Source: Pseudobdellovibrionaceae bacterium (GTDB lineage: Bacteria > Bdellovibrionota > Bdellovibrionia > Bdellovibrionales > Bdellovibrionaceae). From it: a stretch of 64,000 bases of DNA. A program made the translations under genes and the position numbers. Below, one piece after another: positions 1-64,000 of this stretch. The first letter of the stretch is position 1, and each line of letters starts with the position of its first letter. The DNA is taken from the NCBI GenBank assembly GCA_019637955.1, contig JAHBUS010000002.1:124001-188000 (forward strand), in the 5' to 3' direction. The notes beneath the pieces were generated by a model. That model was not told where the DNA came from, ran no database searches, and saw only the letters and a program-made list of their open reading frames with translations.

Positions 1-423
1 ATGAAAAAAGACGCGCACCTCATTTCGGAGCGTCTGGGGATTTCGCCGGACCAGGCCCGCCAGGCGATCGAACGCTTGGAGCGCATGGGCGTTTTGTCGG
101 TGGGAGCGAAGTTTGAGCAGATTTGCGATGCGATCCGCGTGATCACCGAGAAGCCCTCGGTGTCGATCCAGCGTTCGCACCAGCAAACGCTGGCGCTCGC
201 GGCCGAGAAGCTCTCGGTGCCGCTCGAGCTTCGCGATTACACTTCAATGACGATGGCCATCAACCCGAAGAACCTGCCGAAGGCGAAAAAAGCGATCGAA
301 GATTTTCGCAATAACATCGTCAAACTTCTCGATAAAGGCGAGGCGAGTGAAGTTTATACGTTCGCTTGCCAGTTGTTCCCCCTCACCCAAGTTCCCGAGC
401 CCGCCGTGGCGAAAGAGGCTTGA
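1..423 (+). CDS. TIGR02147-type regulator, C-terminal part (5' end outside window)
   Basis: The 140 visible residues look like the C-terminal half of a TIGR02147-family protein, a family known mainly from Bdellovibrio relatives and Fibrobacter and thought to be transcriptional regulators. A winged-helix-like segment lies at about residues 6-35 (ISERLGISPDQARQAIERL, then a GVL turn). The following part has the alternating helix pattern of the family C-terminus. Family members are about 270 residues, so the gene very probably begins upstream and the ATG at the window edge is internal. The next gene starts 3 bases after the stop, so the two may be co-transcribed. Family assignment is from recalled pattern; the target is unknown. 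Confidence 0.6.
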   Translation: MKKDAHLISERLGISPDQARQAIERLERMGVLSVGAKFEQICDAIRVITEKPSVSIQRSHQQTLALAAEKLSVPLELRDYTSMTMAINPKNLPKAKKAIEDFRNNIVKLLDKGEASEVYTFACQLFPLTQVPEPAVAKEA

Positions 424-425
424 AT

Positions 426-1091
426 ATGAAGTCGGTTTTGATGCTTTCTTTGATTGTGATTCTGGCGGGCTGCGCGACGATGCACCCCGGAGCCAAGGGC
501 CATCAGGTTCAAGGGTCGGCGCAGGCCCTCGTCGTGAGCGCGAACCCCGTTCCCGAGTACTCCGACAAGTCGAACGTCTTTATCGACTTCACGTTCGAGA
601 ACCAAGGCACGCGCTGGCTGCGCATCGATCAAGTGAAGATCGAGTTTCCGAACAAGACCAATGCCGCACACAACGTGATCGTCGGTGACGATCTCAAAAT
701 CTGGGCCGAGTCTTATAAGAATAAACGTAAACTCAGTCAGCACAACAGCGACTTGGGAATCGCGTCGCTCATTTTGTCGGGCGCCGGTATCGCGATCGCG
801 GGCACGCGTTCGAACAATGGCGGCTTTGAATCCGTGGGTCTGGCCGGTGTGGGCGCGGGCGCCACATGGTCGGCGGCCCGTTCCATGCGCGACAGTCAGC
901 GCGCGGCTCAAACCTCGGAGATCGTTCCCGAGAACTACGTCTTGGCACCGATCACGATCCCGAGCCAAGGCTTCTTGCGCCGTTGGGTGCTGGTCAATAT
1001 TCCGACCGAGATGATCGCCAAACACGCGCTCTTGACGCTCACGACGGTCGAGGGCGACGTTTTGAAATACGAAATTCCGATTCAATTTTAA
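426..1091 (+). CDS. predicted lipoprotein with glycine-rich hydrophobic segment
   Basis: A 221-residue protein with a lipoprotein signal peptide: a charged start, a hydrophobic run and the lipobox LAGC with Cys16. The second residue after Cys is Thr rather than Asp, which favours the outer membrane by the classical rule. Residues 110-150 form a Gly/Ala-rich hydrophobic stretch resembling a glycine-zipper segment, flanked by beta-rich domains. Longer in-frame starts exist upstream but overlap the regulator gene and would destroy the signal peptide, so the ATG in front of the signal was chosen. It sits between the regulator and another secreted protein, probably in one operon. Function unknown. 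Confidence 0.7.
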   Translation: MKSVLMLSLIVILAGCATMHPGAKGHQVQGSAQALVVSANPVPEYSDKSNVFIDFTFENQGTRWLRIDQVKIEFPNKTNAAHNVIVGDDLKIWAESYKNKRKLSQHNSDLGIASLILSGAGIAIAGTRSNNGGFESVGLAGVGAGATWSAARSMRDSQRAAQTSEIVPENYVLAPITIPSQGFLRRWVLVNIPTEMIAKHALLTLTTVEGDVLKYEIPIQF

Positions 1092-1102
1092 GGACGGTAG
1101 TC

Positions 1103-1732
1103 ATGAACACGTTGATCGTTTTGATGATGAGTTTGGTGGGTCTCGCGGCGGGCAGCAACAACGGCAACGGTGTTGGCAACGGCGGGGTCGGGTTCTTGTG
1201 CGACAAAAACGGCAAGAAAGAAGTCCGCGTGCTGGATTTGACCGAGATGCAAGGCAAGCCCGAGGCTTCGCTGCAGAATCTCAAACGTGAAGAGGCCCTT
1301 AAAAAAGTTTGGCAAAACCTGGAACGGCTCGCGCCCTCCCTTTCGAAGCAGTATGCGCGCCGGTTCCAGGGTTTTGACGACCACGTCGAGTTCCGCTCGG
1401 ACGTCGATCTCACCAAAACCAACGATACGCTTCACTTGGCGTCGCCCAAAGGCTGCGAGCTGAAGCAGCTCGCCATCCGCCGCGTGCAGAAAGACAGCCT
1501 GTCGAAAGACTTCATGATCGACCGCGAGATGTGGGATCTGATGGACGAAAGCGGCCGCACGGCGCTCACGCTGCACGAAATCGTGTACGATCACTTCGCG
1601 AAACTCGGTGAGAAGAACTCGGTCAAGGCCCGTAAGATCACGGGCTACCTGCTGAGCGAGAAATCCTTCAAAGACAAACCCGAGGATTTCTGGAAATTGA
1701 TCGGTGAACTGAGTCTTCCGATCTACCAATAA
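1103..1732 (+). CDS. secreted protein of unknown function, GNG-rich N-terminus
   Basis: A 209-residue protein with a short hydrophobic signal (MNTLIVLMMSLVGLAAG) followed by a Gly/Asn-rich stretch (NNGNGVGNGG) and a first Cys in GFLCDKNGK. A second Cys lies in KGCELKQ, so a periplasmic disulphide is possible. Near the C-terminus is TLHEIVYDHF followed by a basic NSVKARK segment. Secreted proteins with a similar GNGG...C start are, from memory, frequent in Bdellovibrio-type genomes, but no activity is known to me. It starts 11 bases after the lipoprotein gene and a clear terminator follows its stop. No function is proposed. Confidence 0.65.
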   Translation: MNTLIVLMMSLVGLAAGSNNGNGVGNGGVGFLCDKNGKKEVRVLDLTEMQGKPEASLQNLKREEALKKVWQNLERLAPSLSKQYARRFQGFDDHVEFRSDVDLTKTNDTLHLASPKGCELKQLAIRRVQKDSLSKDFMIDREMWDLMDESGRTALTLHEIVYDHFAKLGEKNSVKARKITGYLLSEKSFKDKPEDFWKLIGELSLPIYQ

Positions 1733-1734
1733 AA

Positions 1735-1758
1735 AAGGCGGGTCGAACCCGCCTTTTT
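1735..1758 (+). terminator. Rho-independent terminator
   Basis: An 8-bp perfect stem, AGGCGGGT pairing with ACCCGCCT around a CGA loop, follows the stop codon within a few bases. It has A residues before it and a T run after it, so it could terminate in both directions. It probably ends the operon of the regulator, the lipoprotein and the secreted protein. Confidence 0.85.
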
Positions 1759-1769
1759 ACGCGCCGTTA

Positions 1770-1792
1770 CCCTAAAAGGTGCCAGGCACCTT
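1770..1792. repeat. 23-bp palindromic repeat, copy 1, overlapping a stop codon
   Basis: The core AAGGTGCCAGGCACCTT is an 8-bp perfect inverted repeat around one central base, preceded by CCCTAA. The same 23 bases occur at 40867-40889. In both places the palindrome sits at the 3' end of a minus-strand gene and its last bases form part of the stop codon. Read on the minus strand it is a hairpin followed by TTTTAGGG, so it may act as a terminator or mRNA-end stabiliser. No transposase gene is nearby. Confidence 0.75.
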
Positions 1793-2498
1793 AGAAAACG
1801 TATTTGGCTTGGAGTTTCCAGCTGAACAAAGAGCCGGTGCCGTAGTCGAAGGTGGTGGTGCCGGATTTGCCTTCGAGTTTCCAGTTGTTGATGAACATGT
1901 GAGTTTCCAGCGCGATGTTTGGGTGCACGAGGAAGCCGACGCCGACTTGAGTGCCGATGCCGCCTTTGGAGTCGATCGAGCCGGTGTAGCCCGAGCTGGG
2001 AGTCATTTTGACGCTGGTGACGTTCAGACCGAAGGGCAGATAGATCCAGTGCCAACGGTAAACGGCATTTCCGTAGAGGGTCGTCAGCTGAATTTTGGCG
2101 TCCGCATCACCTTTGGTTGTCGTTCCGCCTTGTTTAATTTCGTACTTGTCAGCTTTGGCTTCGCTTCCAAGTTGAAGGCCGCCGGTGAATCCCCAGGCGT
2201 AAGGACGCATCCAGCGAGCTTCGGCCACGAGTTCGACCGCGGGGCCGAAGGTGATCAAAGCATCGAACTTGTCGGTGCTGCCCGAAACGGTGCCTTCGCT
2301 GAAGAAAGCCGTGTGGCCGAGGCTCAAGCCGCCGCCGAGAGCGAAGTGCCAAGCGCCGTCGTCGGTCACCGAGTATTCGCGAGAGCTTTTATCTTCCATC
2401 ACCTTTTTGTTGTCGGGTGAGAGAACGGGCGTGTCGCTGGGAGCCGCGAAAACGGCCTTTGAAGCGAAAATAAAGACGAACGGCAAAAACCATTTCAT
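1791..2498 (-). CDS. outer-membrane beta-barrel protein
   Basis: A 235-residue protein with a cleavable signal peptide (hydrophobic residues 5-17, cleavage near VFAA). The rest is made of short alternating strands, for example WHFALGGGLSLGHTAFF and TQVGVGFLVHPNIALETHMF. It ends in an aromatic residue (KLQAKYVF), the usual recognition signature of BamA-assembled proteins. This matches small OmpW/OmpA-barrel-type proteins but no specific family could be named. The start follows a GAGGTG ribosome binding site. The stop codon overlaps a palindromic repeat that probably ends its transcript. Role unknown; could be a minor porin or structural barrel. Confidence 0.7.
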   Translation of the reverse strand: MKWFLPFVFIFASKAVFAAPSDTPVLSPDNKKVMEDKSSREYSVTDDGAWHFALGGGLSLGHTAFFSEGTVSGSTDKFDALITFGPAVELVAEARWMRPYAWGFTGGLQLGSEAKADKYEIKQGGTTTKGDADAKIQLTTLYGNAVYRWHWIYLPFGLNVTSVKMTPSSGYTGSIDSKGGIGTQVGVGFLVHPNIALETHMFINNWKLEGKSGTTTFDYGTGSLFSWKLQAKYVF

Positions 2499-2537
2499 AA
2501 GAGCACCTCATGGGAATCGTTGAATAAACCGAGCGTG

Positions 2538-3584
2538 TCAGATTTCTTTTTTGGTCGCAAGAATGAAAAGCTCTTTGCCATTGCGACGCTCAGCGCTTTT
2601 GCGCCAGCGGCCCCAGAACGTAAAGGCAAACGCATTTTTCAGGCGGGCGCGGATTTCCCATTCCGAACCGCCAAAGGGCGGGCCGTCACGGCGGTCGACG
2701 GCGAAGAACACGGCCAGGAGCTGGCCCGTGGGCACGAGCACGCGGCGCCAAATGGCGACCAGTTCATCGCGCCGTTCGGGGGGAATCGCGCAGTAGCAGG
2801 TGTGCTCGAAAACGATGTCGAAACTTTGATTCCATGAGTGGTCGATTTCGAAGACGTCTTTTTGGATGAACTTCAAATTCGAAAGGTGGCCATACTTTTC
2901 TTGGCCTTGTTTGATCGCCTCGGGAGAAAAATCCACGGCGGTCACGACATGTCCTTGCTCGGCGAAAAGGGCGGCATCGTTTCCGGAGCCGCATCCCAAA
3001 ACAAGCACGCGCGATTTCGGAAGCTTCAAGCGCGGCAGCATGTCTTCGAGGGCCGGCGCTGGGCGGTTCATCTCCCAACCCGGAGTTTGCGATTTGTAAA
3101 TGTCGGACCAGTACGAAGATTTGCGAATATCCGTTTTTGACGTCATCCACGGTTCGACCGCGATGGTCTTTCCGCCGTAGGTGATCGAGTCATCATCGAA
3201 CTCATCGAGCGCATTGAAGAACGCGGCCTGCGCTTTGCGCGACATCACGAACGGAATGCGCTCCTCGCTGAGGCCATGAAAGCGGTCCCATTCGTCGAGG
3301 GTGAGACTGTGCAAGTCGAATTGAAACTCGTGGCCGTAGTTGCCGGTCGCGGTCCAAAGAGATTCGGGCCCCGTGGTGGGCGCCACCATCTGCGCGATCA
3401 AAGGTTCATCGAACGCTTCGACAAAGGCGTCTTGGGTCCCGACGGTGGCCATGATCGCGCCGTTCTCGGCCCAACGAAGTGTGCTTAAGACTTGGCGCCC
3501 GACTTGCGCATCTTGCGCGCGCGTTTCACCGAGAAGAAGGTAGCCCTCTTCGTCGATGGCGAGATAGTTTTCGGGGAGGCCCAT
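2538..3584 (-). CDS. SAM-dependent methyltransferase (TPMT-like) with extra N-terminal domain
   Basis: Residues about 155-348 form a class I methyltransferase: SAM-binding motif VLVLGCGSGND at 193-203, acidic strand end AVDFS, and EHTCYCAIPPERR, which resembles the thiopurine/halide methyltransferase (TPMT) family. The final part, FGGSEWEIR, also fits that family. Residues 1-150 are an additional domain I cannot name; it has no signal peptide. TPMT relatives methylate thiols, thiocyanate or halides, so the substrate here is open. It begins 3 bases after the stop of the small membrane protein upstream and is probably cotranscribed with it. The fusion is unusual because TPMT-type enzymes are normally about 200-220 residues. 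Confidence 0.75.
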   Translation of the reverse strand: MGLPENYLAIDEEGYLLLGETRAQDAQVGRQVLSTLRWAENGAIMATVGTQDAFVEAFDEPLIAQMVAPTTGPESLWTATGNYGHEFQFDLHSLTLDEWDRFHGLSEERIPFVMSRKAQAAFFNALDEFDDDSITYGGKTIAVEPWMTSKTDIRKSSYWSDIYKSQTPGWEMNRPAPALEDMLPRLKLPKSRVLVLGCGSGNDAALFAEQGHVVTAVDFSPEAIKQGQEKYGHLSNLKFIQKDVFEIDHSWNQSFDIVFEHTCYCAIPPERRDELVAIWRRVLVPTGQLLAVFFAVDRRDGPPFGGSEWEIRARLKNAFAFTFWGRWRKSAERRNGKELFILATKKEI

Positions 3585-3587
3585 GGC

Positions 3588-4052
3588 TTAGTGGCTTTCG
3601 TAAGGAGGCGGGGTCACGGGAGCACCCTCGGTGGGCGCGGGGTCTTCACCCGGCGTGACGTAAAGGCCTTCCTCGAAAGTGACCGCATCGTTGGTGGTCT
3701 GAACTTTGGTGAGCGACCAGCGCTCAAGACCCGACCCGTCATCCTTTTGCTTTTCGAGAATGCCGTCGGCGGTGATCTGATTGGTCAGGGTTTTGCCGTT
3801 CGTGTCAGGTTCTTGGAACGAGTAGATGAAATGCGCTTGGACTTTGTCTTCGCCCTGGGGCTCGGTCCAAATCTTCTGGATGCGGATGTCGGTGGCTTCA
3901 GGCTTCTTGGCCAGCACTGTTTGCTGGATCAGTTGGGCCAATTTTTCCTGAATGCCAGCATGCGTCTCGAACGAGATCACGGGTTCGCGATGGATGAGGT
4001 TCCAGGTCCATGCAAGCAGAACCACAAAGATGATCAGGCTGAGATACTTCAT
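3588..4052 (-). CDS. small membrane-anchored protein of unknown function
   Basis: A 154-residue protein with one N-terminal membrane segment (residues 3-17, YLSLIIFVVLLAWTW) that probably anchors a periplasmic domain. The domain alternates strands and helices (IQEKLAQLIQQTV, KVQAHFIYSF). The C-terminus is Pro-rich (PAPTEGAPVTPPPYE). The chosen ATG follows AAGGAAGG at a suitable distance; an earlier in-frame ATG 17 codons upstream lacks a ribosome site and would run into the divergent gene's promoter. It is the first gene of a two-gene unit with the methyltransferase. No family recognised. Confidence 0.6.
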   Translation of the reverse strand: MKYLSLIIFVVLLAWTWNLIHREPVISFETHAGIQEKLAQLIQQTVLAKKPEATDIRIQKIWTEPQGEDKVQAHFIYSFQEPDTNGKTLTNQITADGILEKQKDDGSGLERWSLTKVQTTNDAVTFEEGLYVTPGEDPAPTEGAPVTPPPYESH

Positions 4053-4101
4053 CGCTTCCTTCCTTGAATCAGAGAGGATTTTACGGTTGATTGTTTCAAT
4101 C

Positions 4102-4677
4102 ATGAGATTGAGGGATTTTCAACCGGACTTCAAGAAGATAGCGACTCTGGCGGGCAGGCTGGCAGAGGACCTCACGGGGTCCATCGACCAGGCTCAGGCG
4201 AAGCGCATTTTAAACTCCGCGTTAGATTGGGTTCGCCCCTTTCATCTCGCCATCGGATTTCGGGTTCGCAAATTGTCGCGCTCGCGAGTCGAGGCCGTGA
4301 TCCCGGCCAGGCCCCACAACATGGGATCGAACGGGGAGTTCGAAGAGGCCGTCGTGATCAGCGTCGCCCGTCAAGTGGCGCAGCTCCTGATTGCGCGCTG
4401 GGAAGTTCCCGCCGAGTTTGAACTCGACCAAATTCAGTTTTCGCGCTTGCAAAAGATGAAAGGCGATCTCATTGCCCGCTTGGAATGGGAAGACCTGTCG
4501 CGCGAAGCGCTCCGGGCCGAACTGCTCAAGAACCAAGTGGCGCTGCAAGAGTGGGTCGTGACCGTGAGCGATCTCGAAGAAAAGCGTGTCGCCGACGTTC
4601 ATCTCAATTTCAAACTGCGTCTGCCCCCATCCTTGAACCGAAAGGGATCTCATGGAGATCATTCAGAACGAAATTAA
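4102..4677 (+). CDS. hotdog-fold protein, DUF4442/thioesterase-like
   Basis: A 191-residue protein. Residues 45-170 show the pattern of single-domain hotdog thioesterases: [11 protein letters not shown], a strand ending in [13 protein letters not shown] as the start of the central helix, then paired strands ([34 protein letters not shown]). This resembles DUF4442/YiiD-C proteins. Its last 26 bases overlap the carboxylase beta gene, so it heads the leucine-degradation operon and is translationally coupled to it. A plausible job is hydrolysis of a stalled acyl-CoA, but this is inference. It starts divergently from the small membrane protein, with 49 bases between. Confidence 0.5.
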
Positions 4678-6259
4678 CTCCGCCGGTGCCGAATTCGCTT
4701 CGAACAAAGAAGCCATGATTCAGCAGGTGCAGGAGTTCCGCCGCCGTTTGGAGCAAGTGAAGCTCGGCGGAGGTACGGACCTGATCGCCAAACACAAGTC
4801 CCGTGGCAAACTCACCGCGCGCGAGCGCATTGAAGGCCTGCTCGATCCGGGCAGTTCTTTTTTGGAGTTCTCGTCGCTCGCGGCGTGGGACATGTACGAA
4901 GGCCAAGCCCCCGGCGCTGGCGTCGTCACCGGGATCGGTCTTATCCACGGCACCGAGTGCGTGATCGTTTCGAACGATGCCACCGTCAAGGGCGGCACTT
5001 ACTACCCGATGACCGCAAAAAAACATCTGCGCGCGCAAGAGATCGCGTTCGAAAACGGACTGCCGTGCATTTACCTCGTCGACTCGGGCGGCGCCTTCTT
5101 GCCGCTGCAATCCGAAGTGTTCCCCGACAAAGACCACTTCGGCCGCATTTTCTACAACCAGGCGCGCATGTCGGCGGCCGGGATCGCGCAGATCGCGGTC
5201 GTGATGGGATCCTGCACGGCTGGCGGGGCGTACGTTCCCGCCATGGCCGATGAAAACGTCATCGTCAAAAACAACGGCACGATCTTCTTGGGCGGTCCGC
5301 CGTTGGTGAAAGCCGCGACGGGCGAAGAGGTCACGGCTCAAGAGCTCGGCGGCGCGCACGTTCACTGCGAGATCAGCGGCGTGACCGATCATTTCGCCGA
5401 AGATGATGAGCACGCGCTGCAAATCACCCGTTCGATCGTCGCCAATCTCAACAAGCGCCGGGCGATGAGCCTGCGCACGATGCCCGTCGAAGAGCCGTTG
5501 TACCCCGCCGACGAAATTTACGGCGTGATCTCGAAAGACAACAAGATCCCTTACGATGTGCGACAGGTGATCGCACGCCTCGTGGACGGATCGCGCTTTC
5601 ACGAATTCAAAGCCACTTACGGGAAAACTTTGGTCTGCGGATTCGCGCATATCTGGGGGTACCCGGTGGGCATCGTCGCCAACAACGGCGTGCTCTTTAG
5701 CGAGAGCGCCTTGAAGGGTGCGCATTTTGTCGAGCTCTGCGACCAACGTGAGATTCCCATCCTGTTCTTGCAAAACATCACCGGCTTCATGGTCGGTCAA
5801 AAATACGAAAACGAAGGCATCGCCAAGCACGGCGCCAAAATGGTGATGGCCGTCTCGAACGCGCGCGTGCCCAAGTTCACGGTGGTCATCGGCGGCAGCC
5901 ATGGCGCCGGCAACTACGGCATGTGCGGCCGTGCGTACTCGCCCCGTCAAATGTGGATGTGGCCGAATGCGAAGATCTCGGTCATGGGCGGCGAGCAGGC
6001 CTCGAACGTTTTGCTCACGATCAAAAAAGACCAAATCGAATCCAAGGGCGGCAAAATGAGCGAGACCGAACAGGCCGAGTTCAAACGCCCCATTCTCGAA
6101 AAATACGAAAAAGAGAGCTCGGCGTATTACGCCTCGGCGCGTGTTTGGGACGATGGCATCATCGATCCGATCGACACCCGCCGCGTGATCGCGCTCGGCA
6201 TTCAAGCTTCGCTCAACCGCAAATGGGACGACAAATCCCAAGGCGTCTTCAGGATGTGA
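4652..6259 (+). CDS. liuB: methylcrotonyl-CoA carboxylase, carboxyltransferase (beta) subunit
   Basis: This 535-residue carboxyltransferase transfers CO2 from carboxybiotin to 3-methylcrotonyl-CoA, giving 3-methylglutaconyl-CoA in leucine breakdown. Length and motifs match MccB/LiuB rather than the propionyl-CoA enzyme: [20 protein letters not shown] near residue 50, [12 protein letters not shown] near 110, [13 protein letters not shown] near 140 and the second crotonase-like half with [16 protein letters not shown] near 415. The start ATG lies inside the end of the upstream gene after AAAGGGA. Downstream hydratase, biotin carboxylase, biotin carrier and HMG-CoA lyase confirm the pathway. Confidence 0.95.
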
Positions 6260-6261
6260 TG

Positions 6262-7041
6262 ATGAAACACCTCGAGATCATCGAAGACCGCGGCATTCTC
6301 AAGATCACCCTGAACCGACCCGACGTTCGCAACGCCTTTTCGCCCGAAATGATCGGTGAGATCACCGAGGCTTTTCACAAGGCTTCGAAGAACTTCGATT
6401 TCCGCGCGGTCTCCTTGCGCGGTGAAGGCAAGGCGTTCTGCGCGGGCGCGGATCTGAATTACATGCGCGAGATGGCGCAGTTTTCTTTCGAAAAAAATCA
6501 AGCCGATGCGGTCAATCTGCACGACATGTTCGAAGCGGTTTACAGCTGCGCGCTTCCGGTGGTGACCACCGTTCACGGTGCGGCCTTTGGCGGTGCCCTG
6601 GGCCTTTTAGCCGCAAGCGATATCGTCATTGGTGAAGAGAGCACGCAGTACTGTTTTAGCGAAGTGAAGCTCGGGATTGCCCCGGCGGTGATCAGCGATT
6701 TTGTCCTTCGCAAGACTGATTTGGGACAAGTCGCTCCCTGGATGTTGACCGGGCGCGTGTTTACCACGGCGGATGCCGTCCGTATGGGACTTGTGCATTT
6801 TTCGAACGACATGATCGGCGCCGCCGACCAAGCCGAGAGTCTTTTGCAGAATCTGCGTGAGTGCGGCCCCGAAGCCGTTCGCGAAACAAAACGGCTCATT
6901 CATAAAATGCCGCTCTTCAACCGTGCCGAGGCCAAGGCCGCCGCGTCGGACCTGATCGCGCACCTGCGCGTGAGTGATGAGGGGCAAGAGGGCCTGCGCG
7001 CCTTCTTAGAAAAGCGCCCGGCCGGATGGAGGCTCTCATGA
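6262..7041 (+). CDS. liuC: methylglutaconyl-CoA hydratase (enoyl-CoA hydratase family)
   Basis: A 259-residue crotonase-family protein. It has the oxyanion-hole strand AFCAGADLNYMREMA and the catalytic helix region YCFSEVKLGIAPAVIS, both characteristic of methylglutaconyl-CoA hydratases. It should hydrate 3-methylglutaconyl-CoA to HMG-CoA, between the carboxylase and the lyase encoded on either side. Two adjacent ATG codons are available. The second was chosen because AGGA lies 7 bases before it; the first would overlap the upstream stop by one base. A more general enoyl-CoA hydratase role cannot be excluded, but the context is strong. Confidence 0.9.
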   Translation: MKHLEIIEDRGILKITLNRPDVRNAFSPEMIGEITEAFHKASKNFDFRAVSLRGEGKAFCAGADLNYMREMAQFSFEKNQADAVNLHDMFEAVYSCALPVVTTVHGAAFGGALGLLAASDIVIGEESTQYCFSEVKLGIAPAVISDFVLRKTDLGQVAPWMLTGRVFTTADAVRMGLVHFSNDMIGAADQAESLLQNLRECGPEAVRETKRLIHKMPLFNRAEAKAAASDLIAHLRVSDEGQEGLRAFLEKRPAGWRLS

Positions 7042-8534
7042 GAATCCGCCGCCTGGCCATTGCCAACCGCGGTGAAGTCGCGGTCCGTATCATGCGTGCC
7101 TGTCAGGAGCTGGGGATCGAAACCGTTCTTCTGCACTCGGAAGCGGACGTGTCCACACGCGCCTATCGCATGGCCGATAAACGCATTTGCATCGGACCGG
7201 CACCGACGGCCGAAAGTTATTTGAACATCGAAGCCAACGTGCGCGGCGCTCTTGCCGGTGGTGCGGAAGCGATCCATCCCGGATTCGGTTTTCTCTCGGA
7301 GAACGCCGATTTCGCCGAAGCGGTTGAAAAAGCCGGAATGAAGTTTGTCGGGCCTCCGCCCTCGGCCACACGCCAATTGGGTGACAAGGTTCGCTGCAAG
7401 CAGCTCGCGCAAAAAATCGGCCTGCCTTTGGTACCGGGTTATCAGGGTGAAGATCAAAACATCGACACGTTGATCAAAGCGGCCGAAGAGATCGGCTATC
7501 CCGTCATCGTCAAAGCGGCGGCGGGTGGCGGTGGACGCGGCATGAAGGTGCTCAAGTCCAGTGATGAGGCTCGCGAGTTGATCGAATCCGCGCAGCGCGA
7601 GGGCCAATCGGCGTTCGGTTCGCCCAAAGTTTTTTTGGAAAAGTATCTCGACCGCGCCAAGCACATCGAGTTTCAAATTTTTGGCGATGCTACCGGGCGC
7701 GTGATGCATCTGTTTGATCGCGAGTGTTCCGTTCAGCGCCGTCACCAGAAAATCATCGAAGAGGCGATTTCGCCCTCGATCACGCCGGATCTTCGCCGTC
7801 AAATGGGCGAAGCGGCCTGCGCGATCGCCGAGGCCGCGGGTTACCGCGGCGCCGGGACCGTGGAGTTCCTGGTCCAAGACGGAAAATTCTACCTTCTCGA
7901 AGTGAACACGCGCTTGCAGGTCGAGCATCCCGTCACCGAAATGGTGATGAATGTCGATCTCGTCAAAGCGCAGATCTTGACCGCCGAAGGTCAGGCCGTG
8001 TTCTCGAATTACGATCTCAAGGTTCCCAAAGGGCACGCGATCGAATGTCGCATTTACGCCGAAGATCCTTACCTTGGCGGCGTTCCGAGTACGGGCCTGC
8101 TTGGCACCGTCAGCTGGCCCGAAGGGCCCGGGCGCCGCTTTGAGTACGGCTTTGAAGCGGGCGATGAGATCACGCCCTTTTACGACCCCATGATCGCCAA
8201 GGTGATCGTCTGGGACGAGACCCGCCCCCGCGCGATTCAGAAAATGAAGCGCGTCCTGGCCGACTCGATCGTTTTTGGCGTGCGCACCAATATCCCGTAC
8301 CTGATGGAGATTCTCTCGCACCCCGAGTTCGTTCAGGGCGAGATGACCACGCGTTTTATCGAACGCCATTTCGCCAATCCCTTGCGTGCAGTTTCGATGG
8401 ACGACTGGGAAAAGAAAGCCTGCGAAAAAATTCTGCGCGCCACGCCTCGCTCGATGAGCGTTTCGGCCTCCTCGGTTGGTGAGGCCTCGCACGCCAATCC
8501 GTTCGGTCACGCCTGGAAAGGTGGGTCCACATGA
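7038..8534 (+). CDS. liuD: acyl-CoA carboxylase, biotin carboxylase subunit without biotin domain
   Basis: A 498-residue ATP-grasp enzyme that carboxylates biotin using ATP and bicarbonate. It shows RLAIANRGEVAVRI at the start, the Gly-rich ATP loop AAAGGGGRGMK near 160, and EVNTRLQVEHPVTE near 295. In most LiuD/MccA proteins the chain continues through a BT domain into biotinyl carrier to about 650 residues. Here it stops after the carboxylase domain and the next gene supplies the carrier. The start is the ATG after GGAGG (spacing 5), with an ATGA overlap to the hydratase. The specificity label comes from context, since this domain alone does not choose the acyl-CoA. Confidence 0.9.
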   Translation: MRIRRLAIANRGEVAVRIMRACQELGIETVLLHSEADVSTRAYRMADKRICIGPAPTAESYLNIEANVRGALAGGAEAIHPGFGFLSENADFAEAVEKAGMKFVGPPPSATRQLGDKVRCKQLAQKIGLPLVPGYQGEDQNIDTLIKAAEEIGYPVIVKAAAGGGGRGMKVLKSSDEARELIESAQREGQSAFGSPKVFLEKYLDRAKHIEFQIFGDATGRVMHLFDRECSVQRRHQKIIEEAISPSITPDLRRQMGEAACAIAEAAGYRGAGTVEFLVQDGKFYLLEVNTRLQVEHPVTEMVMNVDLVKAQILTAEGQAVFSNYDLKVPKGHAIECRIYAEDPYLGGVPSTGLLGTVSWPEGPGRRFEYGFEAGDEITPFYDPMIAKVIVWDETRPRAIQKMKRVLADSIVFGVRTNIPYLMEILSHPEFVQGEMTTRFIERHFANPLRAVSMDDWEKKACEKILRATPRSMSVSASSVGEASHANPFGHAWKGGST

Positions 8535-8917
8535 AGCACGAGTTCGAAATTGATGGCAAACGGGTGAACGCCGAAGCCGAGTGGATCGGCGGCACCCTCT
8601 GGATCCACATGAACGGCCGTTCCTTCACGTATGAAAATGAAAACGACGCCAAGAAGAAAAAGCGCGGCGCCTCAGGCACCGCGGGCGATTTGGTGTCGAT
8701 GATGCCCGGTAAGATCACCAAGATTCTTCGCAATGTGGGCGAGAGCGTTGAGCGCGGCGCCGCGATCTTGGTCATGGAAGCCATGAAAATGGAGTACACC
8801 ATGAAGTCCGAAGGTCCCGGCATGATCACGGCGGTGAATTGCAAAGCGGGCGATCAGGTGACCGCGGGCAAAGTGCTCGTGCAAATTAAGCCCGCGGGCG
8901 AAGGTCAAATCGAATGA
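8531..8917 (+). CDS. separate biotin carboxyl carrier protein of the carboxylase
   Basis: A 128-residue protein whose C-terminal 75 residues are a biotinyl domain with the attachment motif EAMKM; the biotinylated lysine is Lys86. Residues 1-37 (strands around EFEIDGKRV and TLWIHMNGRSFTYE) look like the last strands of the BT linker found in fused MccA proteins, followed by a charged spacer KKKKRG. The protein therefore looks like the C-terminal third of an MccA that became an independent gene. It overlaps the biotin carboxylase stop by 4 bases and the lyase start by 4 bases, so the three are made together. Confidence 0.92.
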   Translation: MKHEFEIDGKRVNAEAEWIGGTLWIHMNGRSFTYENENDAKKKKRGASGTAGDLVSMMPGKITKILRNVGESVERGAAILVMEAMKMEYTMKSEGPGMITAVNCKAGDQVTAGKVLVQIKPAGEGQIE

Positions 8918-9843
8918 GCAAGAAATCTGTGCAGATCGTCGAAGTGGGACTTCGAGACGGCCTTCAGAATGAAAAAGCCACCGTGTCCGTTCCGGAGCGT
9001 ATTGAGCTCGCCAAGCGTCTCGCCGAGGCGGGATCGAAACGCATGGAACTGGGCGCTTTTGTGCGCGCCGACTGGGTTCCGCAGATGGCCGGCTCGAAAG
9101 AAGTGATCGACGGCGTCTTCGCGCTCGTGCGCGGAAAGTCCATGCCCTCGAAGATCGAGTTCTCGGCCCTGGTGCCGAACGAGCGCGGCCTCGAGATGGC
9201 GCTCGAGACCGGAATCAAAGAGATCGCGGTTTTTGGTGCGGCGTCGGAGACCTTTTCGAAGAAAAATATCAACTGCACCATCGAAGAGAGCTTCGAGAAG
9301 TTCGCGGCCGTGATCAAAGTGGCCAAGAAAAAGAAGATCAAGGTTCGCGGCTATCTGAGCTGCTGCTTCGGTTGTCCATTCGAAGGCGATATCGACGAGA
9401 AAAAAGTCGTCGAACTCACCAAACGACTGATCAAAATGGGTTGCTACGAAGTTTCGATCGGCGACACCATCGGGATCGCGCATCCGGGGCAGGTCAAGTC
9501 GTTGTTCGCGAAGCTCAAGCGCGCCGTTCCGGTAAAAAAATTGGCCGGTCACTTTCACGACACGCGTGGGACCGCGCTGGTCAATATCTTGACCGCCTAC
9601 GAGATGGGCGTTCGCGTGTTCGATTCGTCTCTCGGCGGTTTGGGCGGCTGCCCCTACGCCCCGGGCTCGGCCGGTAACGTGGCGACCGAAGAGGTCGTGT
9701 TCATGTTTGAAGGCATGGGCGTTTCGACGGGTTTGGATCTCGAACTTTTGATCGAGGCCAATCACTGGATGTCGGGCGTGATGAAAAAAGAACTCACGTC
9801 CCGTCTCTCGAAAGCGGGCCTGCCGGTCGCGGGCCCCGTTTAA
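8914..9843 (+). CDS. liuE: hydroxymethylglutaryl-CoA lyase
   Basis: A 309-residue TIM-barrel enzyme that cleaves HMG-CoA into acetoacetate and acetyl-CoA, the last step of leucine catabolism. It carries VEVGLRDGLQNE at the N-terminus (catalytic Arg and metal Asp), the helix GDTIGIAHPGQV, the metal-binding HFHDTRG and the Cys loop GGCPYAPGSAGN near residue 250. All match bacterial HMGL/LiuE rather than isopropylmalate synthase. It is the last gene of the operon. No isovaleryl-CoA dehydrogenase (liuA) and no MerR-type liuR regulator are seen nearby, so the first step must be encoded elsewhere. Confidence 0.95.
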   Translation: MSKKSVQIVEVGLRDGLQNEKATVSVPERIELAKRLAEAGSKRMELGAFVRADWVPQMAGSKEVIDGVFALVRGKSMPSKIEFSALVPNERGLEMALETGIKEIAVFGAASETFSKKNINCTIEESFEKFAAVIKVAKKKKIKVRGYLSCCFGCPFEGDIDEKKVVELTKRLIKMGCYEVSIGDTIGIAHPGQVKSLFAKLKRAVPVKKLAGHFHDTRGTALVNILTAYEMGVRVFDSSLGGLGGCPYAPGSAGNVATEEVVFMFEGMGVSTGLDLELLIEANHWMSGVMKKELTSRLSKAGLPVAGPV

Positions 9844-9852
9844 TTCAAAACC

Positions 9853-11046
9853 TCAATTCAAGATGGGCTCACAGAGCGCCGCGGTCGCGGGGTTCTGGCA
9901 AGGACCGTGGTCGACGGGTTCAATTTCGGGCCGCGCATTGTTTTGATGGCGGAACTTCGAAACGGCATCGTAGGTCGCCTTGCGGATGCGATTGATTTGG
10001 CCCATCGGTCGCAGCTCGGGAATCGTGTGCCAAGGATTGAAGCTGAGATTTTCGCAAAAGGCGTTCATCTCGGGCGTCGTGATGCCGGTCTGCTTTTCGA
10101 TGGTCAAGCGGGCCGCATGCAAGAACGGCGAGACCGCTTCGTCCCACTCCAAGCGCGGATCCTCGGTGGGATTTCGTTTCGGATCCAAATTGGGCTGAAC
10201 CCAAACTTCAAAGCAAGCGCCCCGTTCGCGCAGCCCTCGAGCCAAAGCGGTCGACAAGTAATTGGGATTGCGCTCGTCGGCCTGGAAAAGCGGTTCTTGG
10301 TTCGTGCAGGGCGCGAACTTGTAGCGCATCGGCAGGCGTCCGAGTTTGTAAGGAACGGCGCTAAAGTAGGTGAAGCCCATCGGATTGTGCCCCGTCACGC
10401 GGGCGTTGTTCAGGATCCACGCATTCTTGGGGTGAGTGGCGAGATACGCGACGAGGCTCAAGCCGCCGCCCTCGATCGCGCGGTGCAGTTGAAGGTAATC
10501 ATCGGCATCGCGAGTGAAAAAGCGAGGCGACGTCATCATCACGAAGTCTTGGCTGCCGCTGTTCGCGCCAGGAACATTCATGAGTTTGACGGCCATGCCG
10601 CGAACGTCGGCGTCGGCATCATTGGCCGTGCGGCCGTTGGGACTGCCGTTTGAAAAGCGGATCCACGCCTCGAACTCGCTCTGCGGATCAAACGGTCCGA
10701 CGCGCAAATCGTCGGGAAGCTGCGAAAACTCCACGCTCCAATGCGCTTTCACGCAGCCATGGTGCTTGGGGTGGGCGTCGCGGGGAGTGAAGCCGCCCGT
10801 AGCGTTCTTGCGTGCGGTGTTGATCGAACTCTGCGCGATCTCTTCGGCAATCCGGTCCTGCGAGGGGCCCCAGACTTCGTCCATCTCAGGCGGTGGAAGA
10901 TCCAAAGAAACCGACGGCTCTCGAGGAGCGCTGCTGGCCCAATCGCGTTGGTCGAAGAAGACCCCGTTTTTAAGCCAAAGACCGGCTCCGGCTAAAAATA
11001 AAGCCGCGATGGTTGCGAAGATCCATTTTCGCTGGGCGGGTGCCAT
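9853..11046 (-). CDS. membrane-anchored catalase-family haem protein
   Basis: A 397-residue protein with an N-terminal membrane segment (residues 7-22, WIFATIAALFLAGAGL) and a catalase-like domain from about residue 100. Recognisable parts are HPKHHGCVKAHWSV, corresponding to the catalytic His region, then FEAWIRFSNGSP and ADVRGMAVKLMNVPG, and SQDFVMMTSPRFF. This is the short SrpA/catalase-like group, which often shows peroxidase or haem-binding behaviour rather than classical catalase activity. The ATG follows AGGAGG; a TTG one codon earlier is too close to it. A periplasmic, membrane-tethered location is predicted, fitting a role in peroxide or lipid-peroxide defence. Activity is inferred only. 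Confidence 0.75.
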   Translation of the reverse strand: MAPAQRKWIFATIAALFLAGAGLWLKNGVFFDQRDWASSAPREPSVSLDLPPPEMDEVWGPSQDRIAEEIAQSSINTARKNATGGFTPRDAHPKHHGCVKAHWSVEFSQLPDDLRVGPFDPQSEFEAWIRFSNGSPNGRTANDADADVRGMAVKLMNVPGANSGSQDFVMMTSPRFFTRDADDYLQLHRAIEGGGLSLVAYLATHPKNAWILNNARVTGHNPMGFTYFSAVPYKLGRLPMRYKFAPCTNQEPLFQADERNPNYLSTALARGLRERGACFEVWVQPNLDPKRNPTEDPRLEWDEAVSPFLHAARLTIEKQTGITTPEMNAFCENLSFNPWHTIPELRPMGQINRIRKATYDAVSKFRHQNNARPEIEPVDHGPCQNPATAALCEPILN

Positions 11047-11176
11047 CAATCCTCCTGAGAATGTCCCCCAAGCTTAACCTCGGTCGGGAAGCAAAAGACA
11101 CGAAAAGGTGGCCAAATTTTGTTCACACAAATCTTACAACGTTGTTTTCGGCCTCCTGGTTGCACGGCTTTGGGGT

Positions 11177-12733
11177 ATGAGCACCCAGAAATGGATCTCC
11201 TTCCTTCTTTTCAGTCTGTCGACCGCCTTGGTGGCCTTGGCCTGGGTGTCGCGTCCGAGCTTTTGTTTGGATTCCAGGCTTGTCGAAAAGGTGGACAAGG
11301 TGGGGCCTGGGTCCGAGCAGAGTTTGCCGGCCTGTTTCGTGAGCCGGGACAGCGGTTACGCCGCCGATTTGGCCGAGCTCAAAACGCGCATCGAACCTCG
11401 CCTGACCCGGCTCGAGAAGGAGCTGCACTTTTTAGGCGTCGAGGCCAAGCCCTTGCGTCTCTCGGTCGTGGATTCGCTCGACCCCTTGGTGCGGGTCCAC
11501 CCGTCGCACATCATCATGAGCCGTTCGGTCCTCGAGCAGAAGCAGCTTTTTGAAAAGGCTTTTATCCTCTCTTTGTTGATGCAGAAAACTGGAAACTCGC
11601 CGCATCTGATGAGCGCCGATGAAGTGGCCTGGGCCGAAGTTTTCTCGGACGTTTTCTTGGCTTTCATGCAAGGAGCGCTCGATCTGAAAGACCCGATTCT
11701 CAATCAGCAGATCGCATGGCAGGGCCCGCAAATCGAATGGCCGCTCGCGCTCAAGACCACGGCGGGATACTGCCAGGAGCCCTGGCGTTCGATGCTGCAC
11801 CTTTCGGCCTGTGAGCAGGGACTTTTGAAGTCCGACGACCTTTTCGTTTCGTTACGCCCGCTGTTGGGAAAATCGTTGCAAGGCGCGCTCGCGAGCCTGT
11901 CGATGGATGAGCGCGTGCGCTTTTTCCGCGAAACGTTCCAGACCTGGCCGGTCCTGCAAATTCAAAAATTCTCTTACGGCTCGTCGATCGGCAGTGCGAG
12001 CGAGCAGCAAATCGCCGACGCCGCGGGCGGAGTTGAAAATTGGAAAAAGAACTTTCGCACCTGGGGACGCACGTCCTCGCTGTGGAAGCGCGTCTCGGCG
12101 GGATTCTCGAGCGAACTTGCGAAAGCGGGCTTTGGTGATCCAGACCGGGCGTTGAATGTCGATTTGATCGTGATGGGAAGTGAGAGCGAGAAAGAATCGC
12201 TTTTACAAAAGCTGGCCGAACTCGCGCTTCAGGAGCCCTCGAAGCGCATCGTGTACTTATCCGAGAAAGAAGCGCGGTTGATGCCGGACCTGAAGCCTTT
12301 TCCGCGCGTTTGGCTCAAAGGATTGCAGGCCCGTCAGGCCCTCTTGATCCAGTGCCCGATCCCGAGCGTGGAGCGCCTCAAGAAAATGGGTGATACGGTC
12401 GAACGCCTGCTCGTCGTTCGTGACTGTCAGAGTCCCCTCAAAATCGATTTCAAGCAGCTTCTCTCCGAAGGCTTGGAGGGCTTTATTCGCGCCAATGCCG
12501 AAATGAAGTTCGTGCAGTTTCATTTGCCGTCGCTCAAATCCGCGCTCGCCAAACAGAATCTCAATCCGATTCCGTTGCTTGAGGACAAACGTTGGAGCTC
12601 GCCCTTCTTCACCGGCATCGGCTGGGAGAAGCCCGAATGGGACGCGGGTCTTAAAGTCTACCGGTCCCGGGCCGCCATCGATGCCATCGAAATGTTTCGT
12701 GGCACCGAATCGGAAGAAACCTTACCCCTTTGA
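11177..12733 (+). CDS. large secreted or anchored protein of unknown function
   Basis: A 518-residue protein with an N-terminal hydrophobic helix (residues 6-23, [18 protein letters not shown]) that could be a signal or an anchor. The body is a mix of helices and strands with no motif I recognise. There is no HEXXH, no Ser-hydrolase box and no nucleotide loop. The chosen ATG precedes the hydrophobic segment; an upstream in-frame GTG/ATG region would add residues without a membrane feature. It converges on panD, and the two 3' ends overlap by 12 bases. Function unknown. Confidence 0.6.
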
Positions 12734-13081
12734 TTTAACCGCGGTCTTGCGGTTCTTGCCGTCGACAAACACAACCGTCGGAAGGTGCGTTTTCGCCTCC
12801 TCCACGCTCATGCCCGCGTAAGCGCAGATGATCACCAGATCACCGCGCTGAACGTGGCAGGCGGCCGCGCCGTTCAGGCAGATTTCGCCTTTTTTGCCCG
12901 GGATCACGTAGGTCGAGAATCGAGCGCCGTTGTTGCAGTTGTAGATGTCGACGCGCTCATTGAGCAACAGGCCCGCGGTCTTGATCAGGGCGGGGTCGAT
13001 CGAAACCGAGCCTTCGTAAGTGAGGTCGGCGTCGGTCACGGTGGCGCGATGGATTTTACATTTGAGCATTGTCAGTTGCAT
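12722..13081 (-). CDS. panD: aspartate 1-decarboxylase proenzyme
   Basis: PanD makes beta-alanine from aspartate for pantothenate synthesis. The 119-residue sequence has the self-cleavage site Gly24-Ser25 (TYEGSVSID), after which Ser becomes the pyruvoyl group. Lys9 lies in MLKCKIHR, and the ICLNGAAA segment forms the active-site pocket. The ATG was chosen because GAGGT lies just before it; an internal ATG four codons later would give the canonical MLKCKIHR start but lacks a site. It is the last gene of the pantothenate/CoA operon, 7 bases after coaX, and overlaps the convergent unknown gene by 12 bases. Confidence 0.95.
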
Positions 13082-13088
13082 AGTCACC

Positions 13089-13859
13089 TCACGAATTGAG
13101 TTTATGAGCGAGTAAAAGACCTTTGAGAACCAAATCCGGTAACACGACATCAAAGACGCCCGACTTCTCGAACAAACCGGCAAATCCGCCGGTGCCGATG
13201 ATGAAAGGCTTTTCGCCGCCGAAGCATTCGTCGGCGAGTTTGCTCGAGATTTCTTTCATCGTTCCGACGTGGCCGAAGAACAGACCCGACTGGATGCTTT
13301 CGATCGTGCCTTTCCCGAGAGCTTCTTTGCGCGACACGATCTCGACCGTGGGAAGCTTAGCGGTCTTGCTCTCCAAGGCTTCCATGCACAAGCGAAGACC
13401 AGCCACGATCGTGCCGCCCAGGTACTCGCGGTCTTTGCTGATCGCGCAGAACGTCGTGGCGGTGCCGAGGTCGATCACGACCAGATTTTTTTTGGGAAAC
13501 AGGTGCGTGGCCGCGATGGCGTTGGCGATGCGGTCCGCGCCCACTTCGGCGGGGTTGTGATAACAGACCTTCAAGCCCGTTTTCACGCCCACCTGGAGCA
13601 GAAACGGATTGATGTCGAAATACTTTTTGCAAGCGTTGCGCAGCGAGTGGACCACGTCGGGAACCACCGAGCAGATGGCGATTTGTTTCACCAGGCTCGG
13701 GTCGATGTCGTTCTCGCGCAAGACGTTGCGCAGGAAGATGCCGGTCTCGTCGCTGGAAGAGCCCGCCTTCGAGGTTTTGCGGAAACTGAATTTGAGATCG
13801 TCTTTGTCGAACACACCGCCGAAAATTTGGCTGTTGCCGACGTCGAGGGCCAGGATCAT
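13089..13859 (-). CDS. coaX: type III pantothenate kinase
   Basis: A 256-residue ASKHA-fold kinase that phosphorylates pantothenate, the first step from vitamin B5 to CoA. It has the phosphate loop [15 protein letters not shown] with the catalytic Asp, [12 protein letters not shown] for pantothenate binding, and [16 protein letters not shown] type III enzyme is insensitive to CoA feedback and needs a monovalent cation, which is family knowledge. It overlaps coaBC by 4 bases and precedes panD. No type I or II kinase is seen in the window. Confidence 0.95.
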
Positions 13860-15106
13860 CGCGATCCTCCTTTAAAAGTTTGTAGCTGATTCCACGTGTC
13901 CACCCACTTTTCCACAAGTTGGGAGAGTCCCGTCATGGTCTCGGGCGGTGCTCCCGCCTTCGACCAAACGTGCAAAGGGTGCGCTTTGGTTTTTTTCATT
14001 TCTTGCAGGTCGTTGTGCACGACGAGATCGGGCTTCGAAGCTTCGATCACGCGTCCGACCGCGGCCTGAATCTGCTCGGGAGTCGCACCCGACGTCATCT
14101 TAAACGCGGTCACGTGGAGCGGCGCCTTTGAGTACGAGCGGATCTCGGGGAGAATCTTTTTGTTCTTGCGAAGCTCGATCTTTGGCTCGTTTTCAGACGA
14201 GAGTTTTCCGGGCTGGGCCACGGGGATAAAGTCGCTCACCGCCGCCAGATGAATGACGGCCGCGATGTCACCTTTGGCCAAGCGGTTTTTCAAAGCTTCT
14301 TCGAGATCTTTCGACGAGACAAAACTCAGGCGCTCACCCTCAGCCGAGGGGAGGGCCGCCGAGGCCGCATGCACGAGAACCGTCGGAATTCCCAGGCTCT
14401 CGAGACGGTCGACGATTTCGGCGCCCGTGCGGCCGGTGCTGATATTGCTGATCACGCGGACGTCGTCGATGTTTTCTTGCGTGCCGCCGCTCGTGATCAA
14501 CACCTTGCGAAGCTCTTGCGCTTGCGGTGCGGATGCACCCACGGTCGGGGGTTGTGGGGTCTTGAGCCGCGTTTCAATTTCGGCCAGGAGCAAGTCGGGT
14601 TCAAGCAAACGTCCATAACCCACTTCGCCGCAGGCCAAAACACCGCTGGCGGCTTCGAGGATTTCGATTCCCATTCCCTTTAAAAGTTCGAGCGATTTCT
14701 GCGTCACCGGGTGCAGGTACATCGAGGTGTTCATGGCGGGCGCGATCACGTAGGGCTTTTTAAAATCGTGCGCGAGGAACATGGTGGTGAGCAAATCATC
14801 GCCCACGCCCTGAGCCATGCGGTTGATCAAATGCGCCGATGCAGGGACGGCGGCAATCAAGTCGGCCCAACGCATGAGGTGGATGTGCGACATCGCATCG
14901 CCCTCTTCCCAAAGGTCGCTGTGCACTTTTTCGCCCGTGAGGCCTTCAAGGGTCGCGGCGCCGATAAATTGCAAAGCCGACTTGCTGGCGGCGACTTTGA
15001 CGTGGTGGCCCGCTTGCACGAGTTTCGAAATCAAGGCGCAGGCCTTGAAGCAAGCGATGGAACCGGACATTTGAATGAGGATTTTCTTCTTATTGGAGTT
15101 CGACAT
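13856..15106 (-). CDS. coaBC: bifunctional phosphopantothenoylcysteine decarboxylase/synthetase
   Basis: A 416-residue fusion. The N-terminal flavin decarboxylase (residues 1-185) shows the family motifs: [17 protein letters not shown] and the substrate-clamping Cys in [12 protein letters not shown]. The C-terminal synthetase (about 205-416) couples cysteine to phosphopantothenate, with [19 protein letters not shown] and HLAAVSDF. Together they give 4'-phosphopantetheine from 4'-phosphopantothenate, CTP and Cys. The start overlaps the end of panC by 17 bases, implying coupled translation. Confidence 0.95.
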
Positions 15107-15869
15107 TGTCGATCAACCTCACTTCTCCCATAAAGACCGCCACGAAGCGGCGGTTCTCGCGGTCCAAAACGTAATCGACCTTGAAGCCTTCGGCTTCGAG
15201 CTGGCGTCGGGCCTCGTCGCTTGAAGACGCCTTGACGATGATCTGATAGATGCGCGGGGCTTGAGCACGCTGTTCGGGCGTCAGGCGCCTATTTCGCGAA
15301 CTCATCGCGAGGCCATCGGCTTCACGCATGGTCTCGACCGGAACGATCTCGAGCGGCAAGAAAAACGCGTCGACCATTCCTCGAATGAGGGAGAGCTGCT
15401 GGTAGTCCTTTTCGCCGAAGTAGGCTTTGGTCGGCTGCACGATTTGAAACAGCTTCATCACGACCGAGAGCACACCGTCAAAGTGGCCGGGACGGCTCGC
15501 GCCGCAAAGAACCGTCGAGACCTCATTTTCGGTGACTTTGTACTTGTAGCCGTCGGGATACATGTCGGGCGCGCGCGGCGCGAAGATCGCATCGACGCCT
15601 TCGCGGCGGGCGATTTCGAGATCTTGCTCCCAGGTCTTGGGATACTTCTGAAAATCGTTGGGATCGTTAAATTGTGCCGGGTTGACGAAGATCGAAAGCA
15701 CGACAACATCGCTCTGGGCGCGAGCGCGCTTCAAGAGCGATGCGTGGCCCTCGTGCAAAGCGCCCATCGTGGGAACAAAGCCCACGCGGCGAGACGCAAC
15801 GAAGCCGACGAGCTTTGCCTGCTCCTCACGCCATTCGCGAAAGGCCTGAGGCGTTTCGAGAATTTTCAT
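15090..15869 (-). CDS. panC: pantothenate synthetase
   Basis: PanC joins pantoate and beta-alanine with ATP. The 259-residue sequence has the nucleotidyltransferase signature PTMGALHEGHASL (HxGH), VVLSIFVNPAQF and YFGEKDYQQL. The C-terminal domain is slightly short compared with the usual 280 residues. The ATG overlaps the TGA of panB by one base (TGATG); a TTG one codon earlier is less likely. It sits between panB and coaBC. Confidence 0.95.
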   Translation of the reverse strand: MKILETPQAFREWREEQAKLVGFVASRRVGFVPTMGALHEGHASLLKRARAQSDVVVLSIFVNPAQFNDPNDFQKYPKTWEQDLEIARREGVDAIFAPRAPDMYPDGYKYKVTENEVSTVLCGASRPGHFDGVLSVVMKLFQIVQPTKAYFGEKDYQQLSLIRGMVDAFFLPLEIVPVETMREADGLAMSSRNRRLTPEQRAQAPRIYQIIVKASSSDEARRQLEAEGFKVDYVLDRENRRFVAVFMGEVRLIDNVELQ

Positions 15870-16657
15870 CAATAGCTCTCTTTCGCGGTGGGAAACGTGG
15901 CCTTCTTCACCTCGGTATCATAATCGTTCAATGCTTTTTTCATGAGTTCGGCGCCCGACATGAACGTGCGCAAAAACTTGGGTTTAAAGCCCTCGTTCAA
16001 ACCCAGCATGTCTTGCAGAACCAAAACTTGGCCGTCCGTGTCCGGACCCGCGCCAATACCGATGGTCGGAATTTTGATGTCTTGGGTGATCTTGGCCGCC
16101 AGCGCCGAGGGGACGCACTCGAGAACAACCGAGAAACAGCCCGCTTTCTCGAGCTGCTCGGCCTCATGATGAATGCGTTCGAACTCGGCGGGATTGTTGC
16201 CTTGGACTTTAAAGCCGCCCAGCTGGTGAATGGATTGCGGCGTGAGGCCGAGGTGACCCATCACGGGAATGCCCGAATCCACAAGGTGCGCGATCATCTC
16301 GAGATTGCCTTTTGCGCCCTCGAGCTTCACGGCATGGGCGCCTGCTTTCATCATGCGTCCCGCCGCGCGCACGCTCGTTTTTAAGTCTTGGCGGTAGGAG
16401 ATAAAGGGCAGGTCCGCGACCAAAAGTTTGTTCGAGCCGGCAAGGCCCCGCGCGACGGCCTGCGTGTGCAGCTCCATCATCGCGACGTTCGCGGGGAGAG
16501 TCGTGGAGTGTCCGTGCATGACCATCGCAAGACTGTCGCCAACAAGGATCGAATCGACCGAGGTGCCCGCGATCAGTTTGGCCGACCAAGCATCGTAGCA
16601 AGTGACCATCGAAAGTTTTGTTTTCGATTTTTGTTTTTGAAATTCGAGCACGTTCAT
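15869..16657 (-). CDS. panB: 3-methyl-2-oxobutanoate hydroxymethyltransferase
   Basis: PanB makes ketopantoate from ketoisovalerate and methylene-tetrahydrofolate, the committed step of pantothenate synthesis. The 262-residue barrel shows VTCYDAWSAKL, VGDSLAMVMHGH with the Mg-binding Asp, and GIGAGPDTDGQVLVLQDMLG, all typical. It overlaps the upstream DUF2520-type gene by 4 bases and panC by 1 base. Confidence 0.95.
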   Translation of the reverse strand: MNVLEFQKQKSKTKLSMVTCYDAWSAKLIAGTSVDSILVGDSLAMVMHGHSTTLPANVAMMELHTQAVARGLAGSNKLLVADLPFISYRQDLKTSVRAAGRMMKAGAHAVKLEGAKGNLEMIAHLVDSGIPVMGHLGLTPQSIHQLGGFKVQGNNPAEFERIHHEAEQLEKAGCFSVVLECVPSALAAKITQDIKIPTIGIGAGPDTDGQVLVLQDMLGLNEGFKPKFLRTFMSGAELMKKALNDYDTEVKKATFPTAKESY

Positions 16658-17367
16658 ACGGAGCCTCGTTTCTGACGCTGGCTCTCTTGGTGGTAAGCCT
16701 GGATCAGCGCCTGCAGCACGTCTTGGTAGGGATCGTTGTCGAGCGAATTGAGATTTTTTAAAAGAGTCATGCGGTCACCCCGCACGAGTGGGCCGGTCAA
16801 CGCCGTTGCGGGATCGGTGAGCAGATTCTCGCTCACGCGTTCGCAGTATTGGCGCGCGGTTTCGGGCGGCAGCCCCAGGTCTTGCATTTCACGGAAGAAT
16901 TTTTGCCAGAGCAGCACGGAGCCGTTGCCCGCGAGCACGCACATCGCGTGGTAGAACGCTTTTTTCTCGGGCGGAATCACCGAAAGAGGATTGGCGAGAC
17001 CCGGAATCAGCCGTTCGCGCGGGAGCGTCGAGGTCGTGACAAACGCGAGACGTGAATAAAAGTCGTCGTCATAAAGCGAAGGCCGAAAGCTCATGGGCGG
17101 GTGCACCGAATGCGTGCCTTCAATCTCAAGAGCGCCTGAGCTGTGCAAAAGAGTTTTGTCCAAAGACCGCAAGCGCTCGGTCAATGGCGCGATCGCTTGG
17201 TCGGAGACGGCGAGCCACAAGTGCGTGCAGTCCGCGGCCCGCACTTCAAGTTCGGCGTCGGCGTGTTGTTGGCGGTTCCAGTTGAGATGATCAACTCTGG
17301 AAAGAGTGAGAAGTCGCTGAAGATGAGTGGCCCATCGACCTGAGCCGAGCACTAAATATCGCGTCAT
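16654..17367 (-). CDS. Rossmann/DUF2520 dehydrogenase, candidate ketopantoate reductase (PanG-like)
   Basis: A 237-residue protein with an N-terminal Rossmann fold (YLVLGSGRWATHL, residues 4-16; LWLAVSDQAI near 50; HSSGALEIEG near 75). A C-terminal all-helical domain (AFYHAMCVLAGN, LTGPLVRGD) resembles Rossmann-like/DUF2520 proteins. It is the first gene of the pan/coa operon and is coupled to panB. The operon lacks panE, and the alternative ketopantoate reductase PanG of Francisella belongs, as I recall, to this kind of protein and is encoded beside panB and panC. The natural inference is reduction of ketopantoate to pantoate with NAD(P)H. The sequence alone does not prove it. The ATG follows AGAGG. 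Confidence 0.65.
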   Translation of the reverse strand: MTRYLVLGSGRWATHLQRLLTLSRVDHLNWNRQQHADAELEVRAADCTHLWLAVSDQAIAPLTERLRSLDKTLLHSSGALEIEGTHSVHPPMSFRPSLYDDDFYSRLAFVTTSTLPRERLIPGLANPLSVIPPEKKAFYHAMCVLAGNGSVLLWQKFFREMQDLGLPPETARQYCERVSENLLTDPATALTGPLVRGDRMTLLKNLNSLDNDPYQDVLQALIQAYHQESQRQKRGSV

Positions 17368-17476
17368 AACCTCTGGTACCTGTCACGAGGATCAAGTCCA
17401 GCCGCCAAAGTAATGGAGGGCACCGCAAAATGCAAGGGACTTGGCGGACCCCTAGGCCCGTGCTAAGTCTTCGAAA

Positions 17477-18208
17477 ATGCGGAAATATTTAGGATATGCG
17501 ATCTTGGGCTTGGTGGTTTTGGGCGGTTTCGCCTACTTGACGGTGTTGAGTTTGCAGCCACGCAAGTTGCCGAAAATCACGCTGACAACCTTCGAAAATC
17601 CGGCCGCCATCTCCAATTCGATTCTGCGCGAGCTGCGCTCCGAAATGCAGGGTTCGCCGATTTTAGTCTGGGGCCTAGAGACCGGGGATCCCGCACTGAG
17701 GGAGACTTTCGAGCGCTTTCTCGAAAACAACCAAGACCCCACGACCAAATACGAGATTGTTTTGGTCGACACCGCGCTTGAGGGCTTGGAGCCGGAGCTT
17801 GCGAAAATACAGGGCGAGCGTCTCAATGCGAACGAAGAAACGGCACGTCTGATTCAGGGTCTTCAAGCGGCGCAGGCGCAGAACCGCCGCGTCTTGGTGG
17901 TGATGCCGGTCGTTTACGCCGCGGCTTACCTGTCCCATAGCGTGGCGAACAAAATCAAAGCGGCGGGACTGCCCGTGATGTCGGTTTTGACCACGAACTT
18001 TCCCCGGCGCCGGGAGCAAGAGATCGAGACGCGCCTTCCGTGCAATACCAACGTCAATGACAAAGATGGCAGTGGCAAACTTGGCTGCGAGATCGTGCAA
18101 ACCGCGCGCGTGAACTACCGCAAAAAGATGGAGTCCGGAAAGTTGGTGGGACTGATGAACCAAATCTCGACCGATGATTTCTTGTTTCTTCTGGCGCGAG
18201 AACCTTGA
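17477..18208 (+). CDS. membrane-anchored protein of unknown function
   Basis: A 243-residue protein with one N-terminal membrane segment (residues 5-22, LGYAILGLVVLGGFAYL) and a periplasmic alpha/beta domain. Strand-helix units such as ILVWGLETG, YEIVLVDTAL and RRVLVVMPVVYAAAYL resemble a Rossmann-like fold, perhaps of the periplasmic substrate-binding type, but no family was recognised. Two Cys near the C-terminus (LPCNTNV and KLGCEIV) may pair. It is divergent from the pan operon with 109 bases between, and convergent with the polyene cluster. Confidence 0.6.
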   Translation: MRKYLGYAILGLVVLGGFAYLTVLSLQPRKLPKITLTTFENPAAISNSILRELRSEMQGSPILVWGLETGDPALRETFERFLENNQDPTTKYEIVLVDTALEGLEPELAKIQGERLNANEETARLIQGLQAAQAQNRRVLVVMPVVYAAAYLSHSVANKIKAAGLPVMSVLTTNFPRRREQEIETRLPCNTNVNDKDGSGKLGCEIVQTARVNYRKKMESGKLVGLMNQISTDDFLFLLAREP

Positions 18209-18234
18209 TCCTGACAGATTTCGAGTCCAGTGAT

Positions 18235-18687
18235 CTAGGCTTCGAAAGAGATAAAGACCTTGAGCTGAGCGGAGCAAAGAAGGTCTCCGCTCGATGTCGT
18301 GACCGAACCCTTAAAGACATGAATCTCGCCGAGTTGGCGTGACGGTCCCACCTCAACCCTCAACGTGTCGCCGGCGCGCACTTTTGGGATCGCGTCGCCG
18401 AATTCGGCTTTGGTGACCGCGACCAGAAAAGCGCGTTTGGGCGTCTGCACGACGTTTTGATCGCGGACGTGACAAGCGCCGACGAAGCCTTGGCCCTGCG
18501 CCATGAATTCGATCAGGCTGGAGGGGCGGAGCTCTCCATTCGAAAAGTAAAGACCCTCCGGCTTGAGGTGCACAAGGGCTTCGCCGCCTTCGGGACCGTA
18601 AGCGGTGACCTCGTCAATCCAAACCATGGGCGCACGGTGCGGGAGGTAGGCGCTGAGCTCGGAGGTGGGCACGGTTTGGCGCTTCAT
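18235..18687 (-). CDS. hotdog 3-hydroxyacyl-ACP dehydratase (ApeP-like)
   Basis: A 150-residue single hotdog domain with YLPHRAPMVWIDEV at residues 14-27, the start motif of the dehydratases found in aryl-polyene clusters, followed by the central helix SSLIEFMAQGQGF. It should remove water from the 3-hydroxyacyl-ACP intermediate so that each extension leaves a conjugated double bond. It is the last gene of a six-gene minus-strand unit and overlaps the ligase stop by 4 bases. A second dehydratase is encoded on the other strand at 24.5 kb; aryl-polyene systems also use two. Confidence 0.75.
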   Translation of the reverse strand: MKRQTVPTSELSAYLPHRAPMVWIDEVTAYGPEGGEALVHLKPEGLYFSNGELRPSSLIEFMAQGQGFVGACHVRDQNVVQTPKRAFLVAVTKAEFGDAIPKVRAGDTLRVEVGPSRQLGEIHVFKGSVTTSSGDLLCSAQLKVFISFEA

Positions 18688-19916
18688 GAAGAGCCCACCT
18701 CTTCAAAGAGACGGCGGCAGGCCTTGCGATCAAGTTTGAGGCTTTCGTTTTGAGGAAATTCGCGAACTTCGCGCAAATGAGAGGTCTTGATTTGGATCCC
18801 GAACTCTTCGCGCACCAGATCCCCGAGGTTTTTGGGGGCTTGTCCTTTGAGAAGAAGTCCGAGGTCCTCGCCGAAGCGCTCGTCTTTGACCGCGAGTGCG
18901 ACCGCGCTCACGTCGAGTTTCTGCGCGAGCACGAGTTCGATCTGTTCGAGCGAATACTTTTGCCCGCCGCGATTGAGAATCAGATCCAGCCGCCCACGGT
19001 AGAGCCACATCCCATCGGGACGCACTTCAATGTCGTCGCGGATTGTGAGCTGCGAAGGAAATTTGATTCCCGCCTCGTCGATCGTGGCCAAACAAAGAGA
19101 AGGGCCCGAGATGCGCACGCCTTCGCCATGAAGAGGCTCGGGGTGAGCGTCTTTGAGAGGAAAGCCGATTTCGCTATCTTCGCGCGGGGGCTGCCCGGGC
19201 GGGTGGTGCGTGATGCCAGGGCAAGCCTCGGTGCAGCCGTAGCCGATGCTGGGTTTTTCGATGCGCAGATCGTCGCGGATTGAATTCCAGAGCCGAACGG
19301 TCACCGGCGCGCCGCCGATGATGCACGAATAGCTGGGCGCGAGCCCGTGATCTTCATGGATCAAGTCGTAAAAATGAGTCGGCGTTCCCAGCGTGAGCAG
19401 TCCGGGGTCAGCCAGACGCGCGCGCTTTTGATGGGAGTCACGGGTGTATTTGCCTTCGGGCGTGTGCAGCGGGATGCCGAGACGGATCGACTGCACGTAA
19501 CCGAGGAGAAGTCCGAAGGTGTGAAACGGCTGAGGGTAGCAGAAGATCGACGTGATCCGAGCGGCATCGAAAACCGAGAGAATCCCGTTCAAAGAACTTT
19601 CGATGTTCTTTTTCGAGTACAGCACCAAACGCGGCCGGCCACTGATGCTTCCGGAGGTGAAAACACCCAAAACGGGCGTGGCGGGATAAAGCGATTGGGC
19701 GCGGTATTTCGAAAAGCCGTCGCGGGGGAGCGCGGCCCTCTCGGACTCACTCCATTCGCCATGGAAGCTGATGTCTCCTTCGGGCAGGTGTTGCACGAAG
19801 CTGAAGTCTTTTAGCAAAGGCGGGCAGAGCACGAGGAGCTGTTCGCCGCTCCACGCGGCTTGAATCAAACTCAAAAGATCGGGGTGGTGGTACCCCTTCC
19901 AGAGGACAATCTTCAA
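18684..19916 (-). CDS. AMP-dependent acyl/aryl ligase (starter activation, ApeH-like)
   Basis: A 410-residue ANL-family adenylating enzyme, shorter than full-length acyl-CoA synthetases (about 500). It has the phosphate loop FTSGSISGRPR at residues 86-96, YGCTEACPG (A5 region), LDLILNRGGQKYS (A8 hinge) and a C-terminal Lys394 in NESLKLD. By analogy with ApeH it should activate the aromatic starter acid made by the neighbouring ammonia-lyase and load it onto a carrier protein. The start is a TTG overlapping the TGA of the flavoenzyme gene (TTGA); no ATG lies near. Confidence 0.8.
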   Translation of the reverse strand: MKIVLWKGYHHPDLLSLIQAAWSGEQLLVLCPPLLKDFSFVQHLPEGDISFHGEWSESERAALPRDGFSKYRAQSLYPATPVLGVFTSGSISGRPRLVLYSKKNIESSLNGILSVFDAARITSIFCYPQPFHTFGLLLGYVQSIRLGIPLHTPEGKYTRDSHQKRARLADPGLLTLGTPTHFYDLIHEDHGLAPSYSCIIGGAPVTVRLWNSIRDDLRIEKPSIGYGCTEACPGITHHPPGQPPREDSEIGFPLKDAHPEPLHGEGVRISGPSLCLATIDEAGIKFPSQLTIRDDIEVRPDGMWLYRGRLDLILNRGGQKYSLEQIELVLAQKLDVSAVALAVKDERFGEDLGLLLKGQAPKNLGDLVREEFGIQIKTSHLREVREFPQNESLKLDRKACRRLFEEVGSS

Positions 19917-21097
19917 AGCACGCTCTTCGAGAACAAGAAATTGTCCTCATTCCACACGTCGCCCGCGACCGCGGAGGTAAAGCCCTTGCGCATGTTCTCG
20001 CGTTCGAGGGTCTTCTTCATGTCGGCCACGAAGGTGCCTTGATAGAACATCGAGATCAAACCGTAAAAGCGTTTGGCGCCGAGGCGCACGCGCGCCTCAT
20101 AGGCTTGGCCCACGCCGTTGTCCTTAAAACTTCCTTTATGAGGAAAGATTTGGAGCAAGGCCTCGGCGGCCATCTTGGACGAGGAGACGGACATGTGCAC
20201 GCCCGAAGAAAAAATCGGATCCAGGAACAGGGCGGCGTCTCCCGACAAAATCCAGCGATCGCCGAAGAACGTTTCGCAGGTGTGAGAGTAGTTTCCGATG
20301 CGGTGAACGTCCATGGCCTGCTGGGCGTTTTGCATCCGTCGCGCGACCGAGGGGCTTTGTTTCAAGGTGCGGTCCAGGTAAGCGCCCCAATCCTTTTCGC
20401 CATCGAAGAACTCGGAGCTGCGGACCACGCCGACCGAAGTCACGTTTCCTTTAAAAGGAATCATCCAGGTCCATGACCGTTGCGGCAAGAGTCCGATGAT
20501 GATGTCGCCCTCATCGCGCCCTGGAGCGCGCTCAACGTCGGTGTAATGCGAAAACACCGCGACGTTATTCAAACTTTTATTGGCCTGACGGATCTTCATT
20601 TTAAGGCCCAAGAGAGAATCGCGGCCCGAGATGTCCATCAGGTACGCGCACGAGTACTCGTCTTTATCCGTGCGCAAGCTTGCGCCCTGATCCGTGATCG
20701 TGATGTCCTTGACCATTTCGGGTTGATACACGGTCGCGCCGGATTTGCGGGCGTGGTCCAAAAGGTCACGGTCGAATTTTGAGCGCTCAACTTCGAACGC
20801 CATCGGGATGTCGCGGTTCAAGCCTTCGGTAAAGCCGAAGTAGATCTCATCGTCATTGCGGTAATCGATGAAACGCGCGCCCCACTTGGGAATGTAGTTG
20901 CCATTATTGAGGGTGTCGTAAAAACCGATCTCTTTGAAAAGAGGCATGGTTGCCGGCAGAAGAGACTCGCCGATATGAAAGCGCGGAAACTCCTCGCGCT
21001 CGATCACGCCCACGTCCAGACCCGCGCGGGCCAAAACCGTGGCGGCCGTGCTGCCGCCAGGGCCGCCGCCGATGATGATCACGTCATGTTTTTTCAT
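19913..21097 (-). CDS. flavin-dependent halogenase-like monooxygenase
   Basis: A 394-residue FAD protein. The dinucleotide loop IIIGGGPGGSTAA lies at residues 7-19 and GESLLP at 43-48. Lys71 in YIPKWGA sits where halogenases keep the catalytic lysine. The halogenase signature WTWMIP is at 209-214, and the DPIFSSGVHMS segment at 293-303 matches the FxPxSxG-type motif of phenolic flavin halogenases. Xanthomonadins are brominated and some flexirubins chlorinated, so halogenation of the aryl head is reasonable. Hydroxylation by a relative of the same fold cannot be excluded. The ATG follows AGGAG and overlaps the ammonia-lyase stop by 4 bases. Confidence 0.75.
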   Translation of the reverse strand: MKKHDVIIIGGGPGGSTAATVLARAGLDVGVIEREEFPRFHIGESLLPATMPLFKEIGFYDTLNNGNYIPKWGARFIDYRNDDEIYFGFTEGLNRDIPMAFEVERSKFDRDLLDHARKSGATVYQPEMVKDITITDQGASLRTDKDEYSCAYLMDISGRDSLLGLKMKIRQANKSLNNVAVFSHYTDVERAPGRDEGDIIIGLLPQRSWTWMIPFKGNVTSVGVVRSSEFFDGEKDWGAYLDRTLKQSPSVARRMQNAQQAMDVHRIGNYSHTCETFFGDRWILSGDAALFLDPIFSSGVHMSVSSSKMAAEALLQIFPHKGSFKDNGVGQAYEARVRLGAKRFYGLISMFYQGTFVADMKKTLERENMRKGFTSAVAGDVWNEDNFLFSKSVL

Positions 21098-22674
21098 AGC
21101 GACATCTCCTTGAGGAAGTCCGGATTCTTCGACCAGTTCTTCATCTTTTCTCGCACGAGGACCACGTACTTCTCGAGCGGTTGATCGTGCGAAACGAAGG
21201 GCACCAGCGCCCGGATCTCGCTGTACAAAAATGACGAGTCGTGGCCTTGCAGTTTGATCCCGCGCAGGTCGAGGGCTTGGGCGAGACAGATCAGATACAT
21301 CGACGAAATCGTAAACAGCGGCTCCAGCATGCTTTGGCACTGGACGGAGGCGCTCATGCCGAGGCTGACCTTGTCTTGATTGTGCGACTCGCTCGAGCGC
21401 GAAAAGATGCTATTGGGAGTGGCGCGCGCCAAAATCTCGGAGGTGATGGCCGACACCGCTTGGTGCAGGCCCTTGAGGCCGTGGTGCAAGAAGCGCTCGC
21501 TTTCGGGAAGCGTGTTCCAAGCCGCCAGATTCGGCGGAAGTCCCCGGTTTGATTTTTCATCGACGAGACTCATCAGCTGACGGTCGATCAAGTCGGCGAT
21601 CTGCGCGAGCGAGATCTTGAGGTAGTCGGTGCCTTGACTCAAATAGCCGCCGTAGAAATTGCCGCCCATTTGCAATTCGCCCTCGTCGCCAATGAGCGGA
21701 TTGTCCGACACGCTGTCGATCTCGGCCTGCAACCAAGTCTTGCAGAGGTCCAGGGTCTCGAACACGGGACCTAAGATCTGCGGCGTGCAGCGAAGGGAGT
21801 AGCGGTCTTGCACCTGTTCAATGCGGCCGTCTTGCTCGCGGAATTGCGTGAGCGGTTTGTTGGTGTGACCCTCTTCTTGCAGCAGGCGGCGGACCGTTTT
21901 GGCGACGCGCTTTTGGCCGGGTGAAGTTTTCGCGCGTTCATTCACGAGGGCGCCGAAGGGCTCGCCGCGCCCTTTGAGCACCAGGCACAGCCACGCCGTT
22001 GAAAGGCTCGCGAGCTTGACTAAAAATTGCGATTGGCTCCAGTTCACCATAAACAGCCCGGCCATGGTGGACGTTCCATTGACGAGCGCCAGACCCTCTT
22101 TGGGTTTGAGACGGTAAGGCATCAGGCCTTTCTCGTACAAAACCTCCGCGGTGGGACGCAGGCGTTCCTTGTCATAGACGCGGCCTTCGCCTTGAAGAAT
22201 CTGCGCCAGGTAGGCGAGCGGAATCAAATCGCCGCTCGCACCGAGCGAACCCTCTTGCGGGATCGCCGGGACCCAGTCGTTCTCGAGAAACAGACGCATG
22301 CGATCGACGAGCTCCCAGCTCACGCCCGAGTAGCCGCGGCTCAAAGAATTGAGGCGCACTAAAAACGTGGCGCGCGCGGCTTCGACCGGCAGTAAGGGGC
22401 CGGTGCCGCACAAAAGATACGAAACCAAATTGGCTTGCAACTGTTCAGAGTGTTCGAGCGACACGGGCCGCGTGCAGCTGTCACCGAATCCGGTGGTCAC
22501 GCCGTAGATGGGAATTTTTTGTTCGAGCAAAGTCTGCAGGCGGGCGTGCGAGGCTTCGACACGTTCGCGGGCGTGAGCGGAAACGGTGACCGCGCGGTAA
22601 TGATCGCGGTTCAAAGAAAAATCGAGAACGTCGGCAAAGGCCAATGATCCCTGATCCAAGGTCAACGTTTTCAC
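21094..22674 (-). CDS. aromatic amino acid ammonia-lyase (HAL/TAL/PAL family)
   Basis: A 526-residue MIO enzyme. The prosthetic group forms from Ala146-Ser147-Gly148 in GSLGASGDL. The catalytic Tyr57 is in YGVTTGFG and the C-terminal half shows SVSDNPL. At the substrate-selectivity position (LVSYLLCG) it has Tyr86-Leu87 rather than the Ser-His of histidine ammonia-lyases; the Leu matches the His-Leu of Rhodobacter tyrosine ammonia-lyase. No other histidine-degradation gene is nearby. It probably deaminates Tyr or Phe to coumarate or cinnamate as the polyene starter. The GTG start was chosen because it follows AGGGGGA just after the preceding stop; an ATG 15 codons upstream gives an unnatural N-terminus. 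Confidence 0.85.
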   Translation of the reverse strand: MKTLTLDQGSLAFADVLDFSLNRDHYRAVTVSAHARERVEASHARLQTLLEQKIPIYGVTTGFGDSCTRPVSLEHSEQLQANLVSYLLCGTGPLLPVEAARATFLVRLNSLSRGYSGVSWELVDRMRLFLENDWVPAIPQEGSLGASGDLIPLAYLAQILQGEGRVYDKERLRPTAEVLYEKGLMPYRLKPKEGLALVNGTSTMAGLFMVNWSQSQFLVKLASLSTAWLCLVLKGRGEPFGALVNERAKTSPGQKRVAKTVRRLLQEEGHTNKPLTQFREQDGRIEQVQDRYSLRCTPQILGPVFETLDLCKTWLQAEIDSVSDNPLIGDEGELQMGGNFYGGYLSQGTDYLKISLAQIADLIDRQLMSLVDEKSNRGLPPNLAAWNTLPESERFLHHGLKGLHQAVSAITSEILARATPNSIFSRSSESHNQDKVSLGMSASVQCQSMLEPLFTISSMYLICLAQALDLRGIKLQGHDSSFLYSEIRALVPFVSHDQPLEKYVVLVREKMKNWSKNPDFLKEMSL

Positions 22675-22682
22675 AAATCCCC

Positions 22683-23330
22683 CTACGGGGCCTTCGCGTC
22701 CCATTGGCGAAGATCCCATTCCGACGACAGGGCGAAAGTGGATTCGGGAGCTCGATCCGTTTCGAGCCAGCGCCAGAAATCCGCATCCGTCGGCCGCGTC
22801 TTGAACGGGTCATTTTTCCTTGATTTGAGGGGCTCAATCAAGAGTCTTGCGGAGGGGTCGGAGTTGTCCGAGTGCATCAGGCGGGCGAAGTGCGCGCTCC
22901 AGTTGGAGCCGTCAAGCGGGCGGGCGCCCACGATCCAAATTTCGGGGTTCGTCGAGTCGCAAAGACCCAAGGCCTCTTCAATCCCGGTGAGCCAAGTGAA
23001 CGGATCATTTTGAAAACACAGCACCGGCCCTTGCCAGCCCATGACCTGCATGAGGGGCACGGCGCGCACGCTCGGCAGCGTGTGCACGAACCGTGAAGGA
23101 CTGGGCACGTCGGCCTTCGCAAAGAGAAAATCCGTTTCGGACGAAGAGCCTGCGCTCGCGAGAAGAATCATGGATGGGACGTGGCCTGCGGGGAGCACTT
23201 GTCGCGAAAAGGCTTGCGCCAAGCCATAAGCCGGTGCGTCGAGCTGGTACCAGCGGTCGACCTTGGCGCTCCAAGAGGGGACCTCCGGTGTCGGAAACGA
23301 ATACTGAAGCTGAGCGAACTCCAGTCTCAT
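22683..23330 (-). CDS. truncated ketosynthase-like protein
   Basis: A 215-residue protein without a named motif. The stretch FVHTLPSVRAVPLMQVMGW-GPVLCF, followed by LTGIEEALGL and IWIVGAR, follows the course of the ketosynthase N-terminal half (substrate tunnel, nucleophile-elbow region, central helix, following strand). No GTG-His or Lys-His region exists, so it cannot be a complete ketosynthase. Similar short KS-like proteins accompany aryl-polyene ketosynthases, probably as chain-length or interaction partners. It overlaps the catalytic ketosynthase upstream by 4 bases, consistent with a heterodimer. The assignment rests on pattern and position and is tentative. Confidence 0.45.
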   Translation of the reverse strand: MRLEFAQLQYSFPTPEVPSWSAKVDRWYQLDAPAYGLAQAFSRQVLPAGHVPSMILLASAGSSSETDFLFAKADVPSPSRFVHTLPSVRAVPLMQVMGWQGPVLCFQNDPFTWLTGIEEALGLCDSTNPEIWIVGARPLDGSNWSAHFARLMHSDNSDPSARLLIEPLKSRKNDPFKTRPTDADFWRWLETDRAPESTFALSSEWDLRQWDAKAP

Positions 23331-24457
23331 TCACGCCCCGATTCTAAGAGCAGAGCGGCATGCAAACCGCCGAATCCCAGCGAGGTGATCAAGAAGCGTG
23401 TCCAAGGGTGAGTTTGGGGATGGGCCGCCGTCATCTCGGTCGTGACGTAGCGGCCTTGAAAAGACGAATCGAGGGCCTGCGTGTTCGCCAAAGCAAAGAG
23501 ACGCTGATGGCGCAAAGCTTCGCAGCCCGCGATCAAATCCAGGGCGCCGCTCACGGCCAGCGTGTGGCCCACGCTCCACTTGGTTCCGGTGATCCAAGGC
23601 GATGGTGCGCTGAAGAGCTGATGAAAGACGTGATCTTCGGTCGAGTCATTCGCCGGCGTGCCGGTGCCGTGCGCGACAATAAAGTCGGGGGATTTATGAC
23701 CTTTGAGAGCGAGAGCGGCGGCCCGCCGCAGGCTTTCGCCCGACTGCGAGGGTTTGGTGACCGCAAAGCCTTCGGCATCAAGGCCCATCCCGGCAAGGCG
23801 GACCCGGCGGCCTTGAGGCTTCGCGCTCAGCACGAGGGCGGCGGTCGCTTCGCCTAAGAAAAATCCGGAGCGCGCGCCGTCGAACGGGCGGGTTTGATCG
23901 GGCGTGATCACGCGCAAGGCCTGAAAGCCTTTGATGACAAAAGCGCCGACGCTGTCGGCGGCGAGCACGATCACGTGATCAAAGTTTTGCTTCTCCAGCC
24001 ATGTTTGGGCCAGGAAACAAGCGGCGAGCGTCGAGGCGCACGCGTTGCTCACACCCGCGGTCTTGGCGGTCTTCAAGCCGGTCTTGGCGACAAAATCTTC
24101 AAGCAAAGGCATGAGCGTGTCTTGCTTGGGGGCCTGAGTCGACGTCCAAATCACGTCGTCGATGAAACCTTTGGTCGAGGCCAAGATCACGCCGATTTTA
24201 CCGTCGATCGTGAGGCCCGAGCGCGCTTCCTTCCAGGAGCGGAGGAGATCACCAAGCAGGCTCTCGCGCTGCGAGATTTCGGCATGGGGGCGGGTGTAGG
24301 CTTTGACCGCCGGGATCGCGCCCGCGGCGTGTGGCCAGAAAACACGGTTGAGGCTGATGGCGTGCGAGTGATCGGTGCCCTGCTCAAGCCCGCGCCAGAA
24401 GGGCGCGATGCCGTCTCCCGCCGCCGTGGTGCAGCCGTAGCCGGTGATCCACGTCAT
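23327..24457 (-). CDS. beta-ketoacyl-ACP synthase (catalytic, KS-1)
   Basis: A 376-residue thiolase-fold condensing enzyme of the FabF/type II polyketide type. The triad is intact: Cys140 in SNACAST, His263 in VAHGTGTP, and Lys293...His298 in KWSVGH. It would condense the growing polyene with malonyl-ACP. It heads the six-gene minus-strand unit with the KS-like partner, ammonia-lyase, flavoenzyme, ligase and dehydratase. The dehydratase at 24.5 kb is divergent from it, 50 bases away. Confidence 0.85.
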   Translation of the reverse strand: MTWITGYGCTTAAGDGIAPFWRGLEQGTDHSHAISLNRVFWPHAAGAIPAVKAYTRPHAEISQRESLLGDLLRSWKEARSGLTIDGKIGVILASTKGFIDDVIWTSTQAPKQDTLMPLLEDFVAKTGLKTAKTAGVSNACASTLAACFLAQTWLEKQNFDHVIVLAADSVGAFVIKGFQALRVITPDQTRPFDGARSGFFLGEATAALVLSAKPQGRRVRLAGMGLDAEGFAVTKPSQSGESLRRAAALALKGHKSPDFIVAHGTGTPANDSTEDHVFHQLFSAPSPWITGTKWSVGHTLAVSGALDLIAGCEALRHQRLFALANTQALDSSFQGRYVTTEMTAAHPQTHPWTRFLITSLGFGGLHAALLLESGRE

Positions 24458-24507
24458 CGACGCGCTCCCGTTTTGCCAGCGTCCACAAAGTCTGCCATGG
24501 TTGAAGA

Positions 24508-24882
24508 ATGATCGATCAGCATCAAGCGTTTCCGTTCAACGTCAGTCCCTTGCCGAGCGAGGCCACCGAGATCTCGTACGAGTGGGACTGCCCCGTCCAG
24601 TTACCGTACTACGAAGGCCACTTCCCTGGCCAAGCGATTTTGCCGGGCGTGGCGGTTCTGGATGCGAGCCTTGAACTCACGCGCAGGGCCTGGGGCCGGT
24701 CTCTGAAATTGCGCAAAGTGATTTCGATGAAATTCTCATCGACCGTCAGGCCGGGGATGAAGATCCGCATTCATGTCAAACGTGAAGCGCAGAACCAATG
24801 GCTCACGGAGTGGACCGATCTGGCGACGGGTGAAAATCTGGCTTATTTGGATTTTGAAACGGCCTCGGCCGCCAAGTTGTAA
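24508..24882 (+). CDS. hotdog 3-hydroxyacyl-ACP dehydratase (FabZ/ApeI-like)
   Basis: A 124-residue hotdog protein with YYEGHFPGQAILPGVAVLD; His38 and Asp52 occupy the positions of the catalytic His and acid of FabZ-type dehydratases. It is a second dehydratase of the cluster, smaller than FabZ (about 150). It is the only gene on the plus strand between two minus-strand units, and its 3' end overlaps the 3' end of the carrier protein gene by 40 bases. It pairs functionally with the dehydratase at 18.2 kb. Confidence 0.8.
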   Translation: MIDQHQAFPFNVSPLPSEATEISYEWDCPVQLPYYEGHFPGQAILPGVAVLDASLELTRRAWGRSLKLRKVISMKFSSTVRPGMKIRIHVKREAQNQWLTEWTDLATGENLAYLDFETASAAKL

Positions 24883-25106
24883 ACGTCTTGAAGCGTGCGC
24901 AGCGACGTGAGTTTCTCGCCTTCGACTTTGATGCCAAATTTATCTTCGATGTAAACCAGCATGTCGACGGCATCGAGGCTGTCGAGACCGAGTTCTTTGA
25001 GCGCGGCGGAGGGAACCAGTTTTTCGGGCGGGATTTCAAATCCGCTCGCCATCAAATCGTTAATTTGTTGGATCAAACTGGGATCGACGGGATCTTGGTT
25101 CAGCAC
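24843..25106 (-). CDS. acyl carrier protein (ACP-1)
   Basis: An 87-residue carrier protein with the phosphopantetheine site LGLDSLDAVDM, Ser43. It would hold the growing polyene chain or the aromatic starter. The start is a GTG preceded by AAGGA with 7 bases of spacing; an ATG 7 bases upstream is out of frame. It is the last gene of the unit fabG-like, CrtI-like, ketosynthase, ACP, lying 47 bases after the ketosynthase, and it converges on the plus-strand dehydratase with a 40-base overlap. Confidence 0.9.
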   Translation of the reverse strand: MLNQDPVDPSLIQQINDLMASGFEIPPEKLVPSAALKELGLDSLDAVDMLVYIEDKFGIKVEGEKLTSLRTLQDVYNLAAEAVSKSK

Positions 25107-25153
25107 GCTTCATTCCTTTTTCGAGGACTTTTTCGGAAGGAGCGGATCGGGAT

Positions 25154-26371
25154 CTATTTCTGCGCAAAAACCAAGCAGGTGTTCATACCGCCGAAGGCAA
25201 AGTTGTTGCTGACGACGGTCTTGACCGGGGTTTGGCGCGGCGCTTTCAAAAGATCGATTCCGCTGCACTCAGGATCCACTATTGCAAGGTTCCGATTCGG
25301 AATCAAGAGCCCATGTTCCATCATTTTGATGGAGCAAATCAACTCCACCGTCCCGCACGCCGCCAGCGAGTGGCCAAAGTGGCCCTTGAGACTGCTCACC
25401 GGCACCGTGTTCTGAAACACATTCTGAATCGCCTTGGCCTCCTCGGCATCGCCATGAACGGTGCCCGTGGCGTGAGCGTTGAGGTAGTCGACCTCTTCGG
25501 CCTTCACACCCGCGCGCTCAAGTGAGAGCCGCATGACTGAGGCCATGGTGGTGGCGCTGGATTGGGTCATGTGCGAGGCATCGCACTGATACGCACCGCC
25601 CTTGATTTCGGCGAGCCGATGGGCGCCGCGAGCCTGGGCGTGCGCTTCGCTCTCAAGGACGACGACGCCCGCTCCTTCGGAGACGACGAGCCCATCGCGC
25701 TTTTGATCAAAAGGACGTGACGCCTCATCGGGCTTGTCATTGTAGCCACGCGAAGCCGCTTGCACGATATCGAAGACGCCCGCGCTCATGTAATGAAGTT
25801 CATCCGCGCCGCCCGCGACGACCACGTCGTACAGGCCGGCCTTGATCAGCTCCCAGCCCAAGATCACCGCCTGGGTGGACGTCGCGCAGGCGCACGAGGG
25901 GGAGAGCAGAGCGCCGTTGAATTCCAGCGCGGCCGCGACATTGGCGGCGACCGAGTGGTTCATGGTTTTAAAAAACGAAGTCGAGACTTGGCCTTCAGGC
26001 CCGCCGCGCTCGATGATTTTTTTAAAGTACGTCTCCAGCGTCTCGGGACTTCCGGAGGTGGATCCCAAAATGAGCAGAACGCGCGGGGAGTTGAGGTTCT
26101 CTTTGCTTAAAGCCGCCTGCTCAAGCGCTTGGAAGGTCGCGAGCGAGGCCATCTCCGACATGCGCGACATCGCCCGGCGGGTTTGGCGCGGCAGGTGCGC
26201 GACGCTGTACTCGCCCACGGGCGCGCCGAGAAGGGAGTGCAGGCCGTTGTGCTGTTTCCATTCGGGAAACGCGCGCACGCCGGTGCGGCCGTCGCGCAAA
26301 CCTTGAAACGTCGACTCGACATCGGTTCCCAGGGAGGTGAGGGCTCCCATTCCCGTGACGAAAACTTTCAT
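25154..26371 (-). CDS. beta-ketoacyl-ACP synthase II type (KS-2)
   Basis: At 405 residues this is the closest of the ketosynthases to canonical FabF. Cys162 lies in SCACATST, His300 in LNAHATGT, and Lys329 and His334 in LKGHFGH. The C-terminus NNFAFGGMNTCLVF is complete. It probably carries out iterative chain extension, like ApeO in aryl-polyene clusters. It overlaps the CrtI-like gene by 4 bases and is followed by the carrier protein. Confidence 0.9.
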   Translation of the reverse strand: MKVFVTGMGALTSLGTDVESTFQGLRDGRTGVRAFPEWKQHNGLHSLLGAPVGEYSVAHLPRQTRRAMSRMSEMASLATFQALEQAALSKENLNSPRVLLILGSTSGSPETLETYFKKIIERGGPEGQVSTSFFKTMNHSVAANVAAALEFNGALLSPSCACATSTQAVILGWELIKAGLYDVVVAGGADELHYMSAGVFDIVQAASRGYNDKPDEASRPFDQKRDGLVVSEGAGVVVLESEAHAQARGAHRLAEIKGGAYQCDASHMTQSSATTMASVMRLSLERAGVKAEEVDYLNAHATGTVHGDAEEAKAIQNVFQNTVPVSSLKGHFGHSLAACGTVELICSIKMMEHGLLIPNRNLAIVDPECSGIDLLKAPRQTPVKTVVSNNFAFGGMNTCLVFAQK

Positions 26372-27873
26372 GAACGCTCTCCCAATTCCTTCAACTCTTC
26401 GAGCACGGGTTTGATCCCGATGATGTGGCCGCAGGTTCTCAGCGATGAGATCGAAGCGCCCAGAAGCCCCGGAAACAAGTAGTTTTGACCGGTTACCAGC
26501 AAATTCAAAATCTTGGTGCGGGGGCCGATCGCGCGCGCGCCGGTGTTTTGAATCGAATGGTACAAGCCGTAACCGGACCCCTCAATCGAGCCGTTAAAAT
26601 GCAAATTGCTCAAGGGCGAAGAGCTGACTTGGCTCTCGATCTTGGCGGCTAAGCCCGGTTCATAGCGCTCGACCGCGGCGAAAACGCGCGCGGTGAGCTT
26701 GTCTTTGAACGCCTTGTAGTCGTCGGGACGTTTGCCGTACTTGGTGTCTTTCCACCGTTCGAACCATTTGTACGGCGAGGCCGAATGCAAACTGAACACT
26801 TTCTTTCCGCCCTCGTTCGAGCTCGTGCGCGAAAGCGAAGCGAAGACCATGGCCGGGATCTCGTCGGGCCCGCGCTCGCGGAACATCTCTTTCGGGTCCG
26901 AGGTGTCGAAAAAATAATGATTTTGCAACGGGTCCCAGTCGAGGCCTTGCGCCCGCGCATAGACCGCGTACATGCCGCCGCTCTCGGGGAGCTGACGGAC
27001 GCGGTCCTTGAAGAGTCCGGTCAAACGAGAGTCGTCGGTCAAAAGACCGAAGGTCGTTTTCGGGTGCAAAGACGAGATCACCCAGTCGGCGGTGAAGCGC
27101 TCGCCTTTTTCGGTCACGACTTCGCTGACGTTGTCGCCGTTCACGACGAGCGAAACGACTTTGCGGTTCATCAAAACGCGGCCGCCTTGCGCCTCGATGC
27201 GCTCGACGAACGTTTTCGTCAAGTCATCGCCGCCTTTTGAAAAACCCATTGGTCCGCGGATCAACGAATCGACCACGATCGCGTGCAGGCCGAAAGGGGT
27301 GTCTTCGGGACGCACGCCGTGCAGGCCGCAGTAGGCGTAGAACAGAGCCTGCAGGCGCGGGTTTTGCGTGAGGGGCTCGACGACCTGGGTGAGCGGTGTT
27401 TGCAGCGCCTCGAGCGAGCGGGTCATGTCGGCATCGCCGTCGAAACTGTAAGTCGGAAAATGCGCGACCGTTTTTTGGATGAGATCGAAGTAACTTTTGA
27501 TCGCCGCCGTCTCCGACGGAAAGTGCGAGGCCAGCTCTTGAGCCGCGCGATCAAAACCCATCGGCAGCCGGATCGTTCCTTCGGGAAAGTGAAAGACGTC
27601 AAAGCCGTCAGGGTTGAGCGGAACGAAAGCCTCGGGCTTATAGACGCCCAGGTAGTTCAGCAGGGTGTGAAAAGGTTGGCCCGGACACATTGAGCCCACA
27701 TAGTGCGCGCCGGTGTCGAAGAGCTCGCCAAAACGGCGAAAGCTGTGCATGTAGCCGCCGGGGCGGCTGTACGCTTCGAGCACGAGCACCGATTTTCCTT
27801 TTTTTGAGAGAAGAGCCGCGCTCGTCAGTCCCGAAATTCCCGAACCGATGATGAGAGCGTCATGGTGGCTCAT
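26368..27873 (-). CDS. CrtI/carotenoid-isomerase-like FAD oxidoreductase
   Basis: A 501-residue NAD(P)/FAD-binding protein with the N-terminal loop ALIIGSGISGLTSAALL (GSGISG at 10-15) and EAYSRPGGYMHSF, as in phytoene desaturases, carotene isomerases and retinol saturases. The C-terminal FAD segment NLLVTGQNYLFPGLLGA is also typical. The substrate is probably the conjugated polyene or its aryl head. Introducing, reducing or isomerising a double bond are all possible. Phytoene-dehydrogenase-like proteins recur in flexirubin-type clusters, as I recall. There is no phytoene synthase or other carotenoid gene in the window. The ATG overlaps the ketoreductase stop by 4 bases. Confidence 0.75.
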   Translation of the reverse strand: MSHHDALIIGSGISGLTSAALLSKKGKSVLVLEAYSRPGGYMHSFRRFGELFDTGAHYVGSMCPGQPFHTLLNYLGVYKPEAFVPLNPDGFDVFHFPEGTIRLPMGFDRAAQELASHFPSETAAIKSYFDLIQKTVAHFPTYSFDGDADMTRSLEALQTPLTQVVEPLTQNPRLQALFYAYCGLHGVRPEDTPFGLHAIVVDSLIRGPMGFSKGGDDLTKTFVERIEAQGGRVLMNRKVVSLVVNGDNVSEVVTEKGERFTADWVISSLHPKTTFGLLTDDSRLTGLFKDRVRQLPESGGMYAVYARAQGLDWDPLQNHYFFDTSDPKEMFRERGPDEIPAMVFASLSRTSSNEGGKKVFSLHSASPYKWFERWKDTKYGKRPDDYKAFKDKLTARVFAAVERYEPGLAAKIESQVSSSPLSNLHFNGSIEGSGYGLYHSIQNTGARAIGPRTKILNLLVTGQNYLFPGLLGASISSLRTCGHIIGIKPVLEELKELGERS

Positions 27874-28619
27874 GCGGGATACAATCCGCCATTCACGCTC
27901 AAGGTCGTGCCCGTCATGTAGGCCGCATCCTTCGAGCAAAGAAACGAAACGACGCCCGCGACTTCTTGCGCGGTTCCGAAGCGTCCCAGCGGGATGCGTT
28001 TCTTAAACTCCTCGAGTCCCGGAATGGTCTGGATCATCTCGGTTTCGATAAAGCCCGGAGCGACGGCATTGACCCGAATCCCTCGCGAGCCGATCTCCAT
28101 CGCCAGCGTCTTGGTCATCGCGATGAGCGCCGCTTTGCTGGCGGCGTAGTTGAACTGACCGGGGTTTCCGGTCTGCCCGGCGAGAGAGGCCATGTTGACG
28201 ATCGAGCCCCGTCGGCGGCGGAGCATGCGGCGCACGGTCCAGCGCATGAGATAAAAGGCGCCGTAAGCGTTGGTCTTCATCACCGAATCGAAGGCCTCGT
28301 CGGTCATCACGCCCAAGAGCGTGTCGCTGTGAATCCCGGCATTGTTGATCAGCACATCGAGGTGTTCGTCTTTGTGAGCGTCGAAGTAAGCGTTCAGAGC
28401 CGCCTCGATGGCCTCTTTGTCGGCGACATCGAACTGCACGACTTCGGCTTTTCCGCCGGCCGCGAGGATCTCCTGGCGGACGGCCTCGGCCCGCTCCAGA
28501 CCTTTGTTACAATGAACGAGAATTTTAAAGCCATCCGCGGCCAAGCGGAGCGCGATGGCTTTGCCGATCCCAGAGGAGGCGCCGGTGACGAGTGCGGTGG
28601 TGGAGGTTGCGGTTTCCAT
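27870..28619 (-). CDS. 3-oxoacyl-ACP reductase (FabG/ApeQ-like)
   Basis: A 249-residue short-chain dehydrogenase with the cofactor loop VTGASSGIGKA (residues 11-21), INNAGI, and catalytic Ser145, Tyr158 and Lys162. The end MTGTTLSVNGGLYP is typical of FabG. It should reduce each ketoacyl-ACP with NADPH before dehydration. It is the first gene of the minus unit running to ACP-1 and starts only 18 bases from the divergent PlsC gene, so the two promoters must overlap or lie inside coding sequence. Confidence 0.88.
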   Translation of the reverse strand: METATSTTALVTGASSGIGKAIALRLAADGFKILVHCNKGLERAEAVRQEILAAGGKAEVVQFDVADKEAIEAALNAYFDAHKDEHLDVLINNAGIHSDTLLGVMTDEAFDSVMKTNAYGAFYLMRWTVRRMLRRRRGSIVNMASLAGQTGNPGQFNYAASKAALIAMTKTLAMEIGSRGIRVNAVAPGFIETEMIQTIPGLEEFKKRIPLGRFGTAQEVAGVVSFLCSKDAAYMTGTTLSVNGGLYPA

Positions 28620-28637
28620 CGTGTTCGCCTACGATAT

Positions 28638-29402
28638 ATGCCGATGAAGACCGATGTCAAAAGTCATTCCCCTCTGATCGCGCGCCTGGCGCTGCTGTAC
28701 TTCATCCTGACGATTGGGGTGGTGGGCACCTTGACGGCCTATCTTCTCAGTTTGCCACTTTACCTCTTGTCACGCCTGATCCGCGGCCCCGAGCGCCTGG
28801 CCGATCTCATTCTACAAAAAGCCGTGTTTTTGCTAATGAAGCTTCAACCTTGGTTCAATGGCACAGTGCACATGACTTTGCCGGAGCGCGCCCGAAATCA
28901 AGGAATTTTGATTGTTTCAAATCACCGCTCCACCTTGGACGTTTTCATCCTGCTTTCGCGCGTGCCGGGGGTTCGAATTTTGGCCAAACGTGATCTGATG
29001 TTTGTTCCTTTTTTGAACGTCATGATGTGGGCCATGCGCCAGATCCCGGTGTCCAAGGGAAGCGCGGTTCAGTTCTTGGCCGCGATGGATGAGGTCCGCC
29101 GGCGTTTGCGTTCGGGCGAGACCGTCCACGTCTTTCCCGAGATGACCCGCTGTCCTTTGGGCTACGAAGGCGTGCAAAATTTCATGGTCGCTCCCTTTCT
29201 GGCGGCGATGCGGGAGAATGTCACGATCGTGCCGGTGGTGTTCAAGGGCACCGACAGCGTGTGGCCCAAAGGCGCGGGCGGTTTGTTCTCCGGGCACCCG
29301 GTCACGGCCAAAACGCTGGAGCCCGTTGATCCGGGGCAGTTTAAAACCGCCGATGAGCTGAGAACCGAAATCCATTCTCGCATCCAAGCGGCGCTCGCAT
29401 GA
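28638..29402 (+). CDS. PlsC-family 1-acylglycerol-3-phosphate acyltransferase
   Basis: A 254-residue membrane-associated acyltransferase. A hydrophobic segment at residues 13-47 precedes the catalytic box NHRSTLD (His96, Asp101). The second box FPEMTRCPLGYEG corresponds to FPEGTRS. In aryl-polyene clusters a homologous acyltransferase transfers the polyene or a fatty acid to a lipid acceptor. It overlaps the glycosyltransferase-acyltransferase gene by 4 bases. A second ATG two codons downstream is an alternative start; neither has a clear ribosome site. Confidence 0.8.
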   Translation: MPMKTDVKSHSPLIARLALLYFILTIGVVGTLTAYLLSLPLYLLSRLIRGPERLADLILQKAVFLLMKLQPWFNGTVHMTLPERARNQGILIVSNHRSTLDVFILLSRVPGVRILAKRDLMFVPFLNVMMWAMRQIPVSKGSAVQFLAAMDEVRRRLRSGETVHVFPEMTRCPLGYEGVQNFMVAPFLAAMRENVTIVPVVFKGTDSVWPKGAGGLFSGHPVTAKTLEPVDPGQFKTADELRTEIHSRIQAALA

Positions 29403-31513
29403 TTCTTCGTCTCTGCGTGGTGATTCCCACTTACAACAATCCCGAGAGCGTCGCGGCGGTCGTGCGCGAAGTGCTGGCCCAAACGCCGTACCCCGTTTTG
29501 GTGGTGGACGACGGCTCCGACATTCCCGTACTAACGCGGCTTGGGTCCGAAGACCTGCGCCCGCATTTGGAGAGCGCGCGTTTGAATGTCTTGCGTCTGT
29601 CCGTGAATCGCGGCAAGGGAAACGCGATTCAGAGGGCTCTGCGCGCTTGCGTCGAAAAAGGATTCACGCACATTCTCACGATGGACGCCGATGGCCAGCA
29701 CCTGACGAGCGAGGTGGCGGCGCTGATCAAAGTCGCCCAGGAGCACCCGTGGGATCTCGTGATCGGTGCGCGCAAATTTCAGACCGCCGGAGATGTGCCG
29801 AGCGTGAGCAAATTCGGCCGCCGTTTTTCGAATTTTTGGGTTCAGTTCCAAACGGGACTCCCAGTTTCGGACTCGCAGAGCGGCTTTCGCCTATACCCTT
29901 TATTTCAACTGCAGAACATGAAGTTCTGGTGCCGCCGCTACGACTTTGAAATCGAAGTGCTGATCAAGTCGATGTGGAAAGGCGTGCAAATTCGCGAAAC
30001 CGAAATCGAGGTCTACTACCCCGACCAAGACAAACGCGTCAGCCATTTTCATAAACTCTGGGACAACGTGCGCATTTCGATTTTGAACACCGCGCTCGTC
30101 GTTCTTTCGCTTTTGAATTCGCACCATTCGGCCCGCGAGGCCGCATTTGCCGTGGGCGCCGGCGCCTTTATCGGGACGACGCCGTTCTTCGGTTTTCACA
30201 CGTTGATCGTGGCGATCGTGGCCTTCGCCTTGCGCTTGAACGCGGTTTATCTGTGGCTCGGCACGCACGTGTCGATGCCGCCGATCGCGCCCTTCTTGAT
30301 TCTAGGCTCGATCTGGATCGGCTCGACGCTGGTGCCTTCACCCGAAGCGGCGGCACTGACTTGGGATCAGATTGACCATCTCAGTTTGCGCGGCTTGCTT
30401 CATGAAGCCCGGTTGCATCTTGCGCAGTGGATGGCGGGTTCGCTCATTCTGGGCGCGATCCTCGGCTTGGTGCTCGGAAGTCTGACGTATCTCTTGGTCC
30501 GGCGTTTTCATGCCAAGAAGCGCCTTAGCGCCAGCTGGAACGGGCGCGTGCGCGGCGGCCGCTTCGGCAACGGTTTCTTGCGCTTCGTGATCCAGAACAT
30601 TGGCCTGCGCGCGGGATACGTGTGCCTGTACTTCATCATTCCTTACTTTTATCTTTTTGCACCGAAGGCGCGCCGTTCGCTGAAAGAATACTGGCATTTG
30701 CAAAAACCCGATGCGGGTTTTTTCGGAAGTCGGCAGTTGATTCTGAAGCATCTGTTCCGCTTCGGCCAGGTCCTGATGGACCGGATCGCGAAAAACTTCG
30801 GATTGAAAGAGGGCTTTGAAACGCGCTCTCACGGCGTCGAGCATATTTTGGCGGCCCGTGAAGCCTCTCCGGGCCTGGTCTCGCCCGGGCTCATCCTCTT
30901 GACCGCTCACGTGGGCGGTTGGGATTTTGCGGCCTCGCTTTTGGACAAGACGTCGCGCGGTTTCTACATCGCCGAGTACCAGTCCCAAGAGCGCAAGTTC
31001 AGCGATGTCAAAGGCCCGGATCAAATGCGGCACCTTAAGCAGTTCACGCCCGATCCGGGCGCGGGCATTTCGGTGATGGAGCTTTACACCGCTCTCGGAC
31101 AAGGAAACATCGTCGGTCTCATGGGGGACCGGCCGATGGGTCAACACTATGAGCTGGTGAAGTTTTGCGGACGTCTGGCGCCCTTCGACACGACTCCGTT
31201 TCGTTTGGCCGCGGCCGCGAAAGCGGCGGTGATCTTCACGTTCGGATTTAAAGACAAGGGACGTGAGTACGAGTTCTTCGCGGAGCCCGCGAGGTTTTAC
31301 CGTTTCGAACCTGGCCGCGACCGCGACCTGCAGTGCATTGAGTGGGCGCAAGAGTACGCGTCGTGCCTCGAGCGCATGCTACGCCGGCATCCCGAGCAGT
31401 GGTTTAATTTTTACCCGTTCTGGTCGACGATCCCGGTCTCGCCGTTGAGTGAAGGTAAGATGCGGCAAGGGCACCGTTGGCAAGAAGAGTTGCAAACACC
31501 GTCAGGGCGCTGA
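29399..31513 (+). CDS. trifunctional GT2 glycosyltransferase - DUF2062 - LpxL-type acyltransferase
   Basis: A 704-residue fusion. Residues 1-220 are a family 2 glycosyltransferase with VVDDGSD (Asp37-Asp38) and MDADGQH (Asp96, Asp98). Residues about 240-375 are a DUF2062 membrane domain (AFAVGAGAFIGTTPFFGFHT and further hydrophobic helices). Residues about 390-690 are a lipid A lauroyl-type acyltransferase with the HX4D box in LTAHVGGWD. Aryl-polyene and flexirubin clusters carry glycosyltransferase/acyltransferase proteins of this kind. The likely role is building the lipid or sugar-lipid to which the polyene is attached at the inner membrane. The start overlaps the PlsC stop by 4 bases. Confidence 0.85.
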   Translation: MILRLCVVIPTYNNPESVAAVVREVLAQTPYPVLVVDDGSDIPVLTRLGSEDLRPHLESARLNVLRLSVNRGKGNAIQRALRACVEKGFTHILTMDADGQHLTSEVAALIKVAQEHPWDLVIGARKFQTAGDVPSVSKFGRRFSNFWVQFQTGLPVSDSQSGFRLYPLFQLQNMKFWCRRYDFEIEVLIKSMWKGVQIRETEIEVYYPDQDKRVSHFHKLWDNVRISILNTALVVLSLLNSHHSAREAAFAVGAGAFIGTTPFFGFHTLIVAIVAFALRLNAVYLWLGTHVSMPPIAPFLILGSIWIGSTLVPSPEAAALTWDQIDHLSLRGLLHEARLHLAQWMAGSLILGAILGLVLGSLTYLLVRRFHAKKRLSASWNGRVRGGRFGNGFLRFVIQNIGLRAGYVCLYFIIPYFYLFAPKARRSLKEYWHLQKPDAGFFGSRQLILKHLFRFGQVLMDRIAKNFGLKEGFETRSHGVEHILAAREASPGLVSPGLILLTAHVGGWDFAASLLDKTSRGFYIAEYQSQERKFSDVKGPDQMRHLKQFTPDPGAGISVMELYTALGQGNIVGLMGDRPMGQHYELVKFCGRLAPFDTTPFRLAAAAKAAVIFTFGFKDKGREYEFFAEPARFYRFEPGRDRDLQCIEWAQEYASCLERMLRRHPEQWFNFYPFWSTIPVSPLSEGKMRQGHRWQEELQTPSGR

Positions 31514-31619
31514 CCTGGGTCGGGATCAAACCGTAAACCCAACGATCGACCAAGATCTCAAGCGAGAGCGCGATTAAGATCAGAAGTAAAATCCAGACGA
31601 CGACCCGTTTAAATTTCAT
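31404..31619 (-). CDS. small two-helix membrane protein
   Basis: A 71-residue protein with two hydrophobic stretches (VVWILLLILIALSLEI and VSALTVFATLLANGALAASYL) joined by DRWVYGLIPTQ. It ends the minus-strand export unit and its start overlaps the DUF3261 lipoprotein stop by 11 bases. Its last 110 bases lie antisense to the end of the GT2 fusion. The well-formed transmembrane pattern and coupling argue that it is real. It could be a small accessory subunit of the exporter. No family recognised. Confidence 0.5.
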   Translation of the reverse strand: MKFKRVVVWILLLILIALSLEILVDRWVYGLIPTQVSALTVFATLLANGALAASYLHSTARPGSSTRTGKN

Positions 31620-32193
31620 AGCCCTGAACTTTCACGTCCAATTCAAAATCGGGGTGCGTGATCAAAACCGATTTGGGAATGTCGTTCTCGTCGTAGCCTC
31701 CAAGCCGGGCTCTGATTGGACCCGTGTCGCCGGGAACTTCGATCTCGCTCGGAAATCCGCTCTCGGTGCGCGCCAAGATTTTGGCTTTTGCCGGCGTGCC
31801 GGCGAGCGGCGTCGTGAGCACGTCGCGCAGGATCGCGTAGTATCCGCGGATGCGGGGTTCGTATTTTTCAAGCGCCGGAACGTAGGTTTGCACTTTCACC
31901 TCGGAGGTTTGGACGTTCTCGTCCACCCGAAACACGGTCGTCCCGAAACCCGAAAGCGCGATCAAAGAGATCTGTTCGCCCGTAAAAGTGAATGCGCCCT
32001 GAAAGTCCATCTGCGAAGGACCCTTGTTCTTGGGATTTTTCACCGCGACGTGCACGAGATGTTGATAGGACCCGTAGGGAAAAATCAAAGTTCGCGGAGG
32101 TGCCTCGGGTTTGGTTTGCACGGTTTTCTTCGGCGCGCTTGAGCAAGCGGCCAAAAACAAAAGCGGCAGAAACGCGAGGAGAGGCTTGGTCAT
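31609..32193 (-). CDS. DUF3261-type outer-membrane lipoprotein
   Basis: A 194-residue lipoprotein with lipobox LAAC at Cys17 followed by Ser-Ser, which favours the outer membrane. The beta-rich body (FQGAFTFTGEQISLIALSGFGTTVFRV, FPSEIEVP) resembles DUF3261 proteins, which are regular members of aryl-polyene clusters and are structurally related to LolB-like carriers. With the LolA-like protein of the same unit it may receive the lipid-linked polyene at the outer membrane. It overlaps the C45 gene by 4 bases. Confidence 0.7.
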   Translation of the reverse strand: MTKPLLAFLPLLFLAACSSAPKKTVQTKPEAPPRTLIFPYGSYQHLVHVAVKNPKNKGPSQMDFQGAFTFTGEQISLIALSGFGTTVFRVDENVQTSEVKVQTYVPALEKYEPRIRGYYAILRDVLTTPLAGTPAKAKILARTESGFPSEIEVPGDTGPIRARLGGYDENDIPKSVLITHPDFELDVKVQGYEI

Positions 32194-33791
32194 TGAAGCT
32201 TCCTTTCAAGGTCCAATCGATCTTTGTGGTAAGCCGGAACCAGATCCAAGGCGTGGCGCCAAGCCGCGCGGGCTTGATCCATCTCCTGGCGGCATTCATG
32301 CCATTTTCCGAGAGTGAGGTAGTAATCGCCCTGTTCTTTGAAGGTGCCCGCCGCGCGTTCGAGATGAGCTTGGGCGGCATCGCAGTCTTTGCGCCAAAGC
32401 GCTAAACGGGTCCATCGCAGCTCCTCCCATGACTCCTGAATGGCCTTGAACTGGGCGGGCGTGACGTCAGGATCCGCGGGCAGCTCGCGCACGAAAACGG
32501 GTTTGCGTTCGCGGAAGGAGGCTTCGAGGTCGTAACCGACGAAGGCCCCGGCGACGGCCGGGCCTTTCCCGACGTAAAAGACGCGGTCGCGAGAGTTGTA
32601 GATCACCGAGTGCGTGGCGATGAGGGCGTCGATGGCGCGGCGGTGGCCCAGGTGCAAAGGTTGGCCGTCATCCGTGCGGCCCTTGTCGCGTAAGATTTTG
32701 AGCACTTCAATCTCGAGCTCCGGCGACTTTTGAAAGTCGCGGCCCTTGAGCGCGCCCAGAAGCTCTTCGCCGCGGTCCTGACGCGCGGTGGAGGTCAGGT
32801 ACTGGCGTCGGTCGCGGTTGACCTTGTCGTCTTTCCAAATATCGGCGATGAGATGATTGGCAACAACGCTGGGGCCTTGAAGCTCAACCACGGCAAAGCG
32901 TGCCGGCGATTTTTCGACCCGCACAAGCCGACCGGTTTTGGCATCAAGCAGGACGTAAATGTCGGTGATGAACACCTGCTCGCGCCGCAAAATTTCAATC
33001 GCGTCGTTCAGGTCTTTCGCGAATTGCAAGACTTTGAGGGCGACGAGCGTCGATGGAAGCCCGATCCGGCGAAAGTCCTCGCTGCCCGCGGCGTTGAGCG
33101 AAATGTAAAGACCCTGGTCGTTCACGCCGGTGACCGCGCCGACCATTCCGGCCCAAATCACCGACAAAAACGCGTGGCCCTCGTCGGGAAACACCCATTT
33201 CAGGATCTTTTCCTCGTCGAACACGCGGCCCGCTTCAAAGTCAAAATTTCGGCCCAGCACCCATTGACCGCCCAAGGGGTGTGCGATCACGGTGCAGCCC
33301 ATCGCCTCGAGTCCCTGATCGACGCTCATTTGGCCGACTTCATGGATGCCGTGGTACACGATTTGGCGGGTGTAGCCGTCGATGACGTGGTCATACTTTT
33401 GGGGGGCGAACCGGGAGACGCCGTACATCTCTTGAAGCATCCAGGGTTCAATGTACTTTTCAACGCCGCCGAACCACCAGATCCCCGCCAAGGTGAGCGG
33501 GGGGAGCAGGCTTTTCGAGGGCAGAAATCGGGAGAGTTGATCGAACAACACGTCCTCTTGTTTGAGAAGAAGATCGCGCGTGTGGGACCCCGATTGCAAG
33601 CCGCGCTCGTAGGGATTGCCGGACAAGAGCAGGTGATGCATGCCGAACTGATCTTTCGAAATGAACGTGCCCTCGATTTGCCGGGCTGCGGGCAGCTCGG
33701 GAACGGGGGCCACGCCCGCGTGGTAGGTGCGGAGAACCAGCGTCCAGCCCAAAAGAAAAGTGAGCGCGAGGCCGAAAATAAAACTCTTCAT
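32190..33791 (-). CDS. membrane-anchored C45-family acyltransferase/hydrolase with TPR-like tail
   Basis: A 533-residue protein. Residues 4-20 form a membrane anchor. A domain of the acyl-CoA:6-aminopenicillanate acyltransferase (C45, Ntn hydrolase) type follows, in which Cys166 of AMGCTVIAHP would be the nucleophile, with LGRNFDF just after. Residues about 470-533 contain helix pairs with a TPR-like pattern (AQAHLERAAGTFKEQGDYYLTLG). C45 proteins recur in flexirubin-type clusters, as I recall. A periplasmic acyl transfer or trimming step on the polyene lipid is inferred. The ATG at the anchor was chosen; it overlaps the exporter stop by 4 bases. Confidence 0.7.
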   Translation of the reverse strand: MKSFIFGLALTFLLGWTLVLRTYHAGVAPVPELPAARQIEGTFISKDQFGMHHLLLSGNPYERGLQSGSHTRDLLLKQEDVLFDQLSRFLPSKSLLPPLTLAGIWWFGGVEKYIEPWMLQEMYGVSRFAPQKYDHVIDGYTRQIVYHGIHEVGQMSVDQGLEAMGCTVIAHPLGGQWVLGRNFDFEAGRVFDEEKILKWVFPDEGHAFLSVIWAGMVGAVTGVNDQGLYISLNAAGSEDFRRIGLPSTLVALKVLQFAKDLNDAIEILRREQVFITDIYVLLDAKTGRLVRVEKSPARFAVVELQGPSVVANHLIADIWKDDKVNRDRRQYLTSTARQDRGEELLGALKGRDFQKSPELEIEVLKILRDKGRTDDGQPLHLGHRRAIDALIATHSVIYNSRDRVFYVGKGPAVAGAFVGYDLEASFRERKPVFVRELPADPDVTPAQFKAIQESWEELRWTRLALWRKDCDAAQAHLERAAGTFKEQGDYYLTLGKWHECRQEMDQARAAWRHALDLVPAYHKDRLDLERKLQ

Positions 33792-35977
33792 GCACGAGCC
33801 TTTTGCCACGACTTGAATCGAGTGAGCAAGAACGGCGTTCCCCAGATCGTGCCGATCAGCGCGCCGAGAGACCCCCAGAAAAGACTTTGTCCTAAGTGCT
33901 GGAGCGCCGGGTGGCCCGCAAAGATCAGGGGTGCGAAGCCCAGGATGTTGGTGGTGGCCGCGAACGCGATCGAGGTCCACAACGAGTCGGGATCGGATTC
34001 GCCTGATTCAAACGCGCTGACGACGAAAATGCCGTAGTCGAGACTGAAGCTGAACATCATGATCAAGCCGATGATCGTGATAAAGCTCATGGTGGCGCCG
34101 GTGGCGAGCAAGCAAACGGTAAAGCACCCCAGGCCCGTCAGGCAAGGGACGAGCGCGAAGAGCGAACGCTGCAGGGACGAGAAGTAGAGATATAGAAAGA
34201 CGGCCGAGATCAAAAGCGCGAGCGGAATCATCCACAAAAGTTCGCTCGCGAGAGTTTTCGAGAACAGCATCAGGATCTCAATCGACGACGCCGCATCGGG
34301 ATACTGCCGGCGAATGAGATCGCTCTGTTCGGCGGAGGAGGGGAACCAGAGCGTCAGCCACTGCCCGTTGGATTCGAGATCGCGCAGATAGCGCGGAACG
34401 GTGTTTGCCTGCGAGAGGTCCCACACTTGAGCTTCGCGGGCGTCGCGCCAAAAGGGTTCAAAGAAATCGCCGATCGGAGTTTCGGCATTTTGATGCCGGG
34501 CCAATTCGGGAGCCCAACTCGCCAGGTTGCGGCTCTGGAGCTCGGGCGAAGGCAGGTAGCGGGCCGCGGACTCGGACTTGATGTGCTGTTGATCGGCCCA
34601 GTCTTTTTGTTCTTGCAATGAAATTCCCAAGGTTTGGCTGCGGGGCTGGATCTGGATCAACGGTGCTTTCCACTCTCCGGCCTTGAAGAGCCATTCGCGC
34701 ACGTGCCGGGTCGCGGGGCTTTCAAAATTCAGCGCCTGTAGCGACAGATTGGGCTTGAGCAACAAGGGACTCAGAGCCGCGAAGAGCAAAAAGACTCCCG
34801 CCAGTCCGGTCATGATTTTTGAGGGCGGAAACTTGAGCGAAAAGGGTTTGAGATGAAAGAGCGCGGGCGCTTTGAGCTTAAAGGCGTAGAGAAAGAGGTA
34901 GCTGAACGACAGACCGAAGATCGAGAAGACCGCGATCTGCCTCAAGATCGGCAGCTGGCTGAACAGAATCACCACAAAAATGCACAGGGTTGTGCACAAC
35001 CCGAGAAGATTGGCCCGCCAAATTTCGCGGTCATCTTTGTCGGCAAAAGCCCCGTGTAAGCCGTAGTCGATGGCAAGTCCCGAGATCGAAGGGCCGAAAG
35101 CAAGAGTGAGTCCGTGGATTTTTCCGAAGATCAGGTAAGTGAAAAGACCGGCGAATCCCATCGCGGGCACCATCGCGAAGAACAGCAAGAAGACGCGTCC
35201 ACGGCCCAGAAACGTGAAGAGGACGCACGAGAGAATCAAAATCGTCCAACCCACCATCGACACCACGTCGACGTCACGCCGGGTTTGCATTTCGTTTTCC
35301 AGCGACGAGAAGTGCGGACCGAAGTAACCGGCGATCTCGCAGTCCACGTCTTTGCAGATCGCCGTGAACGCGTCTTTGACGGCGCCCACGCCCGCGACGT
35401 CCATGGGTTTGCGGTCGACCTGAAGGGGCATGAGCACGCGCTTCGTGGCGGGGTCGTAAAAAAAGCCCTGATGGTTCTCAAAACTAAAGCCCGCTCGCGA
35501 TTTGGCCAGATCTTGCAGTTCATCAAGCGCGCTCATCGGATCGGTCCGAAGCAGACTCAAAATTTCGGGAGGCAGGGGGAGCGACGCCTTGGCGAGACCC
35601 GCATCGTACTTCGCCTGCAGGTCGGTGGGTGCCGGCAGCGGGTGGCGCAGCACGTAGTCGCGTGACCAATCTTTCAAGAGAGCGGCGAAGGGTCCTTGAA
35701 AGGGCAGGCAGGGCGAGGTGCGGATCAGCTCCGAAACACCCGCGAGTTCGCGCTCGCAGGCTTTGCGCAGCGGCCCCCAGGGAATCTCGCCGGTTTTAAA
35801 TTCGACGACCGCGAAGTTCCACCAGAACGCCGGGTAATCGGTATAAATCAAAATCTTCTTATCGAGATTGGCGGGGAGCAGCGCCTCGTTCGATCGGTCG
35901 TACCAAGTCGGTTCGGCCGCCCGCGCGCCCAAGCTGAGAAAGAGCAGGCAAAAAAGAACGAGTCCGCGAAGCCTCAT
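33788..35977 (-). CDS. MMPL/RND-family exporter
   Basis: A 729-residue transporter with a signal-like first helix, a large periplasmic loop (residues about 25-240), then a bundle of membrane helices (VSMVGWTILILSCVLFTF onward). The TM4-like charge motif is ISGLAIDYGLHGAFADKDD, and a second periplasmic domain is followed by helices with FSFSLDYGIFVVSAFE. This is half of a classical RND pump, as in MMPL lipid exporters. In aryl-polyene clusters such a protein is thought to move the lipid-linked pigment out of the inner membrane. It is coupled to the LolA-like and C45 genes by 4-base overlaps. Confidence 0.85.
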   Translation of the reverse strand: MRLRGLVLFCLLFLSLGARAAEPTWYDRSNEALLPANLDKKILIYTDYPAFWWNFAVVEFKTGEIPWGPLRKACERELAGVSELIRTSPCLPFQGPFAALLKDWSRDYVLRHPLPAPTDLQAKYDAGLAKASLPLPPEILSLLRTDPMSALDELQDLAKSRAGFSFENHQGFFYDPATKRVLMPLQVDRKPMDVAGVGAVKDAFTAICKDVDCEIAGYFGPHFSSLENEMQTRRDVDVVSMVGWTILILSCVLFTFLGRGRVFLLFFAMVPAMGFAGLFTYLIFGKIHGLTLAFGPSISGLAIDYGLHGAFADKDDREIWRANLLGLCTTLCIFVVILFSQLPILRQIAVFSIFGLSFSYLFLYAFKLKAPALFHLKPFSLKFPPSKIMTGLAGVFLLFAALSPLLLKPNLSLQALNFESPATRHVREWLFKAGEWKAPLIQIQPRSQTLGISLQEQKDWADQQHIKSESAARYLPSPELQSRNLASWAPELARHQNAETPIGDFFEPFWRDAREAQVWDLSQANTVPRYLRDLESNGQWLTLWFPSSAEQSDLIRRQYPDAASSIEILMLFSKTLASELLWMIPLALLISAVFLYLYFSSLQRSLFALVPCLTGLGCFTVCLLATGATMSFITIIGLIMMFSFSLDYGIFVVSAFESGESDPDSLWTSIAFAATTNILGFAPLIFAGHPALQHLGQSLFWGSLGALIGTIWGTPFLLTRFKSWQKARA

Positions 35978-36567
35978 TTTTTATTTTTCACTTTCGGGGA
36001 CTCGAAAGCGATTTCGATCCGGTCACCCGATTTTTCGTGAAGCACCAGGGTTTTGAGCTTGCGCTCAGGTCCGAGTTCCACGTCGATTTTGTTGAGCGGA
36101 GCGGACTCGGGCTTTTGCGGAGCGAACGAGTACCAGTTCGAACCCAGTTCGGTCACGGTGTAGTCTTTTGCGAGCTGTTCGACATCAAAGCGCATCCAGG
36201 CCACCAGCGCCGAAAGGCTTCCCGTTTCGGACTCGGGAACGGCCTGGGTGCGCTGATTCTCGCCTTGGCCGGTGGTCAGGGTCATTTTGCGGCCCTGCAT
36301 GCGGGCTTGAAGGTAAGAGGGCTTGAGAACCGTCCACTCGACAAGATCAGGTTGTCGCACTTTGAGGTGGCCCGTCGATTTGAGAGGGGTCTTGAGTCCT
36401 CTGATCGTTTTGGTTTGACGGAAATCAACATCCAGTTCCGAGACCGAAGCGTAGGGTTGAAACAGGGTTTTCAGTTCGGTCGCGGGAACTTCGCGGGGAG
36501 CCGCAAAAGCCGTGGGGGCGGTCAAAATCAGCAGGGAAAGCAGAATTCGAGTCGTCAAGGTCGTCAT
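35974..36567 (-). CDS. LolA-like outer-membrane lipoprotein carrier protein
   Basis: A 197-residue periplasmic protein with a signal peptide (hydrophobic LLSLLILTAPTAFAA). The fold pattern is LolA-like: FRQTKTIRGLKTPLKSTGHLKVRQPDLVEWTVLKPSYLQAR, then a long strand series ending in GDRIEIAFESPK. It would ferry the hydrophobic polyene lipid across the periplasm to the outer membrane. It is the first gene of the export unit. Two start codons are possible; the downstream ATG was chosen for its AAGGGG ribosome site, while the upstream one adds six residues. Confidence 0.75.
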   Translation of the reverse strand: MTTLTTRILLSLLILTAPTAFAAPREVPATELKTLFQPYASVSELDVDFRQTKTIRGLKTPLKSTGHLKVRQPDLVEWTVLKPSYLQARMQGRKMTLTTGQGENQRTQAVPESETGSLSALVAWMRFDVEQLAKDYTVTELGSNWYSFAPQKPESAPLNKIDVELGPERKLKTLVLHEKSGDRIEIAFESPKVKNKK

Positions 36568-36587
36568 GAGGCGCGCCCCTTTCATGT

Positions 36588-36616
36588 TTGCTCTGGAAAG
36601 TTAACTCGACTATATT
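36588..36616 (+). promoter_or_regulatory. possible sigma-70-type promoter for the ACP-2 unit
   Basis: TTGCTC and TATATT are separated by 17 bases, about 30 bases upstream of the carrier-protein start, in the 81-base gap between the divergent LolA-like gene and ACP-2. The -10 box matches the consensus at five of six bases but the -35 only at three, so the call is tentative. Confidence 0.4.
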
Positions 36617-36648
36617 CGGCTCAGCAATGTCATTTCGGGAGCCTCACG

Positions 36649-36930
36649 ATGCAAAACGCCGAAACCGCCAACTCGGAACTTTTCAAGGACGTCGTCCAAC
36701 TGATCGTTGAGGCGGTCAATCTTCGCGGCGTGGACGCGTCGACATTGACGCCCGAAACCTCGCTGCGCGAAGGCGGCCTTGAACTCGACTCGATCGATAT
36801 TCTCGAAATCGTCGTCACCATCGAACACCGCTACGGTGTTAAAATTGCCAACGCCGAAGATGGGAAGAAGCACTTCCGGAATCTCGGCAGCATCGCCGAA
36901 TTTGTCCGTCAACACAGGGTTCAGCCCTGA
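36649..36930 (+). CDS. acyl carrier protein (ACP-2)
   Basis: A 93-residue carrier with the attachment motif LELDSIDILEI, Ser48, and the usual four-helix pattern. It differs from ACP-1 in having DSIDILE rather than DSLDAVD, so the two carriers may serve different stages, as the paired carriers of aryl-polyene clusters are thought to do. The ATG directly precedes MQNAETANSE; ketosynthase KS-3 starts on the last base of its stop codon. Confidence 0.88.
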   Translation: MQNAETANSELFKDVVQLIVEAVNLRGVDASTLTPETSLREGGLELDSIDILEIVVTIEHRYGVKIANAEDGKKHFRNLGSIAEFVRQHRVQP

Positions 36931-38060
36931 TGTGGATCACGGGAACCGGAGCCCTGTCTTGTGCGGGCCGTAATCCCGGCGAACTTTGGGAGAGTCTTCT
37001 CGCCGAAAAATCGGGATTGATCGAGGGCCTCGGCCGCGTCGCCGACCTTTCGCCAGACGCTCCGGCCGATCTCGCGCTCTCGATGGCGCTCGAAACCGCC
37101 CGCCAAGCGATGGGGCAGGCCGGGTGGAGCCACTTAAACGAGGATGACGGCATCATCATCGCCACCACCACCGGGCAAATCTTGATGTGGGACCAGGCGC
37201 TGTTGCATTTTTTTAAAGACCAAGCCGATCCCGAATCGTTCCGCCGCGCTTTTGCCCATCAACCTTTGGGTCAGCTGCTCAACACCTTGACCGAATCGCT
37301 CGGATCTCGAACCCCGCACCGCTGGCTCCTCACATCGGCCTGCACGGCCTCCACGCAGGCGCTCATCATGGGCGCTCTCTGGATCCGGCAAAAAAAGGTC
37401 AAGCGATGCTTGGTCGGAAGCGTTGAAGTCCTTTGTGATTTGACCGTGCAGGGTTTTCGTAGCCTGCAGCTTCTTTCAAACGAAACCGCGCGTCCTTTCG
37501 ATCGCGACCGCAAGGGCATCAATCTTTCGGAAGGGGCCGCCTTCGTTTGCCTCGAAGGCCAAAATCCGGGCCCGCGCGCGCTCGCCGAAGTTCGCGGGTG
37601 GGGCCTGACGACCGATGCGTTCAGCATGACGAGCCCCGAAGCCGAAGGCCGAGGCTCTTACCGAGCGATGAAGCAAGCGCTCGAAACGGCAAAGCTGGCG
37701 CCGAACGAGATCGACTGGATTCACGCGCACGGAACCGGATCGATGCACAATGACGCCGCCGAAGGCCAAGCCGTGCGCGCGCTTTTTGGTGCAAAGAGTC
37801 CGCCGCTCACGTCGACCAAGGCCATCCACGGTCACTTGCTGGCGGCCTCTGGACTTCTGGAGACCGTGATCGGCGTTGAGGCTCTCAAGCGGCAAACGGT
37901 GCTCGGGACCGCCAACGTGCAAAACATCGATGAAACCACCGGAGCGAATGTGCTGGTCAAAAGCGAACCTCGGCCCCTTCGCCACATCATGAAAAACACG
38001 TTGGGCTTCGGCGGCGCCAACGCCGCTTTGGTTTTGAGCCGCGTGGGAGATCGGGCATGA
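36930..38060 (+). CDS. beta-ketoacyl-ACP synthase (KS-3)
   Basis: A 376-residue condensing enzyme with intact catalytic residues: Cys138 in TSACTAST, His267 in HAHGTGS, Lys297 and His302 in KAIHGH. The C-terminal NTLGFGGANAALVL is complete. It is similar in length to KS-1 and probably plays the role of the third ketosynthase of aryl-polyene systems, for example starter condensation. It is coupled to ACP-2 upstream and to a KS-like protein downstream (4-base overlap). Confidence 0.85.
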   Translation: MWITGTGALSCAGRNPGELWESLLAEKSGLIEGLGRVADLSPDAPADLALSMALETARQAMGQAGWSHLNEDDGIIIATTTGQILMWDQALLHFFKDQADPESFRRAFAHQPLGQLLNTLTESLGSRTPHRWLLTSACTASTQALIMGALWIRQKKVKRCLVGSVEVLCDLTVQGFRSLQLLSNETARPFDRDRKGINLSEGAAFVCLEGQNPGPRALAEVRGWGLTTDAFSMTSPEAEGRGSYRAMKQALETAKLAPNEIDWIHAHGTGSMHNDAAEGQAVRALFGAKSPPLTSTKAIHGHLLAASGLLETVIGVEALKRQTVLGTANVQNIDETTGANVLVKSEPRPLRHIMKNTLGFGGANAALVLSRVGDRA

Positions 38061-38782
38061 GCACCGCGATTTTTGGCGCGCATGTCGTGAGCGGACCGCC
38101 CGCCCCAGAGTGGCTCGCGAAGCCCGAGTACCGCCGTGCGACCATCAATATGGTTCTGGGCGCGCAGTTGCTCGAGCCGCTTTTGCGGGATCTGCGGGCC
38201 GCCCACCCCGAAGTTCTGTCGGAAGACATCGGCCTCGTTCTTCAGTCGCAGACCGGGGAGCTTGAAGCCACCGTCGAGTTTTTGCGTGGCTGGAGTCAGA
38301 TGGGCATCGCGCGGCCCCTGCTCTTTCAGAGCAGCTTGCACAACGCCACCGCCGGGTTTCTGGCGATTCAGTACGCCATCAAAGGCCCCGTCATCAGCAC
38401 GAGTCCGTCTTTCTTTTCGGAGGAACAGGCGCTCGAAATGGCGCAGGTTCTTTTGGACGAAAAGCAATGCCGCTTCTGCTTGGTGGTTTCGCTCGATGCG
38501 TGGCCCGCGATCAAAGGTCTGGAGGGGGGCTCGGGCTTCAGCGCGTCGTACGCCAGCGCCGTTGTGTTGGCGCGCGAGCCCGGTGGGCTCGGCCGAAGGC
38601 TCAATTCGATCGAGATGAAACCCGAGGCCCGCCCGGTGTTCACGGAGCCGCAGTGGAGTCACCGCCCGTCCTCGCGCAACGCGCTTTTCAACTTGGCCTC
38701 CGCGCTGCTGTCCTCGGAAACGCAAAAAGTCGAGACCCAAAAAGAAGAGGGGCGTTCCGTCATCACTTGGAGCGGCGCTTGA
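38057..38782 (+). CDS. ketosynthase-like protein lacking the nucleophile (ApeC/chain-length-factor type)
   Basis: A 241-residue protein matching the N-terminal ketosynthase-like domain seen in ApeC-type proteins: LFQSSLHNATAGFLAIQYAIKGPVIST, then the elbow SPSFFSEEQALEMAQ and LVVSLDAW. At the elbow, where ketosynthases have Ala-Cys-Ser/Thr, it has Ser-Pro-Ser, so no catalytic Cys is present, and the His domain is missing. It probably dimerises with KS-3 and helps set chain length. It is coupled on both sides. Confidence 0.7.
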   Translation: MSTAIFGAHVVSGPPAPEWLAKPEYRRATINMVLGAQLLEPLLRDLRAAHPEVLSEDIGLVLQSQTGELEATVEFLRGWSQMGIARPLLFQSSLHNATAGFLAIQYAIKGPVISTSPSFFSEEQALEMAQVLLDEKQCRFCLVVSLDAWPAIKGLEGGSGFSASYASAVVLAREPGGLGRRLNSIEMKPEARPVFTEPQWSHRPSSRNALFNLASALLSSETQKVETQKEEGRSVITWSGA

Positions 38783-39414
38783 GTTTGATCCGGCGTCTTC
38801 CCAGTCCCGAGCTCGTGTTGCACCTCACCTTCGATGACGGTCCCGCCAGTATGGGCACGCGCGAAACTTTGGATCTGCTGCGCCGTCATGGCGTTCGCGC
38901 GACCTTTTTCTTGGTCGCCGAGAAAGCTCGACAGAATGAGGGGCTCGTGCGCGCGATGGTCGATGAGGGCCACACGCTCGGCAATCATTCGCTCGATCAT
39001 CGTTACGGCGTTTTCTTTCGCGGGACTCAAGCGATGAAAGCCTGGATCGAAGAGGCGGAACAGGTCTTTGATGCGATGGGGCTTCCGCCGCGCGTGGGGT
39101 TTCGCCCGCCCAATGGAATTTTGACTCCCAAAGTGTTCGCGGCGGCCCGCGAACTGCGAAAGCCCTTGATCCTTTGGAATCTGCGCTTTTACGACAGCCT
39201 TTGGCCTTGGACCCGCGCCAAAGCCGAGCGTGCGCTGGCGAGGCTCAAGCCGGGTTCGATCGTGCTCTTGCACGATGTGCAGCGCCCACAAAATCAGAAA
39301 CTGTTTTTAGAAACGCTCGAGTACTTTATCAACGAGTCCCGGCGCCGCGGCTACCGCTTTGAGCCGTTGACTCTGGCGGCCACTTCGAACCAAATAAGTC
39401 CTTCGGAGGACTGA
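38779..39414 (+). CDS. polysaccharide deacetylase-family (NodB-like) protein, cytoplasmic
   Basis: A 211-residue NodB-fold protein: LTFDDGP (Asp19, Asp20), the metal-binding pair in NHSLDH (His70, His74), GFRPPNG and the late motif IVLLHDV. The metal triad is complete, so it is likely an active deacetylase of an N-acetyl sugar or acyl group. There is no signal peptide, so it works in the cytoplasm, unlike cell-wall chitin deacetylases. A glycolipid precursor of the polyene is a plausible substrate. The start is a TTG overlapping the upstream TGA (TTGA), preceded by GGAG with 6 bases of spacing. Confidence 0.75.
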   Translation: MSLIRRLPSPELVLHLTFDDGPASMGTRETLDLLRRHGVRATFFLVAEKARQNEGLVRAMVDEGHTLGNHSLDHRYGVFFRGTQAMKAWIEEAEQVFDAMGLPPRVGFRPPNGILTPKVFAAARELRKPLILWNLRFYDSLWPWTRAKAERALARLKPGSIVLLHDVQRPQNQKLFLETLEYFINESRRRGYRFEPLTLAATSNQISPSED

Positions 39415-39848
39415 TGAAAAAATTGATTTTGCTGTCCGTGTTCGCCTTGATCGCGGGTTTCGGTTGCGGTCACAAAAAACTCACCTACAACAACGAAAAC
39501 AACCTCGTCGAGAACGAAAAAGACGGCCTCTCGGTTCGCACCCTCTGGCTCAAGAATAAAAAAGACTCGATCGATGTGCTGCTGATGGTTCGCAGTGGGT
39601 ACGCCGAAAACATCGTGCTCAAAGAAAGTTCGTTCTTGATCGAGTTTGGGGGCGAGAAATTCGCGGTCCGTCCAGGAACCGGGGACCTCGTCATGCGCCA
39701 AGGCCTCACTTACGAAAGACTTTTGATTTTTAAAATGCACAAAGCCAAGCCCATGGAGGGAACGGCGGTCGTCCACATCGACCCGCTCGTCACCGAAAGC
39801 GGCAAGAAACTGCCGCCCTTTAAACTCAGTCTCGGCGTGTCGCGCTGA
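39414..39848 (+). CDS. predicted lipoprotein of unknown function
   Basis: A 144-residue protein with a lipobox-like GFGC at residues 16-19 after a hydrophobic run, and a beta-rich body (VRTLWLKNKKDSIDVLLMV, SSFLIEFGGEKFAVRPG). The start follows GGAGGA and overlaps the deacetylase stop by one base, so it is cotranscribed with the cluster. Whether it belongs to polyene export or only shares the promoter cannot be told. No family recognised. Confidence 0.6.
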   Translation: MKKLILLSVFALIAGFGCGHKKLTYNNENNLVENEKDGLSVRTLWLKNKKDSIDVLLMVRSGYAENIVLKESSFLIEFGGEKFAVRPGTGDLVMRQGLTYERLLIFKMHKAKPMEGTAVVHIDPLVTESGKKLPPFKLSLGVSR

Positions 39849-40742
39849 TCAGCGGCGCTTCGGCGGAACCGCGACGATACCCGAGCGGTACTTCTCGATG
39901 CGCGTCCAACGAGGGCCACCACCCGGGGCGAGCGGATTGAAGGGCGCGGTCTCCAGGTTGTCGAACGAATTCAGTTCGCGCATGCTATGCGCTTCGATGA
40001 CGGTGCCGAAAAACCCGGGGAACACGTGGTAACCCGAGTGCGCCGTGCCCACGAAGAACGGGATTTGCTTGAACGACTCGGGCAGCTTGGTCCCGTAACC
40101 CACGAGCGTTTGCGCGTCGTCAACGGGGATTGAATAACCGGAGTAAATCGATTTGCGAGTCACTTGCGCGTAGTTGTACGCGTGTCCGCCCCAGACCGGG
40201 TTCCATGTTTTGCCCGGTTTCAAGGGATTTAGCGCTTGGTCTTCCGCATCCCAAGCGGCGTTTTGGCGGGGATCCGGATTCCAATAAACGATCTTCCAGC
40301 CCAATCCACGCAGCATCACCTGAAGGTCGGTGCCGTAGAATTTATTCTCCACTTTGAGTTGTGCGTAGATCTTGTTCCAGGTCGACTGCTGGCCTGCGGC
40401 CGCGAAGCCTTTTTCGAGACAGGTCATGGTGAGGCCCACGCAGCTCGTGGGAGTCAGCTCGGTGATCAAGCTGTCGGGTGCGCCGTATTGGCGCAAAGCC
40501 TGGCGGCGGCCCGCCTCGGTTTTATATTCGGGTTTGCGGTCGCCGTAGTATTTCGAAACGCCCCACTTGCGGTAAAACTGCACATGATCCGCGTAGGTTT
40601 CGCGCAAGCAGCGGCTGGCGGTGTCGGTGATGGTGTCGATATTGTCTTGGTGACGGCGGATCTCATCGGCCGAAAACTGCACTTGCGCCAGAACTGGGGC
40701 GGCGAACGCGAAGGTCAAAACAAAAGCGGCAACGGATGTCAT
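39849..40742 (-). CDS. secreted protein, possible papain-like or NlpC-like hydrolase
   Basis: A 297-residue protein with a signal peptide (cleavage near VLAQ). The segment TPTSCVGLTMTCLEKGF has Cys101 at the start of a helix, as in NlpC/P60 and papain-like folds. Later His-containing stretches, WGGHAYNY, GTAHSGYHVFPG and VIEAHS, could supply the base. The evidence for peptidase activity is only this arrangement. The ATG follows GGGAGA. It begins immediately after the convergent lipoprotein stop, with no intervening base. Confidence 0.5.
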   Translation of the reverse strand: MTSVAAFVLTFAFAAPVLAQVQFSADEIRRHQDNIDTITDTASRCLRETYADHVQFYRKWGVSKYYGDRKPEYKTEAGRRQALRQYGAPDSLITELTPTSCVGLTMTCLEKGFAAAGQQSTWNKIYAQLKVENKFYGTDLQVMLRGLGWKIVYWNPDPRQNAAWDAEDQALNPLKPGKTWNPVWGGHAYNYAQVTRKSIYSGYSIPVDDAQTLVGYGTKLPESFKQIPFFVGTAHSGYHVFPGFFGTVIEAHSMRELNSFDNLETAPFNPLAPGGGPRWTRIEKYRSGIVAVPPKRR

Positions 40743-40768
40743 GAGATCTCCCTGAGCTAGAAATGCAA

Positions 40769-40795
40769 AACCCCTTTTGTAAGCCAAAAGAGGTT
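40769..40795 (-). terminator. inverted repeat, possible terminator or leader hairpin
   Basis: AACCCCTTTTG and CAAAAGAGGTT form an 11-base stem with one mismatch around a 5-base loop. On the minus strand the hairpin is followed by TTTTGC. It lies about 100 bases after the bactofilin-like gene and 27 bases before the next minus-strand start, so it could terminate read-through or fold in the leader of the secreted protein's mRNA. Confidence 0.4.
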
Positions 40796-40866
40796 CGTTT
40801 TCGAGTCGGGTCTCAAGGCCGGAAAAAACTCTCCCGGTCGTCTAAAATCTGGTCAACGCGCTGGGT

Positions 40867-40889
40867 CCCTAAAAGGTGCCAGGCACCTT
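40867..40889. repeat. 23-bp palindromic repeat, copy 2, overlapping a stop codon
   Basis: This is identical over 23 bases to the element at 1770-1792, with the palindrome extended here by one more A/T pair (AAAGGTGCC-A-GGCACCTTT). Again it lies at the end of a minus-strand gene and reaches into its stop codon, with a TTTTAGGG tail on that strand. Confidence 0.75.
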
Positions 40890-41341
40890 TAGTTGCAGCC
40901 GACGCGGGTGACTCGCAGGCTTCCCAGGACGGTGACGCCATTTTGGGTGTCGTCGGCGGCCAAGACTTCGGCGCCTTCAACCGCGCTCGCAAAGTGAGCT
41001 TTGCAGTGAACTTCGAGCGAGATCTTTCCTAAAACCGAAACGTTTGATTTGAAGCAGTACCAGCCGTTCGGGTTCATGAGGCGGATGGTCGACTTGCCAA
41101 GCACGTTCACGGCGGGACGGACCAAAACCAATTTCGGTGACGAGGTGGAGTCGTTGTCGTCGGTGTTGCTCTTGCCAATGCCAAAAACCTTCACGCCGGG
41201 CGAGATGGTTTTATCCGCCGCGTGTCCTTTCTTGAAAGGCGCGTCCTTCCAGGCGGCGATGCACTCATCCAGGGTCTTTTGATAGTCGGCGCGCGCCGCG
41301 AAGGGGAGCGCCAAGGCCAAGAGCAAAACGATCGTTTTCAT
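40889..41341 (-). CDS. small secreted protein with bactofilin-like repeats
   Basis: A 150-residue protein with a signal peptide (cleavage after ARAD or ARA). The mature part has a recurrent motif VxVxG: VKVFGIG, VNVLGKSTIRL, VSVLGKISLEV and VTVLGSLRVTRV, spaced about 25-30 residues. That pattern suggests beta-helix turns as in bactofilins or related polymer-forming domains. Three Cys in the mature chain (DECIAAW, WYCFKSN, VHCKAH) plus a terminal VGCN suggest disulphides. The ATG follows GGAG. The function is unknown; a surface filament or wall-associated role is speculation. Confidence 0.55.
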   Translation of the reverse strand: MKTIVLLLALALPFAARADYQKTLDECIAAWKDAPFKKGHAADKTISPGVKVFGIGKSNTDDNDSTSSPKLVLVRPAVNVLGKSTIRLMNPNGWYCFKSNVSVLGKISLEVHCKAHFASAVEGAEVLAADDTQNGVTVLGSLRVTRVGCN

Positions 41342-41374
41342 CAAAAACTCCAATGATGCGCGCCCGTGGCGCGG

Positions 41375-42748
41375 TTACAATTCGTGTGACAGCGGTCGGC
41401 GGGGCGCGCGGAAGTAAGTTCGCGGCGAGAGCGCCAGAAGATCGGCCAGTTTTGCCATGTAAACGCAGGCGTAACGGTCAACCTGGTAGGCAAAGTACGA
41501 CTCCTCATTTCCGGCGCGCATGATCTGACCCCAGTTGGCGTTGAAGTGCATTTGCTGACGTTTGATCAGCGCGGAGATCTGCCCGTCGATCTCGGCGATC
41601 TGTTTTTGCAGCGCCTCGACCTTGAGTTCATCGACTTTGGCCGAATCTTCAATTTTTAACGTCATCAAGTCGGTCATCTCGTCCTCGAAAGGCTCTTTTT
41701 TATGCATGAGATTTTCGATCTCGCGCGTGAGATGTTCGGTTTCTTTGTTGTGGCGGACTTCGTGCTCGAGTTCTTCGATCACCATGGCCGTGCGCCAGCC
41801 GCAGTCTTTTTTCAATCGCAGGATATCGCCATAAATGTGATCGCCGATATAAAGGATCTCGTCGCCCTGCAGATTGAGGTCGCGCGTAAAGGACCTCGCG
41901 CTGCCGCCCTGGTACACGCCAGGTTCCAAACGGCTCTCTTGATTGGTCATCGTGCCGTCTTGCACGTTGATCTTCAAAAAGCGCAGGTCATCGAAGAAGA
42001 AGCGCGGTTTCTGCGCGCTGACGACCACGAACTCGAAGAGTTCGGTCCAAGACTTGTGGTTTTTCAAGAAGGGATTGATCGCGTAATCGAGCAGGAGCTT
42101 CGTGTAATGGAAGTCCGAGTTCGTGACGATAAAAACCTTTTTCCCGTGCTGCTTAAATTTTTCCAGGCCCGCGACGGTGTCGGGATCCTTGATGATGAAT
42201 CGAGCCAAGTCCGTTTTGACGACATCTTTGAGTGAGCCGTCACGGTGCGCTTCGTCCAACGCCTGAAGGACGTCGTCGGCCATGACCGCGAAATCGGGCA
42301 GCTTGACGTCTTTGTTCTCTTCTTTCATCTCGACGATTTGCGAGTAAATGATCGCCAGAGACACCGAGAAGGTGGTGTCGATCGCCAGGTACTTCGAGTC
42401 CGACAAGTCGATGTAGGTCGACTGGTACGTCTTATTTTGCGTTTTGAAATCCAACGGGCGCAGGCCATGGTAGGTGGCGCGGATCGCCGAATGGCGGTTG
42501 AGTTTGATCAAATTTCCGCGCACGCGGTCGATCACCAAACCACGGATGGTCATGTTGAAATCAAAAGGCAGCGCGAGCACCTCTTCGGGGTAGCCGCGAG
42601 ATTTGACCAATTTTTCTTTGATCACCGAGTGCGCGAGCCGCTCGAACTCCTCGGAGTTGTAGCGGATCAGCGTGTGATCCATATCAAGACCCAAGTAACG
42701 GATCCGTTTCAAATTCAGGGTGCGATTCACATAAACTTTTGAGTGCAT
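41375..42748 (-). CDS. HAD-superfamily purine 5'-nucleotidase (NT5C2-like)
   Basis: A 457-residue HAD-IG family protein: LGLDMDHTLIRYNSEEFE at residues 19-36 carries the nucleophile Asp and the general acid, KVFIVTNSDFHYT near 205 is motif II, and ILYIGDHIYGDI near 295 is motif IV. Relatives are cytosolic IMP/GMP 5'-nucleotidases. A helical, charged region (about 325-390) probably forms the oligomer coiled coil. The enzyme would dephosphorylate purine monophosphates, useful where large amounts of foreign nucleotide are taken up. Followed closely upstream by the rhodanese gene. Confidence 0.85.
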   Translation of the reverse strand: MHSKVYVNRTLNLKRIRYLGLDMDHTLIRYNSEEFERLAHSVIKEKLVKSRGYPEEVLALPFDFNMTIRGLVIDRVRGNLIKLNRHSAIRATYHGLRPLDFKTQNKTYQSTYIDLSDSKYLAIDTTFSVSLAIIYSQIVEMKEENKDVKLPDFAVMADDVLQALDEAHRDGSLKDVVKTDLARFIIKDPDTVAGLEKFKQHGKKVFIVTNSDFHYTKLLLDYAINPFLKNHKSWTELFEFVVVSAQKPRFFFDDLRFLKINVQDGTMTNQESRLEPGVYQGGSARSFTRDLNLQGDEILYIGDHIYGDILRLKKDCGWRTAMVIEELEHEVRHNKETEHLTREIENLMHKKEPFEDEMTDLMTLKIEDSAKVDELKVEALQKQIAEIDGQISALIKRQQMHFNANWGQIMRAGNEESYFAYQVDRYACVYMAKLADLLALSPRTYFRAPRRPLSHEL

Positions 42749-42754
42749 GATTTT

Positions 42755-43111
42755 TTAAGCTTCCGTGGGCAGGTGCAGTTCGTTCCAGAGCAGCATGCCG
42801 CCCTTGAGGTTGAAGACGTCCTTGTAACCGTTGGCCATCGCGAACGAGGCCGCGCGGGCCGAGCGTCCACCGCTGCGGCAAACAAAAACGACGCTTTTAT
42901 CTTTGGGAAGTTCTTGAAGGTGATCGGGGAGGGTGTCGAGAACCATCAGTTTGGCGCCCGGGATGTGGCCGAGCTCGCCGGTGAATTCTTCGGGTTGACG
43001 GACATCGATCATCACCACCTGGTCTTTGACCTTCATGAGCTCTTTGGGGTCAATGTCGATAACCCCTTCGTAATGAAGATTTTCTTCACGACTTTCAAAA
43101 TTAAGAACCAT
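42755..43111 (-). CDS. single-domain rhodanese
   Basis: A 118-residue sulfurtransferase domain with VMIDVRQPEEF at residues 34-44 and the active loop VCRSGGRSARAA, whose Cys accepts sulfane sulphur. It is cytoplasmic. The ATG follows AGGAGG; an earlier in-frame ATG would add 23 residues without a ribosome site. It is the first gene of a two-gene unit with the 5'-nucleotidase. Confidence 0.88.
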   Translation of the reverse strand: MVLNFESREENLHYEGVIDIDPKELMKVKDQVVMIDVRQPEEFTGELGHIPGAKLMVLDTLPDHLQELPKDKSVVFVCRSGGRSARAASFAMANGYKDVFNLKGGMLLWNELHLPTEA

Positions 43112-43244
43112 AGTTCGCCTCCTGCGAAGAGTGATATTAGCACGACAGCTTATCACGTCCGCCCATTTGCGCGTCAGCAATATTGGCTGGCGCTTGGCAT
43201 TAGATGCGCTTAATCACTTAAGATTTCTCAGTTGATGAGCATTA

Positions 43245-43274
43245 TTGACGGGGCCTGAGGGAGGGCTGTTAGAT
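43245..43274 (+). promoter_or_regulatory. putative sigma-70-type promoter for the PIF1-like gene
   Basis: TTGACG and TTAGAT are separated by 18 bases, 22 bases upstream of the TTG start of the helicase gene. They lie within the 185-base gap to the divergent rhodanese gene. Both boxes match the consensus well (five and four of six). Nothing else was recognised in this gap. Confidence 0.5.
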
Positions 43275-43296
43275 TCACCGACGAGGACCTTTAGAT

Positions 43297-44553
43297 TTGG
43301 CTAAGAAAAAAGAAACCTTCCTGGCAGATTTGTCGCCCGAGCAGGCGCACGCACTCGAAATTCTTCAGAGTGGTGAGAACGTTTTTGTCACGGGCGGGGC
43401 GGGCTCGGGAAAGAGCTTTCTTTTGCGTCACTTCATGCGTGACTTGAATCCCAAAGAGTTTCCGATTTTGGCGTCGACCGGCGCGGCCGCGGTTCTCTTG
43501 GGAGGCCGCACCTTCCACTCTTTTTTTGGTCTTGGCATTATGGAAGGCGGGCCGGAGGCGACTTACGACCGCGCGGCCAACGACGCGCGCATCCGCAAGC
43601 GCCTCGCGCAAGTGGAAGGCTTCATTCTCGATGAAGTCTCGATGATCCCGGGCGTGGCCTTCGAGCTGGCCGAGCGCTTGGCGCGCACCGCCCGCGAATC
43701 TTCACTCCCGTGGGGCGGCATGCGCGTGATCGTGGTGGGCGACTTCGCGCAGCTTCCTCCCGTGACTCGCGGCGGTCCGCGCGACTGGGCTTTTTTGAAT
43801 CCCGTGTGGGACAAGTCGGGTTTCCAACCCGTGTGGCTCAAGCACAATCAGCGCGTGCGCGAGAGCGACTTCTTGGACGTGCTGGCCGACGTTCGTGACG
43901 GGAAAGTGACGCCGCGGGTGCGTGAGTATCTCGAGTCGCACATGCGTGAACACGACCAAGACGACAAGAGCATCCGTTTGTTCCCGCGCCGCGAGCAGTC
44001 CGAGATGTTCAATCAGCGTGAACTCGCCGAAATTCCGCAGCCCGAAGTCCACATCGACTCGATTTATCTCGGGCTCGACAAGCAGGTCGAGATGCTCAAG
44101 AAAACTTCACCGGTGCCGCCACGCCTCACCCTCAAGGTGGGCTGCCAAGTCATGTTTATTCAGAACGATCCGCAAAAGCGCTGGGTGAACGGCACGCGCG
44201 GCACGGTCGTCGAGATCGAGGCCGATAAGATCACCGTCGAGAAAGAGACGTTCCGTCACGTGACGGTCGAGAAAACCCAGTTTTCGATGATGGACGCCGA
44301 GGGCAAAGTGGTCGCGTCGGTGATCAACTTTCCGCTCGTTTTGGCCTACGCCACCACGATTCACAAATCGCAGGGCGCGACGCTCGATGAGCTGTGGGTG
44401 AACCTCTCGGCCCTCTGGGAGCCGGGACAGGCGTACGTGGCGCTCAGCCGACTCTCGAGCGGACGGGGATTGCGTCTTTTGGGCTGGAGCTCCAAGTCCT
44501 TTATGATTGACCCCAAAGTCCAAAATTTCTACAAAGATCTTCAGAGCGTTTAA
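43297..44553 (+). CDS. PIF1-like superfamily 1 DNA helicase
   Basis: A 418-residue helicase with Walker A VTGGAGSGKSFLL at residues 31-43, Walker B FILDEVSM, motif III VVGDFAQLPPV and the C-terminal UvrD-like motif TIHKSQGATLDELWV followed by AYVALSRLSS. This is the PIF1/RecD2-related ATPase type, which unwinds G-quadruplexes and forked DNA in other organisms. The chain is compact, consisting of the motor core only. The start is TTG after GAGGA. hppD follows 10 bases later, so the two share a transcript. Confidence 0.88.
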   Translation: MAKKKETFLADLSPEQAHALEILQSGENVFVTGGAGSGKSFLLRHFMRDLNPKEFPILASTGAAAVLLGGRTFHSFFGLGIMEGGPEATYDRAANDARIRKRLAQVEGFILDEVSMIPGVAFELAERLARTARESSLPWGGMRVIVVGDFAQLPPVTRGGPRDWAFLNPVWDKSGFQPVWLKHNQRVRESDFLDVLADVRDGKVTPRVREYLESHMREHDQDDKSIRLFPRREQSEMFNQRELAEIPQPEVHIDSIYLGLDKQVEMLKKTSPVPPRLTLKVGCQVMFIQNDPQKRWVNGTRGTVVEIEADKITVEKETFRHVTVEKTQFSMMDAEGKVVASVINFPLVLAYATTIHKSQGATLDELWVNLSALWEPGQAYVALSRLSSGRGLRLLGWSSKSFMIDPKVQNFYKDLQSV

Positions 44554-44563
44554 GGAGGCCACC

Positions 44564-45625
44564 ATGGCGCAAGTGACGAATGAGACCGCGAATCCGATGG
44601 GTTTGAATGGTGTTGATTTTGTGGAGTACGCGGGAGCGGAGGCTTCGCATTTTGAAAAACTGTTCCTCGGCTACGGCTTCAAAAAAGTCGGTGAGATTCC
44701 CGGTAAAAAGATTTCTCTGTACCGTCAAGGCCGCGTGAACTTCATCATCAACGCCGAGCCCGGCACCTTCGCGGCGGCCTTCGCTCAAGCCCATGGCCCT
44801 TCGATTTGTTCGACCGGCTTCATCGTGAAGGACGCGCAAAAAGCTTACGACCTCGCGGTTCAACGTGGTGCTAAGCCTTACAAAGGTTCGGACACCGACA
44901 AGGGCGCGACGCCCTTCCTCGCCGTTTACGGCATTGGCGACTCGCTGGTTTACTTCATGGACGAGTCGGCTTCAAAAAAACTGTACAACGACATTTTCAA
45001 AGTGAAGCCCGAAGACGCGGCTCCCGTGGGACTTGGCTTCTCGATCGTGGATCACTTCACCAACAATGTTCCCAAAGGTGAAATGGACAAATGGGCGGAC
45101 TTCTACACGAACGTGTTCGATTTCCGCGAGACCAAATATTTCGACATCCGCGGCAAGCAAACCGGTCTTCTCTCGAAAGTGATGCGCTCGCCTTGCGGGC
45201 TGTTCGCGGTGCCGATCAACGAGCCCTCCGACGACAAATCGCAAATCCAAGAGTACCTCGACGAATACAAGGGCTCGGGTATCCAGCACGTGGCCCTGCT
45301 CACCGACAACATCATCAAGACTCTCGAGTCGCTGCGCATGAACAAGCTCGACTTCTTGGCCTCGCCGCCCTCGACGTACTACCGCCAACTCAAAGAGCGT
45401 TTGCCGGCGGTGTCCGAAGATCTGGGCCACCTCGAAAAGAATGCGATCCTGGTGGATGGCGATCACGACGGCTATCTTCTTCAGATTTTCTCGAAGAACA
45501 TCATCGGTCCCATTTTCTTCGAGGTGATTCAGCGCAAAGGTCACGATGGTTTTGGTAATGGCAACTTCCAGGCCTTGTTCGATGCGATCGAAGCCGATCA
45601 GCGCGAACGTGGCTACTTGAAGTGA
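44564..45625 (+). CDS. hppD: 4-hydroxyphenylpyruvate dioxygenase
   Basis: A 353-residue two-domain vicinal-oxygen-chelate enzyme converting 4-hydroxyphenylpyruvate to homogentisate. The C-terminal half supplies the iron ligands: VDHF (first His), GIQHVAL (second His) and FFEVIQRKGHDGFGNGNF (Glu). It starts after a strong AAGGAGG site. hmgA follows 31 bases downstream, giving two consecutive steps of tyrosine catabolism. Confidence 0.95.
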   Translation: MAQVTNETANPMGLNGVDFVEYAGAEASHFEKLFLGYGFKKVGEIPGKKISLYRQGRVNFIINAEPGTFAAAFAQAHGPSICSTGFIVKDAQKAYDLAVQRGAKPYKGSDTDKGATPFLAVYGIGDSLVYFMDESASKKLYNDIFKVKPEDAAPVGLGFSIVDHFTNNVPKGEMDKWADFYTNVFDFRETKYFDIRGKQTGLLSKVMRSPCGLFAVPINEPSDDKSQIQEYLDEYKGSGIQHVALLTDNIIKTLESLRMNKLDFLASPPSTYYRQLKERLPAVSEDLGHLEKNAILVDGDHDGYLLQIFSKNIIGPIFFEVIQRKGHDGFGNGNFQALFDAIEADQRERGYLK

Positions 45626-45656
45626 TCTCTTAATTTCGTCGCTCCGGAGGTTCGGT

Positions 45657-46763
45657 ATGTTTCAGTACTCGCAAGGCAAGCACACCACGCAAGGCCACAA
45701 AGGCATTCCCGAAGGTTGCTACGAAGAGGAGCAGGGGCGTAAAGGGTTCTTCGGACCCGTCTCGCACATCATCAAGCCCGAGGCTTCGACCCGATGGACC
45801 AACATCGACGGGCCGCTGCGCCCGCACCTGTTCGATGCCGTGAAGATGCCGCAAATCTGGGGCGCTTGGCAGCGCATGTTCTACAACTCGGACGTGGTCG
45901 TTTACAATTATCACGACAAACGCACCGAAAAGACGCTCACCCACGCGTTCCGCAATGCCGATGGCGAAACTCTGTATTTCTGTCACAAGGGCTCGGGCCA
46001 GGTGTTCACCGAGTTCGGTTTGCTCAAGTTCACCGCCGGTTCGTACGTGATGATTCCCAAATGCACGACCCACACCTTCTTGTTCGAAGAGGACACGCAA
46101 TTTTTGGTGATCGAAAACCGCAGCTCGATGTTCCGTGAGCCCGAGCGCGGCATGGTCGGCCGCAACGCCGTTTATGATCTTGCGGCTTTGGGAACTCCCG
46201 ATCTCGAAGCGATGAAATCGCTCAAAGCGGCGACGGGCACCAACGTGACCGAGATTTTCGTCAAACGTTGGGACCAATTCACCAAGTTCTCTTACGGCGG
46301 CTGCTACTTCGACACCGTCGGTTGGAAGGGCGACTTCTTTCCGTTCACGTTGCACATCAAAGACCTGATGCCGCTCTTGAGCGCGCGCGTGCACTTGCCG
46401 CCCTCGGCGCACACCACGTTTGCCGCGAACGGCTTTGTCGTGTGCACGTTCTTGCCTCGCCCGCTTGAGACCGATGCGGATGCGCTCAAGGTTCCGTTCT
46501 ACCATCAGAATATCGATTACGATGAAGTGCTCTTCTATCACGACGGCAACTTCTTCTCGCGCGACAATTTGCACGCGGGGATGCTGACGCTGCACCCGGC
46601 GGGATTTCCTCACGGACCCCATCCCAAAGCGATGAAGAACATCGGCACCAAGACCCACACCGATGAAGTCGCGGTGATGATCGATTCGTGGCAGACGCTC
46701 AACATCGATCCCGAATTCGCCAAAGTCGAAGTTCCCGAATACTGGCAAAGCTGGAGCAAATGA
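45657..46763 (+). CDS. hmgA: homogentisate 1,2-dioxygenase
   Basis: A 368-residue cupin-type dioxygenase that opens homogentisate to maleylacetoacetate. It matches the shorter bacterial form: FYNSDVVVYNYH near 80, the HKGSGQVFTEFGLL cupin strand, and the C-terminal metal and substrate region LHPAGFPHGPHP with nearby Glu. The start follows GGAGG. The last two enzymes of the route (maleylacetoacetate isomerase and fumarylacetoacetase) are not in the window. Confidence 0.93.
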   Translation: MFQYSQGKHTTQGHKGIPEGCYEEEQGRKGFFGPVSHIIKPEASTRWTNIDGPLRPHLFDAVKMPQIWGAWQRMFYNSDVVVYNYHDKRTEKTLTHAFRNADGETLYFCHKGSGQVFTEFGLLKFTAGSYVMIPKCTTHTFLFEEDTQFLVIENRSSMFREPERGMVGRNAVYDLAALGTPDLEAMKSLKAATGTNVTEIFVKRWDQFTKFSYGGCYFDTVGWKGDFFPFTLHIKDLMPLLSARVHLPPSAHTTFAANGFVVCTFLPRPLETDADALKVPFYHQNIDYDEVLFYHDGNFFSRDNLHAGMLTLHPAGFPHGPHPKAMKNIGTKTHTDEVAVMIDSWQTLNIDPEFAKVEVPEYWQSWSK

Positions 46764-47956
46764 GCGAATGGCTCCGGCTCCACTTTGCGGAGCTCGTTCC
46801 TTTTCCCGCTCTCGGAGACCGGCTCACTGACGAGCAGGCGCTGCAACTTGCGGTTCAACAGGCCTTCGAGGGTTACGGCTTCACCGCGCCGAACCCGGCC
46901 GTTGGCTGCGTGATCCTGGACTCAAAAAATCAATTCATCAGCATGGGTTATCACCACCGCGCGGGCGAAGGTCACGCCGAGGCGCTGGCGCTCGCGGGTC
47001 TGCGCGAAGGACAAAGCTTGAAGGGCGCGCGCGTCTTCGTGACGCTTGAGCCCTGCGCGCATGAGGGGCGCACACCGTCGTGCGCGAAGGCCCTCGCCAA
47101 AACCGAGGTGAGCGAAGTCCTCGCGGTGCTTCGCGATCCGAACCCGCTCGTCTCGGGACAAGGTTTCGAAATTTTGAAGGCGGCCGGTAAAAAAGTGCGT
47201 TGCCTCGAAGCCGAGGGCTCGGCGCATGAGCCGCTCATCGAAGCCGCGCGTGCGGTCTGCGAATTCTTTCTCACCAACTTCGCCGACAAGCGGCCCTTCG
47301 TTTCGTTGAAAGTCGCGACCTCGCTCGACGGCATGATGGGCCTTCGCAACGGTCAGAGTCAGTGGCTGACGTCGCCGGCGTCCCGCGATTTTGCGCGTTT
47401 CTTGCGGGGTGCTCACGAGGCGTGCTTGGTCGGCAAACAAACCGTTCTCAAAGACAACCCTCGCTTGGACGCTCGGGACACACGTTTCGCGAAAGAGTCG
47501 CGGCACGTGGTGATTTTGGACTCCAAGGGAGAGCTGCTCACCAAGCCCGACCTGCAGCTCTTCAAAACGCACTCGGCGCAAAACATCTGGATCGCGGTGG
47601 GCCCCGAATCGGTTCACAAAGCCTCGAGCCTCGCGCAAGTCCTTCTTGTCGAAGAGCAAATCTCACCGGCCGAGTACCTGAAAAAAACTTTGAAGGCCTT
47701 ATGGGAGCGTCAGATCCGCTCCATCTGGATTGAGGGTGGAGCTCAGACGCTGAGTTCGGCATTGGGGGCGGGCATCGGCGACCGGTTGTGGCTCTTTCAG
47801 GGGCCGCATCTCTTGGGCGGCCGGCATGGGCGCTCTTGGACCGAGTCTTGGGGGTCCGAGCACATGGCAGAAAGACGGACTTTGGGCGCGGTCAGGCACC
47901 TTGCATTAGGACCCGACCACGTGACCACCGGCCGTATGATCATATCTAAGACATGA
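46760..47956 (+). CDS. ribD: riboflavin deaminase/reductase
   Basis: A 398-residue bifunctional enzyme of riboflavin synthesis. The deaminase half (residues 25-165) has the zinc site HAEALA and PCAHEGRTPSC. The reductase half (about 175-398) has VSLKVATSLDGMMG and EGGAQTLSSAL. RibD usually sits with ribB/ribE/ribH; here it overlaps the hmgA stop by 4 bases in a tyrosine-catabolism unit, and no other rib gene is visible. The start follows GGAG. It is slightly longer at the N-terminus than average. Confidence 0.93.
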   Translation: MSEWLRLHFAELVPFPALGDRLTDEQALQLAVQQAFEGYGFTAPNPAVGCVILDSKNQFISMGYHHRAGEGHAEALALAGLREGQSLKGARVFVTLEPCAHEGRTPSCAKALAKTEVSEVLAVLRDPNPLVSGQGFEILKAAGKKVRCLEAEGSAHEPLIEAARAVCEFFLTNFADKRPFVSLKVATSLDGMMGLRNGQSQWLTSPASRDFARFLRGAHEACLVGKQTVLKDNPRLDARDTRFAKESRHVVILDSKGELLTKPDLQLFKTHSAQNIWIAVGPESVHKASSLAQVLLVEEQISPAEYLKKTLKALWERQIRSIWIEGGAQTLSSALGAGIGDRLWLFQGPHLLGGRHGRSWTESWGSEHMAERRTLGAVRHLALGPDHVTTGRMIISKT

Positions 47957-48056
47957 AAATAATTTAGGTTTCTTTGATCTAGGATCGAACTTACAAGAAT
48001 TGGTGAAGTCGATATGCGCGGCGCAACATGGACCTGTCGTCGCGGGCGAGATCCGG

Positions 48057-48062
48057 TATACT
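48057..48062 (+). promoter_or_regulatory. possible -10 box of a short-leader transcript
   Basis: TATACT lies with its last base 8 bases upstream of an ATG that has no ribosome binding site. If it is a -10 element, transcription would begin at or next to that ATG, giving a leaderless mRNA. A matching -35 was not convincing. Confidence 0.25.
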
Positions 48063-48069
48063 GCCATCA

Positions 48070-48510
48070 ATGGGTGACGATAGTAGTCGGAGACAAACAC
48101 GGTCTTCGCGAAATTCTGAAAGTTCTCTCCTGCAATCCTTAAAAACTGATTGGCAGATGTTCTGGCAAAGCTTGGTCGGCGACGACGAATCGGAGGCGGA
48201 GCCGGACGCTTTTGTCAGTGGACGCCTGGAGGCTTTGTCTCCGGATCAGGTCCGCGAATTGACGCGCGTTTTGAGCCAGGACCGTAAAAAGCTCAACCAA
48301 AAGCTCGAAAGCATCCAAAAAGAGATCGATCTCAATTCGGTGAAGCTCGAGTCCTTGCGCTTGGTCGGCGGCAACGTCGAAGAGACCGTTCAGCGTCTCA
48401 ACACGTTGAGCGACATGGGGCAAAGCATGAGCGAAGAGCTCGCGCGTTTGAACGAAAAGATCAAACTGGCGCGCAAGTCCGAAGTCATCGGATCGCGGCG
48501 GGTGCGCTGA
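48070..48510 (+). CDS. coiled-coil protein of unknown function
   Basis: A 146-residue hydrophilic protein. Residues 1-25 are Ser/Arg-rich and probably disordered. Residues 60-135 show heptad-like helices (RKKLNQKLESIQKEIDLNSVKLESL and VEETVQRLNTLSDMGQSMSEELARLNEKI), predicting a coiled coil. There is no signal peptide. The start is uncertain: this ATG has no ribosome site but lies just after a possible -10 box, and an ATG 14 codons upstream is the alternative. It overlaps the next gene by one base. Confidence 0.55.
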   Translation: MGDDSSRRQTRSSRNSESSLLQSLKTDWQMFWQSLVGDDESEAEPDAFVSGRLEALSPDQVRELTRVLSQDRKKLNQKLESIQKEIDLNSVKLESLRLVGGNVEETVQRLNTLSDMGQSMSEELARLNEKIKLARKSEVIGSRRVR

Positions 48511-48974
48511 TGCGCGGGTGGGTGTTCGCCGGACTTCTTTTTGTCGGTTCGGCCCAGGCCACCTCTTTTGCTCCCATGTCCATGAAAGAACGGGTTCAAT
48601 CCAGCGATCTGATCATTGAGGTCGAAACCGAGCATGTCGACTGCCGCACGCCCGAGGGTAAAGTCCTTGAGCCCGGCAAAGACTGTACGGGCCCCGGCGT
48701 GAACAACAGGCTTCACTACGTCGCCAAAGCCGGGAACGTGCTGTTCAAACGCGGCTCGATCCAAGTGCCCGAAAAGATTGAATTCAGCTTCCAGGGAATG
48801 GGAATCACCACCGTTCCGGATGATGGCTACAAATTTGAAAAAGGCGCCCGCATTTATTTTTTACGCCAGGTTCAAGATCAGTTGATTCCGCTTCACGAGG
48901 CCTTTTTTGACGCCCGCATGGACGATAAAAAAGAAATCCTCGCGTTGATTAAAAAATCCAAAAAAAGAAAATAA
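48510..48974 (+). CDS. small secreted protein of unknown function
   Basis: A 154-residue protein with a signal peptide (hydrophobic 4-17, cleavage near AQAT). The mature part is beta-rich with two Cys (VDCRTPEG and KDCTGPG) close together, likely a disulphide loop, and a very basic C-terminus (KKSKKRK). The start codon overlaps the preceding stop by one base, so the coiled-coil protein and this one are made together. It converges with the metallo-beta-lactamase gene, 3 bases apart. Confidence 0.6.
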   Translation: MRGWVFAGLLFVGSAQATSFAPMSMKERVQSSDLIIEVETEHVDCRTPEGKVLEPGKDCTGPGVNNRLHYVAKAGNVLFKRGSIQVPEKIEFSFQGMGITTVPDDGYKFEKGARIYFLRQVQDQLIPLHEAFFDARMDDKKEILALIKKSKKRK

Positions 48975-48977
48975 AAG

Positions 48978-50027
48978 TCAGAACGATTTGAAGACCCAGC
49001 TCTCGCCTTGATCGAGAGCCTTGAAGGCTTCGGGCGCGACACCTGATTTCACCATCGCTTCTTTCAGATGCTGGGTGGGCTCATCGATGCCTTCATCGGT
49101 GAGTTGAAACGTGCCGAAGTGGATGCCGAGGGCCTTTTTTGCCGCCAAATCTAAAAAGGCGCGGACCGCCTCCTCGGGATTCATGTGATAGTCCTTCATG
49201 AACCAACGAGGTTCGTAAGCGCCGATCGGTAAAAAGGCCAAATCGGGAGAGCCCCAACGCTCACGGATCTTGAGAAAGTGATCGGCGTACCCGGTGTCGC
49301 CGGCGAAATAGATTTTGCGGCCTTGAACGTCGATGCCGTAAGAGCCCCACAGGCATTTGAAGCGGTCGTTGAGCCAGCGTCCCGACCAGTGCATCGCCGG
49401 CATGAAGGTGATCTTGGCCCCGCCGATCTCGTTGGTCTGCCACCAGTCCATCTCGTGCACGTTCTCGATGCCGTTCTCGTTCAACAGTTTGCCGTCACCC
49501 AAGCCCACGTAGAACTGGGGTTTGAATTTTTGGTTCAGGCGCTTGAGGGTCTCGAGGTCGAGATGGTCGTAGTGATTATGCGAAACCAGCACGGCATGAA
49601 TCGTCGGCAGTTTGTCGAAATCAAGCCCGGGCTCGCGTGCGCGCTTGGGACCGATCCACGTGAAGGGACTCACGCGTTCAGACCAAACGGGGTCGGTCAA
49701 AAAATTGAACGATTCGGTTTGCACCAAAACGGTGGCGTGGTTCACGAACGTGATGGCGACTTCGCCCGGTCCCAAAGATTGCAAGCGGGGTGCGTAGGAC
49801 TTGTTCTCAACCTTGACCGGCCACTTTTTCGGGTCGGCCGTCCAACGCCACTTGAGCACGCTCCAAAAACCTTTGGAAGGCGTGTGTCCGGGATTGAAGT
49901 AATGGGAACCGTCAAAGTGATCGCTGCGGGCGCTCTCTTCGCGAGAGGCGCAGGCCGACAACGAAGTCATGCAGAGGGTCCCAAGGAGAATTTTTTTGGT
50001 TTTGTCTTTGAAAAGCTGAAGCACCAA
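48978..50027 (-). CDS. metallo-beta-lactamase-fold lipoprotein (NAPE-PLD/RomA-like)
   Basis: A 349-residue protein with an N-terminal signal and lipobox LSAC at about residue 25. The metal site is complete: SHNHYDHLD (HxHxDH), a later His in MPAMHWSGRW, FAGDTGY (bridging Asp) and GIHFGTF. The insert with PVWSERVSPFTWIGPKR is typical of the RomA/NAPE-hydrolysing phospholipase D group, so a lipid phosphodiester substrate at the envelope is plausible. The start is uncertain: TTG or the adjacent GTG, neither with a good ribosome site. It follows the TrmJ-like gene by 6 bases. Confidence 0.8.
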   Translation of the reverse strand: MVLQLFKDKTKKILLGTLCMTSLSACASREESARSDHFDGSHYFNPGHTPSKGFWSVLKWRWTADPKKWPVKVENKSYAPRLQSLGPGEVAITFVNHATVLVQTESFNFLTDPVWSERVSPFTWIGPKRAREPGLDFDKLPTIHAVLVSHNHYDHLDLETLKRLNQKFKPQFYVGLGDGKLLNENGIENVHEMDWWQTNEIGGAKITFMPAMHWSGRWLNDRFKCLWGSYGIDVQGRKIYFAGDTGYADHFLKIRERWGSPDLAFLPIGAYEPRWFMKDYHMNPEEAVRAFLDLAAKKALGIHFGTFQLTDEGIDEPTQHLKEAMVKSGVAPEAFKALDQGESWVFKSF

Positions 50028-50033
50028 AAAATT

Positions 50034-50837
50034 TTAATCACGCTTTTCGAGCGAGAGCAATCGGGCTTTCAGCTCCTTGCGCTCTTTCAGTTTGCGGGTG
50101 CCTTGTTGAAACACGACCTCGAGGATTTTGAGTTCCTTTGTCGTGGGAAAGGTCCGTAGCAGCATCCGTCTCAGAACCGTGTAGACGTTCACGCGGCGGT
50201 TCTCGATATCGAATCCCATGGTCGTCAAGAAATCTTGCAACGTCTTTTCGGGAAAGGTGTTTTCGCGCTCTAAAAACTTGGTCTCGGTTCCGCGTGCTTC
50301 GAGCGAGAAACGCTCGCCGCCCCACGTGGTGCGCAGGATGAACAGCGCCAGCAGCACGGCCTGCGCCAAGTTCAAAGAGGGGTTTTTGCCGAAGGTGGGA
50401 ATCGAAGCGCAGTGATGCACGAGTTCCAAATCGTCGGTCGACAAACCCCAGTCTTCGGGTCCAAAAATCAGGTACACCGGTATCGCATCGGCGTCAGCGC
50501 GCCGCCAGCGGGGATCGTCGTGAGCAATGGTGGTGAGCGCGGTGGCCAAATCTTCGACGAGGCGCCGCTGGCCATCACGGGCCGTGAGCGCGATGCGCAG
50601 GCCTTCGGGTTCTTGGGCGAAGAACTCGTCCCAAGACGCGTGCACGCGGCGATTTTGCAATGCGGTTTGTCCCGTGGCCGCGGCTTGCTGGGCGGCGTAG
50701 GTCACCTCGCACTGAGGTGCGATCAAGATCATCTCGTCGAGACCCATATTGGCCATCGCGCGCGAGCTGGCGCCGATATTCGAGTCGTAAAGACTGCGCA
50801 CGAGCACGACGATGGGGCGAAAAGGACGAGCGATCAT
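50034..50837 (-). CDS. TrmJ-like SPOUT RNA methyltransferase
   Basis: A 267-residue protein of the TrmH/TrmJ group 1 family, which 2'-O-methylates tRNA or rRNA. It shows VVLVRSLYDSNIGASSRAMANMG at the start, IFGPEDWGLSTDDL (motif 2) and the trefoil-knot motif IPTFGKNPSLNLAQAVLLALF (motif 3). The C-terminal tail is helical and basic, as in TrmJ. The ATG before MIARPF was chosen; a longer frame has a nonsensical extension overlapping the hydroxylase gene. It lies 8 bases after the phenylalanine hydroxylase. Confidence 0.85.
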   Translation of the reverse strand: MIARPFRPIVVLVRSLYDSNIGASSRAMANMGLDEMILIAPQCEVTYAAQQAAATGQTALQNRRVHASWDEFFAQEPEGLRIALTARDGQRRLVEDLATALTTIAHDDPRWRRADADAIPVYLIFGPEDWGLSTDDLELVHHCASIPTFGKNPSLNLAQAVLLALFILRTTWGGERFSLEARGTETKFLERENTFPEKTLQDFLTTMGFDIENRRVNVYTVLRRMLLRTFPTTKELKILEVVFQQGTRKLKERKELKARLLSLEKRD

Positions 50838-50845
50838 GGCGGCTC

Positions 50846-52582
50846 TTATAACTGAGCCGCGAGCGAAAGACCATCGGCAATCGTGGCTTTTTGGGTGGGA
50901 AGACGGCTCTGGAGGGCCTCCAAATCCGCGCGCAGCTTCGATTCCAACTCGCCGCCCCCGTCTCGGCTCAAGACCAGCTCGAGGGCTTCGACTCGAAAGA
51001 GCCAATCGTCAACGAAAGCCTGGTCGTGCGTGCGCAGCAGGGTGGTGAGGGTCTCGATGAGTTTCGGCCCTCGCGCGCCGCTCTCGCGCAAGGCGCGCAG
51101 GCGCTCGAACTGTTCGTTCTGGGCTCTTTGCGCGGGTGTCAACTGACGGGGTGGCACTTGAACCGCCACGAAATCGTCGGTCTCACCAAAAGCGCCGCGG
51201 TCGGCGGCACCGCCAAAGACCGACGAAATCTCGGCGCCAACGGCCATGTCGTAAGTGCCCCAGGCGGGTTCGAAAAGTCTTTTTGAGCCGTGCGTGACCG
51301 TGCATTTTTCAAAACTGAGAACCATGTTTTTCGAATCGTGACGGATCAAATTTTGAAAGTGTCCTTCGACTTTCACGCCCGAAGCGAACTCGAGAACGAT
51401 ATCGTGGCCGGGCCTAAAGCCGTAGTCGTGCAGTTCATGCTCGTCCCAATCGGACAGGCAGCGGTCGTGATTTTTGAGCAGACCCACGGGGGAGCCAAAG
51501 CCCTGCGCGTGGTAAGTGGGGCCATGGCCCTCGAGCTGCGCATCGAGATAAGAGAGTTGGCAGGGACCCGAGAACTGCAAATAGGCGGGCGTGCCTTGCG
51601 GGGCTTCGATGACGTTCGCCAGAACACCGCTCACCTGAACACCCGAACTCCACTGCGATGTCGTCAACGACTTGGCGAGCAGGGCTTTTTTCAAGCCCTG
51701 GAGGCCGCCCGTGCGGAAGGCCATGTTTTGCGCCATATCTTCAAGAACTTTGGAGAGCGTTTTAAAGTCGGGCGTGACGAAAAGCTGCGGCTGCTGCTCG
51801 GTGATGTCGTAACCTTGGCGGATGCAATCGACGGTGAGCGGAATCTTGCGGACTTTATCGCTGAGACAGACTTTCGATTCTCCGACGGACGAGAGCAGCC
51901 CGGCGCCGAAAAGCTTAGGATTGTCGAGCGAGCCGATCAGGCCGTACTCGGCCGTCCACCAGTTCATGCGCGAAAGTTCTCCCGCTTCCGAAACGTGCGA
52001 GATCGAATTCGAAACGCGGTCGAGCTTGTCTTGCGCGGCTTGGATTTGGGCGGGCGTCGAATTCGGATTCTCTTTGCAGTCCGAAAGATCGCGGATCGCT
52101 TCGTAGAGTTCTAGATCTTCGCGCGAAATGATCGCCTTGCGCGCGACCTGCGCGTACTCCTTGAGGTACTGCGCGAATTCGGGATTGACGAGGATGGGCG
52201 CATGGCCGGCGGCTTCGTGAACGATGTCGGGAGCCGGCGTGTACAAGAGATGCTCGAGCGTGCGCAGATCCGAGGCGATCGGCAAGATGCTCAAAGCTTG
52301 CAGCTCCATAAAGGCCGCGGGCGGGATAAAGCCGCTCACGGGAATCGCGCGCCAACCAAATTTCGAAATTTTCTCGGAGATGTCGGCGATCCTCGGGATG
52401 CGCTCGACTTCGATGCCGGTTTTTTCGAGCCCTTCAAGATAAGAGTGGTGGGCATGAACCGACAAGAAGGCGCGCAGCTGACGCAGGATAAAGCGCCAGA
52501 CCGCTTGATCCATCGGCGTGTATTTCTCGTAATTTTGCGCGACGACGTAGCGGCGCAGATGTTTCGGTAACGCCTCGGCCAT
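50846..52582 (-). CDS. phhA: aromatic amino acid (phenylalanine) hydroxylase with long C-terminal extension
   Basis: A 578-residue pterin-dependent iron monooxygenase. The iron ligands are His122 and His127 in DIVHEAAGHAPIL and Glu212 in WWTAEYGLIG. The catalytic part (residues about 1-320) should turn Phe into Tyr. Proteobacterial PhhA is only about 260-300 residues; here about 250 more follow, with a beta-rich region (FRPGHDIVLEFASGVKVEGHF) and a helical end, none of which I can name. The ATG overlaps the hldD stop by one base (TGATG). With hppD and hmgA it serves Phe/Tyr catabolism and could also supply Tyr to the ammonia-lyase. Confidence 0.85.
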   Translation of the reverse strand: MAEALPKHLRRYVVAQNYEKYTPMDQAVWRFILRQLRAFLSVHAHHSYLEGLEKTGIEVERIPRIADISEKISKFGWRAIPVSGFIPPAAFMELQALSILPIASDLRTLEHLLYTPAPDIVHEAAGHAPILVNPEFAQYLKEYAQVARKAIISREDLELYEAIRDLSDCKENPNSTPAQIQAAQDKLDRVSNSISHVSEAGELSRMNWWTAEYGLIGSLDNPKLFGAGLLSSVGESKVCLSDKVRKIPLTVDCIRQGYDITEQQPQLFVTPDFKTLSKVLEDMAQNMAFRTGGLQGLKKALLAKSLTTSQWSSGVQVSGVLANVIEAPQGTPAYLQFSGPCQLSYLDAQLEGHGPTYHAQGFGSPVGLLKNHDRCLSDWDEHELHDYGFRPGHDIVLEFASGVKVEGHFQNLIRHDSKNMVLSFEKCTVTHGSKRLFEPAWGTYDMAVGAEISSVFGGAADRGAFGETDDFVAVQVPPRQLTPAQRAQNEQFERLRALRESGARGPKLIETLTTLLRTHDQAFVDDWLFRVEALELVLSRDGGGELESKLRADLEALQSRLPTQKATIADGLSLAAQL

Positions 52583-53544
52583 CACGATCCCCGCATCAGG
52601 TGCTCACGCACGTAATCGCGCACGCCGCTCTCGAGCGTCCAGTGGGGCGCGGAGAGGCCGTTTTGCAGCCATTTCTGCATGCGAGCTTCGGTGAAATATT
52701 GGTACTGTCCGCGGATGCTCTCGGGCATCTCGACGAATTGAATCTTCTCGGGTTTTTCCATCGCGCTAAAAACCGCGCGCGCCAAATCCACCCACGACCG
52801 GGCTTTGCCCGAGCCCATATTGTAGATGCCGGACTTGGGTTTTTTCTGGGTGAGTTCCCACATCCAGCCGGTGACCTCTTTCACGTAAATGAAGTCGCGC
52901 ATCTGTTCGCCGTCGCGAAACTGCGGAACATAAGACTTGAAGAGTTCGAGCTGTCCTTTATCGCGAATTTGGAAGAACGCCTTGTAGGCGATCGAGGACA
53001 TGGGCCCTTTGTGCGCTTCGCCAGGCCCGTAGACATTGAAGAACTTCAGTCCGTACCAGTGCGGCGGCGTTTGGGTTTGTTTCACGGCCCATCGGTCAAA
53101 GAGCACCTTCGAATCGCCGTAGAGATTCAGGGGTTTGAGTTTTTCCGAATCCGTCGTGTCATCGTACCCAAGTTCGCCGGCGCCGTACGTTGCCGCGGAC
53201 GAGGCGTAGATCATCGGCACGTTGTTCTGCGCGCACCATTCGAAGATTCGCTGCGTATAGTGGGTGTTGACCTCAAGAAGATGGTCCCAGTTTTTTTCGG
53301 TGGTGGACGAGTTCGCGCCCATGTGAATGATCCACTTCACCTGCGATTTCGCTTCGGGCGTCGCCAAGAAATCCCAAAGCTGGTCGCGCAAGAGAAAGCG
53401 CGCGTAGGAAGTCCCCTTCAAGGGTTCGGGGCGCTCGCTCAACGAAACGGTGTCGACGGCGACGATCGCCTTTTCGCCTTTTTGATTCAGTTCGCGAACC
53501 ATTTGGCTGCCGATAAATCCATTCGCACCGGTCACAATCCACAT
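52582..53544 (-). CDS. hldD: ADP-L-glycero-D-manno-heptose 6-epimerase
   Basis: A 320-residue extended short-chain dehydrogenase that epimerises ADP-heptose for the LPS inner core. Motifs: IVTGANGFIGSQMVREL at residues 3-19, YASSAATYGAGE, catalytic YGDSK and KFFNVYGPGEAHKGPMSS, the last typical of HldD. It implies a heptose-containing LPS. The ATG follows AAGGGG; an earlier in-frame ATG adds 24 residues with no signal. It is first in a unit with the hydroxylase and the TrmJ-like gene. Confidence 0.92.
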   Translation of the reverse strand: MWIVTGANGFIGSQMVRELNQKGEKAIVAVDTVSLSERPEPLKGTSYARFLLRDQLWDFLATPEAKSQVKWIIHMGANSSTTEKNWDHLLEVNTHYTQRIFEWCAQNNVPMIYASSAATYGAGELGYDDTTDSEKLKPLNLYGDSKVLFDRWAVKQTQTPPHWYGLKFFNVYGPGEAHKGPMSSIAYKAFFQIRDKGQLELFKSYVPQFRDGEQMRDFIYVKEVTGWMWELTQKKPKSGIYNMGSGKARSWVDLARAVFSAMEKPEKIQFVEMPESIRGQYQYFTEARMQKWLQNGLSAPHWTLESGVRDYVREHLMRGS

Positions 53545-53607
53545 GTGGCAAACCCCTTTTGGATCCTCGCGGAACCCATGAATCTTTGTTCTAGCTCCGG
53601 CCTTCGG

Positions 53608-53621
53608 GGGACTCAAGTCCC
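53608..53621. other. short GC-rich hairpin in the hldD/S41 intergenic gap
   Basis: GGGACT and AGTCCC face each other across two bases, flanked by G and C runs. The 202-base gap between the divergent hldD and S41-protease genes contains no other recognisable element. The hairpin is not followed by a T run, so a terminator is unlikely. Confidence 0.3.
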
Positions 53622-53746
53622 GGGGCCCTCTGGCAAGCTTTTGGCCAGCCTTGAAGAAAGTACAGAAAATCGCCTTTTTCTCACGTTATTTCAAGGGCTT
53701 ATGCCCAGTCCCAGGATGGCCTACTGCTTGCTCTCTGGAATCTTTC

Positions 53747-55357
53747 ATGAAGCTCCAAAATCTTCTTGGAAAAATCACCTTCCGCCCGTCGCGAACCCTG
53801 CGAGCCCTGTTGTTTTTGGCTCTCGAGGTTGTTCTCGTGGTGCCGACCTGCTCGGTGCAGAAGGTCGATCGCGGCGCGAAGTCCGCCGATTTTTACTGGA
53901 GCGAAACCGGTCTGTCGGCCCGCGAGCTGGAGCTGGCGCTGCAGCCCGAATCTTGCCTGCAAGATCACAAAAGTTTCTTGGGCTGCGTGAACGCGATCAG
54001 TTCGATGGCCGAGCGCTACAGCCTGGCGCTGGATTTTAGCGGCAAACTCGTTCCCATGACCGAAGAGACGATCAACTCGCGCCTGACCGAAAAGCGCGAA
54101 CTCGAGGACTGGGAAAAAAAGTTGAACGGCCCCGAAGTTTCGCCCGAGTTCTCGTTTTTGGATCTCTGGAAAGAGCTGGACTCTCAACACGTCAAGGCGC
54201 AAGAGCGTTCGGCGGTCGTGGCCACCGGTCTGAACGGCTTCTTGTCGGTGACCAAAGATCCGCACACGTACATTTTGCCGCTGAACCTCTATGAGGAGGT
54301 CGTGGCCCGCGGCGATGCGCGTCCCACGCACATGGGCTTCATCTCCAAGCGCGTGCGCGGCGGCGCCTACGTTCGCAAAGTTTTCTCGGGCAGTCCCGCG
54401 GCCTTTGTGGGTTTGAAAAAAGGCGATCGCATCCTCGAAATCAACGGCACGGCCGTGCTCTCGCTGCACCCCGCGCAGTACAATGAAATGCTCAAGGCCC
54501 GCGACAGTGACCGCCTGCGCCTCTTGGTCGAGCGCCGTGAAAACGGAATGCGCTCGAAAAAGTATTTCGAAATTCTGAAATCCGACGAAGCGTACCCGAA
54601 CGTCCTTTCCCGTTGGGTCGACGAGAGCAAACGCGTGGGCATCGTCACGATTCACAAATTCGCGCGCGAGACGTGCTCCATGGCCCGCCGTGAAGTTATC
54701 GCGCTCAAAGAAGAAGGTCTGGCGGGTTTGATTTTGGATCTGCGCGACAATCCGGGCGGCCAGGTCGACGAGGCCGCGTGCCTGCTCAATCTTTTTGTCG
54801 ATAAGAACAAAGATCTTTTTGAGACCCGTTATCTGGATCCCACGCGTCCCACGGACCGCTACCGCACCGAGCGCGACTCGATTTACAAAGGGCCGCTTTC
54901 GGTTCTGATCAACGGCGGTTCGGCGTCGGCGAGCGAGATCGTCGCGGGCAGTCTCAAAGATTTGAACCGCGCCACCCTCGTGGGCGAGCGCAGTTTCGGC
55001 AAAGGCACCTTCCAAGACGGCCATTTGTGGGGCGTGAACCCGCGCGTGGCTTTTTTCGAGACGGAAGGCTTTTACTACTTCCCGACGGGATGGACGCCTC
55101 AGCTCGTGGGGCTTGAGCCCGACTTGAAAGTCAGCTCGCTCGAGGACGAAACCTTGCGCGAAGACGAGCTGTATTACAGTTCGCTGCGCCCTTCGGATTT
55201 ATGGGAAGGCCCCCAAGCCCTCTCGTGGATGAACGAAGTGGGATGCATCGAGCCGGGTTCGCGTCTGCATCAAGATGACCCGCAAATCGACATGGCCTTC
55301 TCTTACTTGAACTGCGACACAAGGAATTCGAACGGTGATCGAAACGGAACTCTTTAA
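53747..55357 (+). CDS. S41-family C-terminal processing protease
   Basis: A 536-residue periplasmic protease. Residues 14-36 form a signal or anchor with a possible lipid-modified Cys (VPTCS). A PDZ domain at about 185-270 has VFSGSPAAFVGLKKGDRILEING. The S41 core has LILDLRDNPGGQVDEA, the nucleophile Ser in INGGSASASEIVAG and the Lys in GERSFGKGTFQ. It would cleave misfolded or precursor envelope proteins from the C-terminus. The start codon at the hydrophobic segment was chosen over one 32 codons upstream. It overlaps the esterase gene by 23 bases. Confidence 0.88.
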   Translation: MKLQNLLGKITFRPSRTLRALLFLALEVVLVVPTCSVQKVDRGAKSADFYWSETGLSARELELALQPESCLQDHKSFLGCVNAISSMAERYSLALDFSGKLVPMTEETINSRLTEKRELEDWEKKLNGPEVSPEFSFLDLWKELDSQHVKAQERSAVVATGLNGFLSVTKDPHTYILPLNLYEEVVARGDARPTHMGFISKRVRGGAYVRKVFSGSPAAFVGLKKGDRILEINGTAVLSLHPAQYNEMLKARDSDRLRLLVERRENGMRSKKYFEILKSDEAYPNVLSRWVDESKRVGIVTIHKFARETCSMARREVIALKEEGLAGLILDLRDNPGGQVDEAACLLNLFVDKNKDLFETRYLDPTRPTDRYRTERDSIYKGPLSVLINGGSASASEIVAGSLKDLNRATLVGERSFGKGTFQDGHLWGVNPRVAFFETEGFYYFPTGWTPQLVGLEPDLKVSSLEDETLREDELYYSSLRPSDLWEGPQALSWMNEVGCIEPGSRLHQDDPQIDMAFSYLNCDTRNSNGDRNGTL

Positions 55358-55967
55358 ATCGCATTTTATCCCTTCGGCGCGTCCGTCGGATAAGCTCATG
55401 GTCGTCTTGCACGGCAAGGGCGATTCGCTGCGCGCGTTCAAAGAATTCAACGCCGAGCTGGAGCTGCACGACTTCAATTTCTTGCTGCTCAATGCTCCCA
55501 AGAAATTCTTGGACGGCTATAGCTGGTACGGCGATCCGCCCTTTCAGAAGCAGGGCGTGCTGAGGATCCGCGAAAAGATGTTCCGCCTTCTTGATGACTT
55601 GCAAGAGCAGGGATGGAGAATGGACCGCACGTTCTTGTTCGGTTTCTCGCAGGGCTGCCTGGTGAGCACCGACATCGCGCTCCACTATCCCAAGCCTTTG
55701 GCGGGCGTCGTGGGTGTGAGCGGGTACTTTCAATTTTACCCGCGTTGGCGTCAAGACATCGAGCCGTCGGCCGTGAACACGCCATGGCTGCTCACGCATG
55801 GCCGTAAGGACGATGTCTTGCCGATCGACGACACCAAATACGGCGTCGAAAAACTGCGCTCGGTGGGGCTCAAGATCGAATGGCTCGAATCTGATAAAGA
55901 GCACACGTTCGAAGAAGAAGAGTATCCCGTCATCCGCCGCTGGGTGCGCCGTCAGCTCTCTCGCTGA
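55335..55967 (+). CDS. phospholipase/carboxylesterase-family alpha/beta hydrolase
   Basis: A 210-residue serine hydrolase: LMVVLHGKGDS (oxyanion strand), GFSQGCLVS with the nucleophile Ser, LLTHGRKDDVLPIDD (Asp) and EHTFEEEE (His). This matches the small carboxylesterase/phospholipase group (YpfH/AphE-like). There is no signal peptide. The start is GTG after AAGGA and lies inside the end of the protease gene. Substrate unknown; lysophospholipid or short ester is usual for the family. Confidence 0.82.
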   Translation: MIETELFKSHFIPSARPSDKLMVVLHGKGDSLRAFKEFNAELELHDFNFLLLNAPKKFLDGYSWYGDPPFQKQGVLRIREKMFRLLDDLQEQGWRMDRTFLFGFSQGCLVSTDIALHYPKPLAGVVGVSGYFQFYPRWRQDIEPSAVNTPWLLTHGRKDDVLPIDDTKYGVEKLRSVGLKIEWLESDKEHTFEEEEYPVIRRWVRRQLSR

Positions 55968-56066
55968 TCAAGATACGCCGCATAATAAAGTCCAGTTTCG
56001 GCGCTGAATCGTGCAAACAGTTTTTTCTTTTGTTGAGATGAAGGGCACTTCACGAAGGAGCCCCTC

Positions 56067-58967
56067 ATGTCACGCCGTCTTTTGATCTCTTTGATCTTTG
56101 GATTTCTCGCCGCCGTTCCGGCCCTGGCGGCGCCCGCGCCGAAACAGTGGATGGTTCAGTACAAAGGCGAAGACGGCCGCTTGATCGTCGACAAGTTCCG
56201 CCGGGCTCAAGACGGGTGGCAGGACAAAATTGAAACCCGCTCGTTCGCGAATGCCTCCGAGTTCCTAGAGTTCGTCGAGAACAACACCAAAGTTTTTCTG
56301 GTGACGGCCGATCCCGAGTTTCAGGATCTGGTGGACTTGCGACCCGAGACGCGTGAAAGGCCCTCGGAAGACGGCGCTGAGTCCGTTTTTTTTGGCGACG
56401 GCCAAGAGCTGACCGGCCCCGGAAAAGCGGCGCAAGGACTTTGGGAGGCTCGCAACAAGTGGGACGCGTCGTGGGAACAGAAGTTTTCCACTTGGATTTC
56501 CACCGACATCGACGCGCAGTTTTTCCAAAAGTACAAACTCGCCACCGATTGCGCCGACGTGTTGTACGCGCTTCGCTGGATCTTCGCCCGCAACAATCAA
56601 CTCGAAATGGCCTCGCGTTTGTCGGGCTCGGGGAGCTTTGTCACTCACCGCTCGCTGCGTGGTTCTTGGGCCTCTCTTCCCACCGCCGCAGACTGGTTCG
56701 CCGATCGCCGTTTTATGGCGGCGTTGAATTACATTCTGGACAACACCTACACGCACAGTTTGATGACGGATTCTTATCCCATCGAAATCAAACCGGGAGC
56801 GGTGGCGCCTGGTGTTTACCATTTGGATTTGCACCGTGAGAGCGGGCACACGCAGATTATTTACCGCACCGACCAGCAGCCCGGAATTTTGCTCCCGTTC
56901 TTGATCATCCAGTCGACCGTTCCGCGCAAAGTGCGTGAGCTTTCGGTCCAAGGTTTTTGGTACACGGCGCAGCCCTTGGTGAACAAAGGCGGCCTCTTGC
57001 GGATGCGCTGGCCCGAATTTAAGGGCAGTTCGGTGACGCTGACGAACGGTTCGAGCATGCCGTCTTTTTCAAATGAGCAGTACGCCGCCGACTTTTTGCG
57101 CAAGGCGAATTTTCCGTACAATCAAGAGGTTTATCTTCGCCTGAACCCGACACTGGACTTCAAGAAGGTTGCCGAAGAAGCGTACCAGTCGATGCAGACG
57201 ATGTTCAAAGACCGCTTGCAGATTGTCGAAGACGGATTCGTGTACTGCTCGAAAAACAGCTGCGCTCCGGGCTCTTCCGGTTATGAAGATTGGTCCACGC
57301 CGACTCGCGACAAACGCATTGCGGATTTGAATCAACAGGTGCGATTGATTCTGCAAAACCTGCCGACGGGCGCCTTCGACCGCAGTCCGCTTTTGCATGA
57401 CGATTTTATCGAGATTCAGGGGCAGTCGTACAACCTCGCGTTGCTGCTGGCGGCCTGGCAGGCCGGCTCGTTTTCGAGCGAACCGATGGATCTTCCGGCC
57501 AAGCGTTGGGGCGTAAGCGGTGAGGCGATCGCCGACTGGGCTTCCGTGCTGCTGCAGAAAGCCGGCGCCGAACGCGAACAAGCTTTGAAGGCGGGTCAGG
57601 TGCCTGCCGAACAGGATCAAAAAATGTCGACGGTACCGGCTCTGATGAGCGCTTACCAGAAGGACGGCCCGAGCGCGCAGCTGGCACTAATGACCGCGGC
57701 GATGTCGGTCAAGGCCCTGAAGTTGGGCGGCGAGACGTTAAGCCTCGCGCAGTGGGTGCGCCGCCTTCCTTGGTTTGTTTCTGACGGCCAGGCGCCCGTT
57801 GCTCAGCAGTGGGGGGCCCACGGCGCGAATTACGATTGGCTCAGAGTCGACAACTTCGTGAGCACCACCTTCTCGCAAGGCGGATGGATGCTCGGGCAAA
57901 GGCTCGCCGATTGGACAATGGAAAAACGCGCGCTCGGCGGCGGTCAACCCGTGAAGACCGGAACGGGTCTTGTGGGATTGATCGAAGACGACGACACCCT
58001 CGTGCAAATCGACGGCGACCGGGTCTTGCTGACCGATTTGGAAACGAATCACACTTTGGACGAAACTTTGGGCTTCACGCCGAACCAGCTCAAGATGCTG
58101 CGTCGGGGCTTCTTGGTTTCGAACCTGGCGACGGGTGAATTTGCCCTGGGACAAGTGGGAGAGAACGGATTTGCCTGGCTCGAAAAGGGCAAGGCCGCCT
58201 GGTGGCCCCGCGAAGTCGTGAACCTTGGATCTGCGCCCGCCAACGTTTTGATGTTCGGGCTCACGGCGCCGGCCGGGAAAGCCCGCGTGTGGGATCTGTC
58301 CGAGGCGGGACCCAAGTCGTTTGAGATCAGCGCGGCTTCCAACATGAGCGCGAAGATCAACACCGAAAAATGGGTGGGCCTCTCGGGTGCGGGGTTTTTG
58401 GTCAAGGCCACCGGGACGGTTCTTCCGAACTTGGATGTGGCCCGTCTCTACCAGTGCCACGCTTCGGGAGAGTCTTGCCTTCTGGTCAATGCGTCGGCCG
58501 GCATTCAGTATGAGTTCATGCAGGTCGAAGACGATGGCCACATGACTTTGCAGAAAATTTTTAAAGGGATGATCGTGACGGGTGAAGACTCGATCGTCGT
58601 CAATGAAAGCGGACAAAATCCCCGGGCCTACCGTTGGCTCTCGCGGTCGCTCACGGAGATCGCTCCGCAAAGCGACGAGAAATTCATCTGGCAGGTCAAG
58701 GGTGAGCACATCTTTGCGATCACCAATGGCGACAAGGCCCGACTGCGTGACAAAACCCGCACGGTCTTTGAAGGCAACGGGTACATTCGCGAGGCGGGTG
58801 AGGGGTATTTCGAGTATTTCGACGAAGCCTCGGGCCTTCGTTATCTGCGATCCTTCGCGGGTGGGGCGGTTCTGTCGGCGACAAAAGTCGACAATTCGGT
58901 TTTGTCGTCAGCAACGATCCGAGTGCCCTTTGGCTCTCTGACGTCCGACCGGATCTGGCTCAAATAA
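56067..58967 (+). CDS. large secreted protein, possible cysteine-peptidase domain plus beta-rich C-terminus
   Basis: A 966-residue protein with a clear signal peptide (cleavage after ALAAP or ALAA). In the N-terminal half, Cys162 starts a helix in ATDCADVLYALRW and a strand pair ends in HLDLHRESGHTQII with His261. That Cys/His arrangement fits an NlpC/P60 or transglutaminase-like fold. From about residue 600 the sequence is strongly beta, with recurring segments (DDTLVQIDGDRVLLTDL, VARLYQCHASGESCLLV, SDEKFIWQVKGEHIFAITNGD) suggesting a beta-propeller. The start follows AAGGAG. No family recognised; a secreted wall- or protein-degrading enzyme is one possibility. Confidence 0.6.
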   Translation: MSRRLLISLIFGFLAAVPALAAPAPKQWMVQYKGEDGRLIVDKFRRAQDGWQDKIETRSFANASEFLEFVENNTKVFLVTADPEFQDLVDLRPETRERPSEDGAESVFFGDGQELTGPGKAAQGLWEARNKWDASWEQKFSTWISTDIDAQFFQKYKLATDCADVLYALRWIFARNNQLEMASRLSGSGSFVTHRSLRGSWASLPTAADWFADRRFMAALNYILDNTYTHSLMTDSYPIEIKPGAVAPGVYHLDLHRESGHTQIIYRTDQQPGILLPFLIIQSTVPRKVRELSVQGFWYTAQPLVNKGGLLRMRWPEFKGSSVTLTNGSSMPSFSNEQYAADFLRKANFPYNQEVYLRLNPTLDFKKVAEEAYQSMQTMFKDRLQIVEDGFVYCSKNSCAPGSSGYEDWSTPTRDKRIADLNQQVRLILQNLPTGAFDRSPLLHDDFIEIQGQSYNLALLLAAWQAGSFSSEPMDLPAKRWGVSGEAIADWASVLLQKAGAEREQALKAGQVPAEQDQKMSTVPALMSAYQKDGPSAQLALMTAAMSVKALKLGGETLSLAQWVRRLPWFVSDGQAPVAQQWGAHGANYDWLRVDNFVSTTFSQGGWMLGQRLADWTMEKRALGGGQPVKTGTGLVGLIEDDDTLVQIDGDRVLLTDLETNHTLDETLGFTPNQLKMLRRGFLVSNLATGEFALGQVGENGFAWLEKGKAAWWPREVVNLGSAPANVLMFGLTAPAGKARVWDLSEAGPKSFEISAASNMSAKINTEKWVGLSGAGFLVKATGTVLPNLDVARLYQCHASGESCLLVNASAGIQYEFMQVEDDGHMTLQKIFKGMIVTGEDSIVVNESGQNPRAYRWLSRSLTEIAPQSDEKFIWQVKGEHIFAITNGDKARLRDKTRTVFEGNGYIREAGEGYFEYFDEASGLRYLRSFAGGAVLSATKVDNSVLSSATIRVPFGSLTSDRIWLK

Positions 58968-58970
58968 GAA

Positions 58971-60968
58971 TCAAGCGGCCGGTGCTTTGATCTCTGGCGG
59001 CTTCTGCGGCCAGAAGAGACGCCAGGGCTGACGGGCCAAGGCGCTGAAGAAGCGAAGATAAATCACGCGGCGCTTGTGGGCGTTCACTTTTTTTGCGCTG
59101 AGCGCGAATTTGAGCGCCAGGTAGAAGCTGATCGACAGATTCAAAATCCCAATGATGATGATACCGAGAGCCGCGCGCACGACGTCAGATTGGAGCAGGT
59201 GCGTGTCCAAACCCGCCAGGGCGATTGAGAAGGCTCCGGTTGACAACGTGACGTGACGGACATCCAGCGGAATGCCCGCGAATTTTAAGAAGGTGGGAAC
59301 CAGCCCGAGAAGGAAACCGAGCGAAATATTGGCGGCCAAGGCGGCCATATTGTTCTTCAAGAAGGCGGCCACCCGCGCGGCGCGATCAACACCGAGAAAA
59401 GAACGGATCTTGTGATTTTGCGAAATCCGCTCGGCGACATCGCGGTAAATGAACCAGTTGTCGACCCAGCCCGCAAAAAGACTGGAGCTGAAAAGCAGCA
59501 CTCCGGTGAAGGCGGCGTAGATGGCGCAAGGTCCGAGGATGTCGGTGGATTCTAGGATGTGCTCGGCTTCCGTGTGGGTCATGAAGTCACGGCCAACGAA
59601 GAAGAAGTAGAGAAAATTCAAAGCCAAAACCGCGGGAATGACGGCCGCGATGTTGCCAAAAACGGAGACGATCTGCGCGCGCAAGATGGCAAAAATGCTC
59701 TCGACCAGGCTGGCAAAACCCGACTTCTCGGCGCCCTCGATTTTGGACGCCAAAGCGGCGGCGGTCGATGCCGGCTGCTTCGTCGCCAAAGTGAAGCCTA
59801 AGAACTGAATCGCCAAAAAGCTCACACTGTAATTGATCGACTGCACGAATCCGGTCATGAAGGGCGCAAAAGGGAGCATGTAAACCAGGGTCCTGAGGCA
59901 GACGGTGATCGCCGTCAGCATGCCGCCGCCGGCCGCTTTCTTAAACATCTTAAAGGCTTCGCGCGAGGTCGTGGCCATGTAGTGCTCGCCGATTTCTGAA
60001 TTTCGGTCGACGACTTTTTGCGTGAGCAGTTCGTAGTTGTCGCGGAAGAGCTGAGAAACGCTCTGGTTGGAAATCGCCGTATGGGCCACGCTACGGATGA
60101 GCGCGCGGACGGCCGCGGACTGCGCGGGCCCGCCCTCGATCAGATCTTGTAGTAAGCGCAGCCGATGAATTTGTCTTTTTGTGCGCTCGATTTGAAAGAT
60201 GAGAGAAATGCTCACGCCGTGACGGTCCAAGTACTGGTTCACTTCGCCCAAGAGCGCCTCGCACTCTTCGATCAGCTGACTGAAAGACAGGGGTTCTTCG
60301 CTGGACTGGAGCTTGAGATGCGAATCGAGTTCGACCAAATAGAAAAACGGGCTGGTGCGAATGGCCGGAAGATTGGTGCGCTCACGAAAAGGCGCGCTCA
60401 AGCCGAAAGAACGAATCTGGCTGATCAAAAAAGATTTGGCGTCGAGAGCTTGCGTCTGAAAACGATGTCCCAGATCGTGCTCGGTTCCGCCATTCTTGAG
60501 AAGGGCGACGAACTTTTCAAAGAGGTCGTCGTCGATCTGTTCCAACCAGGCGATATCGGATTCGTCCGGAAACAATTCGGCGAGCAGAGATGAAAAATCG
60601 CCCCGTAAAGGCGTCGAGGGAAGAAACTTTCCGACGATGCGCTCGCCGAGTTCTTGAAGAAAGCCGGCCTGATTGCCCAGGCCCACGTCCGTAAGACAAT
60701 TTGTCGCTTCGACCTCGAAAAAGAGCGTGCGGATATTTTTAACGAAGGATTCTTTCCACTCGGGGTTGCGGTCCAAAATCGTGAGAAGAAATTTGAGGCG
60801 GATGATCGGAAGCCGGCGGGGGTCTTTGCCGGCGTCCTGGCTGACCGTCCCCTTGCGAATCCAATCGAAGAGAAGAATGAGCCAATCGGCGCGCTCGATG
60901 AAATTCGTGCAGCGTTTCGCCTCGGTAAGAACTTGATCGAGTTCGGGTCTGTTTCGGATCTGAGCCAC
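58971..60968 (-). CDS. COG4389 'site-specific recombinase' (Gcr-like) membrane protein
   Basis: A 665-residue protein. Residues 1-330 are soluble and helical. From about residue 355 there are several hydrophobic helices (MLTAITVCLRTLVYMLPFAPFM, IAAVIPAVLALNFLYFFFV, CAIYAAFTGVLLFSSSLF, AALGIIIIGILNLSISFYLAL). The conserved GEHY motif lies in NSEIGEHYMATTSREAF. This is the family annotated as site-specific recombinase (Neisseria gcr), but it looks like an integral membrane protein with no recombinase motif. The GTG start follows AAAGGA. It lies 6 bases after the SelO-like gene, so a joint function is likely. Confidence 0.75.
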   Translation of the reverse strand: MAQIRNRPELDQVLTEAKRCTNFIERADWLILLFDWIRKGTVSQDAGKDPRRLPIIRLKFLLTILDRNPEWKESFVKNIRTLFFEVEATNCLTDVGLGNQAGFLQELGERIVGKFLPSTPLRGDFSSLLAELFPDESDIAWLEQIDDDLFEKFVALLKNGGTEHDLGHRFQTQALDAKSFLISQIRSFGLSAPFRERTNLPAIRTSPFFYLVELDSHLKLQSSEEPLSFSQLIEECEALLGEVNQYLDRHGVSISLIFQIERTKRQIHRLRLLQDLIEGGPAQSAAVRALIRSVAHTAISNQSVSQLFRDNYELLTQKVVDRNSEIGEHYMATTSREAFKMFKKAAGGGMLTAITVCLRTLVYMLPFAPFMTGFVQSINYSVSFLAIQFLGFTLATKQPASTAAALASKIEGAEKSGFASLVESIFAILRAQIVSVFGNIAAVIPAVLALNFLYFFFVGRDFMTHTEAEHILESTDILGPCAIYAAFTGVLLFSSSLFAGWVDNWFIYRDVAERISQNHKIRSFLGVDRAARVAAFLKNNMAALAANISLGFLLGLVPTFLKFAGIPLDVRHVTLSTGAFSIALAGLDTHLLQSDVVRAALGIIIIGILNLSISFYLALKFALSAKKVNAHKRRVIYLRFFSALARQPWRLFWPQKPPEIKAPAA

Positions 60969-60974
60969 GATCCT

Positions 60975-62816
60975 TTATATATCGTGTTTGTGCTCGTGAA
61001 CAAGCTCCAAAAGCTTGTCGAGAACTTCGGGCTTCGGGATCGCGCGGGGCGAGCGGGGATAGAAATTTCCGGCCGCGACCTCGGGATGGTCCACGTAAGC
61101 AAAGATCAACTGCTCGATCCAGGCCTGCACCGTTTCATGGGAGGCCCCACGGCGGCGCTGGGTGAGAATCTCATCCACGATCTGGATCAAGGCGTTCCCG
61201 GTGATGCGCTCTTCGGTGTTGAGCTTACCCGCACGTGCGGTGATTCCGGGCAAAATCAGTTTTGGATTCGAACGGCCGGCGGCGGCCTTGAGCAAGAGTC
61301 TATAGATTTCTTGAAACTTTTGAATCAGCCGCGTGTGTTTGGGGCGGCTGCGCAAGTCCTTCGTGCGGGCAAAGCTCGAGAGGAGCGTCTTGAAGAACTC
61401 GTCCTCGGACATGGCCTGATCAATTCCATTTTTCAGCAAGTGCGCGGGGAGGGCCCGGCACACGGCGCGCATGTCGAACAACGCCGGATGGTTGACGCCG
61501 TCGGGAACCTTGCGGACGCTGCCGCTGACCTTCGCGCGTTCAAAGTAACTAAAAACTTGATCGAACTGTTCGAAGAGCCCGCGCTCTTTCAGGATATTTT
61601 CGCGCTGAATTTGATTGAAACCCACGCGGTAGAGAATGCGGTGCGCGCGCTCCTCGGTGAACGACCGATCGAACTTTTGCACAGTCGGGTGCGACCCGTA
61701 AGCTTTAAGCGCCTGTTTCGCGCGCCCGCGCAAAACATCGGCGATCTGGCAGAAGACTTGTACGATCAGGCGCGCCTTTTGGCGCTGCTCATTGAGATTG
61801 GTCGAGAAACGCTCGACGTCGTCGTAGCGGTAGCGGTCATGGCGAAGGCCGAATTGGCGGACGCTGCCGTAGTCGATGATGCCCGCATCGGCCAAGACGT
61901 TGTCGCCGTCCCAGTCGAGCCACGCAAAGATGTACTCGGTGTCGAGCTTGGCGGTGAAGCCGCCAAAACTGCGCGCCATTTCTTCGGCGAGTTCGTCATA
62001 GACCGCGGCCCCGCGGGCCTTGGGTTTCCAGCGGCCGTTGCGCACCTGACGGTCGATAAAGTAATCGATCGCCGCTTTGAGTTCAGCTTTGCGATTCTGT
62101 TTGAGATACAAGAAGAGATGGGCGGGGCGAATCAGATTCAGCGCCGCGCGCACGCCGATGCCGAAACCTTTGCCCAGGTCGATCACGCAGAGAACGCGCT
62201 CGGTTGAGATTCCTTGAAGGTGCATCATCTCGGCCAGCAGAGCCGCACCGTAAAGTTCATCGATCTCGGCTTTGCCGCAGCCGTAACCAAATTCGCTCGC
62301 GCCGGTTTCAAGCGGTTTGCCCGCCGCCACCGCGCCGGGGGCCAAGCAGGTCACGCCAGTGCCGCGCGAAGAGACATCCCAGATCTTGCCGCGGTTCTCG
62401 ACCGTGCCGTTCCAGATCCCGCGGCCATCGCCGCTGGTTTTTCCTTTTTTATTGGAGTGCTGAAGCTGAAGGTAGCGCGAAGCCATGTATTTGTTCGGCT
62501 TGATTGTCGAGGGGTCGAACTTGCGCCCGGTCATCTCGTCATATTCGTTGATAATTTGGATCGAGAAGGTGGCCAGAAGCTTCTTTTTGAGGGCTTCGGT
62601 CAACTGGTTCGGGTGGTCGGCGGGGATCAGACCCATCTCTTTGGCGAGCGGGAAGTTGAAGTAAGCGATCTCACCCATTCCGAGTTCGCGCACGCGGTAG
62701 GGAACATAACCGTCGGGGACCTTGTCCATCCAAGGGTGGTGCCCGTCGACCTGATCAAAGGCGCTGTACATCGACGCGACATTCGCTGGAGTCTTTTTGA
62801 TCTTGCGCGCGCCCAT
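60975..62816 (-). CDS. divergent SelO/YdiU-family pseudokinase (possible protein AMPylator)
   Basis: A 613-residue protein. The SelO-like part is residues about 45-330: FNFPLAKEMGLIP, SGDGRG, IWDVSSRGTG, LLAEMMHLQGISTERVLCVID (matching the SEAMHALGIPTTRAL helix), NLIRPAHLFLYL, and the metal region DWDGDNVLADAGIIDYG (Asn306, Asp315). SelO transfers AMP to protein hydroxyls. The Lys of the family LKGAG motif appears as Arg151, and no C-terminal CxxU/CxxC is seen, so this is a distant branch and its activity is uncertain. The extra C-terminal 280 residues are helical and unfamiliar. It heads the unit with the COG4389 protein. Confidence 0.65.
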   Translation of the reverse strand: MGARKIKKTPANVASMYSAFDQVDGHHPWMDKVPDGYVPYRVRELGMGEIAYFNFPLAKEMGLIPADHPNQLTEALKKKLLATFSIQIINEYDEMTGRKFDPSTIKPNKYMASRYLQLQHSNKKGKTSGDGRGIWNGTVENRGKIWDVSSRGTGVTCLAPGAVAAGKPLETGASEFGYGCGKAEIDELYGAALLAEMMHLQGISTERVLCVIDLGKGFGIGVRAALNLIRPAHLFLYLKQNRKAELKAAIDYFIDRQVRNGRWKPKARGAAVYDELAEEMARSFGGFTAKLDTEYIFAWLDWDGDNVLADAGIIDYGSVRQFGLRHDRYRYDDVERFSTNLNEQRQKARLIVQVFCQIADVLRGRAKQALKAYGSHPTVQKFDRSFTEERAHRILYRVGFNQIQRENILKERGLFEQFDQVFSYFERAKVSGSVRKVPDGVNHPALFDMRAVCRALPAHLLKNGIDQAMSEDEFFKTLLSSFARTKDLRSRPKHTRLIQKFQEIYRLLLKAAAGRSNPKLILPGITARAGKLNTEERITGNALIQIVDEILTQRRRGASHETVQAWIEQLIFAYVDHPEVAAGNFYPRSPRAIPKPEVLDKLLELVHEHKHDI

Positions 62817-62923
62817 CTGGTTTGAAACCTCCGAAAAGTGTCGAACGTCTAACTCATCGGATGTCCGGTCCTGTTCTTGATTGAGACGGCGTCAAATTTA
62901 GACCAAAAAACAGTCTAGTTTCT

Positions 62924-62952
62924 TTGACCATGACCGATCAGACAGAAGTCTA
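62924..62952 (+). promoter_or_regulatory. weak candidate promoter of the small secreted protein
   Basis: TTGACC and AGTCTA are 17 bases apart, 18 bases upstream of the ATG. The -35 is good but the -10 is poor. The heptamer AGTCTAG occurs twice in this 154-base divergent gap (near 62912 and 62947), which could mark a repeated operator. Confidence 0.3.
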
Positions 62953-62970
62953 GTCGAGTCGAGGGGAAAC

Positions 62971-63525
62971 ATGAGACAAATGCGATTCTGGCTTCTGTCT
63001 ATTTTGGTTCTGCTGTTCATGGCTGAAAACGCCTCAGCGAAAGTGCCTGTCTGTGATCAGGCACCGAGCTTCGCGCAAGCCCGGAACTATGAAACTTTCG
63101 ATTTTTCGCGTCTGCCGAATCAAGTTCTGGTGGCCCGCGAAGCCGAAGTTTGGGTCGCCCATAAAGAAAAGGGTCTCAAGCTTTTTCTCAAACACAATTT
63201 CAAGAATATGAAGAGCGACGTGCGTTGCTCGAAGGCCCCTTACCAAGGCTCGATCAATCTGTCGACGTGGGTGCCCACGTTGATCGATCTTTCGACCGAA
63301 AAAAAATGGGGCGATTCCCTCTGGCAGATCCAGGCTTTGACCACCACCAAAAAAGTCGGTGTTTGGAGTCAAAAAGCCCGCTTGGCGCCCATCGAAGAGG
63401 TCCGCCGAATTGCTCAGCGCGGAATCTGGCGTCCCGGTGAGGGTGACTCTTACGAGTTGATCTGGGATCAAACCATCGACGGCGCGGTGTATTCGATCCG
63501 GGTTGTGTACGACGTTCTCCGTTGA
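62971..63525 (+). CDS. small secreted protein of unknown function
   Basis: A 184-residue protein with a signal peptide (hydrophobic 7-18, cleavage after ENASA). The mature chain has two Cys (VPVCDQA and DVRCSKA) that may pair. The C-terminal half alternates strands (WGDSLWQIQALTTTKKVGVWSQKARL, SIRVVYDVL). The start follows GAGGGG. It is divergent from the SelO-like gene. No family recognised. Confidence 0.6.
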   Translation: MRQMRFWLLSILVLLFMAENASAKVPVCDQAPSFAQARNYETFDFSRLPNQVLVAREAEVWVAHKEKGLKLFLKHNFKNMKSDVRCSKAPYQGSINLSTWVPTLIDLSTEKKWGDSLWQIQALTTTKKVGVWSQKARLAPIEEVRRIAQRGIWRPGEGDSYELIWDQTIDGAVYSIRVVYDVLR

Positions 63526-63597
63526 TCGTGAATGTCAGGAATCTGTTGGGATCATCCCGCATCTTGACAGCTTTGGGCTCTGGCTTCAAACCAGGGC

Positions 63598-64000
63598 ATG
63601 CGTTTCTTGATCCTCTTCCTGCCGCTGCTTTTGAGCCCCGTCGCGGGTTGGTCGCAGAACACCGTCGATCTTGCCGAGTGGAGCAAGAAAATCGAATGGG
63701 CGGGCGATCTTCGCTACCGTTTTGCCAAAGCCAAAGAAAGCATCGATGACGAGCGCAGCTACCAACAGCTTCGCGCGCGTCTGGGCGTGCGCGCCGACGT
63801 CAACGAAAATACCCAGGCCGTGATCCGCTTCGCCACCGGTTCGAGCGCGATCAGCACCAACCAAACCTTGGGCGACGCCAAAGATCCCGGCATGCCCCGT
63901 CGCACGTTTGGCCTCGATCTTGGGTACATCGATTGGACGTTCGCGAAAGGCGGCAAAATCTGGGCGGGCCGCGCGGCCAATCCGTTCTGGTCGCCGGCCA
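63598..64000 (+). CDS. porin-like outer-membrane protein, 3' end outside window
   Basis: The first 134 residues are visible and remain open to the window end. A signal peptide (hydrophobic FLILFLPLLLSPVAG, cleavage near GWSQ) is followed by KKIEWAGDLRYRFAKAKE, RSYQQLRARLGVRADVNEN, QAVIRFATGSS and GLDLGYIDWTFAKGGKIWAGRAANPFW. Alternating amphipathic strands with LRYR, RARLG and GR-NPFW turns are typical of the putative-porin (Porin_5-like) family. A TTGACA hexamer lies 28 bases upstream of the ATG but no good -10 follows. Confidence 0.7.
   Translation, partial: MRFLILFLPLLLSPVAGWSQNTVDLAEWSKKIEWAGDLRYRFAKAKESIDDERSYQQLRARLGVRADVNENTQAVIRFATGSSAISTNQTLGDAKDPGMPRRTFGLDLGYIDWTFAKGGKIWAGRAANPFWSPA

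Follow-up and report, generated by a model that had tools for sequence, protein, structure and literature searches.

What do the lipid-handling and envelope genes do that lie within the aryl-polyene cluster of a Bdellovibrionota genome? In the stretch of 64,000 nucleotides analysed here (hereafter, the window) they are linked to aryl-polyene biosynthesis genes, with ACPs, KS/CLF, a KR, an AMP-ligase and dehydratases all encoded within positions 18235-39414, although the dehydratase (ApeI- and ApeP-like) matches are weak, near or below their cut-offs. According to Pfam, the left arm of the cluster (Table 1) encodes ApeP-like, AMP-ligase, halogenase-like FAD enzyme, aromatic ammonia-lyase, KS/CLF, ApeI-like, ACP, KS, CrtI-like and KR proteins. 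A lipoprotein-like ORF, judged as such by eye, is located at 39414-39848. The original prediction for the segment between the arms had named six proteins (PlsC, a GT2-DUF2062-LpxL fusion, an MMPL pump, a LolA-like carrier, a DUF3261 lipoprotein and a C45 hydrolase) in two facing units. Pfam, NCBIfam, profile and fold searches of the window recovered all six, and the facing arrangement held as well: the plus-strand genes of PlsC and the fusion converge on a minus-strand operon of LolA, exporter, C45 and DUF3261. ATGA overlaps join PlsC to GT2, LolA to MMPL, MMPL to C45 and C45 to DUF3261. Eleven other genomes have these genes in the same order as far as their contigs reach, the proteins being about 22 to 52% identical, and the arrangement can thus hardly be due to chance. 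Within an aryl-polyene cluster, this segment is probably the branch, of apeD/J/L/M/N type, for lipid attachment and export, to which an extra, exporter-coupled enzyme has been added.

Table 1. Features of the polyene locus (positions in the window).
Feature	Coordinates	Strand	Basis or remark
Polyene cluster left arm	18235..28619	mixed (.)	Pfam
CrtI/CrtISO-like FAD oxidoreductase	26368..27873	-	accompanies C45 in Bdellovibrionota
PlsC-type lysophospholipid acyltransferase (ApeD-like)	28638..29402	+	PF01553 7e-20; ATG at 28638
GT2-DUF2062-LpxL-type acyltransferase fusion, 704 aa (ApeJ-like with DUF2062)	29399..31513	+	Pfam
Small conserved membrane ORF, 71 aa	31404..31619	-	profile matches, overlaps
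DUF3261 lipoprotein with LolB fold (ApeN-like)	31609..32193	-	lipobox, structure model, fold search
C45 Ntn hydrolase/acyltransferase, N-terminal membrane helix, C-terminal TPR-like helices	32190..33791	-	NCBIfam, model
Cys166 codon, predicted autoproteolysis site and nucleophile (Gly165-Cys166)	33294..33296	-	AMGCTVI; conserved Cys
RND/MMPL-type exporter, 729 aa (ApeM-like)	33788..35977	-	profile matches, hhalign
LolA-like periplasmic carrier (ApeL-like)	35974..36585	-	PF03548 1.6e-11
Polyene cluster right arm: ACP, KS, KS-like half protein, polysaccharide deacetylase	36646..39414	+	Pfam

The ape cluster of E. coli CFT073 is the obvious reference. Like the window, it has a PlsC-type and a GT2/acyltransferase gene and a contiguous LolA-MMPL-DUF3261 series in the same order, into which C45 is inserted in the window; in contrast to the window, it contains, as annotated, no C45, CrtI-like or ammonia-lyase gene. 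The PF01553 match of the window PlsC was obtained with the protein starting at 28662 (codon 9). E. coli ApeJ (558 aa) shows GT2 alone at E 0.01, with no DUF2062 match, whereas the longer window frame holds three Pfam domains (PF00535, 2e-18; PF09835, 2.6e-21; PF03279, 1.1e-13). The window LolA, one of two PF03548 matches in its genome, aligns with ApeL (hhalign, 5.9e-12) and passes the general PF03548 cut-off while staying below the NCBIfam equivalog cut-offs (TIGR00547, 48.2 of 112 bits; flexirubin LolA2 NF053544, 35 of 125); the end at 36567 initially assigned to it is a second in-frame ATG. One ORF had been missed altogether, the 71-aa membrane ORF, which overlaps both the DUF3261 gene and the GT2 fusion, the latter at its 3' end. 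A profile with a two-sequence seed, one seed being among the loci counted, matched this ORF, with conserved R and P-x-Q, in 10 of the 11 other loci with C45 and found none in five clusters lacking C45 (L061-L065).

As for the exporter, it fits no Pfam family at E 0.01, MMPL (PF03176) included. However, a profile of 11 homologues matches the solved RND transporters HpnN (5khn, 2.6e-11), SecDF (3.5e-6) and CusA (1.2e-5), and hhalign relates the protein to E. coli ApeM (2.1e-16); judging by sequence, it is a member of the RND superfamily. The hopanoid transporter HpnN is its closest solved relative, though the best stretch covers the C-terminal membrane part only, and HpnN belongs to another cluster and presumably handles another lipid. 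In the membrane part D304, D647 and Y648 are invariant and Y305 nearly so (11 sequences), and these Asp-Tyr pairs are presumably the counterparts of those of MmpL3. The DUF3261 protein misses the Pfam gathering cut-off (PF11659, 17.2 bits vs 22.3), matches E. coli ApeN only weakly, and its profile retrieved nothing credible from the PDB by sequence. Its predicted model (pLDDT 86), by contrast, gave LolB as the top matches of a fold search (E 1.7e-7; 8cm1, Z 14.3 over 149 residues, rmsd 3.1; 1iwm, Z 13.7), so that the protein, as modelled, folds as LolB. It has a LAAC lipobox, the Cys17 of which is invariant in 14 of 14 sequences.

The C45 protein is recognized by PF03417 (7.2e-12) and NCBIfam NF040521 (C45_proenzyme, 148.6 bits vs a cut-off of 85). 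The nucleophile Cys is present in every row of two alignments (55/55 and 71/71), and Cys166, Arg181, Asp184, Asn224, Asn312 and His313 are invariant in all 71 rows of the second; on this conservation, the Ntn-hydrolase site is intact. Its predicted model (pLDDT 89) shares fold and nucleophile with isopenicillin N acyltransferase, acid ceramidase (Z 29.9) and NAAA, the last two of which act on N-acyl bonds, at identities of 14-19%. The alignment starting at residue 166 of C45 begins at residue 143 in acid ceramidase and at residue 1 in penicillin V acylase, i.e., at Cys143 and Cys1 of the respective entry titles. In contrast to those Ntn enzymes, the window protein carries a membrane anchor and, at its C-terminus, about 80 TPR-like residues. 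The model places an N-terminal helix at residues 2-25, and nine of ten Bacteroidota C45s have lipobox-like N-termini by eye (the tenth sequence being cut off before its N-terminus). C45 is accordingly predicted to be membrane-anchored and located outside the cytoplasm.

These assignments allow the following scheme. At the inner membrane, PlsC and the GT2-DUF2062-LpxL fusion would build a polyene-bearing acyl- or glycolipid, which the RND protein would then transfer to the periplasmic face. From there the dedicated LolA would carry it through the periplasm to the LolB-fold DUF3261 lipoprotein, which would insert it into the outer membrane. C45, as an anchored periplasmic Ntn enzyme that would cleave itself at Gly165-Cys166, may act at the exporter, where it would cleave or transfer an acyl group of the emerging lipid, most likely one in amide linkage, ahead of the handover to LolA. 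We thus regard it as likely that an ape-type lipid exporter is coupled here to a periplasmic C45 enzyme, an amidase or transacylase, which remodels the polyene lipid during export. The grounds are the gene order, the fold assignments, the conserved catalytic residues, the cluster-specific carriers and the exporter-C45 open frames found elsewhere; from them we infer the cargo, the place of the acyl step, the reaction, the self-cleavage and the direction of transfer. The dedicated route proposed initially agrees with the LolB fold, the RND relationship and the membrane anchoring of C45, but the export route itself is not new: in the available parts of the publications, the same model has been presented for E. 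coli apeD/J/L/M/N (PMC8253772), and a comparable one is hinted at for flexirubin LolA2/LolB2 (PMC11885536).

In another class, C45 is tied to export by single open frames that encode it together with the exporter; they were seen in 19 of 71 genomes and come from drafts. Both exporter halves are visible in 16 of these frames, the other three being cut by contig ends, and in the two frames run through Pfam (L118, L203) AAT and MMPL each score above their cut-offs. GT2-LpxL accompanies the fusion in 18 of the 19 loci, LolA in 15 and a KS-class gene in 14; the five loci lacking the latter in the stretch fetched include one, L205, that shows GT2-LpxL alone. The three ORFs tested behind fused genes were all assigned by Pfam to DUF3261, at 29.1, 24.9 and 22.0 bits (the last just under the cut-off of 22.3). 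The fused C45s group with the clade of the window C45 (branch support 95/84, midpoint root). The fusions tie C45 to the export step; together with the anchoring, they agree with the predicted acyl transfer or trimming in the periplasm, where the reaction is conjectural and the enzyme accessory (see below). Neither such a fusion, nor a tested function of C45 in polyene clusters, nor export-coupled remodelling by a pump and an acyl enzyme is described in the open-access journal literature found, in its available parts. It is conceivable, though we hold this only tentatively, that exporter and C45 form one working unit in which the lipid is de-acylated, acylated or passed to its final acceptor at the RND exit, before LolA; the window would then show the two-gene form of the unit and other bacteria the one-protein form.

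Within the phylum, C45 keeps a fixed place. Among 290 genomes searched, it adjoins DUF3261 in all 12 with a strong match (E<1e-100, the next being 8.8e-18) and the exporter in 11, the contig of the twelfth (G163) ending there. This position and the fusions led us to reject the view of C45 as a stray neighbour. Strong exporter matches (E<1e-30, the next being 9.7e-18) were found in 17 of the 290; both thresholds were chosen after viewing the gaps in the match lists. As five exporter genomes keep the rest of the cluster without C45, the enzyme is an accessory step, and since those five related clusters and that of E. coli do without it, export does not need it. Its absence from related clusters would also suit a salvage or quality-control hydrolase acting on mis-acylated or unexported polyene lipid, with no role in the final product, and the nearest lipid-acting folds, acid ceramidase and NAAA, are hydrolases, according to their entry titles. 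Still, the open frames shared with the exporter (19 of the 71 genomes) and the strict position in Bdellovibrionota speak for an enzyme used each time the lipid is exported, and we consider salvage unlikely, albeit the best of the alternatives.

The original prediction had proposed checking the co-occurrence of the carriers with polyene genes. Within the phylum they turned out to be cluster-specific, so the dedicated route withstands the objection that its carriers might occur mostly apart from such genes. DUF3261 occurs in the same 17 genomes that have the exporter, each time in the polyene locus; the only other profile match is a broken copy in G139, where the 20 kb retrieved contain no further gene of the cluster. 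LolA is matched twice in each of the 17 genomes: one copy adjoins the exporter or the ACP of the cluster, and the second is located elsewhere. If the LolA/LolB-like pair carried lipoproteins encoded in or near the locus instead, leaving the pigment to the exporter alone, DUF3261 would not be expected to accompany the exporter so closely (17 of 18 genomes), nor a separate second LolA to be present in each of the 17. LolA and LolB are indeed lipoprotein carriers elsewhere, the ORF at 39414-39848 might provide a cargo, and De Smet et al., in the part of their article available, leave this option open for LolA2/LolB2 (PMC11885536); the same part reports, however, that deletions of lolA2 and lolB2 in F. 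johnsoniae left gliding and amylase secretion unaffected. Lipoprotein cargo is therefore rather improbable.

Even less probable is a cytoplasmic C45, attaching the polyene before export as an acyl-CoA-dependent, isopenicillin N acyltransferase-like enzyme. That acyltransferase is both the top fold match (Z 36.3) and the best PDB match by sequence (8e-7). Nevertheless, the N-terminal membrane helix or lipobox speaks for the other side of the membrane, as does an extra hydrophobic stretch that, at the chosen threshold, separates C45 from the last segment of the exporter in 13 of 18 fusions (the remaining five falling below it), and CoA is not expected in the periplasm.

Flexirubin loci offer a further comparison, for which we used those of F. 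johnsoniae and C. pinensis (published) and of Chryseobacterium (L113), Zobellia (L089) and Moheibacter (L102; this analysis). The published lists, in the part available, name C45, LolA, GT2, LpxL, PlsC and ammonia-lyase (PMC5932025). The Chryseobacterium locus contains ammonia-lyase, KR, KS, LpxL-type, CrtI-like, C45, GT2-DUF2062, LolA and a lipoprotein-like ORF, GT2-DUF2062 and LpxL being separate genes there and fused in the window. In Zobellia and Mariniflexile, unlike in the window, the exporter is fused to a PlsC-like domain. The flexirubin C45s of Bacteroidota form a separate, lipoprotein-like clade. Moheibacter has DarB, whereas in the window genome a DarB query (confirmed by NCBIfam) gave at best a weak, partial match (1.7e-4, residues 50-166) and a DarA query (identified by its position beside DarB and a weak flavodoxin match) none at 1e-3; the window thus does not hold a flexirubin cluster proper. 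Both dar genes are strong in two of the 12 genomes with C45 (G029, G181; DarB alone in G131) and in two of the five without it (G256, G217), so C45 does not track them. A flexirubin-like ligase esterifying the polyene acid to a dialkylresorcinol, suggested by the C45 genes of Flavobacterium and other flexirubin loci (PMC5932025, in the part available), was rejected on this distribution and is very improbable.

Two broader associations of C45 were also discarded. An exclusive link to polyene genes fails in 22 of 55 rows, the other 33 being linked by our rule (at least three classes of cluster genes per locus, at 35 bits), which L112 satisfies through scattered matches only. The unlinked rows comprise 16 from Myxococcota (counted among 54 C45 loci; neighbours inspected at L090, L092, L096 and L128), two short Bdellovibrionota contigs (L080, L084), Parapedobacter L105, whose relatives are linked, and Planctomycetota L103, L116 and L122, with 0-2 classes. 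The many unlinked Myxococcota C45s imply that the fold alone indicates no polyene role. The second C45 tree (71 rows) left out the partial rows L080, L082 and L084. A strict pairing of C45 with the CrtI-like protein looked promising, as 12 of the 17 exporter genomes have strong matches to both and five, probably reflecting few independent events, to neither; a strong CrtI-like match is also present in all ten Bacteroidota genomes with C45, among them that of the query. However, the pairing is not general. Without a C45 match, the CrtI-like protein is strongly matched in G082 (nearby exporter-like match only 27 bits), in the decayed G134 and in G191, a genome 72% complete in which the contig ends, and partially in G263; the gene was found in eight of the 19 fused loci, and the further flanks of six of the genomes without it (G341, G343, G340, G342, G321, G347) yielded none.

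Under the preferred reading, an ape-type exporter coupled to C45, the shared open frame points to two proteins that should touch and to Cys166 as the catalytic residue; as a single phylum contains both C45-bearing and C45-free clusters, their products can be readily compared.

The putative lipid-export branch (28638-36585) is central in an aryl-polyene cluster spanning 18235-39414, in a genome of 3.77 Mb, and its two convergent units show an ATGA overlap at four gene junctions. The 215-aa protein next to the ketosynthase genes has no match in Pfam or NCBIfam. The small membrane ORF was found, with the same profile, in 10 of 11 other loci containing C45 and in none of five clusters lacking it.

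Features of the branch, its surroundings and related loci (L, fetched locus; G, genome)
Feature	Source	Coordinates	Strand	Remarks
Convergent unit	Window		+	PlsC, then 704-aa GT2-DUF2062-LpxL protein
Convergent unit	Window		-	LolA, 729-aa RND-type exporter, C45, DUF3261, 71-aa membrane ORF
71-aa membrane ORF	Window	31404-31619	-	3' of DUF3261, antisense overlap with GT2 fusion; conserved R and P-x-Q motif
CrtI/CrtISO-like oxidoreductase	Window	26368-27873	-	
215-aa protein	Window	22683-23330	-	Adjoins KS/CLF; conserved in several clusters
Exporter fused to PlsC-like domain	L089 (Zobellia)	3733-7422	+	
Exporter fused to PlsC-like domain	L111 (Mariniflexile)	3732-7421	+	
Decaying cluster	L067 (G134)	5614-11630		
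Broken DUF3261	L177 (G139)	10564-11108		

The carriers resemble those of the ape system of E. coli: LolA matches ApeL, while the exporter, which has no match in Pfam, has a profile matching ApeM and the hopanoid transporter HpnN. The DUF3261 protein of the window is below the Pfam cut-off, and its match to ApeN is weak (probability 28.6%, E 0.0006), so that this link rests on fold and position. Its predicted structure (pLDDT 86) has LolB as the first match (Foldseek 1.7e-7; Z 14.3 over 149 residues), and the protein carries a lipobox, whose cysteine is invariant (14/14).

Among 290 genomes of the phylum a strong exporter match (E<1e-30) is present in 17, with a clean split between presence and absence. 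In each of these there are exactly two LolA matches, one of which adjoins the exporter or the cluster ACP. A strong C45 match (E<1e-100) occurs in 12 of the 17 and in no other genome searched; DUF3261 directly adjoins C45 in all 12, and the exporter does so in 11, the contig of the remaining one (G163) stopping at that point. The other five exporter genomes (G211, G177, G142, G256 and G217) have the order LolA-exporter-DUF3261. No C45 match was found in these five or in the more distant clusters of a third type (G159, G165, G136 and G267); therefore the carriers form the core, with C45 as an addition to it. The dedicated route for lipid export of the original prediction holds up, as in this phylum the carriers are not found mainly away from polyene genes: DUF3261 (profile E<=1e-5) tracks the exporter through the same 17 genomes, the only other copy, in G139, being broken and isolated. 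This copy and the exporter fragments of L072 (G268), which are accompanied by nothing else of the cluster, look like relics of a cluster that has seemingly been lost. In G134 the interval between ACP2 and the truncated GT2 fusion no longer contains LolA, exporter, C45 or DUF3261, and pieces of several split biosynthesis genes lie on another locus (L141).

The C45 protein of the window exceeds the NCBIfam cut-off, and its model (pLDDT 89) begins with a hydrophobic helix (residues 2-25) and matches in fold isopenicillin N acyltransferase (Z 36.3), acid ceramidase (29.9) and NAAA (28.1). Cys166, the proposed nucleophile, Arg181, Asp184, Asn224, Asn312 and His313 are invariant in 71/71 rows, a set leaving out three partial rows that have the cysteine in another alignment. 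Named relatives of this C45 belong to Bdellovibrionota. A scan of named genomes gave 54 loci, some being the same records as our phylum genomes, from Bdellovibrionota, Bacteroidota, Planctomycetota, Myxococcota and a few others. By cluster profiles, 33 of 55 rows (the window counted) are polyene-linked and 22 unlinked, 16 of the latter from Myxococcota. In four inspected Myxococcota loci (L090, L092, L096 and L128) C45 stands among unrelated genes; thus, the subfamily has other uses too. CrtI-like genes and C45 occur together in 12 Bdellovibrionota exporter genomes, both being absent from the other five, and in 10/10 Bacteroidota genomes; the pairing is not seen in every fused locus. In Chryseobacterium C45 follows a CrtI-like gene, in a locus that also has an ammonia-lyase, LolA and a lipoprotein-like ORF.

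One locus of the scan, L118, joins C45 to the C-terminal part of the exporter in a single frame running off the contig. A search of its class found 25 matching genomes among 71: 19 with exporter and C45 as one open frame (that of L118 counted), five with the C45 part only (G375-G379) and one with the exporter part only (G374). The 18 further fused loci comprise 16 with both exporter halves and C45 and two cut, like L118, at the contig start; in the two frames submitted to Pfam (L118 and L203) AAT and MMPL are both above cut-offs. Among all 19, GT2-LpxL was detected in 18 (alone in L205), LolA and PlsC in 15 each, a ketosynthase-class gene in 14 and a CrtI-like gene in eight. In three of the loci an ORF of 155-161 aa 3' of the fused gene is DUF3261 (22.0 bits in L118, 29.1 in L195 and 24.9 in L200; Pfam cut-off 22.3), so L195 and L200 share the LolA-exporter-C45-DUF3261 order of the window. 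The C45s of the fused frames group in one clade, which also includes L213, a second G345 copy that lacks an exporter match; this clade lies with the Bdellovibrionota clade on one side of a branch (support 95/84, midpoint root). A hydrophobic stretch between the last exporter segment and C45, present in 13 of 18 fusions, would, judging from sequence, place C45 on the periplasmic side. The exporter gene of Zobellia and of Mariniflexile, whose PlsC-like domain is accompanied by about 190 further residues, is a second kind of exporter-acyltransferase fusion.

From what is known of these families, PlsC, the LpxL-type acyltransferases and the GT2 enzyme would assemble, at the inner membrane, a (glyco)lipid bearing the polyene; the RND protein would move it outward, and LolA and then the LolB-like lipoprotein would complete the transfer. 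Presumably anchored next to the exporter or within it, C45 may remove or transfer an acyl group on the exported lipid; our first guess is an amide on the sugar or lipid head, given that the enzymes related to C45 in fold work on N-acyl bonds. We regard an export branch with exporter-coupled C45 remodelling the polyene lipid as the best explanation and a fairly probable one, graded slightly lower because some fused loci show no ketosynthase genes in reach.

Our literature search returned neither a mention of an exporter-C45 fusion nor a tested role for C45 in polyene loci. As far as the available parts of these sources go, an export model with ApeL, ApeM and ApeN (PMC8253772) and LolA2/LolB2 specific to flexirubin loci (PMC11885536) have already been published, and LolA, exporter and acyltransferases are part of the arc and flx clusters in descriptions from 2014 (PMC3949708, PMC3992019). 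With the export model itself in print, the one testable link that our search did not turn up is the connection between the exporter and C45.
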